A stretch of 64,000 bases of DNA from Cymodocea nodosa (lineage: Eukaryota; Streptophyta; Magnoliopsida; Alismatales; Cymodoceaceae), in NCBI GenBank assembly GCA_036874045.1, contig CM072344.1:4498501-4562500 (forward strand), given 5' to 3'. The position numbers and the translations under genes are program-made. The notes below the pieces were generated by a model. It made no database searches. It saw only the letters and a program-made list of their open reading frames with translations, and was not told where the DNA came from. Positions 1 through 64,000 of the stretch are shown here, one piece after another (within the stretch, counting starts at the first letter, position 1; each line of letters starts with the position of its first letter).

Positions 1-362
1 TTGGATAATTAGCATCTAACTTACTGAAAATCCACTTAAGTCATGTATTAAGGTTACAACATATGTCATTCATGAAATAATAAAGTATTATTTAAGTGTT
101 CAAAACATAATTATTTGGTACATGAAATGTAACTCTCCGAAATAACAGACATTTCGGATACTTAAGAATTACAATGCCTATAAGTCACCGATAGCTCAAA
201 AATATACTTAATTAACACTAATTTCCTGAAATTATGCAGATTCTTTCATTAAGGCATATAATAGTGCAATTATAACATAATGGCTTAATTCTCATATGAT
301 AAGCTAAATATTATGTAATTAACCATTATTTAACTATTAATATTATGCACTTTTTCATTCTA
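1..362 (-). repeat. Inverted 5' part of an Athila-type LTR
   Basis: Read on the minus strand this block matches the beginning of the LTRs at 33350 and 58011. It contains the same start (TTTAGAATGAAAAAGTGC), the tract ending in a run like atgagaattaagcc, and the block around CATGACTTAAGTGGATTTTC. The match is diverged but collinear for about 360 bases. It abuts an LTR part in the opposite (plus) orientation, so the first part of this LTR copy is inverted relative to the rest. The left edge is cut by the window. Confidence 0.8.
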
Positions 363-365
363 AAC

Positions 366-1985
366 AAGCATGCACGTGTTGAATTTAAATGTTTTATTAT
401 GTCACGTGAGTTTCACATGTTTAACTCATTAAGTTAGCATAACTTTACACGTTAAGTAACTTAATTACACACTATGGTAACATGTTGTGTTAGTGTTATA
501 AGTTTATAAGTTATTTCTTTATTTCACGTGATATATTATATATCAAGTTCGTTGAGTTAAGCTTTACTCAATGAGGGAAGTCCATTGAGTTAACAGTTAA
601 GTTAACAAAGTAAGTCCATTGAATTACATTAACTCCATGAACTAGTTATTTTCTAATATTTAATGTGAAGTAGTTGCAGAAACATGAAATTCAAAGGAAA
701 ACCACGATTGCATGTATCACGCAGGATTTAAATCACAGAATGAAGAAGAAATCATCATTATTGATACAAATGAAGGAAATCCAACCGATCATTTAGGTAG
801 AAGCAATTACTACTGAAAGAAATATAAAAAGAAAAAGAGAAGAACAAAGAGAAGTGTGTGGAGAGTGGTGGAGAACCGTACTAACTATAGGAAGCGTCAG
901 AAGTTCCTTGAAGCTCCACAACACCACCACCAATCACCAACCATCGGAAGTCTTTTGAGGATACTTTCTGGATGTCAAGTCGATTCCAAGCCAAACATAA
1001 TGACTAACAACCACTATGAGGAGTGATCGCATCACAAGAAGGGAAGCCATTTTCACCAAGCACCAACTCATCTCTTAGGAGATCGTAAAGCTTCTAGCCT
1101 TGGTTTTAGGTTGATGCCAATATACTAAAGAGGAGATCAACTTACAAGTCTCGGTTCACAATTCTATAGGGAGAGGAGGTGTGACTGTAAGTGATTAAGT
1201 TTTCAATATTGTAATCGCGTCGCATGTAGTGATGAAAGTTTTTACTGTCAATTGAGAATTTCTACATTTCACCTTTTGTTCATCTTCAAAAACATATCAA
1301 AACAAAAATCCCAAAAACAAAACTAATTATCTGTGTTTGTAGTTAGCATTTATGTGTTGTAGTGTTTGTTTTATATTATGATTAATGTTATTATTATTAG
1401 TATTGTGAATGTTTCATATTTATTTAATTCAGAATACAGAAAATAGTTTTAATGATTACTGAAATTGATTCATACAAAACACCTAAAATCTTAATGGTTA
1501 CTATTTGAAATATCTAAATGTTAGTGTTGATTAATGATAAATCCCAGATTAACTAATATTAAAAGCTTAATTGATGTTATTTACATTCTATGGAACCGCC
1601 CAATGGATGGCCGAATTCCTCTATGAATAGAAAAATTTAATTGAAAATTAATAGTTAGGCTTGTGGAGTTAACTTAAGTCCATAAAGATAGTCCGTTGAG
1701 TTAATAGTAAGTCAACGAAGTACGTAATTTAACACACATCAAAATATGATTATAAAAATCAAAATAGTATGCAATTTTTACTTAATTTTTATAGGATCGA
1801 CCTATACTTGTATACAAATACAATAGACACTATACACTTGTAGTTAAAAATAAATTGGATTTAATATCTAATTTGTGAAAATTATTTTTTTACTTCTAAA
1901 AGAAATTATCAATATATAATAAAAGCAAACGAAAATCACCCAAACAAAGTTTTTAAGTAAATATACATACATAAGTAAACAAAAC
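366..1985 (+). repeat. Athila-type LTR, remaining part, plus orientation
   Basis: The block is collinear with 58430-60000. Shared landmarks are the cacgtgttgaatttaaatg start, the TTGAGTTA-type motifs near 550-650, the adenine-rich stretch with caccaccaccaatcacc near 920, the segment ggaaccgcccaatgg near 1590, and the tail ggatcgacctatacttg near 1795. It lacks the primer-binding site seen after the other two LTRs. No ORF or flanking internal region of the element follows, so this is a solo or truncated LTR. The 3' limit is approximate. Confidence 0.8.
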
Positions 1986-2109
1986 AAACTAAATAGTTAC
2001 GAAAAGAAGATGGCATGGGAAATACAAGAAACATTAGTATAGAAGAAAAGTTTGCAATCTTTTTTATCATTGTTGGTCAAAACCAACTTGATCTACATGG
2101 ACTATTAGT

Positions 2110-3050
2110 ACGTACTTCAATGAAGTACTTGATGCAATTTTAGACTTATATAAAGAACTTATCGCAATGCCTCCAACATCAACTCCAAGTAGAATAGTGA
2201 ATGATTCAAATGTGTATCCCTATTTTAAGGTAAATATGTATTTTCATATGGAATTGATTTGTACATTATTTTTGAACAAATTTCTTATGCCTATGTTAAC
2301 AAGATTGTATTGGTGTTGTTGATGTAACACATATTAAGGCAATTACTTATGAACAATAAACAACAAGGTTTAGAAATAAAAAAGGAGAGTTAAGTCAAAA
2401 TGTTATAACTACATATAATTTTGATATGGAATTTACATATAAACTTAGTAATTGGGAAGGATCAACATCTAATGTAAGAATCCTTCAAGACGGACTCACA
2501 AGATGTAATCCTTTCAAAGTTTCACCAGGTATGAAGTGACATTGTTAAACATATTTTCATTGTTTACACTAATTTTTAATTATATGCAAGTAAGTTTTAC
2601 TTGATTGATGCTGGTTATCCTAATCAACCTAAATTTACATGTCCATATCGAGGAGTGAAATATCATCTATCTAAATATGAAAGTAATAGGCTTCCAACAA
2701 ATGTAGTAGAGAACTTCAATTATAAACATTCACAATTAAGATCAATAATTGAGTAGTCATTTGAGTTGTAAAACATCGTTTTACAATCTTACGAGGACAC
2801 ATGCTATACCCATATGATACACAAACAAAGATTGTGATGACTTACTTCCTACTTTACAATTCTATACGTAGAGCTAACATAACAAATTTGTTAGAAGATC
2901 TAGAAGATGAATTAGCTAAGTTTGATCTAGAAAATGAAGATATTGGAATTGCTAAAGAGGAGTTTTCATAGATAGATAGTATGTTAAAAATGATGTAAGA
3001 ATAAAGAAAAAAAATAACAGATGAAATGCATAACAACATGAAGATAGTTA
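2110..3050 (+). pseudogene. PIF/Harbinger transposase relic (DDE_Tnp_4-like)
   Basis: Plus-strand translation with frame changes gives the core of a Harbinger-type transposase. In order it shows a segment FNEVLDAILDLYKEL before YPYFK, then DCIGVVDVTHI (family form close to GALDGTHI, first catalytic Asp), FDMEFTYKLSNWEGS, FYLIDAGYPNQP (second Asp), PYRGVKYHL and LRSIIE (candidate Glu). A charged C-terminal tail lies near 2870-2970. A TAA inside the domain and a probable intron remnant around 2520-2590 interrupt it, and no N-terminal DNA-binding ORF or terminal inverted repeats were recognised. In the family this enzyme excises and inserts DNA transposons with a partner Myb-like protein. This copy is dead. 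The assignment rests on motif order recalled from the family. Confidence 0.8.
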
Positions 3051-4219
3051 TGTAGGATAGACATGACTTTTAAATCATTTTATATGTAACTTTGTGTTAT
3101 TATTATGTTACAATATCTGAATAATTGTATGTTGAGAATTTATATTTATACTACAAACTTTATTCATATGTTGGATGTTAATTTTTAATTTTAAAATGTA
3201 ATGGTTTGTAATATGTTATGTCCAAATAGACAATGGACAACACAACTTTTTTCAATTTGTTTATGACATTGTTTATAAATAAAAATAAAAAGAATTGATA
3301 ACATTTTTTAAAATATAAGTATTATGAAGTGAAGAAATAAAGTAAATAAAAAATAATTATTAAAGTAATTTAATTAAAAATATATATTCTAATTCTAAAT
3401 ATTCTCTTTAGCACAAATTCCATTAGAAATCTTGACTTTTTTGACTTTTTAAGATATACAGACACTTAAGATTTTCTCAAGAATCCAAACATTTTAATTC
3501 ACAAGAACTTAGATTTTCTATTTTTTCAATTTTTAAGCTTTTCGACATCCACAAACACCTCTTTAATTTCTTTTCACGAAAAAGAAATGAAAAATATAAA
3601 TAAGCTTTAAACTTAATCTATCTCGTGTAACATATATAGTTATCACAACGTCATAATATAGTTACGATGAAGCCATAACATAGTTGATATTAATTCCGAA
3701 AGGAATTCTACGCCAGTGGTGAAGTTCCTGCTTCTACACGTACCCCGTAATCCCAAGACCAGTTTGTTCACATCCTTGGGGTTCACATCCGCATTTCCCC
3801 AACTCGATCTACAGCTTGAAGTCAATAGTAAACAACATTTTCCGCAAAACAAGGTCAAACAAAACTACAACAATAAATTTAAACATTAAAAAACGCCGCG
3901 AAGAATGGAAGGATGTGCTAATCTTTCCGCAAAATTTGTTGGATCTAATGCCAAAAGAATCAAGTCAAAGACTTGTTTCCACTTTTTATTTCCAAATAAA
4001 CGAAACCCGTCCTTGTACATGAGCACATACCTCCGAATCATGGAGTCATTGTTTTCGTACCGGAATGGTTCGATCGAAGCATTATGTGCGTGATTCATAA
4101 ATGATTGTTATAAGCTCATAAAAGCAAGATTATCTCTTCCTCCACGCTTCCATATATCCTCAGGCGTGCACGTTCCAGGCCTTGGTTTTCTGTCATCTCC
4201 TGATAAGTCAAACGTACCG
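3051..4219 (+). other. Upstream region of the ZIP gene, promoter not resolved
   Basis: This AT-rich stretch without a convincing gene lies between the transposase relic and the ZIP start codon. The last 600 bases are less AT-rich. A TATA-like ttataagctcataaaag lies at about 4108-4124, roughly 100 bases before the ATG, followed by a pyrimidine-rich leader (ctcttcctccacgcttcc). I looked for the palindromic zinc-deficiency element (RTGTCGACAY) bound by bZIP19/23 in other plants and did not see it. Short ORFs here on both strands resemble nothing known. Confidence 0.35.
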
Positions 4220-4873
4220 ATGAAGAGCAGCTACCTTTGCATCTTCTTCCTCCTCCTCCTCCTCCTCCACCTCCTTGTCCCCGCCTACGCCGGAGGTGGC
4301 CACTCCCACTTGCCTTCTTGTAAAAAAGAAAAGGACGCCCATGATCACGATGGTCATGACAACCATGATGAACATGAAGAAGGCGACGACGAGAAAGAAA
4401 CTCGCAGGCTCAGGATTGTGGGAATCTTTGTGGTTCTCGTCGCTGGAGCGCTGGGAGTGCTGATACCTATCATGGGTAGGTGGATTTCGTTCCTTCGGCC
4501 AGAGAGGGACATCTTCGTCGTCGTGAAGGCCTTCGCCGCGGGAGTCATATTGTCCACTGCTTTGATCCACATACTTCCGGAGTCTTTCGAGAGACTTGGG
4601 TCGGATTGCTTGAACGAGAACCCGTGGCACGAGTTCCCGTTCGCAGGTTTCATAGCCATGTTGTCGGCGTTGGGCACGATGATGGTGGATTCCCTGGCGA
4701 CCGGGTACTACATTAGTAGGAGCGCAAGCAAGGCGGTCCCAACTGGAGTAACCGGAGATGTGGAGCAGAGTTCCGGGCATGATGCTCATGTCCACTCCCA
4801 TGGTGCATTGATTCTGACGTCGGAGAATGGGCCGGGCATTCCTGTCAGCATCCGTAAACGAATCACTGCACAG
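4220..4873 (+). CDS. ZIP: ZIP family metal transporter, exon 1 (residues 1-218)
   Basis: ZIP proteins carry Zn, Fe or other divalent metals into the cytoplasm across the plasma or an organelle membrane. This exon encodes a leucine-rich signal peptide (residues 1-24), a His/Asp-rich extracellular stretch (about 28-60, HDHDGHDNHDEHEE), then TM1 (65-86), TM2 (99-121) and TM3 (139-163), and the start of the variable loop with a metal-binding HDAHVHSH (187-194). The ATG at 4220 is chosen because the hydrophobic leader starts directly after it; a GTG 54 bases upstream is in frame but not a plant start. The exon ends ITAQ|gtatgt in phase 0, exactly before the conserved [10 protein letters not shown] of exon 2. 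Exons 1-3 add up to 369 residues, normal for plant ZIPs. Which paralogue it is cannot be settled here. It is GC-richer than its surroundings. Confidence 0.95.
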
Positions 4874-4971
4874 GTATGTATGTATGTATGTATGTATGTA
4901 TGTATGTATGTATGTATGTATGTATGTATGTATGTATGTATGTATGTATGTATGTATGTATGTATGTATGT
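4874..4971 (+). repeat. (GTAT)n microsatellite starting at the splice donor
   Basis: About 24 uninterrupted GTAT units (98 bases) begin directly at the exon 1 boundary, so the predicted donor GTATGT is the first repeat unit. Every later unit is an identical donor hexamer. The tract ends in tacgtacgacgta. On the minus strand it makes a long meaningless His/Tyr/Ile/Thr ORF. Confidence 0.95.
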
Positions 4972-5830
4972 ACGTACGACGTATAGCTTCTAATCTCGCA
5001 TACATGTGTTGTTTTTGTCCTTTCTGCTGTGAGTTTTACATTTAAATCTAAATCATCTTCTTCGGTGGTAAAGTCAAATATCGATCATAGATGTTCTTGT
5101 TAGAAAGGAAGCGATTGATTTCAAGTGTTAGGTTAGGTTGCTTGCTGACAAGTGGTGAAGGATTTGTTGGAGTCGAAACGAGCAGCTTAGGTAATCTCCA
5201 GCACGCTAGAATTCCGACCAACGGTGTTGGAGAAGCTCCAACAATAGCGGGTGGGGGCTTTTCTTTTCGGTTTTTGTTTTAAGTGAGTCAAAAAACCATC
5301 GCCTACCTTATTTACAATGGGAACAAATATCATCTGTCATCTCCAATGGTCTTTGTTGGTCACTCACCGTCTTCTAATTGGTCACGAAGTTCAAGTATCA
5401 TACTTCGTGCATGTATTGAATTCTTTATATACTCTCACCATATGTGGGTAGTATAAATTTCAATTTCTACTCTTATGGTTTATGGAAAGGATAATTTTTC
5501 AATTTTTACTCTCACTGTTCGTAGTAATGTTCTTTATTTTCACTGTTCATAGAAATATTGCTGAATCACAACAAGCTAGCATATGTGAGAATATAGTTTA
5601 ATTTATTTCTCCCTTTTTAACAATATCACAAATATAACGATATTGTATTTAAATATGTTTTACTTTTGAATTATTAGCATCATTATTGATAAAATTAATT
5701 GTAACTTAGTTATCATAATATGTTTTTATTAAACCACATATCAAGTTAAGATTTAAATCATTAAAAAAACTTTTGATTTAAACGGTAGATAGTTGAACTA
5801 TAAGGAATATCTTCAACTTTCTATGACAAT
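4972..5830 (+). other. Intronic sequence, nothing recognised
   Basis: Unique-looking AT-rich intron sequence. There is one short plus-strand open stretch (5091-5282) with no similarity I know. No repeat or motif stands out. Confidence 0.4.
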
Positions 5831-5849
5831 TGTTATCTTTTTCTAATAT

Positions 5850-6600
5850 TTATCTTTAGTTTATTTAATAATCTAATATTATTTCTAACAATCAAAATGT
5901 CATCTACGTACATGGATAATATTATAAAACTACATACACTTTTTATAACACACACATAATTACCTAATTTATTTGAATCAAAACCTAAGGACTTTCTATT
6001 ATCTTTTTTACTTCTAAAATCTGCATTTGTATAATAAAGTATAGGAAGCTCTTCCACTTGATATATAAGTTTGTGTCATAAAGTTTCTTTTAGATATTTC
6101 ATTATTCTTTTAATAACTTTTCAATATTATTCTAAGATTACTTTAGTATCTACTAAATAAACTTATAAAATATATTGGATTCAATCTAGTACATTAGGCT
6201 TCCAAATGCTTAGACATATCATACTTTTTTACACATATTCTTTCACTTTTTTAAAACATTGATCATTAATTAATCTTTTCTTGTACACATATAATGTAGA
6301 TGTTGGGTACCCTTTTGCATTTTAAACCTTTTTAATATAAAATGTAGATATTTTTCTTGATTTATACTCAAAGTTTTATACTTAATCCTTAAAAATCTAT
6401 ATTCTAATGAGATAAAATGCTTCTTTCACATACTTCATTTCCAATCTTAAGCTAAATTTTATCTCTAGTTTATTTAATAAGCTAATATTATTTCTAATAA
6501 GCAAAATATCATCTACATACATGGATAAAATTATAAAATTACATACACTTTTTATAACATGCACATAATTACCTGATTTATTTGAATCAAAACCTAACTT
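5850..6600 (-). repeat. Duplicated YVDD block inside the copia relic
   Basis: About 140 bases at 5850-5990 are repeated in the same orientation at 6461-6600, both encoding GFDSNK.GNYV followed by FIILSMYVDDIL on the minus strand. They differ by scattered substitutions only. In a normal pol this block occurs once. Confidence 0.85.
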
Positions 6601-6718
6601 GAAAATCATATCATGAAATTTAGGATACTATTGTCTAAAAGATTATTTCAAGTCATATATTGATTTATTTAATTTACATACTTTATTTACATATTGTTCT
6701 ATCTAAAAGCGTTCTTGT

Positions 6719-6746
6719 TGATATATATATATACACACACACACAC
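6719..6746. repeat. (TA)n(CA)n microsatellite
   Basis: A short run of about eight TA units passes directly into about seven CA units, inside the copia relic. Confidence 0.85.
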
Positions 6747-7870
6747 TTGCAAATTCTTGTTTAAAAATGCAATTTTTACATCTATTTGATATAATTGTAA
6801 ATCTAAGTGTGCTATTATATTTAATATCATTTTTGTAGATGTAAACTTAGTTACCAAGGAATAAGTTTCCTAAAAATTAATTTTTATCTTTTGTGTATAA
6901 TCTTTAGTAACTAACCAAGACTTGTATTTCTTGATAAACTCATCAACCTTTAACTTTTTCTTAAATACCTATTTGCATTCTATAGTCTTCCTATAATTAG
7001 GTAAATTACATTATTCCTATACTTTATTCCCTTTCATGGAATCAATTTCATCATACATGATTTCAAGTCATAAATCTTTCTCATGTGTTTCAATCACATC
7101 TTACATATCATGAGATTTGTGTGATTTTTCTTCTCTATATCAACTAATAAACATGAAGACCTTTAGGAAAACAAATGATAATCATCCATCTAAGAAAGTT
7201 GAAATGTTATTCTTTTGTTATCAATAGGAACTTCCTATTGTTTATTTCTATTTATAAGCTCATTTTAATTTTTTATATTAGGTTGAACTTGTTAATCATC
7301 ACCTACAATTTCCATATCATCATTTATATTTCTATATTAGGTTAATTTTCCCTTCATTTCTAGGGTCTTGCTTTGGAAAATCATTGAAATAGTCATCTAT
7401 TACTAATAGGGGTTCTTTATTATTATTAATTTTTCCTTTTCCTCTAAATTTTGAGAAAAGTAGTATCTCTATATTCAATTATCTTTTCCTTATAGAAAAA
7501 TTTATAACCAAATGAATTTTTACAATATCTTTTAAGTTCGCACTTTAAGATTTTAAAGTCTAATTTATTTCTAAGTTATTCAAGAAGAAGAACATGTTCT
7601 ATAGAATCTCATTTCCTTAAATAATTTAATTTCTGCTAATCTACAATTCATATGGTGTGCTTAGAAAACAAATTTGGTGGTAATTATATTCAATGTACAA
7701 TTTGATGTTAGTAAATCTTCTCTCCAAAATTCTTTAAAGAGACCTAAAAGTGAAAGAATCCATATAATAAAACTCATTAAAGTTTTATTTTTCCTTTCTA
7801 TCATGCCATTTTATTGTAGTTATAACACCATGATTATAGAGTATGGGGAGGTCATTGAAGTTTCCAAGTA

Positions 7871-8639
7871 GTAGTTGAAGTCTATCACAATCTACCAAAA
7901 GTTACCCAACAAAGCTTGAAATCCAACAAACAAATGTGCTCTTGAGTGCGAAAATAGAGGGATTTATTTGCTAGAATCTCAAGGGTTTTGATGGTTCCTC
8001 AAGGATGCCTTGAAATGTAAGGTTTTGGAGGGATTTAAAGAGTTGGTGGAAGATGATGGGTTGTTTAGCCAATCATATCTAAAAAACACAACAAGAGGTG
8101 CAGATGGCCAAATCATATGCAGATTAGCTCAAAAGAAGAAAGAATAGTTAGTTGAAAAAGTACGGTTAAATGTTGAAAAGCAGCTAACAATGATTATTTG
8201 TTTGGTAGATAGATGATTAGTCTATGCACCAGCAAGCCTAAAATGAAGGTGGAAAGAGAGAGTACAAGAAGATGACAAAAACCTTAGCTTTTATAGGCAA
8301 TTAGATGAGTAGAATGGTGATGGTAGATAAGTGGATGACTAAACTAACTACTAACATGGGTAGATGATGATTGGGCAATCAAGATTAAAAGTAGAACATT
8401 TGATGATTATGATGAAATGTGTTACATGGGCTATTGGATTAAGGGTTTTTTGGAATCCAAGGGCTAAGATAGAGTGAAATATAGGTTATCGATTAGAGAG
8501 CTAAAAGAAGAGCAACTTAAGTCATTGAATCAAAGTTGTCTAATCTAAATGAATTGTATAAAAGACTAGAATTAAGATGTTTTAAAGGTCTTCTAAAAGT
8601 TAAAACCAAGATGGATGGCTAAGATTAAATGAAATTAAA
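7871..8639. other. Intronic repeat-like sequence, unassigned
   Basis: Purine-rich on the plus strand, with no coding signal. Its position just upstream (minus sense) of the copia relic and beside the AT-rich block suggests old mobile-element sequence, but no ends or motifs could be identified. Confidence 0.3.
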
Positions 8640-9430
8640 GGGGTATTTGGAAGGTTTTTAAGGGTAGAAAAAATAGATTAATTAAGGTAATTTTAGGATT
8701 AATTAAAGATTAAGTATTTTAAGGATTAATTTAATCATTTTAATAGTTTGATCACCAATTAAATTAAATGTTTTAGGGATTAATTAGGGATTATACTAAT
8801 GATTTAATTAAAGATTAATTGATTTAAAGATTAAGTGTTTTTAATTTGAATATTATAATGATTTAATTAAGTATTTTAAGGATTAGATTATTTTTTTAAG
8901 AATTTAATTAAAGATTAATTGATTTAATAATTAAGTGGTTTAAAGATTTAATTTGAATATTATAATGATTTAATTAAGGATTAAATGTTTTAAGGATTAA
9001 TTAAGTATTTTAGTGATTAAATTAAGCTAATTAATTGATTTAGTATTTTAAGAGTTAATTAAGGATTAATTAATGTTTCAAGGGTTAAATAAAAATTACA
9101 TTATTAATTAAGGTTTGGATTAAGTATTTTAAAGGTTTGATTTGGGATTAAATTAATTGCTTTAATTTAAGCATTAAATTAAGTATTGAATTAAAGATTT
9201 AATTTGAGTATTTTAAGTATTTAGTTAAAGATTGAAGAGAGTGATTAAGTATTTTCGTAAGATGATTTTAGTGTTAGAAATGATTTAATTGAATAATTTA
9301 ATTAAGTGGTTTAGGTGTTTTGATTAAATAACTTAGATGATTTGATTAAGTATTTTAAATTAGATTGTTTAATAGTTAAATTAGATGTTTTTAAGTATTT
9401 TGGTGATTTAAATATTTTAATTAATTGTCT
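8640..9430. repeat. Degenerate AT-rich low-complexity tract
   Basis: Roughly 790 bases are built from irregularly repeated words such as aaggattaattaa, gatttaattaa and aagtattttaa. No fixed period is obvious; words of about 10-17 bases recur in changing order. G is much more frequent than C on the plus strand. Short ORFs inside it are by-products. Confidence 0.75.
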
Positions 9431-9559
9431 TGTGTGTGAGATAAATAATCAAAAAGAGAGAAGACATGATAAACACAATGGGTGTGAAGAAAAATCCAAA
9501 ATTCGACAACCTTGGCTAAACATTGAAGCTAAAGTGAAGTGCCACCAATAGCATTTTTT

Positions 9560-10300
9560 CAAAAAAATTTCTATTATAGTGTATACAGCATTGTAGTAGG
9601 CTTACAATAATGTTGTTGCCATTAAGAGTTGATCCTCTCTTCTCTAAGAATTGGGTTAAGAAAAAAGAAGAAGATAGGGAGTCACCACCTAATTTAATTT
9701 AAGGATAAATTAGAAAAAAATAAGTACAAGTGTAAGTGACCTCTACGTGGATTTAAAGTTTAGTCTATAAATCATAAGTTTGAGTAATAGTTTTAACTAT
9801 GAATAGAGAAGGTGATAGACATCTCACATTTGTATTAGTCAACTTCTTGATTATCTCTATTAGGTAAGTATTGACACATTATTCCAATGCTCAATGTTGG
9901 TCAATGTCATTGATCATCAAAATGTGCTCTTCATATCATTGCTAACTAGTCATATATTTTCCCTATTATTAGCCCTAATCCAACCAATTTTTGCAATTTA
10001 GATTAATTTATTTTAAATCCAATTAAATTGGCTCATGTCCAATTGCTTAAGTCTATACCCAATTGATCTCAATCAAGCTTATTTGCATCCATTTCAAATC
10101 CAATTGCACCCTAATTCTAGCTCTAGCTCAAGCCTACTTCTCCCTAGTTCACACCCAATTGGCCACCTAACTCAAGCTCAATTTCACCTAGACTACACCC
10201 TAGCTGCAATAAGTCTATGCCCAAGTCGCACCTAGATTTCTAGGCTAACTCAGCCTAGCCACCCCAATTTCACCTAGTTGATCTTGTTCAGATGCCATTG
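9560..10300 (-). repeat. Gypsy LTR-like segment, minus copy of an inverted pair
   Basis: The stretch 9850-10290 is similar, as reverse complement, to about 20930-21440. Both hold a run like ccctattattagccctaa, then ccaatttttgc, then strings of caattg/aattag words. Near 9684 the minus strand reads aaattaggtggtgactccc. A close form of this (aggtggygact) also occurs at 33340 and, weaker, at 20262, and it resembles the LTR-to-leader junction of some plant gypsy elements as I remember it. No coding sequence. Confidence 0.5.
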
Positions 10301-10404
10301 CCCCATCTCCCTACATGTAGCCACTTCCTACAAGCCTCATTTGGCCAACATCTTGCCCTTGTTGTCTACACCCAACTACTTATCTAGATGTCAACTTGTC
10401 ATTC

Positions 10405-10592
10405 AAGGTAGGAAGGCATGACTCTAGTTGGGCTAAAATTTTCCTTTAGTGTTGGGATCATTGAACAACTAAAGGAGGCAGTTGGCTATTGTGACACTGA
10501 CCAATGCTAGTTGATGAGCACCATTGATAGGTTGTTGGCAACAACCATAATGGAGTTCACACGTGGAGGTGCAATTGTAGTGGATGATCTAA
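10405..10592 (-). repeat. Direct repeat A flanking a small gag relic
   Basis: About 188 bases, from taggaaggcatgactctag to gtggatgatctaagaa, recur at 11364-11552 at roughly 80 percent identity by eye, in the same orientation. With the gag relic between them and a PBS-like word beside copy B, the pair looks like the LTR remains of a heavily deleted gypsy element. The limits of the true LTRs are unknown. Confidence 0.65.
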
Positions 10593-11345
10593 GAAGACTT
10601 GTTCCTCCAATGTTTCCCCTCTCATCAAGCAATGTTGTTTTGCCATTTTGTCCTCAAACAAGTGCACCATTTTCATCCCTGGTACAAGGTTGGTGATTTT
10701 TGTGAGTTGGATCTCTATGTGTATTTCATCGTAAAGATCATTGATGAAGATCCCAACTACCTCATTCTCATCTAGAACTTCCACTTGGTTGAGGAAGCTC
10801 TCAAATTGTGATTGGTACTCTCTTATGCTGGATGTTTGCCTCAACTTTGCTAATTGTGCTAAAGGTTGTTCTTGAATCTTAAGGAGATGTTACTAAACTT
10901 AAGGAGATGTCCTCCTTGAAATGATCTCATTCATTCACCCAACCACTACTCTTGTACTAGTCAAACCTTTGGATAGTCTCACCTTCAAGATGGAGTGTAG
11001 TGTAATGAGTTCTTTGATTGTTGGCTACCTCATAGTAGCCAAAGAAGCACTTTGCGTGTAGGAGACACCTTGAAAAGTCCTTACTATAGTAAATTGGAAA
11101 AGTTAGCTTCAAGTTAATCCTAGTAGATCATCAATGTACCCATTGCTTGACTGGTTCCCCTCTAGGTCCTTGGGGTCCTAATCTATGTCATCCCTATGTG
11201 GCCACTTCGACCATATTTGTACTTCCTTAACCAATTCCTTAAGAATCTATCTACTTTCCATTGCTTCCTTCCTTTGCTCTTAGACTAATCAAAGCAACAT
11301 TTCTCAGGTCATGCATTTCCATCATACCCTCTAGCTTTAATACCA
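10557..11345 (-). pseudogene. Ty3/gypsy gag relic
   Basis: The minus-strand open stretch 10844-10557 encodes a retrotransposon gag C-terminal half: LRQTSSIREYQSQFE, FLNQVEVLDENEVVGIFINDL, then EIHIEIQL. This matches the usual form K-L-R-Q-T-G-S-V-x-E-Y-x-x-x-F-E followed by a FLxGL-type segment. Upstream, minus-strand translation to about 11340 continues the gag with stops. Gag forms the capsid of the particle. Just upstream (11345-11360, minus) is tttggtattaaagctag, close to the methionyl-tRNA primer site TTGGTATCAGAGC. No protease or pol follows, so the element is strongly deleted. It lies between two direct repeats. Confidence 0.7.
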
Positions 11346-11363
11346 AACTATCATGTTCTAATG

Positions 11364-11552
11364 TAGGAAGGCATGACTCTAGTTGGGATCAGATTTCCCT
11401 TTAACGTTATGATCGTTGGACAACCAAAGGGGGTTGTTGACTACTACGACACCAACTAATGTTGGTTGATGAGTACTATCAATAGGTTGTCAATGACAAC
11501 CATGATGGAGTTTGCTTGTAGAGGTGTATTCTTAGTGGATGATTCAAGAATA
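11364..11552 (-). repeat. Direct repeat B flanking a small gag relic
   Basis: Counterpart of 10405-10592. On the minus strand it ends next to the PBS-like word, the position expected of a 5' LTR end. Confidence 0.65.
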
Positions 11553-11559
11553 AGTAACA

Positions 11560-12028
11560 AGGTCATTTGAGGCTAACTAACCGCCACTCCCATGTAAGGG
11601 TATTACATATTAATAATACTTCAAAAAGTGTTACATGATAGGTTAAAAAATGAGGAACCATACTTACTCCCCCATACCCATAGCACAACCATATTATGAT
11701 TACATCTTAGATTTCCAACAAAAGATGACTCATGACTCTTAGTGTCGTGTCAACATCCATGTAATCTACCATTGTGTGGTTTCCTGATTCATGACATAGA
11801 GGAGATCCAACCTAGCACCACCAATTCTACCACCTCAATCCAACACAACAACACTATAGAACCCATGCTCCATGAAAATCCGATCAATTAGAACCTCCAT
11901 CATCCAGACCCATCATGAGCTCTCCCAACATTCACACCACAATTTTCACATTGTCTAAGCATCCTAGCCAATCATCCTAAGCACACCAATCACAACCACC
12001 TCCACCCTCACTTTGATGCTTCCCTTGC
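11560..12028. other. Intronic sequence, unassigned
   Basis: C-rich on the plus strand (many cca/cac words) without an ORF. It is probably part of an older repeat into which the Sirevirus inserted, but nothing diagnostic is visible. Confidence 0.3.
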
Positions 12029-12370
12029 CCATGTCCTCACAACACTAACCGAATTCCTATCCCGACTCTTGCACCCCTTCACACATCTCTCAAGTCTCTA
12101 ATTCTACTAGAGGTCATGATCATTCAACTATGACCAATTGTAGTTCTTGTATCATTCGTTGGCAACATTAACTATAGCCTAGATTTCATCTTTTAGAGTT
12201 GACACACTTGTGCATTTGTGAGTTTCTTCTTTTATTGTTTTCTACTTTCCATCTTCATCTTGGGGATTAGGTTTGGACATGTTTGCATCTTTATTTTAGT
12301 TCTTCTTTTATTATGCCATTTTTACAAAAAAAATTAGTATGGTTTTCCCTTAGTGACATGCTAGAAGAGT
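12029..12370 (+). repeat. 340-bp direct duplication, left copy
   Basis: From cctcacaacactaacc to cttagtgacatgcta this segment recurs at 18514-18846, directly outside the other end of the Sirevirus element, at about 90 percent identity by eye. It lies 16 bases left of the 5' LTR. Confidence 0.9.
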
Positions 12371-12386
12371 TCCTACCATTTTCCCT

Positions 12387-14028
12387 TGTTAGAACTCTTG
12401 TATTTTGATAATGTAAAAACCTATATGAGGAGTTTGTATATTTCATTTGTACAACTGAAGAGTCATAGGACAAATAGAAAATAAGCCAAACAGATGCTAC
12501 ACAAGTTAGTTAAAAGACATTCTAGAAGAACTTGTTAAGTTAGGTAACTTAACATGTATTTTACGAGCTTTACAAAATAGAAGAACTTGTTGAGTTAGAT
12601 AACTCAACATATAAAATCAAAAGGCATATCAGATAGTTTCAAGTAGAAAATTGGATAGTTTGAAGATAACTATTAAAGGTAGATCGAATAGTTTCAAATA
12701 GGAAATTGGATAGTTTGAAGATAACTATTGAAGGTAGATCAGATAGTTTTAAGCAAGAAGACGAATAGTTTGAAAATAACTATTCAAGGTTTTTAGGTAG
12801 TTTGAGACAAGTTTTTGGAAGGTTTCAAATTAAATAGTTTAAAAGACAAATAGTTTTGGAGGATTTTAAACTAACTAGCCTGAATTCAAGTAACCTCACA
12901 TGTGAAACTTACAGATTCATGTGACAAGCATGAAAGGAAAATTACTCAAGTGTTTCAGATAATTTCAAATAACTATTTGAGTTTTTAGATAGTTTTAGAA
13001 TAACTGTTTGAGTTTTTTAGAAGGTATGATAATACTTTCAAAATGTTTCAAACCATACAGTCCGAACTAAGTAATCTCAGATGTAGAACTTAAGTAGACA
13101 TGTGACTGGTAGAAAGAAATAATTGTTCAAGTTTTTGGATAGTTTCAACACTTTTGGAAGGTTTGATTCTACAGGTCAAAGCTTTTTAGATAATTTGACT
13201 CAACTGCTCAAGCCTTCGAATAATTTCAAGAAGATAACATCTTTGAAATATCTAACTCAGATCAAATGATAACTTTCTATATTTGAGACTAGCAAACCAG
13301 TAGTTACAACAAGTTGAATAATGTTGAAGAAAATATGATCATTAGAATTACAAGTATAAATACATTCAAATCAGTTAACAACATAAAAAGAGAAATAGAG
13401 TGATATATAGATATATAGTTAAAGAGAAAACATTGTAGTTCATCTACTATTACAGAAGAAAGTCTAATTCAGATTCCATATAATAGAGAATATTGAAAGT
13501 TGGAAATACATGAATATTCTCAAGCTCTCCATGTGTTGAAAGTTTGATCCAAGAAGGATTATTACCTCATGGCTTTAACTAGAAAGCTACACACTATGTT
13601 AGTTTGTGGCTTCGACCTGAAAGCCTCAAATGTTTGGTTGCTAAGTTTTGACCTAAAATCTTAAGGTTGGTTAAGAGCTTCGACCTAAAAGCTCAAGTGG
13701 TTGATTGGAGCTTCAACCTAAAAGCTCAAGAGGTTGGTTTTTGCTTCGACTTGAAAGCAAGTGTATGTAAGTATTTGAACACTTAGTGAAACCCAAGTGA
13801 TCCTTAGGAGTGGACTAGCTAAGTTGGTGAACCACCTAAAAATTTCTTGTGTTCTTATCTTTCTTTTCTGTTGTGTATATTTTATTTATCAATTTAATAA
13901 TTATGCATGATTTAATTATATCTATATGATTACAAGTTTAATTATTCAATTCATATAACTCAGAAATAATTTTAATTAGACATAGATCTCCATTCACCCC
14001 CCCTCTAGTGATCCATCCAATCCTAACA
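12387..14028 (+). repeat. 5' LTR of the Sirevirus element
   Basis: Starts TGTTAGAACTCTTG and ends ATCCTAACA. It contains two internal tandem arrays: a 55-bp unit with agatagtttcaag at 12631, 12686 and 12741, and a unit of about 32-35 bases around gcttcgacctgaaag at 13608, 13643, 13678, 13710 and 13742. A candidate promoter is not evident. Confidence 0.88.
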
Positions 14029-14079
14029 ATTAGTATCAAACCTAGTTGATCTCATTACATAGATTTAACCATCTGAGAT

Positions 14080-15480
14080 CATGACATCACTTCTCAGAGA
14101 GGGTTAGAATATCCATCATCCTCTCCTATTTAATGGTACCAATTATAATTATTAGAAAAATAAGATGGAATGTTTTCTCAAGAGCTCTAATTTGAGACTT
14201 TGGAAAGTAGTTTGTGGAACACCTCTTCTAACTAATCGTGAGGATGATTAGATTGAGGAGGATGAGAGAATCATCTAGATAGATGCTTGTGGATTAAATA
14301 TCATTTATTGTGCATTAACTTCTAAATTATTTAATAAAGCCTCAGCATGTAAATTTACTCATAAGACTTGAAATACTCTTTAAATGACTTTTGAAGGTAC
14401 CAACCAAGTGAAAGATACCAAAATCTGCATTTTGCTTAGAAAATATGAATTATTTAAAATGCTTGATAATGAATTTGTCACTGATATGTTTTCTAGATTT
14501 ACTGAGATTATAAATGACCTAAGAGGTTTGGGAAATGAATTTTTTGTCCATGAATAGGTGAAAAAAATTCTCAAGAGCTTGGCAGTGGAATGGAAGAAAA
14601 AATTCACATCAATACAAGATTTCAAAGACCTCAACAATTACTTAGTAGAAGATCTGATGGGCAATCTGTTGGCTCATGAATTTCAGATGAAAGAATGGAA
14701 AGATGAGGAATAAAGTGCTAAAATAAAAATAGAAAAGAAGAAAAAGCTAGCCTTTCTATCAATTGAGGAACTTCAAAGTTTAGACGAAGATGAAGTTGTG
14801 CTATTGGTAAAGAATTTTAGAAAATGGATGAAGAAAAGAAGCAAAGCCAACACATCAAAGAGCATGATTCTAATATGCTTTAAATGCAAAAAGCAATGAC
14901 ATATATAACCCCATTGTCCACTACAACTAGAAGAAGTTCAATAAGAAATAAAGAAGAAGAAGAAGAACTATAAAAAGAAAATGACATTGAAGGCTACTTG
15001 GGATGATAATAGTTCATCTAGTAGCTCATCTAGTTCAAATGAAGATGTACTAGTTAATGTGTGCTACACAACATAAGAGATATGTTATACCTCATCTCAA
15101 AGTGATTCTGATGTAGACAATGATAATTTAGATGTAAATATTCTTCTATTTACTATGGATAGTTTATATGTTAAATGCAAAAATTATAAAAAGAAATTAA
15201 ATGATCGTTTGCATGTTTAGAAGATACACATGCTGAACTTGAAAAATTACATGTTGATAATAGAAATTGCAAAACCAAAATAGATAATTATAATTGTAAG
15301 AATGATGAACAGATAGATGAAAATCAGAATCTGAAGTTTGAAATTATTTATTTGAAAAATACTATGCAAAAATTTACAAATGTACAAAATAGTTTAAATA
15401 AATTTATTGGTTCAAAAAGATATAGTTCAAATAGATTTGGCCTAGGATATGCTACTCCATAGGAATTACCTTACTATGGT
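14080..15480 (+). pseudogene. Sirevirus gag relic
   Basis: Plus-strand translation with many stops starts MTSLLREG close to the PBS. It shows a UBN2-type gag with FEGTNQVKDTKI, LLRKYELFKM, FSRFTEIINDLRGLG and ILKSLAVEWKKK. A zinc knuckle follows near 14875-14930 that reads CFKCKK-stop-HI-stop-PHC, so the Gly before His is lost to a stop. Then comes the acidic/serine segment LKATWDDNSSSSSSSSSN (about 14990-15050), a Sirevirus hallmark. The remainder to 15480 is rich in Lys/Asn and coiled-coil-like. Gag normally packages the RNA. The long minus-strand open stretch opposite it is a shadow. No protease, integrase or RT follows. Confidence 0.8.
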
Positions 15481-15657
15481 GAAGTTATCTAATTTTATAG
15501 AGATGATACTACTATGTTTGCCATCAAAAGAAGACCTAGACTAATGTAGCTAACAAAAGGTAATAAATTAAATATTTTCAGGACTAATACTTCTGAACCC
15601 AAGAAGGTATGTGTACCAAAATCTATTTCCTCTATTTGAATTGCAAGACTGAAATTT

Positions 15658-16879
15658 AAGGGGAGAAGTTGGTTTACAATTTCGAATCTGAAGATCAATG
15701 GAATAACATGTTAGAAAAGCTTAACATTTTGGAATCATTTATGAAAGTAATACTTGGTATCATAGAAGGTACCATCAATTGGTATAGACATGACAAATCT
15801 TAGAAACAAGTATTATTAGAGAAAGGGGGAGAAATCAAAGAAGTCAATCATATAGAAAATAGAGCAACAGCTAGATTATAGTCTCAAATTGTCTTCTACA
15901 CATAATTGAAAGAACCTCTTGAAGTAAGAATTTAAGAGAAGCTAAACAATTGGAAATCAAAAGTTGAATGTTTAAGGATCATTCATGATGGTTTGAAATT
16001 AACAATTGGTATCATAAGTGGCATTAATGATTGAATCATATTCTTCAAAGGGAATTAAATTTGCATGAGCTAGGATGTATGATAAATTGTAAAATAGGTG
16101 CAACAAATTTGTTTACAAGGAAAAATATATAAGTAGGGGGAGAGCTTATTGTTTAGAATCAAAAGGAAATTCAAGATGAAGTTTTGTTTCAAAAAGGAAG
16201 TTTATAAATTCAAGTACAAGGAGAGAAAATTGCAAACTATTTATAATTAGAAAATCTCCATATAGACAAGAGATCACACAAATAGGCGGAGAACCTATAA
16301 TTTGAAGTGACAAACAGATAACCTCCATCATATAAATAGGGAGAGAGCATGTGGCAGCAACTATATATTAATTGAATTATTATTGACATTTCATTGGTTG
16401 TAGTGTTTACAAATGATGTCGTAAACTGATGAGAAAAAGAAAGAAATATCATAAATAGGGAGAGAAATTATAAAGAAAACCTTACTATTTAGAATACGAC
16501 TATGAATCATTGACATCTCAATAATTGGTATTTGAAGAGATTGATGCAATTAGGAAATTGATATTTCAATATCAGGTATCACATACACATCTTGGCAAAG
16601 AAAAGATGGTAGTTATATCAACAAAGAAAAATTCAATAAGGGGAGAGAAATATGGATTCAATATAGAACTCCTTTTATCTAATGACAAAAAAGGGGAGAA
16701 TAATATGATAATTATAGTATTAAAAAGTTTTCATAATTCCCAACACACAAAAAAGCAAAGACATTATTTGTAATCCTTGTATTATTTATGTTCTGTGTGA
16801 TTTATTGTATAGAAATAATCTAGAAGTGAAATATATGTAATTGATTGTAAATGTTTTGTCATTATCAAAAGGGAGAGAT
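15658..16879 (+). repeat. Series of polypurine-tract-like motifs before the 3' LTR
   Basis: Variants of (t/a)aGGGGGAGAga stand at about 15658, 15821, 16131, 16217, 16281, 16334, 16452, 16636, 16689 and 16866. The last is directly at the 3' LTR and is the functional position of the plus-strand primer. Multiplied polypurine tracts are a known trait of sireviruses. The region is otherwise non-coding. Confidence 0.8.
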
Positions 16880-18511
16880 TGTTAAAACCCTTGTGTTTTA
16901 ATAGTGTAAAAACCTATGTGAAGAATTTATGTATTTCACTTGTACAACTAAAGAGTCATAGGCTAGATAGAAAATAAGTCAAATAGATGCTACACAAGTT
17001 AGTTAAAAGACATTCTAGAAGAACTCGTTAAGTTAGGTAACTTAATGTGTATTTTATAGGCTTTACAAAATAGAAGAACTCGTTGAGTTAGATGACTCAA
17101 TGTATAAAATCAAAAGGTAGATCAAATAGTTTCAAGTAAGAAATCGGATAGTTTGCAAGATAACTATTAAAGGTAGATCTGATACTTTCAAATAGGAAAT
17201 TAGATAGTTTGAAGATAACTATTAAAGGCAGATTAGATAGTTTCAAGTAGGAAGACAGATAGTTTGAAAATAACTATTCAAGGTTTTTGTGACAACTTTT
17301 CGAAACATTTCAAACTAAACAATCTGAAAGACAAATAGTTTTAGAGGGTTTTAAACTAAACAGTCTAAATTCAAGTAACCTCACATGAAGAACTTACAAA
17401 TTCACATGACAAGCATGAAAGGAAAATTACTCTAGTGTTTCTTATAGTTTTAAATAACTATTTGAGTTTTCAAATAGTTTCAGAATAACTATTTGAGTTT
17501 TTCAGAAGGTTTGAGAATACTTTCAGAACATTCAAACCATATAGTTCGAACCAAGTAATCTCACATGTAGAACTTAAGTAGACATGTGACTAGTAGAAAG
17601 AAATAATTGTTTGAGCTTTTGGATAGTTTCAACACTTTCAGAAGGTTTGATTCTATAGCTCAAAGATTTTTGGATAGTTTAACTCAACTGCTGAAGCCTT
17701 CAGATAGTTTTAAGAAGATAACACCTTTGAAATATCTAACTCAGATCAAATGATAACTTTCATATTTAGGACTGGAAAATCAGTAGGTATAATAGGCTAA
17801 ATAATGTTGAAGAAAATATGATCATTAGAATTACAAGTATAAATACATTTAGATCAGTTAACAACATAAAAAGAGAAATAGAGAGATATATAGATATATA
17901 GTTAAAGAGAAAACATTACAAATCATCTAACATTACAAAAGAAAGCATAATTCATATTCCATATAGTAGAGAATAGATTGAAAATTTGAAATACAAGAAT
18001 ATTCTCAAGCTCTCTATGTATCGAAAGTCTAATCCAAGAAGGATCATTGGTTCATAGCTTCAACCAAAAAGTTGCATACTATGTTAGTTTGTAGCTTCAA
18101 TTGAAAGCCTCAAGTGGTTGGTTGTTGAGTTTCAACCTAAAAACTCAATATTGGTTAAGAGCTTCGACTTGAAAGCTCAAGTGGTTGGTTGAAGCTTCAA
18201 CCTGAAAGCTTAAGAGGTTGGTTCTTACTTCAACCTAAAAGTAAGTGTATGTAAATATTTGAATACTTAGTGAAACCTAAGTGATCCTTGGGGGTGGACT
18301 AGTCGAGTTGGTGAACCACATAAAAATTCCTTGTGTTCCTATCTTTCTTTTCTGTTGTACATGTTTTATTTATCAGTTTAATAATTGTGCATGATTTAGT
18401 TATATCTATATGATTGCAAGTTTAATTATTCAATTTATATAACTCAAAAATAATTTTAATTAGACATAGATCTCCATTCACCCCCCTTTGGTGATCCATC
18501 TATTCCTAACA
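16880..18511 (+). repeat. 3' LTR of the Sirevirus element
   Basis: Collinear with 12387-14028 throughout, with both internal tandem arrays (55-bp array from about 17123; gcttcaacct units from about 18080). Starts TGTTAAAACCC and ends ATTCCTAACA. Confidence 0.88.
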
Positions 18512-18513
18512 AT

Positions 18514-18846
18514 CCTCACAACACTAACCAAATTCCCATCCCAACTCCCACACCCCTTGACACATCTCTCAAGTATCTAATTCTACTAGAGGTCATGATC
18601 ATTCAACCATGATCAATTGCTATTCTTGTATTCATTGGCAACATTGACTATAGCCTAGATTTCTTCATCTTTTATAGTTTACACACTTGTGCATTTGTGA
18701 GTTTCTTCTTTTATTGTTTTTTACTTTTCATCTTCATCTTGGGGATTACATTTGGACATGTTTGCATCTTTATTTTAGTTCTTCTTTTATTATGACATTT
18801 TTACGAAAATTTTTAGTATGATTTTCCCTTAGTGACATGCTATGTA
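18514..18846 (+). repeat. 340-bp direct duplication, right copy
   Basis: Second copy of 12029-12370, starting three bases after the 3' LTR end. Homology stops at agtgacatgcta; beyond it the sequences differ (tgtatgttc here, gaagagttc at the left). Confidence 0.9.
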
Positions 18847-20340
18847 TGTTCTTTAAATATGTTTTAGAACGTCAATCTCTCCTTACCTTTCACACAACTA
18901 TTAGTGCCTTTTTCTCCGTGCTGTCATGCTCATACATGGCACTCTCTTGTTCATACATAAATACCCTCATGCATAGGTAGTACCATGTTTGCATATTCAC
19001 ACATGAACAATGTCATGAATTGATGTAATACTTAGGGTGTAACATTATACATGAATAATGTCATGCCTAGTTTTGATACTTTATTGTGCACAACTATATA
19101 TATTATCATGCATACAAATAGAGCCTCATGTTCAAAAATATGCATAGATAAGTTATTGCCTTTACGTAGTTCATCATGAGTATGGTCATTCATGGTCACA
19201 TGTAAATGTTTTCCCTCCTACTTCCATGCTCTAATATGGCTTTCTTATATGCCTTATAGTGCACTCTAATATGTGCCTATATAGTCTCATTTCATGCACT
19301 CTAATGCATGCTCATATAATTTCATTCCATGCACTATAATCCATATTCATGTAGTTCCATTTTATACACACATTCACTCATGCATTCACATCCTTATATG
19401 CTTATGCATTCATGTCTCATATGTTCATGCATTCACATGAGCATGCTTGCATGCATATGTACATGCACTCACATATCCCTTCATGCTTGTAGTCATGAAT
19501 ACACTCATACATCTACTTGCTACAAACTTACATGCATACATTCATGCACACAATGTATACTCATACACATAGGCATATACATACATATAGCATCATGAAC
19601 ATGCACACACATACATGCACACATCTACATGCATCCTCATACTTACATGCTCACATGCACATACATGTTTACACATCAACACATTTGTCCACACACAAAT
19701 ACATGTGTATACACTCATGCATATAAACACACACACATGCCCTTTCATGTTTCATCTCACACGTCTACTTACTTCATCCATCTTGCATTTCTTTATATTG
19801 CTTGCTTGTTTAGGTTAGCTTAGTCATACACACACTATGTTTTTGACACTAAAGGCATTTAGACTATTTCCTATCAAACCTACATTTGCTTAGGAAGTCT
19901 TGCATAATTGTTCTCTCCTTCTAGCCCCTTAGGCCTTTTCATCTATCTATTTACTTCACTCTCATTTCATTTTATTTCACTTAGATTGCTTTAATTTATC
20001 TTCTTATCTCCTCTTTCTACATACATAAGCTTATACTTCGCGCTTAGTCTTAGAACACCCATAACATAAGAGATTAGTAATTCTTTACCTAATAGGCATA
20101 ACTAAGAAGTTAAGTAATTCAAGTATATGAGGTATTTTACATCTTCTTTATGTGTATCTAGAGCACTTACTTGAACTCATGGTTTACAAAACATAGTCTT
20201 ACACATCACATAAAAGTTACTTGCACTTGCATATAAGTTTTTCAAAGTTTACCCTCGATTACACTAGGTGTTGACTTCAAGTTTTCTCCTCTCTTCACCT
20301 TAGAGTGTCATAGTGGATGTCACACCTTTTATGATTGCAA
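18847..20340. repeat. Intronic low-complexity region, alternating CA/TG-rich core
   Basis: Between about 19300 and 19740 the plus strand consists almost only of words such as catgcattcacatg, acacacatacatgc and tcatgcacacac. The several overlapping His/Thr/Met/Cys-rich open stretches come from this composition and are not genes. The flanks (18850-19290, 19750-20340) carry similar but weaker wording and an aggtgttgact word near 20262. Nothing coding. Confidence 0.6.
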
Positions 20341-20929
20341 CATTATATTAAGAGTTGCAAGGATTTTAATGTGCAGGTGTTCTAAGTCTAAGTGAGGGCC
20401 TAAATGTATAAAATAGAGGAGATAAAGAGAATAGATATGAATAATTCACTTGAGAGGAAGTGAGTTGGGAATAAAAAGAAAAGATGAGTAGCGAAGACCA
20501 ATGAAAGTTAGAAGAAGAGAGGATAGTCATGTAAATTCCTCATTCAAGTGTGGATAGATAGGAAATGATCTAAATACTAGTATCATAGCCTTAATGTATG
20601 CATGTGAGATGCATGATGGTGCACAAAGTGAGAGTTGCGGTAAAATACAGTGAGGTAGTTAAATAGGGCATGGTGGAGAAAGGTGTGGTTGACAAAATGG
20701 GTGTTGATAGAGCATGGTTGGTGGAATGGCAAGGTGTGCATGAGCGAATGATGATATTCAAAGTAGTTGGTTGTAGACAATGGGTGATTAGAGTGGTGCA
20801 TATGGTGTTGGCCAATTGGAGTAAGCATTAGATGAGTTGTCAAGTATGCAAGAGGAAGAAGATGACTCACAAAGGGTGGAGTAGTTGTGCCCAAGTGTAG
20901 TGTGATCTAACTTACAAGTGCTATGTGCG

Positions 20930-21440
20930 ATGTGGTGTAAGCAAGCAATGTAAGGAGCAATGTAGGGGTTGGGTGAGATCATGGTGAACTAGCTAGATCA
21001 AGGTTAACCAATTGGGTGAGCACTTGGTGAGCTGGTTGGGTGAACCAAATAGAATGGGTGTGGAATCTAGCTTGGTCAAATTCAATCAAGCATAGTCTAG
21101 AAAATGGAGCTTGAATAATTTGTGGATTAGACTCATTAGGTTGGACTTAGGGTGCAACAAGGGTGTAATTGGATTTGAGAAAGATCAATTAAGTGCAAAC
21201 TTAGTTAATTAAACATGAGCAAGATTGTTAGGTTTGAGCTAATCCAATTAGGTTTGAACCAAATTAATTGAAAATGAGCTAAATTAATTTGATTTAATCC
21301 AAATGGCAAAAATTGGGAAGATTAAGGGTTAATAACTAGGAAAAGGACTAATGGTAAGAGAATGCCAATAATGGGGAAAATGTATAAGATATATGGTGTG
21401 CATTCTAGCAATTGGCAACCAATGTTGGGCCTTGAAGTAG
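20930..21440 (+). repeat. Gypsy LTR-like segment, plus copy of an inverted pair
   Basis: Counterpart, in opposite orientation, of 9850-10290. It is GT-rich on the plus strand, with ggttgggtgagatcatgg, many caattagg words and a final ccttgaagtagggtgtcaacacc. Minus-strand open stretches at 20583-20982 are His/Thr-rich composition effects. Confidence 0.5.
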
Positions 21441-21499
21441 GGTGTCAACACCTTTTAATTCTATTCTCCACCTCCAACTATTTTTAACACCTTAATATT

Positions 21500-23000
21500 T
21501 CTTCTAAATTATTTTTTTACTTCCATTTTGCAATTTTTAAAATAGCTTAATACGTCTATTTTATGAGGCATTAAACAAACGTAAGCATATCCTAAAAAAT
21601 TATTTATAAATATCATAAAATATTATTTATTATTATATATTTTTATACTAAGTAGGCTACACAAATCAAAATAAATTAAACCTAATAATTCGTTTAATCT
21701 ATCTTTTTTCCTAAAAAAATGATTTCTTAGTCATTTTTTCAACTAAACAATGTTGACATTGATCTAATTTTAATTTTTGATATTATGCAAAAAATTTAAT
21801 TTCATCATTTATTCTAATTTTCATTTTCTAACATGTCCCAATTTCAAATGTCATAAATTACATTTTCATAAATGTCATAAGGAAAAATTAGAAGCAACTT
21901 TGATATTATTTATTTCATTGTCAATTACAAAAATGTGAAAAAGATCATGTTCAAAAATATAAATAATCATAGCAAAAACTTTCTTAACTTTTCCTATATA
22001 TGGATATGCACTTATTGTAAAAATGAACTTCTAAGCCATTTTTCACAAGAGCAACAATAAAAATCAAATGTTATCTCATGGTAGATGCATAAAAGATATC
22101 TTTTAAGAGCATGATGTTGTCTCCAAAATCCAATCGATAAGCATCAATGTCTTCCACATTTTTGTAGTTATTGTTTTCCATCATATTTAAATTTTGTGAA
22201 AGATTCCAACTCTTTCTTTACCTTTATAATATATCAGGACACACTAAGATCAATCCATCAATCATTAAAATTAGACACCAAAACATTATTACGTTCTACC
22301 TTTTCAATGAATTCTATTTTATGGGTCGATCATTGTTTTGAGGTTTTGTCTTTGTTTTCATGCTTATGTAGTTAGTTTGCTCTAAAATAGCTAAATTGAG
22401 GTCAATTTGCTTCTTTACTTGCACTTGGTTTAACTTGAATTTGACTCTATTTGGCATTTATCATTTCTCATCTTCTAAAATGTCACACTTATTTTTTCTA
22501 GATTTAATTTATGCTTTCAATTGACCATGAACTCTCGCTTAATTCTCAATCTAACTAGTAATTCAAAAACCTTAAAGATGTGATCACCATACCAAAATTA
22601 GTTGACAATCTATTAACAATGATTGCCACTAGTAGGTTTTCTAAAATTATAGTTTTTACAAGAGCTAAGTCTTTGGTCATGTAATCATATTTTAACACAT
22701 TCTACGATACTTTGTTTTTTTTGAATTTTGTAAAAATTATACTTTTCGAGGAGAAGTTATGTATTTATTTCTATGGTTTTATCACATTTCTCTTTCAAGA
22801 TATTTCATAATTTATGCAAAATGTCATATATTCTAAAAGATTTTATCACACTATCCTTTATAAACATAAATAGAAGACCTTTTTATTGTCAAGTTTTTAT
22901 TTTTCTAATTTTTTTAATTTTCACCTTATGGGCATTATTGTCAACTTCTAAAGGAACAACTTCTATAATATATTCTAGATTGTCCTAGGTAAGTGCCTCA
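21500..23000 (-). pseudogene. Ty1/copia relic (gag end to integrase start)
   Basis: On the minus strand the clearest part is the GAG-pre-integrase/integrase border: HCLVEKMTKKSF (about 21755-21720), then after a one-base shift FFRKKDRLNELLGLIYFDLC (21720-21662). It corresponds to the family form CxxGKMTKKPF...ELLGLIHTDVCGP. Upstream (22180-21950) is a segment like DIDAYRLDFGDNIMLLKDIFY, which fits the stretch after the protease. Further upstream to 23000 only isolated resemblance to gag remains. The copy has no intact frame, and no LTR was found. The stretch to its right (23001-23760) shows nothing recognisable. Confidence 0.65.
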
Positions 23001-23761
23001 CTAATTTTGCTATACTAAATCTCATAATTTCTCCATCTAACTTGTCAATTTTTACCAACTTAGTGATAATTAATTAATTGCTGCCATATATTCAAATTAA
23101 AATATTGGCCAACAATATTCTATTTTGTAAGCAGTAAGTTCCTAATGAAAATGGCAATTAAGAACAATGATAATGTGCTAACTAAATGTGACAGTAATTT
23201 TTGTTTTTAATTTAATGCATGCAATAAGTTTGTAAAGAAACTAACAAGACTAGCAAAATTTAACAAAGGCTTAGCTCAAAAAATAAAAACAAGAATTAAA
23301 ATATTTTCTTATTTTTGATTTTTTTTAAAATATTTTCTCTATTTTCCTCTCATTACTACTATCTAAATAACAAATGTCAAACCTAAATCGATGAATTACT
23401 ATTGAAATGGGGTGAACACACAAAGAGACAAGGGAGAGGTGACTAAGGTGGGGGTCGGGACACAGGAATGGGGCGGGAGTAGGCGACTAATGTAGATGGA
23501 TGTTGTTCTATTCATAAGTGAGGGCAAACAACACATAGCCAGGAGAGGGTGATGGTGTGCACTAGTGGCGTGTAGACGATTGTGCACAATCCAAGACACA
23601 GAGTCATCAACTCACAAGAGCAGGTGTGCAATGATTTGTGAGTAACTACGCGATAGTTGACACGTGGAAGGGGACATTGTGATGGAAGGTGAGGGGTAGA
23701 TTGTCCAGGCATGAAGTTCAGAACCTAGTTAACTTAAATACCATTCGAAAACCTAGTTAAC
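23001..23761. other. Intronic sequence, nothing recognised
   Basis: AT-rich to about 23390, then a GT/GA-rich part (23400-23700) whose minus-strand open stretches (Ser/Pro/His/Cys-rich) look compositional. It may be LTR sequence of the adjoining copia relic. Confidence 0.3.
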
Positions 23762-25400
23762 CTAGGCATGAGGTGTTAACGTGGTGTGTAGAAAAAGGGG
23801 AAACGGAGGTCGTAACAAAATGGGAAAATTTATGTGCCAACAGATATAACTGTAGCATTTGAAAATTTCATAGCATTTGCAGCCTCGACACTGAGCGCTG
23901 TAGTCGATGAAAATACATGGCCTGCATCTAATTTTTAATTTATCCTTTCTATATGCAAATGGTAAAGGATAGCATATGCATCCAAAGGTTCGTAAAAGAG
24001 AATAATCAGATTGCTTAGCCATAAGAAGCTCATAAGAGCTTTGATTTTGTAAAGATTTTGATGGTAGACAATTTAGGAGAGTTGCAGCAGTGGCAAAAGC
24101 ATCTCCCCATAATTGTAAATATAGTTGTGCCTGGTGTAAGAGATATCGGCCAAGACTTAAGATGGATTTGTGGTAGCGTTCAACAATTTCATTTTGCTTA
24201 AAAGTGTGCAGACATGTAACTTGGTGGAGTATGTCTTTTTGAAGTAGTTGTTGAAACTGTTTACTTTTCAATTCTCTAGCCCCATCGATTTGAATGAATT
24301 TCATGCAAGCATTAAATTGAGTTTCAACCATTTTGAAAATATTTTGGATAATATTGTATGCATCAGATTTTCTGAGAAGCAAGTGGAGCCATGGAACAAA
24401 ATTGGGAGAGATGGTGGCAAGAGTGAGCCCAATTCGAAGAGATGAGGTAAGTAGATTGAGGGAGTCGGAAGATGGATGACCAAGCTTGCTACGCCAGATA
24501 GTTACAACAGCGGTAATGGCGGTAGCGGCAATGGCGCCAGATAGTTTTGTCCTTCACAAGGAAATGAGAATCATCCATAATAAAATAACAATTATGATAT
24601 TTGGCAAACTGTTTGATTGATAATAAATTCTTTCGAAGTAGAGGAACATGAAGAACATCCAGTAATGGAAAAGAGGATAAGCCGTCGGTGACAAATGGGG
24701 AGAGGAATATCGCTGCTGATGGCCACTTGCTGCTTGTGTAAGGTTGAACTTGGGAAGCGAGGGAAGTGGCGACGCCATGTGGTGAGTGGCACCATTGAGG
24801 TGAGCAGAGGAGAGGTGATCGGCAACAATGTCGACAGTGTAAGCAAATTAAGTTGGTGCGTTCACGGCAGAAGTGCATCGTGTGATCCATTTTGTTTCGT
24901 ATTTGACAAGTACTATTGGTGGGATTTTTGCATTGCAACTCTTCTTCTTGTACTAGAAGATCATCATACACTAGGTTCATTTGGGATAAAATGGAGGTTT
25001 TAAACTCCTTGTATTTTGGGCCAAGAGCATCAAGGATATAGTCTATCAGTTCATCATTGGAGATTAGGAACTAGCAACGATGAGAGCGTCGGCATGGGTT
25101 TTGGCAAGTGAACGGAATCAACCATGGGAATATATACCAGATATTCTTTAAACCACGTAAACTTCATATGTGGATTTTTGAAGGACAAAGGTATAGTTCT
25201 AGAGTGAGCCAAGTGTCCTTGGTGGTGGAGCAAGGAAGAAGCATTTGTCGTATGGGAGTGGCAACAATGGTGAGGATCCAAGTTTGCACAAGTTTGTTGG
25301 CTTTCATCCAAAAAATGTAGGCAGAGTTGGGACTGCCATCAAATAGATGACCAGGAGGTAGATCACTCATGGACTTCAAGTAGATTCAAAAGTTGGGTGG
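23762..25400 (-). pseudogene. Ty1/copia relic: gag, pre-integrase and integrase core
   Basis: In minus-strand order: gag UBN2 part at 25379-25054, split over two frames (FWMKANKLVQTWIL, TKDTWLTLE); cysteine-bearing gag end at 24980-24800; the LDVLHVPLLRKNLLSIKQFAKYHNC segment with pre-integrase features near 24670-24580; and an integrase core at 24382-23800 (FKMVETQFNACMKFIQID, then G-A-R-E-L, LHTFKQNEIVERYHKSIL, SYELLMAKQSDYSLLRTFGC). In canonical integrases the core reads DxGxE...PQQNGVxERKN, so the second Asp is kept and the Glu is shifted or replaced. RT and RNase H are absent. Codon decay and stops show it is dead. The type resembles the short-LTR copia branches, but I could not find the LTRs. 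Confidence 0.8.
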
Positions 25401-25929
25401 AGTGGAGTGATCTTTGGAAGAAGAAGGATTTTAAATGTAGAGAAGGTGGGAAAAAGGAGAATAGGGTAAAAGGAAAATCAATTTGCCATAATAAAAAGGA
25501 AAACATTCGTTCACAGACAAAGTGAAAAAGTATTTATACATCAACAACCAACGACATGAATGGTACAACCAAGGGCAGAAAATAAATAAGAAATTAACTA
25601 ATAAATACAAGATTAATCAATAAAGCAAGATTGTCTTCTAGCAGTTCTTTTTATTGTCAATCACCTTTGATTTTTTTTTTTTACTGAACTGGCAATATGA
25701 CTTCTTCCTCAATGATTTTTTATATACATGTAATGTAAGTCAGATTCTTTTGTTATTTTTTTGAAAAATACGAGTTTTTATCTGAAATTATTTTGTAAAA
25801 AATTGTAATTGTAACTTACAATTAACAATTAAAAAGTAAACCAAAAACACCTTCTTCCCAAAAAAAAATAAAAACCACGATTGGTGCTGTATGGTTCCAA
25901 CAATATATAACAGATAAATCGTCCATCTT

Positions 25930-25984
<55 letters not shown>

Positions 25985-26085
25985 ACCCATTACCCAACGT
26001 CCTTATTGATTGATTACAAACACAAACTAACTAAAATCAAGAGCCAAGTGATCGGCTGGTTCCTTATTTGGATTGGATTTCGCAG
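25401..26085. other. End of intron 1 before exon 2
   Basis: AT-rich sequence with the microsatellite at 25929-25982 and an acceptor ...tggatttcgcag preceded by a weak pyrimidine tract. No gene. A 5' LTR of the preceding copia relic may lie at 25420-25700, but no ends could be fixed. Confidence 0.4.
25929..25982. repeat. (TA)n(GA)n compound microsatellite
   Basis: About nine TA units pass into about 18 GA units, 104 bases upstream of the exon 2 acceptor, where branch-point and splicing-enhancer context matters. Confidence 0.95.
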
Positions 26086-26235
26086 GTGTTGGAGTTGGGA
26101 ATTGTGGTGCACTCCGTCATAATTGGTGTATCACTGGGTGCCTCTGAAAGTCTTTCAACAATTAGACCTCTCATAGGAGCATTGGCCTTCCACCAGTTCT
26201 TTGAGGGGATGGGGCTTGGCAGCTGCATTGCTCAG
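26086..26235 (+). CDS. ZIP: ZIP family metal transporter, exon 2 (residues 219-268)
   Basis: Fifty codons, phase 0 at both ends (cgcag|GTG ... CAG|gtatca). It encodes TM4 with the signature [18 protein letters not shown] (His227) and TM5 with [13 protein letters not shown] (His254, Glu258). In ZIP transporters the His and Glu residues of TM4/TM5 form the binuclear metal site in the membrane. All the key residues I can check are present. The exon is highly conserved and shows no decay despite sitting behind 21 kb of inserted sequence, which argues that the gene is still under selection. Confidence 0.95.
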
Positions 26236-27023
26236 GTATCACTAACATGACCTTTCATTTTATTATTCCTTCTATATATTGTCTGGGTGATGTGTTTCCA
26301 CATTAACAAATGATGGTTAAGCTAAAAAATGTCCTTTTTTAAATAGTTGATTTTACTGAATATTCAATTTCCATTACTTTCTCGTAATGTACCTGCGGAA
26401 GAAGAAAACATTACCTTCACAAATTGTTAATGGTTTTTTTTGCCAAGCATATAAATTGTTAATGGTCACTGAAGTAGTTTACAGCGTCACCCTCAAGACA
26501 AGCACTAAAAGCAAACCCTTGGAATAGCTCATTTTGTCAAGGACAATGGTATCTGTAGTTTAAATTAAAATTTACAATATGATGAATATAAAAATCATTA
26601 CCGTTTTATAAAAAGAATACAACCATGTTGAAGAATTTACGTGATTTTTCTCTCAATTTTATTCAAGAGTGTTTTTATAATGACAGTACTTTTGAATTAA
26701 TTTAACCTAATATATCTCCTTATGCAATAAAGTGGATCATCAATACAATATTCCATTGTTGATATCAGACATAAATGATCGTCGCATAAAATGAAAAGTA
26801 TTACGCCTCACCCTACATCCATCTCTCCAGGCTACCTAATCAATTAATCGCAGGCATTCCTAAGAAATTTAATTTTTACCATACTTTGTGTATAACCGAA
26901 CACATATATGAATACAAGAGTACTACAAGAATAGATATACTTTTGGTGTATAAATTGTATATATATATATATTGTTGCTTGAAAATGTTACAAGCATGAG
27001 GATTTTTCTTCTCTATTTATCAG
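26236..27023 (+). other. ZIP intron 2 (788 bases)
   Basis: Donor gtatca, acceptor ctctatttatcag, phase 0. AT-rich, with a short TA run near 26950-26970. No inserted element recognised. A usual size for this gene family. Confidence 0.9.
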
Positions 27024-27329
27024 GTGAATTTCAAGACAAAGACAGTGATAGTCATGTCTCTCTTCTTCTCCCTCACCACCCCAATTGGCATTGCAATAGG
27101 GATCGGTGTTTCATCTAGTTACCACAACAATGGCACTACTGCTTTGATCGTAGAGGGCGTCTTTGATGCGGCTGCAGCTGGGATCCTGATCTACCTGTCT
27201 CTGGTCGATCTCTTGGCAGCTGATTTCATGAGCGATAGGCTACTGAACAATAAAAGGCTCCAGTTTTGGTCGTACATTGGGCTTCTACTTGGTGCTGGAG
27301 CCATGTCCGCTCTTGTCAAGTGGGAATAG
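27024..27329 (+). CDS. ZIP: ZIP family metal transporter, exon 3 (residues 269-369)
   Basis: Encodes the last part of the transporter: TM6 ([21 protein letters not shown]), a short loop, TM7 ([28 protein letters not shown]) and TM8 ([20 protein letters not shown]), ending WE-stop (TAG at 27327). The end -A-x-L-x-K-W-(A/E) is standard for plant ZIPs, so the protein is full length. Exons 1 to 3 join without frameshift or stop. An open stretch in another frame (27266-27544) is a shadow. Confidence 0.95.
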
Positions 27330-27790
27330 TCTTCCCAGTCATCCAGAGGACAAGTATCATTCTTACTCGGATGATTAATTTGAAAGGATGTTGTTGCTTA
27401 TTTTCTGTGACGGCTGCTATTTTAAATATATACTATTTTATTGTGGAACACCACTATGATTGTGTTCAGTGTTATTTGTCTTTTGTAAAATACATGTACA
27501 ACATTCTGTCGTTACTTTACACACAATCGTTCTCCTTAATTTGATGTTTTTAGCCTAAGCCACCCTCACAACCTCTATCTTTTATGTCTTTTTATTACAC
27601 AGTATTTCATATTGAAGGATGAATCAAGAGATTTGGAGATGTCAACTTCCATGGGTATTGTCCGAATTGAAGGTAATTTATGGCAGACATGAATTTGTAA
27701 TACAAAATTTATGGAATGTTTTATGATTTGGAATATATGATGTTCTTTTTTATGTAATATCAATTCCAAATATTTATTATTTAATAAAAT
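27330..27790 (+). other. Probable 3' UTR and flank of the ZIP gene
   Basis: AT-rich trailer after the stop codon. AATAAA occurs at about 27782 (ttaataaaattt) and T-rich stretches occur near 27420-27540. The true poly(A) site cannot be fixed from sequence alone. Confidence 0.4.
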
Positions 27791-29104
27791 TTTCTTATAT
27801 TTAGATTTCCTTTTTAGTGTAATAAAAAGTAAGAGTTAGCTTAGACTCCATTGGCCCATTCAAGCTAAGGGTAGGGATTAGACTAGCTCTTTCTTTAAGT
27901 TGAATTAACTTAGAAAGGACCATGTTATCCAATCTAGACCTTTTTACACCTTTGTGTACTTGCTATATGTTTGGTCAATGGGTGACACATAAGGCCAATG
28001 CACCAAGTAGGGTGATCTTCAAATATCATTTAATTTTATCAACATTCAATTATTTTATTGAGGATAGTCATTGCTGTCTACCATGCTAACACATAGAGAT
28101 GCTTCATAGGATGGAAGGTTATAGAAGATGATGCCAATGAGAGTTGTAAACCATGATTTACAAGTGAAGATTAATTAGAAAGTTGTGTGCATGCATGGAG
28201 GCAACATAAGCATGCAAAAATGAAAGAGCAATCTCACAAATATCAGTGGCCAATCTTGCTCAATGGACTACCATCATGAATTGAGTGAGATCATTTACAA
28301 GACTACATATGAGACTTTGAAGAAAATTCCCATAAATTGGCCTTATGCCATTTGCCACCTTTTGATTAAGTCAAGACCAAACTTTTCTATGGCACTATCC
28401 TCACTTGTTTATCTATTTTGTTATCAACCTAAAAATGAGAGTGGTCTCAAATCTGTAGATGTCCTTTCAATTGAGAAAGTGGAACTTTGTCTTCAACAGG
28501 GTAGACACAACTACAATTTGAGTTTACAAAAATTTAGGAATGAAGAAAGTGATGATGGGTAGGAAGATCGTGAAGATGTTAAGATGCAAGGAGACACCTA
28601 AGACCATGAGAGTGGTGGATAGAATACCATGTTTGAGTTGAAGCTCTAAAATTTGTATGGATCAATTGGAACTCTTCAAATCTAACAAGAAGAGCTAACG
28701 AGAAATAGTTTAGAATGATAACAATAGTATTGGATAGATTTTGATCCACTAAACACCCACTTTACAACCTATATGATTGACATCAATTATTGGAAAGATA
28801 AGGTGCTTTACACCATGCACAAATGCCACCAAGAGATATAGCAGCATGGTGGGTGGATGATGACTCAATTTAATGAAGTGTTGACCTACTTGTATGCATA
28901 TCCACCTCTAGCACCTCAAGAGTAGTGTGATTTGTTGGTGTTAATTGCTAGTAAAGACACTACATTATCGTGATTTGTGCAAACACCCCCAATTTGGGCA
29001 TGCGTTAGATAAGTGTTCGTAGTTATCCTGATAACTTAAGGCTATTATATACACCCTTGATTGTACATCTGTGCCATTTGTTTGGCATCTGCATGCTCAA
29101 ATTG
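27791..29104 (+). other. Intergenic region with an unrecognised 99-codon ORF
   Basis: Contains the plus-strand ORF 28263-28562 (starts MDYHHELSEIIYKTTYETL, ends RNEESDDG). It has a balanced amino-acid mix, and the same frame region carries on with stops to about 28980 (YMIDINYWKDKVLY, WMMTQFNEVLTYLYAYPPLAP). This looks like a decayed coding sequence rather than chance, perhaps of a mobile element, but I do not recognise the family and assign no function. Confidence 0.35.
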
Positions 29105-29633
29105 TCTAGATCGGCTCTAGACAATCTTAGCCCTCCATTTGAGGAGCATATGATCAACCCTCTCATTAAGGTGTGATCATACCCATCCAACCCCTTGGTG
29201 GGGGTCATCCTACCCTTGATCAATTGATCCTTTAGCTAGATTGTCGATCGAGCCCTTGGATCATCCTAGATCAGCTCCAAATGATCTTGGTCATCCATTG
29301 GTGATGTACAATCTACCCATTCATTCAAATGTTAGTTGGCCAACTTGAGTCCTTGAAAAGATTACCTCCCCTCTAATTGGCTGATCCTTTAGTCAGATCA
29401 CCAATCAGACTCTTAGATTGCTCTAGATCAACTTTGGATGATCTAGACCCTCCATTCATGATGGACCACTTATCTAGTCATCTAGATGTTGATCAGGCTA
29501 TACAACCATGGAGAAGGGTCTTTGTCCTCTTGATTGACCGATCCTTCAATCAGATCATCAATCAAGCTCCCAGATTATCCTAGATCAACTATAAACGATC
29601 CTAGTCCTCCATTTGAGATTTGGGTTTCTAGAG
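29105..29633 (+). repeat. Diverged tandem repeat, about 155-bp unit, 3.4 copies
   Basis: Units start with ctagatc(g/a) at about 29105, 29269, 29423 and 29579. Each runs through a gatcttagycctccattt-like part and ends in a tgatcctt..agatc..caatcgag..cttggatcatc-like part. Units share perhaps two thirds of positions. Rich in GATC and CTAG words. The two plus-strand ORFs inside (29377-29583, 29534-29725) share the motif SIR-LDxSRSTL because of the repeat and are not genes. Confidence 0.8.
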
Positions 29634-30109
29634 GCCATTTGGGCTTCAACCAAATCAAATTAACCAAAATGGAGATCATTTTCAGATTTAGCACATCTGA
29701 ATTACCCAAGGGAGATAATCTCTAGGATTTTGGCTAGGTGCCATGTGTCATCTCCTTAATGTGCCACATGTCATGCCTAAAGGCCACTATGTCAATAGCC
29801 ATTATCGAGCACCCCATTAGACCTAGATTTGCTCAGCCCAAATCTGAATCTAGATCTGAATTCGGATTTCGATGTTTAAAGCCACCTAAGGATTCATGAA
29901 AACTAGGAATTTGCTTTAACATCTGTCGTAAAACCACACTACAACGTTGCCCAATCCACCGCTAGTCACTACAAATTGCCGCAAATGCTGTCACCTTTAG
30001 CAAGCCCACATTTGTGATTCATCACATGCAAGTAACCCCATTTCCTTCGAATCCTCATCTTTAAAGCTTTCGCATTCTTTTCGGCATGTTTTTGTCCTGA
30101 TTGGGCGGG
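29634..30109. other. Intergenic sequence, unassigned
   Basis: Moderately GC-rich text that continues the style of the tandem repeat. Contains gccatgtgtcatctcc/gccacatgtcatgcc, a small repeat at 29745-29780. No gene visible. Confidence 0.3.
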
Positions 30110-31250
30110 TGTAAGATTGTTTGTATCACAAGAGTGGGGGTGAATTGTGTCTTTAGTAATTAAAATACCAGCGGATAAAATAAGAGCACAAAACACTTGT
30201 AAACGAAATTCTATTCTTTATAATCTTTAAAGACAGAATTTGTAATATCTTTTCAGCTCAATTCCCTTCTTGAAGGTTTTGATACAGTAATGTTCAATAT
30301 ACAATTCAAATAGAAAAATAAAGTTCTTATTCAAAACTAATTTCGAATTGTATAAAACCTAATCTTTATGCACACAGCTTCTTTTCTTCTCTTTGCTCAG
30401 CTTCTGTATCTCTTCTTCTCCAATTGTCGAATTTCCAGACTTCTTGCATTTGCAGCTCCTTTTCTAAAATAGCTTGGAATTTCGAACCTTTTCTAATGTT
30501 GGAGAATTTTTCAGAATATGAATATTCAAACTTAACTTTTCAGTTAGGGATCCAAATTGAATATTCAAACTTGATTTTTAAGATTAGGATCCTCTTGTTG
30601 TAATGTAGCTCGTACTCTCTATTAGTAGTCGAACTATGTTTTCACGTTCAGCATGTTCATCCACTTAATCCACAATCCATAATCCATAATCCACGTACTA
30701 ATTTTTTCTTTAATCCAAATTACTATCTTTTTGAGTTTCCACTTTCTCTACTATCATTTTGAATTTCCACGATCTCCACTCGTAGATTTATCAAGACTTT
30801 ATCTTCCTGGAGTCTTGTAGAATATCTTCTAAGTCTTCGATTTAGTCAAATACTTATCCTTTAAGTCACGTAAAAACTCGAATACTTATCTGTAACTCTG
30901 AGTTTTTGCACCTGCAAAACACGTGACTAAACATAGCAAACTTATTTGTTCGTTACTCATTTTATAAAACTCGAAGACTTATCTATCCATGCGTATAAAA
31001 ACTCTAATAGTTATCTAACTATTAGATTTTCATTACTAAACGCACATGGAAAACACGTGACAACTTAAAACATTAAAAACACACGTGTAGATAACTTGAC
31101 TATACGAGTTTTTAACATAAACTATTCGACAAAAATGAAACATTAATTATCCGAAAGTTTAACTATCGAAAATCTAACTCTTCGGAAAACTTAACTTATC
31201 CGACATAAAAATGAAACTTTTCGATAATCTGTTAACTATTATATTTAGAG
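30110..31250 (-). repeat. Copia LTR-like block, probably solo
   Basis: The left end reads TGTAAGATTGTTTGTATCACAAGAGTGGGGGTGAATTG. This is strongly like the LTR boundary at 63378 (TGTAGGATTG...ggggggtgaatgg) and like the reverse complement of the Sirevirus LTR end at 14028. It is followed by the same style of text (cttttcttctctttgctc, later cacgtgac words and TATCCGA/TTCGGA words). No PBS lies outside this end, so it is a solo or 3' LTR in minus orientation. The right end near 31250 is a guess. Confidence 0.5.
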
Positions 31251-33349
31251 AATATTATTTAGACTTATTAAAAACTTTAATAAAGCATATATCATTAAAA
31301 CAAAATTCTTAGCAGCGAGTTTTGCGTGTGAAACAACAAGCTTGTCGTCGGCCACACCTTCCCCTCTCATGTTTCCCTTTCTCTTGACCACCTTGCAGCT
31401 TGGATTTTTCCATGGCCAAGGTCGCAAGTCCTCGACTTGATGTTCTCGATCATCATTGAGATGTCACACTCTTGTTTTCACTTCTTTGGTTCACTAGAAA
31501 AGCCTCGCCACCAATGAAGGCTACCTCTACTATGGGCTTCGTTGGATGCCAACAAATGTCTAGATTTGTTCTCAATCGTCAGATCTTCTTATGAATAGAT
31601 CTGTGTTGTTGGATCTAGACAGTTAAGTTGCAATCGTCTGATTCCCTACTTTAAGTCATGCAAGATCCAACCATCGGATCTTGTAGTGACAAATCCCCAC
31701 TATTCGATTAGATTTAAAGATCTAATAGATCTAGGCTGTTCGATCAAGATCGATCAGTTTGATCTTGACCATTTGATCGGTCTAACCTCAATCGTCAAAT
31801 CTAGGATCGAGAGATCCTAGCTGTTCATCCTCGTTGAGTGGAGGTCAACCATCATTCCGCCTATCATCATTTTTGCTGCGATTGCCGCCCGTTCTACCAC
31901 AGGCACCACCTACCTAACTACAAGCTCTACCCTAAGTATAGCAAACTTCTTAACGATCCATGCACCATTAAACATGCTTTTTAGGTATAGGGTTGCATCA
32001 ACGATCACATTAGCTATTGCATCCATTGTCTCCACCACACCTTCACCACAACTTACTATTGCTCTGCCACCTTGCCGTTGCACATCCTGGCACCACTCAC
32101 CTTGAAGCCCCATTGCTTCAAGCACCTCTCGTCTATCTACAAGTGTGTTGGAGCACTGAAGGCTAGGTAGTGGGAGCAGAAAATGTGGTTGTACACTCCC
32201 CATGAGCTTGCTGAAGGACAACTGTTGGCACTGGAGACGAAGGTCTTTACTACTGTAGTTTGGCGAACTCCACGTAGTTGTTAGATCACCTGTGCTCGAA
32301 TGATCTCAATCATCCATGTGTCCTAGTCTGCAGCGGATCCAATGATACGTTAGATCTTGATCAATCAGTGGATTTGGATCCCTGTAGTAAACCCGTGAGT
32401 TTACCGGTTCGACTAGTAAACCATGGGTTAACCCTACTTTAGACCATGATTAACCGATGCTAGCAAGTTAATCAAGCCTAGGTGACTGACTTAGCTGATT
32501 AATCTACTATTGGGGGTGTTGACGTCAGCTTTCCCTCTACTGATGTCACCACTCGTCTACTGACATCATCGATCAATTTTTCCAAGCAACTTCCAACAGT
32601 CTTTGGGTGCCCCTTTTGGCCGTTTGTGGCACGTCTTCTCCATTGAAGTTGTGTGCAAATGGCGTTACCCTCTAGGGAGGCCCCTTCACATACCACGTGC
32701 GTTGCCTTGAAGGGAGAATTTCACACACTTAAAAGCAAAGTTCCAAGTTGTCGCACCTTCTAGGGGGCTCCCACCACACTCTTTGCATGGTACCTTAGAA
32801 GTTGAGTATCACATTCTGTAGCGATATTCTAGGCCCTCGGTCTAGCCTTTTGGGGGGTTTGATTGGCTAAAAGTCAAACCCCCCTTCGTTAAATTAGGCC
32901 TTTGCATGGACCTTCTGTAGGTTTACACCCTTCAACCTCCTTGTCTACCTTAGGTTGAGTTACCCTATAGTTGACCCTAACCATAGGATAAGACTTTAGT
33001 AGACTTGGTCAGCTCTGTTGACCCTAGTTAATATTAACTATTGACTTTGACTTTCGACATTTCTCCCTAATTTTGACCAAAGACCTTTGGAGTCTTTACA
33101 TGGGTCTAAAAGACTCATGGTTTTTTTAGGGAAAGTTTTATCCACTTATCCTAATACCTTTAAAAGCTAGGTTCACTTGCACTCATCCCTTTCAGATGTT
33201 GGCTTGTTAAAGCAGATAAGGTGTCTCACACCTTCTCTATCCGTACTTGAGAAACTTACCTGAGTCTCTTGGATCAGCTCATGAGAGATTTCAGTCTCAT
33301 ACTGCTTAAGTTTTCTTGGTCTTCCTCCAATTATACTAGGTGGCGACTA
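31251..33349. repeat. Gypsy LTR-like region left of the Athila element
   Basis: Comparatively GC-rich text, with GATC-rich wording at 31550-31830 and a tail at 33180-33350 reading gtgtctcacaccttctc ... gagtctcttggatcagc ... ttttcttggtcttcctcc ... actaggtggcgact. That tail resembles the end of gypsy LTRs and leader seen in many plants. Minus-strand ORFs at 31910-32221 and 32499-32696 have no recognisable domain. The Athila LTR begins directly behind the tail, so it inserted into, or recombined with, this element. Confidence 0.45.
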
Positions 33350-35239
33350 TTTAGAATGAAAAAGTGCATAATATTAACAGTTAAATGATGGTTAATTACA
33401 TAATATTTAGCTTATCATATGAGAATTAAGCCATTATGTTATAATTGCACTATTATATGCTTTAATTAAAGAATCTGCTTAATTTTGGGGAATTAATGTT
33501 AATTTAGTACATTTCTAAACTGTTGGTAAGTTGCAAGCTGTGAAATTCTTAAGTATCCGAATTTTCTGTTATTTTGGACAGTTATGTTTAACATACCGAA
33601 CATGTATCGTACAATTATGTCTAAATTGTCGAACAGTTATGTTTTAAAAGAATATTTTATTATTTTCTGAAGTACACGTGTTGAAATCATAATGCATGAC
33701 TTAAGTGAACTTTCGGTGAGTTATCTATAACTATCCGAAATTGTAGGTGGGCATCGAATAGTTATATGTGTAACTCTCTGAAATCTCCTTTTACTTATAA
33801 AATAGCTGTGTGACATGTGTCAGGTTCTGGGAGAATGACTTAAGTGGATTTTCGATGAGTTATCTCTAACTATCTGAAATGCATCTAGGCATCGGATAGT
33901 TAGATAAGTAACTCTCTGAAATATTTCTTTTATTATAAAGCTATTGATGACACGTGTCGTGATTTGGAAAATTGACTTAAGTTATATAGCGGTGAGTTAT
34001 CTGTAACTATCCGAAATGCACCTAAGCATCGGATAGTTAAGTTTGTAAGTATCCAAAATGCACCTAAGCATCGGATAATTAAATTTATGCACGTGTTTTA
34101 TAGTTAAATCAACAAAGCAAGTCCATTGAGTTATCTGTAACTCCACAAACTATTTATTTTCTAATATGCCACTGTAGCGGTTGCAGAAACAGGACAGTTG
34201 GAAGGAAAAACCATCATCGCATGTATCACGCAAGGAGAAGAAATCATTGTCGTTGATATGAATGAAGGAAATCCAACCGACCATTCAAGCTAAAGCAGTT
34301 ACCACTGAAGAAATATAAAAGAAAAGAAGAAAAAGAAATGGTGTGTAGCCGATGGGTGTGGCTAGTGTGTGTAGAGGAGGATCACCGAGCTTTCTATAGC
34401 CAGCGTCAGCAATTCTCTGAAGTACCACACCAACCATCACCACCACCACCATAACCACCATAATCATCAACCATCGGAGGTTTGTGAGGATACTTTCTGA
34501 TGTCGGGTCGATTCCGAGCCAAACATAGTGCCTAACAACCACTGTAAGGAGTGATTGCGTCGTGGGAAGGGAAGCTATTTTCACCAAGCACCGACTCATA
34601 TCTTAGGAGATCGTAAAGCTTCTAGCCTTGGCTTCGAGTTGATGCCTGTATGTTGAAGAGGAGATCATCTTGCAATTCTAGACTCGCGATTCTATAGGGA
34701 TAGGAGGCAAAATTGTAAGTGGTTTAATTTTTAGTGGTGTAATCACGTCACATGTAGTGACGGAAGTATTTACTATCGACTGAGATTACTTTACATTTTA
34801 CCTTTCGCCCATTTCCATGTTCATATCAAAACAAAAATACCAAAACCAACTTATCTATGTTTATATTTTGTATTTGAGTGTTGTATTATTTGTTTTGTAT
34901 CGTGATTAATGTTATCTTTGTTAGTGTTGTGATTGTTTTATGTTTGTTTTAGTTTTACAGTTTACTGAAATTGGTTCGTTCAAAAGACTTAAAGATTTTA
35001 ATGGTTACTGTTTGAATTATATGAATGTTAGTATTGCCTAATGATAAATCCAGTGTTTACTAACATTAAAGAGCTTAATTGATGTTATTTACAATCTATG
35101 GAACCGCCCAATGGTTGGCCGAATTCCTCTGTAAATTAACTAAGTAAAAACAGAAGTAAACAAATCCTAGTTTTTCTAGCTCATTGCTAGGTAACTAATT
35201 CAAGTTTTTTGGTGCCATGTTGGAGATCCAAACAAGTTT
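33350..35239 (+). repeat. Left LTR of the Athila-type composite element
   Basis: Begins TTTAGAATGAAAAAGTGC, matching 58011 onward, and runs to the primer-binding region at 35242. Compared with the right LTR it lacks about 130 bases near 34080 (text with aatttaaatgttttattat) and several hundred bases after ggaaccgcccaatgg (35100), but it has two extra copies of a 136-bp tandem unit. The ends do not show clean TG...CA in this copy. Confidence 0.85.
33698..34090 (+). repeat. 136-bp tandem units with TAACTATCCGA/TCGGATAGTTA palindromes
   Basis: Three units start (a)tgacttaagt at about 33700, 33838 and 33973, the last followed by a short extra partial unit. Each contains TAACTATCCGA followed 12-15 bases later by TCGGATAGTTA or a near form, an 11-base inverted repeat. 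The right LTR has only one unit (58317-58440). Confidence 0.85.
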
Positions 35240-35262
35240 TCTAGCGTCGTTGCCCGGGAATT
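35171..35262 (+). other. Primer-binding site with two decayed repeats before it
   Basis: TAGCGTCGTTGCCCGGGA at 35242-35259 corresponds to the TGGCGCCGTTGCCGGGGA site of Athila/Tat gypsy elements, which pairs with the 3' end of a tRNA (aspartate type by memory). Two similar words precede it at about 32-base spacing: ttctagctcattgctaggtaac (35172) and tttggtgccatgttggaga (35206). Confidence 0.75.
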
Positions 35263-35335
35263 CATATAAGTAACTATTAGAGCTATTTTGTTTTAATAGA
35301 CAGAGTGTTGTGTGTTTTCTTCTGTAATTGAGAAT

Positions 35336-36328
35336 ATGGCATATGCTTATGCTCAAAGATTTTTGAAACCTGTAGTTAGCATATGTGAATTCTGCAATTC
35401 TAAAGGTCACGACATTTCTGAATGTTTGAAATTGAGACGTTTGTAGATGGCTAGATCCCATGAACAACAAATGAATTATCCTCAATATAATAGAGCCGAG
35501 TATGAGAATCCTATAGTTTACCCAACTGATGGTCAATATAGAATGTGTAATATGTTGAGAGACACTGAAGTTTGGGATAGGTATGACAGACTGGAGCGTA
35601 GTATAGAGCAAAACCTGGACAAACTAGAATACTTTATGTGTCAGCAACAAGAAATCAACCAATTAAACTATAAGGAAGCATATTTAGAACCTAAATTGGA
35701 TATAATTTACGAAACTGAAAAAGCCATAATGAAAATTAATCAAAAATTGAATGCAATGAGATTAGATGATTTGGAAAGAAAACTAAAAGCATTGGACAAA
35801 TATACAATGAAAATACAAGTTATGCAATAGGACAATGGAAATTATAATGTTATAGATCTGCATAATTTGCAAAATATACAGCTAAAAGAAAATACTAATG
35901 CAAGAGAATTTAAAGAATGCACTTTAAAACTAAAAACAATTGAAGATCATAATCACGAAAATGATATACAAAAACATCATGAGAGTAACGAAAATCTAGA
36001 AGATGTATGTGCAACATTAAGATCTGGAACTGATATACCACCAAGAACTCAAAATGAAATAAATATGAAGGTGGATAAGAGTAAAAATGAAAATGATAAT
36101 GAAAATGTAATAACTGAAAATCTAGAAATCACTGAAGAACAATCTGAATCTGCTAATGAGGCTAAAAATAATCAAACAAATCAACTGAAAGAAAAAGAAT
36201 CTTTTAAATCACAATCTTTAGCACCCTATCCTAAAAGATTACAACAAACAATACTTGAAAAACAAGAAAAAATCAGAGAATTTTTTGAAAAAGTACAAGT
36301 TAACATTCCTTTGTTAGATCTATTGTAG
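35336..36328 (+). pseudogene. Athila ORF1 start: zinc knuckle and coiled linker (gag C-terminal part)
   Basis: The frame opens with ATG at 35336, only 75 bases after the primer-binding site, and reads MAYAYAQRFLKPVVSI, then the zinc knuckle CEFCNSKGHDISEC (CX2CX4HX4C). A Glu/Lys/Gln-rich, coiled-coil-like part follows (about 35450-35830), then an Asn/Glu-rich linker with ATLRSGTDIPPRTQNE (36010-36060), which equals the AITLRSGK signature of Athila gag before the protease. It is one frame interrupted by three stops, all TAG (35444, 35828, 36326). The capsid domain that normally precedes the zinc knuckle is absent here and is found at 43793-45076. The frame continues directly into the protease. 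Confidence 0.8.
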
Positions 36329-39300
36329 AAAATGCTACTTTGTCCTAAATTTCTGAAGGATTGATGTACTAAGAAAAGAGAGCGAAAGGTTCTTAGAAAG
36401 GTCTCTTTAGCTGAGCAAAGTAGTTCCCTATTTCTACAACAAATTCCTAAAAAATTATCTAATCCTGGAATCCCTGTTATATCATGCACTATAGGAAATA
36501 CCATTCTAGAAAGAACCTTAATAGACTTAGGTGTAGGTATAAATGTTATGCCAAGTGATATATTTGCATCCTTAGGATTAGAAGGCTTGACTCCTACTAG
36601 TACAGCTATTCAATTAGCTGATAGAAGTAAAAGATACCCTAGAGGAAAAATAGAGGATGTCTTAATTAAAATCAAAAACTTTATATATCCTATTGATATT
36701 GTAATTTTGGATTCCTAACAAATTAAGCATAAAAATAGTGATACATCTTTAATTTTAGCAAGGCCATTTTTAGTAACATCAGGGGCTGTTATAAATTGTA
36801 AAACTGGAGTAATGAAGTTAGCATATGGTAATGAGGATACTCAATTAAATATTTTCAAACTAGAAAGGTTTAAGGAGTTAGAAATGTCCTTACATACCAT
36901 AGACTTTTTAGAGGATGAAGGAGATATGTTAGAGGGTGTGATTCAAGAAGAATTAAATAGACAAATCAATTCTGAAACTTTAAAGGAAAGTGAAAGCATA
37001 AATATAGAAGGAGATTTGGAAGAAATTAATTTAGAAAATGATGATGTTCAATTAGGAGCTTTAGCTTCTGATGGGCAACATTTAGAATTAAAACATTTAC
37101 CTCCTGAATTAACCTATATATTTCTAGAAGAGAAATGAACTTGTCCAATCATTATTGCTTTAGATTTAAAAGAGGATCAAATAGTTAAATTAAAAGATGT
37201 AGTAAAAAGTTATAAAGAAGTAATAGGATGCACTATGATTGATATAAAAGGGTTAAGTTCAACTTTATGCTGTCACCACATTTATTTAGAAGAGAATGCT
37301 AAACCTGTTAGAATTCCTGAGAGGAGATTAAATCCAAACCTTAAAGAAGTAGTCAGGAAGGAAATAGTGAAATGGTTAGATAATGACAATTTATTCGATT
37401 TTTGATAGCTCGTGGGTTAGCTCAATCCATGTAGTTCCTAAGAAATAAGGATTAACAGTTATTAGGAATGAAAGTCAAGACTTGACACCTACTAGAATTC
37501 AATCAGGCTGGAGAGTATGTATAGACTATAGAAAGCTGAATGTTGTGACTAGGAAAGATCATTTTTGCTTACCTTTTATAGATCAAATGCTGGAAAGATT
37601 AGTAGGGCAAGAATATTTTTGTTTCCTAGACGGGTATTCAGGTTATAATCAAATTCTAGTAGCATTAGAGGATCAAGAGAAAACAACTTTCACCTGTCCT
37701 AATGGAACTTATGCTTTTAAGAGAATGCCATTCAGATTATGCAATGCACCAGCTACCTTTCAAAGGTGTATGCAAGGCATATTTACTAGAATGACTGAAG
37801 ATTTTTTAGAAATATTTATGGATGATTTTACTGTATATGGCAACTCATATGAAGTTTGTTTAAAAAATTTAGACCAAATATTAAAATGCTGTGTGGAAAA
37901 AAATCTGGTTTTAAATTGGGAAAAATGTCACTTCATGGTTAAACAAGGAATAGTCTTAGGGCATGTTGTTTCTAAGAAAGGGTTGGAAGTAGATAAAGCT
38001 AAAATAGAAGTAATTTCTAATCTACTAGAACCTAAATCAGTAAAAGATATTAGATCATTTCTAGGACATGCTGGTTTTTATAAAAGATTTATTAAAGACT
38101 TTAGCAAAATAGCTAGACCTTTAACTAATCTATTAAAAGATTCTCATTTAACTTTGATAAAAATTGCAAGGAAGCATTTTTCAGACTTAAAACTAGCTTA
38201 ATTTCAACTCCTATAATTCAAGCACCTGATTGGAGCCATCCATTTGAATTAATGTGTGATGTATCTGATTTTGCTGTAGGGGTAGTGTTGGGACAAAAGA
38301 TAGAAAAATCTCCTAAAATGATTCATTATGCAAGCAAAACCTTAAATGATGCTCAAGTTAATTACACAACTACTGAAAAAGAACTATTAGCTGTTGTGTT
38401 TGCCTTAGAAAAGTTTAGATCATATCTGATTGGAGCTAAAGTAATAGTATACACGGATCATTCAGCTTTAAAACATCTAATAGCAAAAAAAGAGATGAAG
38501 CCTAGATTGATCCGATGGATATTATTATTACAAGAATTTGATCTAGAAATTAAAGATAAAAAAGGTTGTGAGAATGTGTAGTAGATCATTTATCAAGATT
38601 ACAAATAGAAAAATCAAATATTGAAATTAAGGATAATTTTCCTGATGAACAATTAATGACCATCAACACAATACCTTGGTATGCAGACATAGTTAATTAC
38701 TTAGTTACTGGTTTAACACCTAAGGATTGGAATAGACAGGATAAGAAATTATTTTTTTTAAGAGTAAAATATTACTATTGGGAAGACCCATACTTATTTA
38801 AGAAATGTCCTGATCTGGTTTTAAGGAGGTGTGTTCCAAAAACTGAATATCAGAGCATATTGTCTTTCTGTCATGACCAAGCTTGTGGAGGACATTTTGG
38901 CTCAGGGAAAACTACTGCAAAAATTCTGCAATGTGGATTTTATTGGCCAACACTATTCAAAGATGTTCATAAATTTTGCTTAAGTTGTTTAAGATGTCAA
39001 CAAATAGGAAGAATATCAAAGAGGAATATGATGCCTCTTAATCCTATTGTTGAGGTTGAAATCTTTGATGTGTGGGGAATAGATTTTATGGGTCCATTTC
39101 CTATGTCTAATCAATTTAATTACATATTGTTAGGGGTGCATTATCTATCTAAATGGATAGAAGCTATTCCTACAAAAACTAATGACAACAAAGTGGTAAT
39201 ACAATTTATAAAAACCAATATATTTACTAGATTTGGAATACCTAAAGCTATTATCAGTGATAGAGGAACTCATTTCTGTAATAGAAGTTTTGAAGCCTTA

Positions 39301-39978
39301 ATGAAGAAATATGGAGTAAACCACAAAATTGCAACATCATATCATCTGCAAACAAGTGGACAAGTAGAAAGTGCTAACAAACAAATTAAGTTAATCTTAG
39401 AAAAAGTAGTAAATCCTACTAGAATAGATTGGGCTAATAGATTGATAGATGCACTTTGGGCTTATAGAACTGCTTATAAGACAAGTTTAGGTATGTCACT
39501 TTTTAGGCTAGTATATGGAAAAAGTTGTCATTTACCAGTTGAAATAGAACATAAAGCTTATTGGGCATTAAAAACTCTAAACACTAATTTAAATCAAGCT
39601 GCTGAAAATAGGAAAATGCAATTAATTGAATTAGAAGAATTTAGAGATGAAGCTTATTCGAAGACTGTAAGAGAAAAAGAGAAAATGAAATTCTAGCATG
39701 TTAGGAAAATTATTCCAAAAAGCTTTAAAATAGGACAAGAAGTATATTTTTACATGGCTAGACTCCATAACCATCTAGGAAAATTAAGATCTAGATGGGT
39801 AGGACCTTACATAGTTCGAAATATTTATCCCTATGGAGCTATTGAGATTGAAAATCCTAAAAATCAGAATATCTTTAAAGTAAATGGACAAAGACTTAGA
39901 CCAATTCTGAAAATACCAAAAAGCTCCTTTGGAATTATAGAAGAAGTCAGAGTAGAGAACTACTCGAGCTTTACTTAG
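36329..39978 (+). pseudogene. Athila pol, copy 1: protease, RT, RNase H, integrase
   Basis: Domains in order: protease (36500-36800, LIDLGVGINVMP, then RYPRGKIEDVLIKI; the family has DLGAS in place of DTG), an acidic spacer (36812-37138), RT (37200-38100, GWRVCIDYRKLN, IFMDDFTVYG catalytic block), RNase H (38240-38580, [11 protein letters not shown]), and integrase (38656-39978). The integrase has an HHCC finger ([11 protein letters not shown] ... [11 protein letters not shown]), DD35E residues in [16 protein letters not shown] and QVESAN, and a C-terminal GPYIV segment. Together these would make and integrate cDNA. It is broken by TGA 36361, TAA 36718, TGA 37136, a two-base deletion near 37390, TAA 37445, one-base losses near 38142 and 38578, and TAG 39694. 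A more continuous copy lies at 50739. Confidence 0.92.
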
Positions 39979-40292
39979 TAAGAAATCAGTTTTTATTTTA
40001 TTTTCATATATAAAAAAAAAATTTAAATTAAAAAATTATAAAATATAAAAAAAAACGTTGCGGTTCAAGCGACTAGATCCATTGATATGATTGGAACATA
40101 AAAAATCTATATTAATTTTCAGTAAAAAAATTTTTTGGTTTTACCGAAACTTAGTAACGGTTCAATCGAAGAAAAAAAAAAAAAGAAAGTCGGTCTGACC
40201 AAAACATAATATCGGTTAAATCGGTAAAAATCAAAAAAAGAAAACCTATTATCTTAAGTATTCATTATTATTATTATATCTGTTTGTACGGG

Positions 40293-40389
40293 AAGTTCGT
40301 TGAGTTACACTTAACTCAACGAACTTACTCCGTTGAGTCTTGAGTTAGTCAATGAGCTTATTCTGTTGAGTTAGCTGTAACTCAACGGA
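40293..40389 (+). repeat. Hairpin repeats between integrase and accessory ORF
   Basis: AAGTTCGTTGAGTTA and TAACTCAACGAACTT form a perfect 15-base inverted repeat with a four-base loop (40293-40326). A second, nearly perfect one, CTGTTGAGTTA/TAACTCAACGGAG, follows at 40363-40389. The core is shared with the other inter-ORF spacers of this element. Confidence 0.95.
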
Positions 40390-40570
40390 GTATTGTAGCT
40401 AAGACTACGGATGAGAGAGCAATAGTTGGTTCGGGAAATGACCCGATTACCCACCTAAACTTAGGGCTTATTTAGACTAAAACTTAGGATTTTGGGGCAT
40501 TATCTAGCAGATCAGTTAGAACTTAGAACAGAAAGATCAGAGCGATTCTGTGTCGTTGTGTAATTCCACG

Positions 40571-42774
40571 ATGAGGAAGATGACACCCAAGTTTTGGAAA
40601 GATGTAGTTGACACAACACAGTTTCTAAAAGAGTCAGAGGAATGGCACATGCGATAGAAGATTCGGAACACGACAAGAGAAAAAGAGCTACAGAAGGTAG
40701 AATCTGAACTCTTCAACTTGAGAAAATTTTTAGTTGATTTGGGTATACAAATACCCTAGATAGTAGAAACAAAAATCAAAGTAGCAATAGAAATTGTTTT
40801 AGGCAAAGAAAGAAAAATTAGGCCAAACAATGAAGTAGCCCTAGAGCTAATCCAACGCAAAGCCAGATTATGGTTCAAAAAGTGCATTGTTAGTCGCACA
40901 ATAAGGCGACAGCAACAAGTAGTGGAAGAACAAGAGGAGCCGACTGCTGAAAGACCTGTTCCTGAGGAACAGTAGCCAAGACCTTTAGTTCCACCATTTA
41001 GGCCGTTGGCACAAGCAGCAATGTTGGGGCCTTCAACTGAAGAGGAATTAAAAGAATTTCAAGGACTAGTTCAAGTTGGGAAAAACCAAGGTGAACTAAA
41101 AGATTTAGCAGTAGCCAAAACACATCTCGTATTTGATGCACTTCGCAAGAAGAGGGCTGTAGAAAAGTTGAAAGCTCAATATAAAATCAAAGTAGAACAG
41201 CATCAAGAAACCACTATTAGATTTGCTGCAAGAGGAGAAGCTGAAGCTGGTCCTTCGAGACTAGCAAATATTGAAAAAATTAAACAAGAAGAGCCAGTAC
41301 CTATGGCTCAAAGGCGTGCAGAGCCATTGTTTTTAGATTTAATCTCAAAAGAAGAAGAGGAAGACCAGACACAATTAATCAGACGAAGGAAAGGAAAAGA
41401 GATAGTGCCTAAATGTCAAAAGGAGATTAAATTTGAAGTACCAATATCAATAGGGCCTGTGGAGCCAATTTTTATAAACTTGTTATCCGATTTTGAGGAT
41501 GAGCAGGAGCAGCAGCAACAAAAGCAAAGAGAAGAAGAAAAACAGGCTGAAATTAGTCTACAGCTTGTACAAGAAGAAAAAATAGAAATTAGGGTAGAAA
41601 TTGAATTGCCCGTGACTCCATCACAATCTGCCTCAGAATCAGAAAGAACAGTGACAGTGCAGATTGGTAGTCAGGAGGAAGAAGAAAAAACAGAAAATGA
41701 ACAAGAAGCTGAATGAAGCCATTTGGACAAAAATGACTTTGCAGATTCAACTGAATTAAATGAAACAATTCAAGACAGAGTGGAGAGTTCTGCTGGCTCA
41801 CCACCATAGACAAAAGCAGAAGCAAATGTTCAAGAATCTGCAGAACATTTTCAGCAAGTTCAAGTTCAGCCTATGGAAGAGGAAGATCAAGAACAAATTC
41901 CTCTAGAACAACACTGTCACATTTCTGACTCGACTGAAGCAACAATTCTGAATGAAGTACATTTTTGGAGTCAGGAAGCTTATAATAAATACCAAGAGAT
42001 TAGGGGTTATGATATCATATATAGTAGACCAGTAAATTGGGACGGAATGCAAGAAATTAAGAAATTATTTGAGTTCCAAGGTCTACTACAAATTATTTCT
42101 CAATAGAGAGGGCATGCAGTATATGAGAATCTAATGCCTTGTTTTTATGCAAATTTAAGAGAAGAAGAAGGACAATTAATTTCCAATGTCGAGGAAGCTA
42201 ATGTACAGATAACACCTGAGCTTCTCCACAACATTTTTGAATTAAAGAATGAAGGAAAGGAAATTTTGGAAAGCACAACTACCATTGAATGGACAAAGTA
42301 GGAAATCAAGGACAGTTTGGCTATCAATCCTGGTGTACCTTTATTAAATAGATTGAAGCATTTAAATGGTAAAGCACACATGGTAGCCAACATTTTGATT
42401 AAGAATGTCTATCAACGACAAGGCCATGACATAGAACTAAGTCAATTTGTCAAATGGGCCACATATGCAGTTGTAAATAGAATTCAAATAAATTGGTCTG
42501 CAGTTTTTATCTCCAAGCTGAGAACAATGAAGAAGAAATTATTTTATGGAGATTTGATTCCAATGCTGATGGTGGATTGTATCGATTTCACTAAATGGGC
42601 ATAAAAAAGGATCAGATCAAGAACCATTTCAGTGAAAGAGTACAGAAATTTTGTAGCTGTAGAGATTGCTGCACCTTCTAGAGGCATTACAGGAGCTGTA
42701 AAGAGGATAGAACAATTAGAGCAGCAATTAGAGAGACTCCATAAGGAAGTAGATGAACTTAGGAGTAGAGACTA
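40571..42774 (+). pseudogene. Athila accessory ORF after pol (plant transposon protein-like)
   Basis: One continuous frame starts MRKMTPKFWKDVVD and ends LHKEVDELRSRD. Its N-terminal half is highly charged (Glu/Gln/Lys-rich, several low-complexity E runs, PVTPSQSASESE). Its C-terminal half is ordered-looking (LNEVHFWSQEAYNKYQEIRGYD, LNRLKHLNGKAHMVANILI, LFYGDLIPMLMVDCIDFTKW) and ends in a short coiled coil. The C-terminal half resembles, from memory, the 'putative plant transposon protein' domain found next to Athila gag-pol; an envelope-like role is not supported because no signal peptide or transmembrane segment is visible. Eight in-frame stops (six TAG, one TGA, one TAA), no frameshift. 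A deleted second copy lies at 54684-54898. Confidence 0.65.
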
Positions 42775-43792
42775 AATTGTATTGTTCGTCTACTTTTATA
42801 TATTTGTATGAAAAATATCTGATTTGATTGTACTATAATTGATTCATATGAATGAATATATATTTTTCAGATATACTTTTCATGCATGTTTAGAATGATG
42901 AAATGGATGAACTATATTGAATATTATATAATTTGTGGAACATTATGCATGAATGTTTAAAAAGATTTACAGCTTGCTGAATGATAGGATTAAATAATAG
43001 ATGCTTGAAAATATCTGTATGCTACAAGGTAAAATGTAAATTCTGCATAACATGAAATGAACTGCAAGTTAAATATTTATATAATGTTCAGATTTAAATG
43101 AATTTTGATTAGAATGCTGCATTAATGACATGTATTTAACTTTATTTCAGTTAGTAGAATGTAGGAAGAAAAAAACATAGAGGTACTTATGAGGAGTATA
43201 CTTAGAGGTTGCCAAGTGTTAACTCAACGAAGTAAGTTCGTTGAGTTAAACTTAACTCCACGAGGTCAGTAATATAATATAAGGTCACTCCATTGAGTTA
43301 TCTATAACTCAACGAAGTTAGTCCATGGAGTTAGAAACAATAACTGACATTGTTCCGTTGAGTTATCTATAACTCAACGAGGTTAGTTCGTGAATTAAGT
43401 AGAACGGTTATTCTTTTAACCATGAACGAAACTTCGTCGATTTAGCGGTTACCAAAATTTGAAATTAGTAGTGGTACACATACCCATAGAAACATGAACC
43501 ACAATGCACATTGCAAGACACGTTCTTACAACGAGATTTATTCACTTTATGGATGTGCATCATATATATAAAACAGAATGTTATTTATGAGTTACCAGCA
43601 CTTTTAAAAGAAAGGAGAGAAGCGTTGAAGGAACTAGAAGGAGAAGCAGCTGATTCGACTTCATCCGTCAACAAATATTTACTAAATGGAAAGCTTCACA
43701 CTGGTATGTAATTAATCTTCTGCTGTTTATTTATGAGCACATGGACTCGTTCTCTGAGTACTAAACGATTAGTAAGAATACCTACCTAAGAA
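42775..43792 (+). other. Spacer with three hairpin repeats before the capsid ORF
   Basis: AT-rich non-coding stretch. Inverted repeats: TTAACTCAACGAA/TTCGTTGAGTTAA at 43219-43249 (13 bases, loop of five), TTGAGTTAT/ATAACTCAA at about 43293-43312, and CGTTGAGTTAT/ATAACTCAACG at 43356-43379. A tttatttcag acceptor-like word lies at 43141. A 66-codon ORF (43511-43711, with LLKERREALKELEGEA) ends at a donor-like gtatgt. It may be an upstream part of the capsid frame, but joining at the obvious GT-AG sites does not keep frame. Confidence 0.7.
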
Positions 43793-45076
43793 TATTCAAC
43801 ACAGAGGCGTATTGAAACATTTTCTGAACTAGACTTTAACGAAATCCTTTGGGGTGTAGCTAACCTTTCTTTAAAAGAGAACGTAGAGATGGCTGCTCTA
43901 GTAGAAAAACCATTAGGAGAAATTCTGTATCCTGAATTAGTTGATGAACTTTCATGTATTCGATTGCCAAACTTTGAGGGAGATAAGTTTGAACTGAAAT
44001 CTAATTATATTAGTCAATTGCCACATTTTCATGGATTAGAAAGAGAGGATGCCTATTATTTCCTTAGAGAATTTAATGAAGTTTGTCAAATAATGAAAAT
44101 GCCAAACATGAGTATAGATGCTGTTAAACTTAGATATATCCCTTTTGCTTTAAAAGACATAGCTAAGAGATGGTTATATACTCTGTCGCCTGATTCAATT
44201 TCTACATGGACTGAATTTTGCTTTATTTTTCTAGAAAAATATTATCCAACACATCAAACGATTAAAAAGAAAAAAGAAATATTAATGTGTAGCCAAAAAT
44301 AGGGTGAATCATTCTGAAAATATTTTGAAAGATTTAAAGATTTACTGACTCAATGTCTACATCATGTAATGAGTAAAGCACAATTAATAGGTATAATTTA
44401 TGAAGGCATAGATGTTTCAACGAAATCTTTATTAGAATCTACTTGTCAAAATGGATTTCTAAAACTATGTAGTGAAGAAGCATGGACATATTTAGAAAAC
44501 TTTGCAAAAAGAACTACATAGTGGGAAAACTCGACTGAAGCTATTGTAGATAAAAGAATATTGCCAAGAGGAATGCATGAAATAGATTCAAGTACTATGC
44601 TTGAAGTGAAATTAACTGAATTAACAAAGAAAATAGAAGAGTTATCATTAAATCAAAAGCTAGCAAAAAAGAATGCAAACACTAATGATTTAGATATTAT
44701 TTATGCTAGAAACCAGAAAGATAACTTTGGAAATTCTTATAATCCTAATTAGAGAAATCACCTAAATTTATCTTGGAGAAACAACAATTTCCAGAGAGGA
44801 AAAAATATAAATGAGAAGAATATAAGTTATGAAGCATTACTTGAACAAGGATCTAGAATAGAGAAATTAGAAAAGATAATCCAACAATTAAACAATCATT
44901 TGGATTTTGTATTTGGAAATGCTGCAATTCAAAATCAGAATAGAAATATACCACTTAGACAGAAGGAATCAATGGAAGTTAGACCTACTGGAGGATTGCC
45001 AGTACAAGCAATACCTAACCTTGTCAATAGAACTGTTAATGAAATTGATACCTCTTCTGGGAGGATAGTTGAATAA
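43793..45076 (+). pseudogene. Athila gag capsid domain, located downstream of pol
   Basis: The frame opens after a TAA near 43790 and reads RRIETFSELDFNEILWGV before MAALVEKPLGEI (ATG 43889). The Retrotrans_gag core follows: LPHFHGLEREDAYYFLREFNEVC, LRYIPFALKDIAKRWLYTL, SISTWTEFCFIFLEKYYP, then FERFKDLLTQCLHH, GIIYEGIDVSTKSLLES. These match the Athila form FHGLPxEDPxxHL..F, K..FPFSLxxxAxxWL, W..L...FL.KYFP, ERFK.LL..CPHH, FY.GL. It ends with a coiled part (LEKIIQQLNNHLDF) and a TAA. Stops inside: TAG 44300, TGA 44315, TAG 44519, TAG 44750. Capsid normally precedes the zinc knuckle in the same ORF. Here they are 8 kb apart and in the reverse order. Confidence 0.85.
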
Positions 45077-45137
45077 AGCAGTATAACTGAAATAACAATA
45101 TATATATATAAGTTTATTTATAGTTAATAGTATCATA

Positions 45138-45195
45138 GAGTTAGTTCTTAACTCAACAAACTTAGTCCGTTGAGTTATGCCCTAACTCCACGAGG
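45138..45195 (+). repeat. Hairpin repeat between capsid ORF and F-box-like ORF
   Basis: TTAACTCAAC/GTTGAGTTA with an 11-base loop, followed by ccctaactccacgagg, a decayed further half. Same family as the repeats at 40293 and 43219. Confidence 0.85.
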
Positions 45196-45262
45196 GTGTG
45201 AAGTAGTTATGTTAATTTTTGTCTCTACTAAAATTTTTGTTTGTGTTATACAGAATTAATAA

Positions 45263-45521
45263 ATGGAATTGATGCAATTACTGCTGGATGCACTAAGAGA
45301 AGTACTGAGTAACTTGTCAGCTAAAGATCTGTGCAGGCTGTGTTGTGTATCAAAGGAAATTAAAGACTGTATTGAAGAAAAATATTTTCAAGGACTACAA
45401 GCTGCAAAAATGACTAAGATTAGAGATGGATTCATATGGAAGTTATTTAATCGTAGTTCAATTACCCATGAATATTTCAATATGGAAGAAACGACTGGAA
45501 TTCTACCCAATACATTAGAAG
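45263..45521 (+). pseudogene. F-box-like ORF, N-terminal part, cut by a copia element
   Basis: Begins with ATG at 45263 directly after an acceptor-like tatacag. Residues 7-45 read LLDALREVLSNLSAKDLCRLCCVSKEIKDCI, which follows the F-box pattern (L..D.L.E.L..L..K.L.R..CVSK.....I). F-box proteins bind SKP1 and select targets for ubiquitin ligase complexes. The reading frame passes at 45522 into the truncated LTR of the Tork element and stops soon after (45578), so the C-terminal part is missing here. The likely continuation of the same protein type is at 54900-56220. The ORF lies in the 3' part of an Athila-type element, a place where I know of no F-box gene. The F-box call rests on the pattern alone. 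Confidence 0.6.
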
Positions 45522-45608
45522 CCCAAAAGACAAGTTTGCCCCTGTACAAATTACCAAAGAAATACAACCATATTCAATGACACGTACATATACTTGATGG
45601 AAGACACA
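45522..45608 (-). repeat. Truncated 3' LTR of the Tork element (87 bases)
   Basis: cccaaaagacaag to agacaca matches 50651-50737 with three or four differences. The remaining 277 bases of LTR expected to the left are missing. Confidence 0.9.
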
Positions 45609-45685
45609 CGCATCACAAATCTCCACATTGTCTTTCATCAATCTTCACCACGAACAGGTGATGGATCACCAAGACCCAACTTGGG

Positions 45686-47377
45686 TCAACAGCAGCAATT
45701 GACGTTGAGTAAGTCCAAGCAATGCTTGAACTTGCTTTCAACAATGCCCTTTGTAAACATATCAACCGGATTGTCCTTTGTGTTGACCTTCATAATCTTT
45801 ATCTTGTTTTCATTCCTAAGGAAGTGATACTTAACATCAATATGTTTAATTCTGTCATGAAAGAGATTATCTTTGGAGAGACAAATAGCGCTAAGACTAT
45901 CACAGAAGATATCAGCTTTATCAATGCGCCAAACAAAGTCTCCAAGTAAGCCTTTCAACCAAATCCCTTCCTTTGCAGCTTCTATCATAGCCACATATTC
46001 AGCCTCAGTTGTAGACAGAGATACCGTAGGCTGAAGAGTTGATTTCCAACTCACAATAGAACCTGCAAATGTAAAGACATAACCAGATAATGCTCTCTTT
46101 CTGTCAACATCACCTGCATAGTTTGAGTCTGTATAACCAGCCAAAGTACAACCCTGATCTGCTGCATACATCAAGCCAACACCTAGAGTTCCTTTCAAAT
46201 ATCTAAATATCCTTTTAAATGCTTTCCAATGTTCCCTAACCAGATTGGACATGAACCTGCTAACAACACTTAAAGGATATGCCAGATCAGGTCTAGTGCA
46301 TACCATAGCATACATAAGACTTCCAACTGCTTGTGCATAAGGAACTTGCTGCATATCAAGCTTTTCAGAATCAGTTTGTGGACACATCGCAGATGACAAT
46401 TTGACATTTCTGTCATAAGGCGTGCTAATGGCTTTGCATGAAGCCATACCAAATTTGCTAAGGATCTTCTCAATATACTTCTGTTGATTCAAAAACAGCT
46501 TACCAGAATTTCTTTCACGCTTAATCTCCATTCCAAGAATTCTGCCAACTGGACCAAGATCTTTCATATCAAATTCTGATTTTAATGTGTCCTTCAGCTC
46601 CTGTATCACTTCGATATTCTTCACAGCTATAAGAATATCATCAACATATAGTAACAAATAAACATGTGTACTCTTATCAAGAGTTTTAACATATACACAT
46701 GAATCATAGTTGCTGCGTCTAAAACCAACTTTAACTATAAAGGCATCAAACCTTTTGTACCATTGGCGTGGTGACTGTATAAGTCCATACAAGGACTTCT
46801 TTAATTTGCACACCCAATCAGATTTGCCTTTCACCACAAACCCTGTTGGTTGTTCCATCCAAATATCTTCTTCTAACTCACCATGTAAGAAGGCCGTTTT
46901 TACATCTAGTTGTTCCAATTCTAAATTCTATGCTGCAGCAATGGATAACAAAATTCTAATAGATGTATGACGCACAACAGGAGTAAATACTTCATTGAAG
47001 TCAACTCCTTCTCATTGTGAATAGCCTTTGGCGACTAATCTTGTCTTGTGCTACACACTTGCATTGCCTTGAGTCCCAATCTTCTTCTTATAGACCCATT
47101 TGCAACCAACAATATTTGTGTTCTTTGGATGTTTCACTAATTCCTAAGTCTTGTTCTTATGGAGAGATTGGAGTTCCTCCTCTATAGCAGACATCCAAAG
47201 ACTAGCTTCTGAATCTTTCATTGCAGCTTCATATGTAGGTGGATCAACAAAATCATCTACCTCAACTGCTACTTGTAAGGCAAAAGCAACCAAACTGTCG
47301 TAGCCATATCTAATAGGAGGTCTAACGTCTCTTCTAGGACGATCTTTGCCAATGGTTCTTGGTGGTGGTTGCTCCAC
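45686..47377 (-). pseudogene. Tork element RT and RNase H
   Basis: The minus-strand open frame 46918-45686 (410 codons) covers RT from LDVKTAFLHGELEEDIWM through the catalytic YVDD (residues 91-94 of the stretch) to GILGMEI-like DLGPVGRILGMEIKR. RNase H follows, with GYTDSNYAGDVDRKRALSGYVF (catalytic Asp), SLSTTEAEYVAM (Glu) and KHIDVKYHFLR. Upstream (47377-46919) the RT start is readable with stops: ASLWMSAIEEELQSL, then CKWVYKKK and VAKGYSQ. This is the best preserved coding stretch among the mobile elements here, apart from stops such as the one before NLELEQLDV. It reads through LNVNCCC to its own stop. Confidence 0.93.
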
Positions 47378-48400
47378 CTCTTCCTCCTCAACTTCATTTT
47401 CCTAAGTTTCAGATGAGATTTCTCTAATTTCAACTTGATCAGTGATAGGTAGCTGCTATGCATCATCTATCTCCATCTGTTGAGGAAGGGTGTGTTCAAT
47501 TTCTGGTGTTTCACCTGCTAGTTTATCTGTTGCCTATAAAAGAGAATTCTCATCAAAAGTAACATCACGGCTATATATTACTTTGTGAGACTCAAAATCA
47601 TATATCCTGTATCCCTTTACACCAACACCATTGCCCACAAATATGCCTTTCTTGGCACGTGGTTCCAACTTGCCATTATTCACATGATAGTAAGCTAGAC
47701 ACCCGAAAATTCTGAGCTTTGAATAACTAGCAGATCTTTTCAACCATACCTTAGGAGGTATCTTCCCATCTAAGGCACTAGAAGGGGACCTGTTCACTAG
47801 ATAGGAAGCTGTGTTAACAGCCTCTACCCAAAACTTCTTGCTGAAACCTACATGAGACAGCATACAATGTGCCTTTTCTAGGAGTGTTCTATTCAATCTT
47901 TTAGCTACTCCATTTTGCTGAGGGGTATACCTGACAATGTTATGCCGTGTAATGCCTTCATCTTTACAAAAGTTATCAAATTCTTGAGAACAAAACTCAA
48001 GACCATTATTAGTTCTAAGATATTTTACCTTTCTGTCTATTTGGTTTTCTACCTACTTCTTCTAATGCTTGAAGCAAAAAAAAGATTCACTTTTGTGTGT
48101 CAAAAATAAAACCTAGTTCATCCTTGAATGACAATCAATGATAGAAAGAAAATATCTGGAACCTGCAATAGAAGGCTGGCGTGATGGCCCTCAACAATCA
48201 GCATGAATATAAACAAGAACTCTCTTGGAGCTATGCTGACTGTGTGCAAATGACACTCTTTTCTATTTGTCAAAGACACAATGCTTGCACATGTCAATAC
48301 AAGCAACCTTGTGCCCATCAAACTTGCCTAGACTACTCAATTTCTGCATTCCTTTTTGCCCCAAATGACCCATCCTTGAGTGCCACATGATAGAAAAATC
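47378..48400 (-). pseudogene. Tork element integrase
   Basis: Minus strand. Pre-integrase MWHSRMGHLGQKGMQKLSSLGKFDG near 48395-48320 (HHCC finger region with CIDMCKHCVF), a decayed core with FLSIIDCHSR near 48130, then the late part at 47896-47534: MNRTLLEKAHCMLSHVGFSKKFWVEAVNTASYLVNRSPSSALDG, FGCLAYYHV, KKGIFVGNGVGVKGYRIYD. Integrase inserts the cDNA. Multiple TAG/TGA stops and one or more frame changes lie between 48320 and 47900. An acidic spacer before RT covers 47530-47380. Confidence 0.85.
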
Positions 48401-49660
48401 CTACTGACCAGATATAGCTGATGTAGCTATGCCAACAATTGGAGTGCCCTGCAAAATGTATAAGGGACTAGATTTGGTTCCCTTCATAACAACTAACGAG
48501 CCTTTCAGTATGCTGATCTTTCCCTCACCACCTATATATCTATAACCCTTAGCATCAAGGGCCATTAGTGAGATCAGACTTTTTCCAAGCTTTGGGACGT
48601 GCCAAACGTCCTCCTGAATTCTAACTGTGTCATCATGTAGTTTAAATTTTATAGTGCCCACACCAACTCTAGAACACACATCATCATTGGCCAAAGTCAC
48701 TTGACCACCCTCCACCTGCTCGTAGGTGTCAAAATACTCCCTAGTAGGAGTCATATGATGTGAAGCTCCTGAGTCCATAATCCACTGATCATCAGAATAG
48801 GCACTGCAACAAACTGTAAGAGAAAAGTCATCACCTAACGTAGAACTGGTTTCTACCACAGCAGCCTTTCCTTTGTTCATAAGCTTGGGACAATGTGATT
48901 TCCAATGTCCTTTCTCCTTACAGTAATGGCAAGTATCCCTAGAGTACTTGCCCTTCGACTTGCTTCTGCTTCTATTCTTCCCTCCACCTTGTCTCTGGCT
49001 TCTTCCCCTGTTCTCTTACTGCTGAGCTGAGAGGCCAACACCACTTACCTCGTTTATACCATGCACCATGTGCTTGAGCTCCCTAGAATGAAGGCTGGAC
49101 CTCACTTCTTCTAGTATAATTAAATCTCTTCCAACTACACAAGACTGAACAAAGTTTTCATAACTCAATGGGAGTGAATAAAGCAAGATAAGAGCTGCAT
49201 CTTCATCTTCTATGATTACTCCAATATTCTTGAGTTCCATCAGAATAGCATTTAGCTGATCTAAATGCTGCTTAAGAGGTACACCTTCTATCATCTTTAA
49301 AGAAAACAATCTCTGCTTTAACAACAATTTGTTTGTTAAAGACTTAGTCATATACAATGACTCAAGTTTCTACCAAAGACCTAACGAGGTAGATTCATCA
49401 GCAACTTCTATTATAACTTCATCAGACAAACACAATAAGATGGTGGAGTGAGTTTTCTCCTCCTGCAATTCAAACTCTAGAGAATTTTTGTTCAGAGTAG
49501 TATCCTTATTTAAAGGAGCCCAAATACCTTGTTGCTTTAGAAGTGCTTTCATCTTAATTTGCCATAAGCTGAAGCTATTCTTACCATCAAACTTTTCTAT
49601 CTTCAACCCCGAAGTATTCATGTTTTCAAAACAACAAACAACCAGTAATACACACAAGAT
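48401..49660 (-). pseudogene. Tork element gag and protease
   Basis: Minus strand. The gag start MNTSGLKIEKFDGKNSFSLWQIKMKALLKQQGIW at about 49621 is the Tnt1-type beginning. Then come VIIEVADESTS, a stop in place of the expected Trp (49371), LKQRLFSLKMIEGVPLKQHLDQLN and LLYSLPLSYENFVQS. The zinc knuckle CHYCKEKGHWKSHC (about 48935-48890) has all ligands. Then the protease core WIMDSGASHHMT (active Asp at about 48775) and LANDDVCSRVGVGTIKF, ending at a TAG (48401). Gag packages the RNA and protease cleaves the polyprotein. Apart from about three stops it is well kept. Confidence 0.92.
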
Positions 49661-49950
49661 ATAATGTGATTTCAACAAACACAATTCTGCGGCAAGGTAC
49701 ACAATAACAAGCAATATCTCAACAAATATATGCTACTAAAACTACTGATTTCAATGAAATGCAATCAGCCACAAGCCAAGCACACTACTTATCACAAAAC
49801 AATAGCAAATACTCGCACAAACCAAGCACAAAACCACAATCACAAAATGCCCAAAATCCGACAATCAAAGAGTCACTCGTCTAGAAAACTACTATACCCT
49901 AGCCAGATGCCTCCTACTGTATCTCTCTGAATACGAAACTTCTGACCACA

Positions 49951-50330
49951 AAATTTTAAAGGAAGGAATTTCAGGAAGCTTACTACACGTCCTCAAAATA
50001 TGAGATGCAACGAAGCACGGACGAGGAAGGCGCATGACTTGACATCAGAGTGTGTAGAGTGGCACCAGGGACGACGGCAGTTGCGACAATGGGGGATATC
50101 CTTGCGGAAATGGCTTAAACCTTGATCAATCTCTTCAAAATTTTAAAGGAAGGAATTTCAGGAAGCTTACTACACGTCCTCAAAATTTGAGATGCAACGA
50201 AGCATGGACGAGGAAGGCGCATGACTTAGCGTTGGAGTGTGCAGACTAGCGTCGACGACGACGGCAGTTACAACAATGGAGAGATCCCTTTCGCAAATGG
50301 CTTGAACCTTGATCAATCTCTTCGAAACTT
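49951..50330 (-). repeat. 187-bp tandem duplication in the Tork leader
   Basis: aaattttaaaggaaggaatttcagg... starts at 49951 and again at 50138. Both copies run to aaccttgatcaatctcttc, with scattered differences. It lies between the primer site (50350-50372) and gag. Confidence 0.92.
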
Positions 50331-50373
50331 TAGATGCAAACTCAAAGATGTCCAACCTGGCTTTGATACCAGT

Positions 50374-50737
50374 TGTTGTGAGGAAAGATCAAACAAACGT
50401 GGAGCATCTTGGGGTGGCGTGGAGAAGAGATCTACGTGGAAGAGAGGATTGCGAGTGGAGAATTCGAAGAACAACAAATTTACGTGGTTCCCCAACACGG
50501 GTACGTCCATGGGTGATCAATCTATCATGATTCCTTATTGTATGGTTGCTGGTACAAAGAAGGGGGAGAACAAAATCAAGGGATGGTTTGGCATGGCATC
50601 CCTTGGACGTGGATGACCCCTTACATATATAGGGGCAACAGTTGGTGATACCCAAAAGACAAGTTTGCCCCTATACAAATTACCAAAGAAATACAACCAT
50701 ATTCAATGACACATACATATACTTGATGGAAGACACA
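50374..50737 (-). repeat. 5' LTR of the Tork element (364 bases)
   Basis: On the minus strand it begins TGTGTCTTCCATCAAG (50737) and ends CACAACA (50374), followed at once by ACTGGTATCAAAGCCAGG, the methionyl initiator tRNA primer site. acatatataggggcaac (plus strand) near 50620 may belong to its promoter. Confidence 0.9.
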
Positions 50738-50738
50738 C

Positions 50739-53700
50739 TTTGTTAGATCTATTGTAGAAAATACCACCTTGTGCTAAATTTCTAAAGGATTGGTGTACTA
50801 AGAAAAGAGAGCGAAAAGTTCTTAGAAAGGTCTTTTTAGCTAAGCAAAGTAGTTCCCTATTTCTGCCACAAATTCCTAAAAAGTTATCTGATCCTGGAAT
50901 CCCTATTATATCATGCACCATAGGAAATACCAATCTAGAAAGAACCTTAATAGACTTAAGTGCAGGTATAAATGTTATGCCAAGTGATATATTTGCATCC
51001 TTAGGATTAGAAGGCTTAACTCCTACTAGTACGGTTATTCAATTAGTTGATAGAAGTATAAGATACCCTAGAGGAAAAATAGAGGATGTCTTAATTAAAA
51101 TCAAAAAATTTATATATCCTATTGATATTGTAATTTTGGATTCCCAACAAATTAAGCATAAAAATAGTGATACATCTTTAATTTTGGGAATGCCATTTTT
51201 AGCAACATCAAGGACTGTTATAAATTGTAAAACTAGAGTAATGAAGTTAGCATATGGTAATGAGGATACTCAACTAAATATTTTCAAACCAGAAAGGTTT
51301 GAGGAGTTAGAAATATCCTTACATACCATAGACTTTTTAGAGGATGAAGGAGATATGTTAGAGGATGTGATTCAAGAAGAATTAAATAGGCAAATCAATT
51401 CTGAAACTTTAGATGAAAGTGAAAGCATAAATATAGAAGGAGATCTGGAAGAAATTAATTTAGAAACTGATGATGTTCAATTAGGAGCTCTAGCTTCTGA
51501 TGGGCAACATTTAGAATTAAAACTTTTACCTCTTGAATTAACCTATATATTTCTGGAAGAGAAATGAACCTGTCCAATCATTATTGCTTCAGATTTAAAA
51601 GAGGATCAAATAGCTAAATTAAAAGATGTAGTGAAAAGTTATAAAGAAGCAATAAGATGGACTATGATTGATATAAAAGGGTTAAGTTCAAATTTACGCT
51701 GTCACTACATATATTTAGAAGAGAATGCTAAACTTGTTAGAATTCCTGAGAGGAGATTGAATCCAAACCTTAAAGAAGTAGTCAGGAAGGAAATAGTAAA
51801 ATGGTTAGATAATGACATAATTTATCCGATTTCTAATAGCTCGTGGGTTAGCCCAATCCATGTAGTTCCCAAGAAATCAGGATTAACAGTTATTAGGAAT
51901 GAAAGTCAAGACTTGATACCTACTAGAATTCAATCAGGCTGGAGAGTATGTATAGATTATAGAAAGCTGAATGCTGTGACTAGGAAAGATCATTTTCCCT
52001 TACCTTTTATGGATCAAATGCTGGAAAGATTAGCAAGGCAAGAATATTTTTGTTTGCTAGACGAGTATTCAGGTTATAATCAAATTCCAGTAGCATTAGA
52101 GGATCAAGAGAAAACAACTTTCACCTGTCCTAATGGAACTTATGCTTTTAAGAGAATGCCATTCGGATTATGCAATGCACTAGTTACCTTTCAAAGGTGT
52201 ATGCAGGGCATATTTACTAGAATGGCTGAAGATTTTTTAGAAATATTTATGGATGATTTTACTGTATATGGCAACTCATATGAAGTTTGTTTAAGTAATT
52301 TAGACCAAATATTAAAACGCTGTGTGGAAAAAAATCTGGTTTTAAATTGGGAAAAATGACACTTCATAGTTAAACAAGGAATAGTCTTAGGGCATGTTGT
52401 TTCTAAGAAAGGGTTGGAAGTAGATAAAGCTAAAATAGAAGTAATTTCTAATCTACCAAAACCTAAATCAGTAAAAGATATTAGATCATTTCTAGGACAT
52501 ACTGGTTTTTATAGAAGATTTATTAAAGACTTGAGCAAAATAGTTAGACCTTTAACTAATCTATTAAAATATGTCCCATTTAACTTTGATAAAAATTGCA
52601 AGGAAGCATTTTTCAGACTTAAAACTAGCTTAATTTCAACTCCTATAATTCAAACACCTGATTGGAGCCATCCATTTGAATTAATGTGTGATGCATCTGA
52701 TTTTGCTGTAGGAGCAGTGTTGGGACAGAAGATAGAAAAATCTCCTAGAGTGATTCATTATGCAAGCAAAACCTTAAATGATGCTCAAGTTAATTACACA
52801 ACTACTGAAAAAGAACTATTAACTGTTGTGCTTGCCTTAGAAAAGTTTAGATCATATCTGATTGGAGCTAAAGTAATAGTATACACGGATCATGTAGCTT
52901 TAAAACATCTAATAGCAAAAAAAGACACTAAGCCTAGATTGATCCGATGGATATTATTATTACAAGAATTTGATCTAGAAATTAAAGATAAAAAAGGTTG
53001 TGAGAATGTAGTAGTAGATCATTTATCAAGATTACAAATAGAAAAATCAAATATTGAAATTAAGGATAATTTTCCTGATGAATAATTAATGACCATCAAC
53101 ACAATACCTTGGTATGCAAACATAGTTAATTACTTAGTTACTAGTTTAACACCTAAGGATTGGAATAGACAAAATAAGAAATTTTTTTTCTCAAGAGTAA
53201 AATATTACTATTGGGAAGACCCATACTTATTTAAGAAATGTCCTAATCTGGTTTTAAGGAGGTGTGTTCCAAAAATTGAATATCAGAGCATATTATCTTT
53301 CTGTCATGACCAAGCTTGTGGAGGGCATTTTAGCTTAGGGAAAACTGCTGCAAAAATTCTGCAATGTTAGTTTTATTGGCCAACACTATTCAAAGATGCT
53401 CATAAATATTGCTTAAGTTGTTTAAGATGTCAACAAATAGGAAGAATATCAAAGAGGAATATGATGCCTCTTAATCCATTTGTTGAGGTTGAAATCTTTG
53501 ATGTGTGGGGAATAGATTTTATGGGTCCATTTCCTATGTCTAATCAATTTAATTACATATTGTTGGGGGTGGATTATGTATCTAAATGGATAGAAGTTAT
53601 TCCTACAAAAAATAATGACAATAAAGTGGTAATACAATTTATAAGAACTAATATATTTGCTAGATTTAGAATACCTAAAGCTATTATCAGTGATAGAGGA

Positions 53701-54415
53701 ACTCATTTCTGTAATAGAAGTTTTGAAGCCTTAATGAAAAAATAGGGAGTAAACAACAATATTGTAACATCATATCATCCACAAACAAGTGGACAAGTAG
53801 AAAGTGCTAACAAACAAATTAAGTTAATCTTAGAAAAAGTAGTAAATCCTACTAGAACAGATTGGGCTAATAGATTGATAGATGCACTTTGGACTTATAG
53901 AACTGCTTATAAGACAAGCTTAGGTATGTCATCTTTTAGGCTAGTATATGGAAAATGTTGTCATTTACCAGCTGAAATAGAACATAAAGCTTATTAGGCA
54001 TTAAAAACTTTGAACACTAATTTAAATCAAGCTATTTAAAATAGGAAAATGCAATTAATTGAATTAGAAGAATTTAGAAATGAAGCTTATTCGAAGACTG
54101 TAAGAGAAAAAGAGAAAATGAAATTCTGGCATGATAGGAAAATTATTCCAAAAAGCTTTGAAATAGGACAAGAAGTATATCTTTACATGGCTAGACTCCA
54201 TAACCATCTAGGAAAATTAAGATCTAGATGGGCAGAACCTTACATAGTTCGAAATATTTATCTCTATAGAGCTATTGAGATTAAAAATCTTAAAAATCAG
54301 AATATCTTTAAAGTAAATGGGCATAGACTTAGACCTATTCTGAAAATACCAAAAAGTTCTTGTAGAATTATAGAAGAAGTCAGAGTAGAGGATTACTCGA
54401 GCTTTACTTAGTAAA
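50739..54415 (+). pseudogene. Athila pol, copy 2: protease, RT, RNase H, integrase
   Basis: Collinear with 36308-39978 at roughly 95 percent identity by eye, but in one single reading frame from end to end. It starts inside the gag-protease linker (the Tork LTR ends there). Domains: protease (LIDLSAGINVMP, copy 1 has LGVG), RT with WVSPIHVVPKKSG and FMDDFTVYG, RNase H ([26 protein letters not shown]), integrase finger (HDQACGGHF ... [11 protein letters not shown]), [16 protein letters not shown]-terminal part to 54411. Stops: TAG 50755 and TGA 51565, both also in copy 1, then copy-specific TGA 52357, TAA 53083, TAG 53368, TAG 53743, TAG 53995 and a TAA near 54037. Not functional as it stands. 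Confidence 0.92.
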
Positions 54416-54898
54416 AAATCAGTTTTTATTTTATTTTTATAAAAAAAAGAAGAATTTAAATTATTATTATAAAATATAAAAAATCGTTGCGGTTCAACTG
54501 ACTAGATCCATCAATATGACTAAAACATAAAAAAACTATATTAATTTTTAGTAAAAAAAATTTTGGTTTAAACGAAACATATTATCGGTTCAACCGAGAA
54601 AAAATGTCGATCTGACCAAAACATAGTATTAGTTAAACCTGTAAAAAAAAAAACTATTATCTTAAGTTTTTTTTTATTATATCTACCACAAAATTAGAAA
54701 GAACAGTGATAGAGAAGATTGGTAGTTAGGAGGAGGAAGAAAGAATAGAAAATGAATAATAAGCTGAACAAAGCCATTTGGACAAAAATGACTTTGCAGA
54801 TTCCAATGAAGAGTAAGAAACTCTTCAGCAATTTATGGAAAGAATTCAAGACAGAATAGAGAGTTCTGCCAGCTCACCACCACAGACAAAAGCAGAAT
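54416..54898 (+). pseudogene. Athila accessory ORF, second copy, internally deleted
   Basis: 54416-54680 matches the spacer after integrase in copy 1 (39979-40262). At about 54684 the text jumps to the equivalent of 41630 (ttagaaagaacagtgatagagaagattgg), so about 1.37 kb is deleted, including the hairpins and the N-terminal half of the accessory ORF. At about 54898 it leaves the accessory ORF (after accacagacaaaagcagaa) and enters the F-box-like C-terminal part, a second deletion that removes the capsid ORF. Confidence 0.85.
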
Positions 54899-54899
54899 T

Positions 54900-55469
54900 A
54901 TGGGGATGGATGAAAGATTAATCATATACAAGACCAGACCAAGGTATGCAAGTCTATTACCTGATATTTTGATAAGAAATCTTATCACAAGAGAAGAATG
55001 GAATATAGGAAGACCTAATAGATATGAAGTACCAACTGTAAATTGTGGGTCGGCTTTAATATTTTCTGATAAAAATTCGACCATTCTTGAAAAATTATAT
55101 TATTGGAGACCTACAGGAAATTGGGATGAAGATTTATGCTTAAGTGTGTATAATTTTTTGAATAGATCTTGGACTGAAAATACTATGATATATCTAGGAC
55201 AGAAATCATTAATTGACAACATGCATGTCATACTTGATAGATATATATATCTAGTCATAGATATATCAGTTGCATTTAGATCTGATTTATACATTGTAAG
55301 CATAGATAGTTATGATGAATATATAGAAATTTGTTTATACCGAGAGAAATAGCTAAACCACCATCTGCAGAATTTGATAAAATTCAAATAGGGATGTGGT
55401 ATAATGAATATGATGATCCTACTTTATGTCTAATAAGATGATGGGATGAATTGATGAAATTTCAAATAT
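54900..55469 (+). pseudogene. F-box-like protein, C-terminal part, first duplicate
   Basis: Plus-strand ORF 54900-55352 (MGMDERLIIYKTRPRYASLLPD ... YEVPTVNCGSALIF ... EKLYYWRPTGNWDEDLCLSVYNF ... YIYLVIDISVAFRSDLYIVSIDS), continuing with frame changes to 55469. Strings such as VILD-(R/G)-YIYLV...LYIVSIDSYDEYIEI resemble the F-box-associated type (V.LNG.LYWL ... I.SFD...E.F.EI.LP), but only loosely. From 55022 on the text is repeated at 55482. It is attached to an accessory-ORF fragment by a deletion, so its original N-terminus (compare 45263) is lost in this copy. Confidence 0.45.
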
Positions 55470-56220
55470 GGATTATGAAAAATATGAAGTACCAACTAAA
55501 AATTATGGGTCAGCTTTAATATTTTCTGATGAAAATTCTACCATTCCTGAAAAATTATATTATTGGAGACCTATTGGAAATTGGAATGAAGATTTATGCT
55601 TAAGTGTGTATAATTTTCTAAATAGATCTTGGACTGAAAATACTATGATATATCTAGGACAGAAATCATTAATTAATAGCATGCATGTCATACTTGATGG
55701 ATATATATATCTAGTCACAGATATATCAGTTGCATTTAGATCTTATTTATACATAGTAAGCATAGACAGTTATGATGATTTTATAGAAATATTACCTATA
55801 CCTAGTGATATAGCGAAATCACCATCTTCAGAATATGATCAAATTCAATTGGGAATGTGGTATAATGAATATGATGATCCTACTATATCTCTGATAAGAT
55901 GGTGGGATGAATTAAGAAATTTCAAATATGGATTATGAAAGACTTAAATGAATGGAATTGGGAAGAAGAATATATTGAAATAGATGTAGAAATAGAAACA
56001 GCTACATTATCTTAGAACAAAAGAGGATCTCTTTCTGCATTTCATTTCATTAATGGTAATACCTTATATTTAGTATTGATAACATACTGCAAGTTTACAA
56101 GCTAAAAAGGAAAGCAAATTGCATTAAAATAGAATTAATAGCAAGAAGAATTACGCCTAAAAAGTTTGCATGGACTGACACGTTTATTCCATTTGTTACT
56201 ACTTTTCAATCATGTTTTTA
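55468..56220 (+). pseudogene. F-box-like protein, C-terminal part, second duplicate and end
   Basis: ORF 55468-55938 repeats 55022-55480 (460-base period, so the duplication shifts frame) and reads on further than the first copy: EILPIPSDIAKSPSSEYDQ, LGMWYNEYDDPTISLIRWWDELRNFKYGL. Beyond the stop the text still looks coding with frame changes: MKDLNEWNWEEEYIEIDVEIETATL, GSLSAFHFINGNTLYLVLITY, IELIARRITPKKFAWTDTFIPFVTTF (to about 56219). The order of an EI.LPSD step, an acidic-aromatic segment and a final IPFV-type end is what I would expect of an F-box-associated propeller half. Domain identity is inference. Confidence 0.45.
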
Positions 56221-58010
56221 AACTATGATTCTATGCTTTTAATGTTGTGTGTATTTTGCATTTTTTTTGAAAAGAAAAATTTTAGTTTTAGTTTTATTTT
56301 ATAAAAAAAAAAGAAAAACAAAATATCAATCCAGTTTGTTGGTATCTGTTCTGGAAACCAATTGGCTTGCTTGTGAGCCACCAAAGGCATAGGAGCCTAG
56401 GTTCCACACAGGACACTGATTTAACATGTTAAGTTGCTATTTTGTTATATACTCTACTTTTATGTGTGAATGAAAAGTTTTTCAGAATCAAAAATCAGAA
56501 GATATTGAAGGAGATACAAAAGGACGAGGTATGTAATTGATTACTTACCCTGAATTTACATTTAAACTCAGTTCGTTGAGTTAGGTGCTAAGTCAACGAA
56601 ACAATATTCATGCTTGCTACATTTACTGTATTTACTATAAAATCTTTTACATTGAAGACAATGCAAAATGTAGGAATGGGGGGAGGTAATTAAAGTAATG
56701 ACCATGTAATTTTGTTAATTAAAGGAATTAGAATGGTATTGCAAAAGTTCTGTGGAAATTGAAAATTTTTTGAACAAGAATTTACTGTAACTATCCGATA
56801 ATTGAAACTGTAAAACTTTTAAGAACTGTAACTACTTGAATGTTATATTTATAATCTTATATAAGATGCTACAAATTTTATTATTCATACAAATCTAGAT
56901 ATAGTATCTTAAGTTGTTGCTGAATTTTATGAGTTTAATAGTTTCATGATTTTAAAAAAAAGAAGAAAAAGCTTAACTGAAACTCAATAAATTATCTAAA
57001 ATCCTAGAAGAGCTGAAATGTTGATTTTTGGATTAAATGAAATACATATGATCAAGGATACATTTAATTTGATTGATTAAACTTGTAGAATGATTTATGT
57101 GTAGAGCTTATTAAACTACAGAAAAAGTATGAGCTTATTGATATGGATTCATATTTTCAGTAAATAATAGAAGTAGGACTATATGAGATTTGTGTTTTAA
57201 TGCATCTATATTAATGAAATACGTATATATACTGTGAGTATTGTTTGTTTTGTAAAAAAAAAAAAAGAGAGAGAAAAACTTTGAGAGTTTATTGACTTGT
57301 TTGATCACAAGCCTTTTGTACTTAAGCAGATAGGTATGTAAGGATTGTTGACCTGAAAAGGACTCTTTAAATCTGGCAACTTAAGATCCTGATCAGATCT
57401 GGGATTGTTGACTGAAAGTTCGATACATGGGTACACTAGAAAGCTTTTGTATGATTCAAGCTTATCAAATTAACTTTTAAAGTACAAATATGCATATAAT
57501 GTTTTGAAAAGATACAAGTGTTTTGTGAAATACAGATATCTTTTGAATTGAGTATATGTTCTGTTACCTAAAATTGCTGAAGTATGAATCTAGAATAGAC
57601 TTTTGAAGTTGTTTATTTGAGATACAATTCTTTATTCTACTTGTCTTAATCATATTGAATTGGATTGTCTTTTGATTCGTATGTACTTGAAATTTATTCT
57701 GGAAATCATATTGGAAAATTCAGGATGATAGATGCTGAAAAGAAAAACAAATGATAATATAATTAACACTTATGTGATGCTAATATATTTTGTATGTAAT
57801 TTACATATATTCTAAGTATATTTGTAGGTTGAAGAGGAGAAAATAAAGTTAAAATAGATTACTGAAAAATACATAATATCTATATAGTAATCTAAATTAT
57901 GTATTCTGAAGAAGAACTAAGTGAATAATTAATTCTGACACTTTAGAAAGACCAACTAATTAGATCTTAGTTTGCTAAGGGACTAACAAAATTTAAGTAT
58001 GGGGGAAGCG
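56221..58010 (+). other. Athila 3' non-coding region with hairpin and polypurine tracts
   Basis: 1.8 kb, AT-rich, no ORF of note. Holds an imperfect hairpin TTCGTTGAGTTA/TAAGTCAACGAA (56573-56600), a first purine tract aatggggggaggt (56676-56688) and the terminal purine tract agtatgggggaagcg (57996-58010) directly before the right LTR. Confidence 0.8.
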
Positions 58011-60022
58011 TTTAAAATGAAAAAGTGCATAATATTAACAGTTAAATGATGGTTAATTGCATAATATTTAGCTTATCATATGAGAATTAAGCTATTATGT
58101 TATAATTGCACTATTATATGCTTTAATCTACATAATTTCAGGGAATTAATGTTAATTTAGTACATTTCTGAACTGTCGGTAAATTGCAGGCTGTGAAATT
58201 CTTGAGTATCCGAATTTTCTGTTATTTCGGAGAGTTATGTTTAATGTACCGAATAATTATATTTTAAAGAATATTTTATTATTTCCTGAAGTACACGTGT
58301 GGAAACCATAATGCATGACTTAAGTGGATTTTCGGTAAGTTATCTGTTAACTATCTGAAATGCATCTAGGTATTGGATAGTTAGGTTCAAAAGTGTCCGA
58401 AATATTTGAACTTGTTAAGTTAGAATTATGCACATGTTGAATTTAAATGTTTTATTATATCACGTGAGATACACATATTTAACTCGTTAAGTTAGTATAA
58501 CTGTACACGTTGAGTTACATGAATATATACTAAGGTAACGCATTATGTTAGCAGCTTATTTCTTTATTGCACGTGTTTTATAGTTAAATCAATGAAGTAA
58601 GTTCGTTGAGTTATCTGTAACTCCATGGACCATTTATTTTCTAATATGCCACTATAGCGGTTACAGAAACAGGACATTCGAAGGAAAACCACAATTGCAT
58701 GTATCATGCAGAAATTCACTCATGGAAGGGAGAAGAAATCACCATCGTTGATTTGAATGAAGAAAATCCAACCGATCATCTAAAGTAGAAGTAGTTACTA
58801 TTGAAGAAATATAAAAGAAGAGGAGAAAAAACAAAGAAAGTGTGGTTGGCGGTGTGTGGCAATGAGTGTAAAGTTGGAGGACCGTGCTAACTACAAGCAG
58901 CGTCGGAAGTTCACTAAAGCATCTACACCATCACCAACAATTCACCAACATCACCATAATCACCAACCATCAGAGGTCTGTGAGGATACTTTCCTGATGT
59001 CAGGTCGATTCCAAGCCAAACACGATGCCTGAGAACCATTGTGAAGAGTGATCGCGTCGCGGGAAGGAAAGCCATTTTCACTAAGCATCGACTCATATCT
59101 CAGGAGATCATAAAGCTTCTAGCCTTAGTTTCGGGTTGATGCCAGTATGTTGAAGAGGAGATCATCTTGCAATTCTAGACTCGCGATTCTATAGGGAGAG
59201 AAGGCAGGATTGTAAGTGATTAAGTTTTCAGTGGTGTAATCGCGTAGCATGTAGTGACGAAAGTATTTACTGTCGATAGAGATTTTTACATTTCACCTTT
59301 CGCCCATTTTCATGAACATCTCAAAACAAAAATACCAAAAACAACAACTTATCTATGTTTATATATAGCATTTAAGTGTTGTATTGTTTGTTTTGTATCG
59401 TGATTAAAGTTATCACTATCAGTTTTGTGAATGTTTTATGTTTGTTTGATTCAGAAAATACAAAATAGTATTACAGTTTACTGAAATTGATTCATTCTAG
59501 ATACTTAAAGATTTTAATGGTTATTGTTTGAAATATTTGAATGTTAGTATTGCTTAATGATAAATCTAATATTAGCTAGCATTAAAGAGCTTAATTGATG
59601 TTATTTACAATCTGTGGAACCGCCCAATGGTTTGCCGAATTCATCTATAAATAGCAATATTAAATTAGAAAGATAGGCTCGTGGAGTTAACTTAAGTTCA
59701 CGAGATTAGTCCGTTGAGTTAGCCATAACTCCATGAACTTAGTCTGTTGTGTTAACTACAACTCAACAGTGTGATTAATGAACACATTAAGTATAATATA
59801 AAAAAAAATAGAAGAGTTCACAATTCTTACTCAATTCTCTATGGGATCGACCTGTACTTGCACACAAATACAATATACACTATGCACTTGTAGTTAAAAT
59901 ACAAATTGGAATTAATATCTAATTTTTGTGAAAGGTTGTTTGTTTACTTCTTAAAGAAATTATTGATATAAGCATAAAGCAAATTAACCAAGTTAAAAAT
60001 AGAAGTTAACAAATACAAGTTT
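58011..60022 (+). repeat. Right LTR of the Athila-type composite element (about 2.0 kb)
   Basis: Begins TTTAAAATGAAAAAGTGC after the purine tract and ends before the primer site at 60025. It is the longest LTR copy here. It contains CGTTGAGTTA-type repeats at 58590-58630 and 59685-59775 and one 136-bp unit (58317). Identity to the left LTR is roughly 85-90 percent where both exist. Confidence 0.88.
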
Positions 60023-60024
60023 TC

Positions 60025-60042
60025 TAGCGTTGTTGCTGGGGA
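60025..60042 (+). other. Second Athila primer-binding site after the right LTR
   Basis: TAGCGTTGTTGCTGGGGA, preceded by acaagttttc as at 35231, followed by gttctctagtgccacc, a decayed repeat of it. A 3' LTR should be followed by host sequence, not by a primer site. Confidence 0.8.
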
Positions 60043-60216
60043 ACTAAACATGTTCTCTAGTGCCACCTAAAACACCATACAACATCTTTGGTGGCTGAAG
60101 CAAGGAGGTGATGTCCCTTGTGGAAAGACCATTGGAGATGTGGGCTTAAGGTGAGGAGATGGACTATGAGTTGAGATGGAGTTGTTTGTATTTCCTGTTT
60201 TGATGTTGTATGTTTG
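60043..60216. other. Junction between Athila leader and Sirevirus
   Basis: Athila leader similarity fades after about 60075. The following GA-rich text up to the Sirevirus coding region matches nothing I recognise. Confidence 0.4.
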
Positions 60217-63180
60217 TTATGTGTTCATTCCATGTTTTCCACGTATTTCCCCTTTATTGTAATGTTGAATTCTTGTTGTTATTTCAATGTCCTTCAATTC
60301 TATGTTTAATTTGAGTTTTGTGCCCTTTATGTGTTTGATTTTATATTTCTTTGTGTGGATTCTACTCAATGTTTGTTCCTCTAAGTCACATGCATCACAT
60401 ATGAAATCCTTTGAGTATTTAATCTTTGGTAAACCTCTCACTAAATTTTTTCTAGACAATTTATGCAACAGTTTCATATTTATATGTTTAATCCATCTAT
60501 GCTAAAGATATGCATCATTAGTTTCAGCTAGCAAGCATGAATTTAAATCAACTACACTAAAAAGTAAAGATAAAATACATACAGTACCTTTTCTTTTAGC
60601 AATAAACTTAAGTTCATCTGTAATTTTATCAATAATTTTGCATATATGATCTTCAAACAGTACATAGTATCCATTATCATTTAGTTTTATAACACTCAGC
60701 AAATTAAATCCTAGGTTTTCTACATATAGTACATTCGAAATAACACAAGTAGGAGTTATTTGAACATTGCCCATACCTATGATTTTATCCTTGCTTTTGT
60801 TTCCAAATATTACACTTTCTTTCTTGGTATTTGTAAAAATTTTCAATAGGTTTTTTTGTCTGGTCATGTGACTTGATGCTCACTATCTAAAATCCATTTT
60901 AATGTTGTTTCCTCCTACAAAATAAATTACAAAGAATTGTTTCTTGGTACCCAATGTCTTTGAGGACCAAGTTCATTAAAAGCATATTTCTTCTTTTTGT
61001 TTAAAAACAACTTAACATTATTTTTTACATTCTGATTAGTTGTAAGTACTATTAATTCATCATTAGCTTTATACTCACTTATAGAATTATTGCTCTTATA
61101 AACATTCTTTTTATGTTCAGATGTAGTATAACTAAGACCAAACCAATTTTTATTAGATGTTAATTTATTTTGGTCATGCTCATACATTTCAACAAGTTCA
61201 TACCAAGATTTTGTACTTGTATTTAAATTTTCAGTACATACAAAATCATTTTCTGCACATGAATTTTCAAATAAAGAACATGTAAAACTAGTAATTTGTC
61301 TAAATACTAGTGTTTTGAATTTCATGCTCAGGTTTCTGAACTTTCAGTTTACTATGATTGTCTAAAATTTTAGAAACATCAGTAACTGAATTTCCAAAAC
61401 AATAAACAAGATTTTTAGAAACATTGATAGTCATGTTAGAAGTACATTTAGATAAATCACATTGGTTTATATTATTACTGCATGATTCATCACTTGAAAT
61501 ACCTACTTCTACATATTTATTACCTTGTTTCATGATAAAAGGAATTTTAGTCTTAGATTTACTTGAACTGCAACTAATAAATCATTTGTTGGCTTGAGAT
61601 TCAAGGTATTCAGGATAATCAAATCCTAAGCTAAATTTATATGACACCATAGGGGTACTAGTTAGTTTGTCTAACTTAGTTTGACTTAAATTTCATTTCT
61701 CAATGGTGGAATTTAAATCTAGCTCTCTCATTTTTAATCTGTCAATCTCTAACTCAAGATCATTTATATTGTTTCTCAACTTTTCATTTTCATATTCTAT
61801 CTTTAATTTTTTAGCATTTATATTCTGTATTTGTTCATGCAAGACACATTCATTAAATCTAAATTTATGTAAATCTCTAGCATGATTTTCATTATCACAT
61901 TTGAACTTCTCTAAAGTAGTAGACAGGAAACAATTTTCTTCTTTCAAAATGGACAAAGAGTTTCTAATATTCTTATTTTCCAGTTTACAGACTTTAAGTT
62001 TTTGTAATAATGCATGATAAGCACGTAAGAATTCATCAAAGTTAAAATCTGATTGACTTTTAGGATCAGATATTACCTTAGACTCATTCGCCATAAAGCA
62101 CACATAAGTAGCGTCTTCTAAGTCTTGTTCTTCTTTTGAATGTGAAGATTTTGATGATAATTCCTTAGATTCAGACTCTTCTGACGTATCATCCCAAGTG
62201 ACCTTCAAAGCCTTTTTCTTGTAAAACTTTTTCTGAGCCAACTTCTTCGAATTTGTCCTACTTTGCTTTTCATTTTTCCTTATAGGACAATTTGGAGAAA
62301 GATGTCCAGGTTTCTTATAGTTGTAACATACATACTTTCTAGATGAAGAATTCTTTTCATTCAGTGACTTTGACGTTGAGGGTTTGTCATTTTTGTTCCT
62401 TTGCTATTTCTAGCTTTCCATGCTTTCTTGAATTTCCTAGTCAGCAAAATCAAATCCTCGTTAGAATCAGTAGATATTTCAGAATCTGAATTAATTTCGA
62501 AGGCTATTTCTTTCTTCATTTTTAGTTTGTTGTGACTTAGTGAATCATTTAATTGAACTTCATAAGTAGTTAAATTTCCTATAAGTTCATTTATAGTATA
62601 AACATTTAAATCTCGTGATTCTTCAATAAATGTTACTTTCTGAGACCATTTAAAACTTAGGGATCTGAAAATTTTTCTCACCAAATTCTTCTATTCAAAA
62701 TTCTTTCCAAAGCATTTTAAAGAGTTTATTATATTTTAGGAATCTTGAAAACATCTCAAAAATACTTTCGTGTTCATGCATCTTAAAGAGTTCATACTTA
62801 TGAATTAACATATTAATCTTAGTCTCTTTAACTTGAGAAGTACCTTCATATGAAACTTCTAATGCATGTCACACCTCATAAGTAGATTTATATGCCAACA
62901 CTTTACTGAACTGTTCATAACTCAATGCACAAAATAAGATATTTAAGCCCTTAGCATTCAAAGTTTCATTTTCTTTTTCAGTAATTGTCCAAGTATTGTA
63001 AGGAGTAGTTAACGGAGTATATGGTTTAGAGATCATGGACCATAATTTGTGATCTATACTTTGAAGAAAGATTGTCATCCTATATTTCTAATATTCTAAA
63101 TGTATTCCATCAAATAAAGGAGGACGACTAAGATTTTGGCCTTCATACAAAGAAAAATTACCATTTCTAGAAGCCATCTT
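60217..63180 (-). pseudogene. Sirevirus copia gag to pre-integrase relic
   Basis: Minus strand. gag begins MASRNGNFSLYEGQNLSRPPLFDG near 63176, then IFLQSIDHKLWSMI. The UBN2 part is decayed, with FRSLSFKWSQKVTFIEES at 62684-62600. The zinc knuckle near 62290-62340 reads CYNYKKPGHLSPNC, its second Cys changed to Tyr. Then come the Sirevirus acidic stretch ALKVTWDDTSEESESKELSSKSS and YVCFMANESKV, a long coiled coil (62000-61690, LENKNIRNSLSILKEEN ... INDLELEIDRLKMRELDL) and a protease-to-pre-integrase segment at 60867-60217 (IGMGNVQITPTCVISNVLYVENLGFNLLSV, FICDAC). Integrase core, RT and RNase H are missing. Frames shift several times. Confidence 0.88.
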
Positions 63181-63339
63181 ACCTTAGATTTTTCAACCTA
63201 TTTGATTTTAAACAGTTTAAAACTTTAAAACAACTTGAGCCCAAAATCAAGAAGGTTAAACGTATGCTCAGATATTAATTTCTATTTAAAAACAACGAAG
63301 GTAGATAAGTTCTGATATTAATTAAGTTGGTATCGATTT

Positions 63340-64000
63340 TATATCAAAGATTATTAACCTCGCTCTAATACCACTTGTAGGATTGAATGGCTACACAAAA
63401 GGGGGGTGAATGGTGTTTTTCAACATTTTCAATTATAATTGAAACTTCAAAAATAAAAACAAGTCGAGACACTGTTTCAATCAAATCATTTTATTCAAGG
63501 TTTCAATTACAATATGCAATTCAATTCTCCTTTGAAATTGTAGATGCAATTATATAATGATACCATGTTTCATCTAATCAATTTCATAACTACAAACAAA
63601 GAAAACTAATTTACGGAATTTAAAACATTTCTCCCTATTCAAGATTTCCTCTTCTTCTGTAATTCTTTAGTGATAAATATCTGACTTTCTCTACTTCACT
63701 GAATTTGCTTTCTTCTGATACTTCAGATCTTCAATGACATAAATTTGACTTTTTCTGCTTCACTAAATTTTCTTCCATCTAAGAGTTTTTCCCTGAAGAG
63801 GTGTTTTTGATCCTTAAAAAGATATTTCATTTGGTGTGCAAGGATAATTGATCAACGAGAATTCTATGCCTTTTATATTGTATATTCACTTCATGCATAT
63901 CTTCCACGTTTAATCACTATCAATTTTCCACTCTTCATGTCTTCTCTTTTTCCTTCATCGAAATACACACATTCTGACTCACGTTTTCTTTTCGAATTTT
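63340..64000 (-). repeat. 5' LTR of the right-hand Sirevirus with primer site
   Basis: On the minus strand the LTR ends GCCATTCAATCCTACA (at 63378), followed by AGTGGTATTAGAGCGAGG, the initiator-methionine tRNA primer site (about 63358-63376). The LTR runs to the right beyond the window. Its text style (ctttctctacttcactg repeats at 63685 and 63748, ggggggtgaatgg) matches other Sirevirus LTRs here. Confidence 0.85.

What the first reader, a model, noticed from the sequence alone, without database searches (positions are those of the whole stretch)
45263..56220. F-box-like gene carried in the 3' part of an Athila-type element
45263 encodes an F-box pattern in its own ORF, and 54900-56220 encodes a matching F-box-associated-like C-terminal half in the second element copy. 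Both follow the same hairpin-spaced series, so the gene seems to belong to the element. An element coding for a ubiquitin-ligase adaptor could act against host silencing proteins, as some plant virus F-box proteins do.
Basis: partly seen in the sequence, partly recalled or inferred. Interest (0 to 1): 0.8.

Follow-up and report, generated by a model that had tools for sequence, protein, structure and literature searches.

The report
F-box gene carried by a retrotransposon
A very common jumping element in this plant-like genome carries its own F-box protein gene, the kind of protein that marks others for destruction, and some genomic copies look like RNAs from which the coat-protein gene was spliced out to reach it.

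Summary
45263-45521 is a true F-box (PF00646, 1.5e-8). 54891-56215 is the C-terminal part of the same gene from a second, differently broken element copy. Elsewhere in this 375-Mb genome the halves form one ORF of 376-379 codons at 17 places. The genome search scored 150 of 6,155 candidates, all matching; the 149 besides the window at 78-94% identity. In 20 of 20 stretches read, F-box and C-terminal parts adjoin; gag lies upstream in 18, a 3' LTR downstream in 17. The C-terminal part resembles plant FBA_1, below cut-off. F-box codons show frame-specific constraint; the rest shows only a kept frame. (2) A 1,550-nt GT-AG interval holding gag precedes the F-box. It is gone at 3 of 48 places, exactly at the splice sites in L027 and L041, so the F-box message is probably made by splicing gag out. 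An SCF-adaptor role is likely but untested; action against host silencing is conjecture. My library searches listed no earlier plant case.

The parts
33350..35136 (+). 5' LTR of element copy E1 (matched part)
   Evidence: blastn to the LTR at 58010-59652 and to parts of 4-1628 of the window
35246..35258 (+). primer-binding-site-like sequence after the E1 5' LTR
   Evidence: regex hit; the tRNA-Asp label is recalled, not from a call
35300..36328 (+). 5' ORF remnants: CCHC-like motif, coiled region (35447-35830), LRSG-type tail; no capsid match here
   Evidence: zinc knuckle only at E 0.12; tblastn with gag of L045 hits the window only at 43769-44713; coiled and LRSG labels are my reading
36309..40281 (+). 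pol region of E1 with its 3' untranslated tail
   Evidence: 94% to 50738-54684; RT and RNase H domains in homologous L034, integrase in L041
40298..40387 (+). hairpins hp2
   Evidence: fold z -7.7
40760..42775 (+). Glu-rich / Transposase_32-like ORF region of E1
   Evidence: PF20167 1.7e-5 in homologous L043, 0.0084 here; both below the curated cut-off
43220..43379 (+). hairpins hp3
43577..43703 (+). exon upstream of the gag-containing intron (its 5' edge is inferred)
   Evidence: joined exactly to the F-box exon in L027 and L041, with substitutions in L038
43704..45253 (+). 1,550-nt inferred intron GTATGT...ATACAG containing gag and hpF
   Evidence: coordinates; exact excision in L027 and L041, similar junction with substitutions in L038; 45 of 48 places keep its 3' end; acceptor AG in 19 of 19 aligned copies that keep it
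43733..45076 (+). gag (capsid), frame broken in the window; located downstream of pol
   Evidence: PF03732 1.9e-7 here, 1.7e-20 in L045; start codon read by eye from the alignment and checked
45149..45192 (+). hairpin hpF before the F-box ORF
   Evidence: a hairpin within 150 bases upstream of the F-box start in 16 of 20 stretches (list)
45263..45521 (+). N-terminal part of the F-box gene (residues 1-86), F-box domain
   Evidence: tblastn
45522..50738 (-). Copia element with a truncated LTR; separates the E1 and E2 parts
   Evidence: 88-bp repeat, Copia-like ORFs on the minus strand (family by my reading), PBS-like sequence 50360-50370
50739..54684 (+). pol region of copy E2
54681..54897 (+). 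end of the stretch that E2 shares with E1 (41626-41821); E2 then jumps into the F-box gene
54891..56215 (+). C-terminal part of the F-box gene (FBA_1-like), frame broken, with a 460-bp tandem duplication
   Evidence: tblastn of L043 ORF; duplication
56574..56598 (+). hairpin between the F-box gene and the 3' LTR
58010..59983 (+). 3' LTR of E2
   Evidence: LTR downstream of the F-box gene in 17 of 20 stretches

Best explanation
A high-copy Ty3/gypsy-type LTR retrotransposon carries a resident F-box accessory gene (about 379 aa: N-terminal F-box, C-terminal FBA-like domain). Shown: the order LTR - 5' coiled ORF - pol - Transposase_32-like region - gag - F-box gene - LTR (E1 with E2 in the window; parts of it in the other stretches); a kept frame; constraint on the F-box codons; genomic copies in which a GT-AG interval holding gag is exactly removed in front of the F-box start codon. 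Inferred: one primary RNA is alternatively spliced, unspliced RNA serving gag (and being packaged) and spliced RNA serving the F-box protein; the protein binds SKP1 and directs an SCF ubiquitin ligase to a host or element protein that limits transposition. The identity of the target, for example a silencing factor, is conjecture.
For: F-box domain in 17 of 17 proteins scanned, best 5.9e-11. FBA_1 in 6 of 17 at E<=1, best 0.0012; in the four matches shown with coordinates residues 201/202 to 308-310 align to the start of the profile. 18 of 150 scored genome hits have an uninterrupted frame of 382-415 codons stop to stop (counted from the table). F-box and C-terminal part adjoin in 20 of 20 stretches, gag upstream in 18. 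18 of 18 pairs of 5' coil and F-box with the F-box 7.6-15 kb downstream lie on one strand, 11 of them 9,515-9,830 bp apart, one of these being the window. Splice footprint at 3 of 48 places; L027 and L041 have different nearest relatives over 285 nt, which keep the intron's 3' end. Stop codons: 0 of 112 common variants against 29 of 271 singletons (p 5e-5), and 18 and 15 in the shifted frames. F-box codons 1-45: common variants 3 nonsynonymous to 10 synonymous against 10:2 and 9:3 in shifted frames (p 0.005, 0.017).
Against: Outside the F-box, amino-acid changes among common variants are no rarer than in shifted frames (codons 96-379: 56:30 against 47:37 and 57:25, p 0.27 and 0.62), and codons 46-100 have pairwise dN/dS 1.22; the C-terminal domain is shown to be kept open, not kept in sequence. 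The stop-codon result is helped by choice: 18 of the 20 long stretches were picked for long frames; among 23 copies not picked for frame, variants in three or more copies include 3 stops of 108, against 16 and 15 in shifted frames. FBA_1 stays below the curated cut-off in every table shown. No SKP1 binding, expression or target data. The footprint removes only the gag interval: L041 still holds pol and other upstream parts, so how ribosomes reach the F-box ORF is unsolved.
Confidence: 0.7

Rival explanations
1. Passenger gene: a host F-box gene was captured once and amplified as hitch-hiker; it has no role for the element.
For: No detectable amino-acid constraint in the C-terminal two thirds; host F-box/FBA families are very large (recalled); plant elements with captured genes are known (PMC7264820, passages).
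Against: No stop among common variants of the 43 copies and frame-specific constraint in the F-box codons, acceptor AG in 19 of 19, long frame still present in copies without pol coding sequence in the stretch (L036, L039, L040) or without gag (L038, L041), though all of these were picked for that frame.
Confidence: 0.18
2. The C-terminal domain binds an element protein (such as its own gag) and the SCF ligase tunes capsid amounts or uncoating, rather than attacking host silencing.
For: gag lies inside the interval that is removed in front of the F-box, which would suit a regulatory pair.
Against: No interaction data; nothing excludes host targets.
Confidence: 0.2
3. The exact loss of gag in L027, L038 and L041 is ordinary deletion, not splicing.
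For: Other deletion junctions exist in this family (L047, L048, L050), L038's junction carries substitutions, and I saw no RNA.
Against: Both ends fall at GT and AG with a U-rich tract before the AG, to the base in L027 and L041, and these two share only 90.9% over 285 nt while each has a closer relative that keeps the intron's 3' end.
Confidence: 0.07
4. pol-before-gag is a local rearrangement or artefact of this window.
For: The window is a nest of broken copies; Neumann et al. removed elements with unexpected domain order as likely mispredicted (PMC6317226, passage). Direct view is thin: outside the window, pol coding sequence upstream of gag within one stretch is seen only in L034.
Against: gag sits just upstream of the F-box gene in 18 of 20 other stretches, with the Transposase_32-like region upstream of gag in 9 of these and integrase upstream of the F-box in L041; coil to F-box spacing is constant over many contigs; the coil lies behind an LTR without gag in E1, L031 and L040.
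Confidence: 0.08

Closest known systems
Plant Ty3/gypsy OTA elements with extra ORFs (Athila, Ogre, Retand; env-like ORFs, Athila ORF-1, Transposase_28, plant mobile domain), PMC7264820 and PMC6317226 (passages seen)
   Same: [quoted passage not shown] long LTRs; RT, RNase H and integrase of Ty3/gypsy type
   Different: Extra ORF is an F-box gene; gag lies downstream of pol and inside an inferred intron; 'f-box' occurs 0 times in the main text of either paper
Ogre and Bagy-2 splicing (PMC6317226 and PMC7264820 passages)
   Same: An element RNA is spliced in some transcripts to express a further ORF
   Different: [quoted passage not shown] here the interval contains the whole gag, and splicing is inferred from genomic copies only
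Polerovirus P0, viral F-box-like silencing suppressor (PMC6593998, abstract start in search listing only)
   Same: [quoted passage not shown]
   Different: P0 is tied to AGO1 and silencing suppression; here function is untested. Domain make-up of P0 not compared here
Zisupton DNA transposon with an F-box in one isoform, and nematode F-box genes with a Tc1/mariner HTH (PMC12062965, passages)
   Same: F-box associated with a transposon
   Different: DNA transposons in animals; the authors write that they found no evidence for capture of F-box domains by TEs
Plant F-box/FBA_1 proteins such as CPR1 and SLF (recalled)
   Same: Length near 380-390 aa, N-terminal F-box, FBA from about residue 200
   Different: Host genes, not element genes

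Membership tests
F-box protein | F-box domain above the curated cut-off | tested here: met
F-box protein | binds SKP1 in an SCF complex | not testable with these tools
   no wet-lab data
F-box/FBA (type 1) protein | FBA_1 domain above cut-off | tested here: inconclusive
   6 of 17 at E<=1, best 0.0012; the four shown score 13.4-16.0 bits against 21.1; 0 at E<=10 for the two window pieces
Ty3/gypsy LTR retrotransposon | LTRs plus RT, RNase H and integrase in that order | tested here: met
   the three domains come from two copies (L034, L041) homologous to the window's pol
Ty3/gypsy LTR retrotransposon | standard gene order with GAG first | tested here: not met
   gag is downstream of pol in E1 and L034 and of the Transposase_32-like region in 9 stretches
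Athila lineage | RT-RH-INT phylogeny in the Athila clade | not tested
   no reference sequences used
Athila lineage | Athila ORF-1 (PF03078), found in only 16% of Athila elements | tested here: not met
   not among Pfam hits of the ORFs scanned; not every ORF was scanned
viral-type F-box silencing suppressor | suppresses RNA silencing | not testable with these tools
   works-like hypothesis only

The most novel reading that the evidence does not exclude
A retrotransposon family with gag moved behind pol uses one alternatively spliced intron as a switch: unspliced RNA makes capsid and is packaged, spliced RNA makes an element-owned SCF adaptor that destroys a host silencing or restriction factor, a plant parallel of retroviral accessory proteins such as Vif or Vpu and of polerovirus P0.
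Probability: 0.3. Interest if true: 0.93.

Novelty: new variant of a known kind. Interest (0 to 1): 0.77.

Why it matters
If it works as inferred, plant retrotransposons would have accessory genes that turn the host's ubiquitin system to their use, as animal retroviruses do. No listed title or abstract start of my library searches reports a plant LTR element with a resident F-box gene; one search listed 12 of 382 papers and one search listed 12 of 18. The relocated, intron-borne gag is a second oddity of a sort that the domain-order filter of a large survey would discard (PMC6317226). Both are directly testable with RNA reads and a yeast two-hybrid.

Tried and rejected
Rejected: gag spliced from an upstream exon in frame. 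I first read a small intron before gag (43704 to about 43790), but other copies show an unspliced start codon at the homologue of 43733 and the apparent acceptor is a CAG/TAG codon of gag (my reading). Rejected: L047 as a spliced gag message; its junction has an inserted piece and no clean GT-AG. Single-sequence AlphaFold of window 55450-55935 gave pLDDT 38 and was not used. PDB profile search gave one hit at E 0.11, taken as chance. Protein database: 1,218 candidates, none at E<=0.001; whether it holds plants is unknown. Viral contigs: 36 stretches matched a pattern, none confirmed. Pairwise dN/dS of 18 long-frame copies: 0.49 overall, 0.11 in codons 1-45, 1.22 in 46-100, 0.55 after 100; the frame-shift control shows that the whole-gene value alone is weak evidence: shared N/S 1.56 in the real frame, 1.78 and 3.28 in shifted frames. 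Yardstick: gag in 14 copies has N/S 2.49 for singletons and 1.61 for shared variants (p 0.08) with 10 shared stops. Rows dropped: L008, L020, L027, L028 from the variant counts (poor alignment), leaving 43 of 47; L004 and L012 duplicate L031 and L032; L038 was left out of alignment A1. An earlier tally of 18 of 20 for the hairpin before the F-box (script) counted two hairpins of another place; the list gives 16. Papers PMC7602945 and PMC6416283 were opened at their one F-box passage each; neither describes an element-coded F-box.
Full report
What is in the window. Two broken copies of one LTR retrotransposon family lie in tandem. E1 runs from a 5' LTR (33350-35136) through pol (36309-40281), a Glu-rich/Transposase_32-like region, gag (43733-45076) and an F-box ORF (45263-45521). 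E2 starts in the protease region at 50739, runs through pol (to 54684), passes at about 54897 into the C-terminal part of the F-box gene (54891-56215) and ends in a 3' LTR (58010-59983). Between them is a minus-strand Copia element with one LTR cut to 88 bp (reading of the LTR and PBS by eye). I infer that the cut removed the rest of E1's F-box gene and that a separate deletion in E2 removed everything from the Transposase_32-like region to the F-box.

The F-box is real. PF00646 scores 34.7 bits against a cut-off of 20.5. The search of the window's own genome (374.6 Mb, 28 contigs) with the 105-aa ORF scored 150 of 6,155 first-look candidates; all 150 matched, the 149 besides the window at 78-94% identity, and 18 of 150 have an uninterrupted long frame. 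I read 20 places in 10-kb stretches, all 18 long-frame ones plus two broken ones, and 27 further distinct places in 3.2-kb stretches. In the 18, the halves seen in the window form one ORF of 376-379 codons (17 places) or 362 (one); two of the 18 have lost the start codon. That the genome is a plant's is my inference.

It belongs to the element. In 20 of 20 stretches the F-box part is followed by the C-terminal part; gag lies upstream in 18 of 20 (L038 and L041 have none); the 3' LTR follows in 17 of 20 (L032, L038 and L046 show none there). Positions of 150 hits of the 5' coiled ORF and 150 F-box hits, both lists capped, give 27 pairs within 40 kb. In 18 the F-box lies 7.6-15 kb downstream of the coil, all on one strand, 11 of them at 9,515-9,830 bp (one is the window); the other 9 are farther apart, reversed or upstream. 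Copies without pol coding sequence in the stretch (L036, L039, L040) or without gag (L038, L041) still hold the long F-box frame, though all were chosen for that frame.

gag is behind pol. In the window pol precedes gag in E1. The gag ORFs of L034, L045 and L031 score 4e-18 to 2e-20 with Retrotrans_gag; RT and RNase H lie upstream of gag in L034 and integrase upstream of the F-box in gag-less L041. In 9 stretches the Transposase_32-like region lies upstream of gag (L031-L035, L037, L043, L044, L046). Behind the LTR of E1, and behind the LTRs seen in L031 and L040, the 5' coiled ORF follows without a capsid match (a PBS was found in L040 and E1, not in L031). The standard plant Ty3/gypsy order is GAG-PROT-RT-RH-INT, and the large survey removed elements with unexpected order (PMC6317226, passages). 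My genome-wide search for gag positions did not complete, so the number of normal-order members is unknown.

The F-box message is probably spliced. Just before the F-box ATG stands a U-rich tract and an AG kept in 19 of 19 aligned copies. Upstream of gag stands GTATGT. In L041 and L027 the sequence runs from CTTCARACTG directly into AATCRACAAATG, that is, exactly from donor to acceptor; L038 shows a similar junction with substitutions. Of 48 places (47 and the window), 45 keep the intron's 3' end and 3 have the exon joined. Over 285 nt, L027's nearest read relative is L043 (96.1%) and L041's is L040 (98.2%), both with the intron's 3' end, while L027 and L041 share 90.9%, so I take at least these two as independent events. 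I read them as reverse-transcribed spliced RNAs; the interval (43704-45253 in the window, 1,550 nt) contains gag. L041 retains pol upstream, so only this interval had been removed. No RNA was seen.

Constraint. Among 43 aligned copies (4 of 47 dropped), variants present in five or more copies include no stop codon (0 of 112), singletons 29 of 271; in the two shifted frames common variants give 18 and 15 stops. Part of this comes from choosing long frames: in 23 copies not so chosen, variants in three or more copies include 3 stops of 108, against 16 and 15 in shifted frames. In codons 1-45 common variants are 3 nonsynonymous to 10 synonymous, against 10:2 and 9:3 in shifted frames (p 0.005 and 0.017). 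In codons 96-379 the ratio 56:30 does not differ from shifted frames. So the frame and the F-box are kept; for the C-terminal domain no amino-acid constraint was detected, as would suit either a fast-evolving recognition domain or weak constraint. Pairwise dN/dS was 0.49 overall, 0.11 in codons 1-45, 1.22 in 46-100 and 0.55 beyond (18 copies).

C-terminal domain. FBA_1 was found in 6 of 17 proteins at E<=1 (best 0.0012); the four matches shown with coordinates align residues 201/202 to 308-310 with the beginning of the profile at 13.4-16.0 bits, cut-off 21.1. The window pieces alone give no FBA hit. I read it as a diverged FBA domain; this is not proven. Searches of the PDB, the protein database and viral contigs gave no relative at their thresholds.

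Mechanism. Shown: gene, place, frame, F-box constraint, splice-like footprint. Inferred: splicing as its cause; SKP1 binding from the F-box; a switch between gag and F-box products; a target that limits the element. A virus-coded protein with an F-box-like motif that targets a silencing factor is known in polerovirus P0 (PMC6593998, abstract start only), but nothing here tests this.

Literature. Searches of the held open-access library listed no paper whose title or abstract start reports a plant LTR element with an F-box gene; one search listed 12 of 382 and one search listed 12 of 18. PMC12062965 (passages) names an F-box in a fish Zisupton isoform and states that no evidence for capture of F-box domains by TEs was found. 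Papers outside that library were not searched.

Age. The two LTRs of L039 are 95.3% identical over 1,906 columns, about 1.9 million years at a recalled rate of 1.3e-8 per site and year.

Change on re-checking. Confidence in the best explanation went from 0.72 to 0.70 because pol upstream of gag is seen directly in fewer stretches than first written and because of the stop codons in the unselected copies.

Noticed in passing
window 40298-40387, 43220-43379, 45149-45192, 56574-56598 and LTRs: The palindrome CGTTGAGTTA/TAACTCAACG recurs before the 3' ORFs and in LTRs (38 matches against 2.8 expected; a hairpin within 150 bases before the F-box start in 16 of 20 stretches, list; RNA fold z -7.7 to -2.7). 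Role unknown.
   Followed up: partly
window 12034-14030 and 16879-18842: 2-kb direct repeats, 87-90% identical, that also hold matches of the same palindrome; perhaps LTRs of a related element.
   Followed up: no
window 49949-50145 and 50136-50332: 187-bp tandem duplication, 87% identical, next to the Copia-like ORFs.
   Followed up: no
L031, L040, L047, L048, L050: LTRs followed at once by a 5' coiled ORF, leader or gag: tandem copies that seem to share LTRs, or deletion derivatives.
   Followed up: partly
window 40976-41713: Glu/Gln-rich ORF in front of a Transposase_32-like region, no clear Pfam family.
   Followed up: partly
L036, L039, L040: Derivatives in which an LTR is followed by the untranslated tail behind pol (homologue of 54468-54682), leader, gag or a piece of it, and the F-box gene, with no pol coding sequence in the stretch.
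   Followed up: partly
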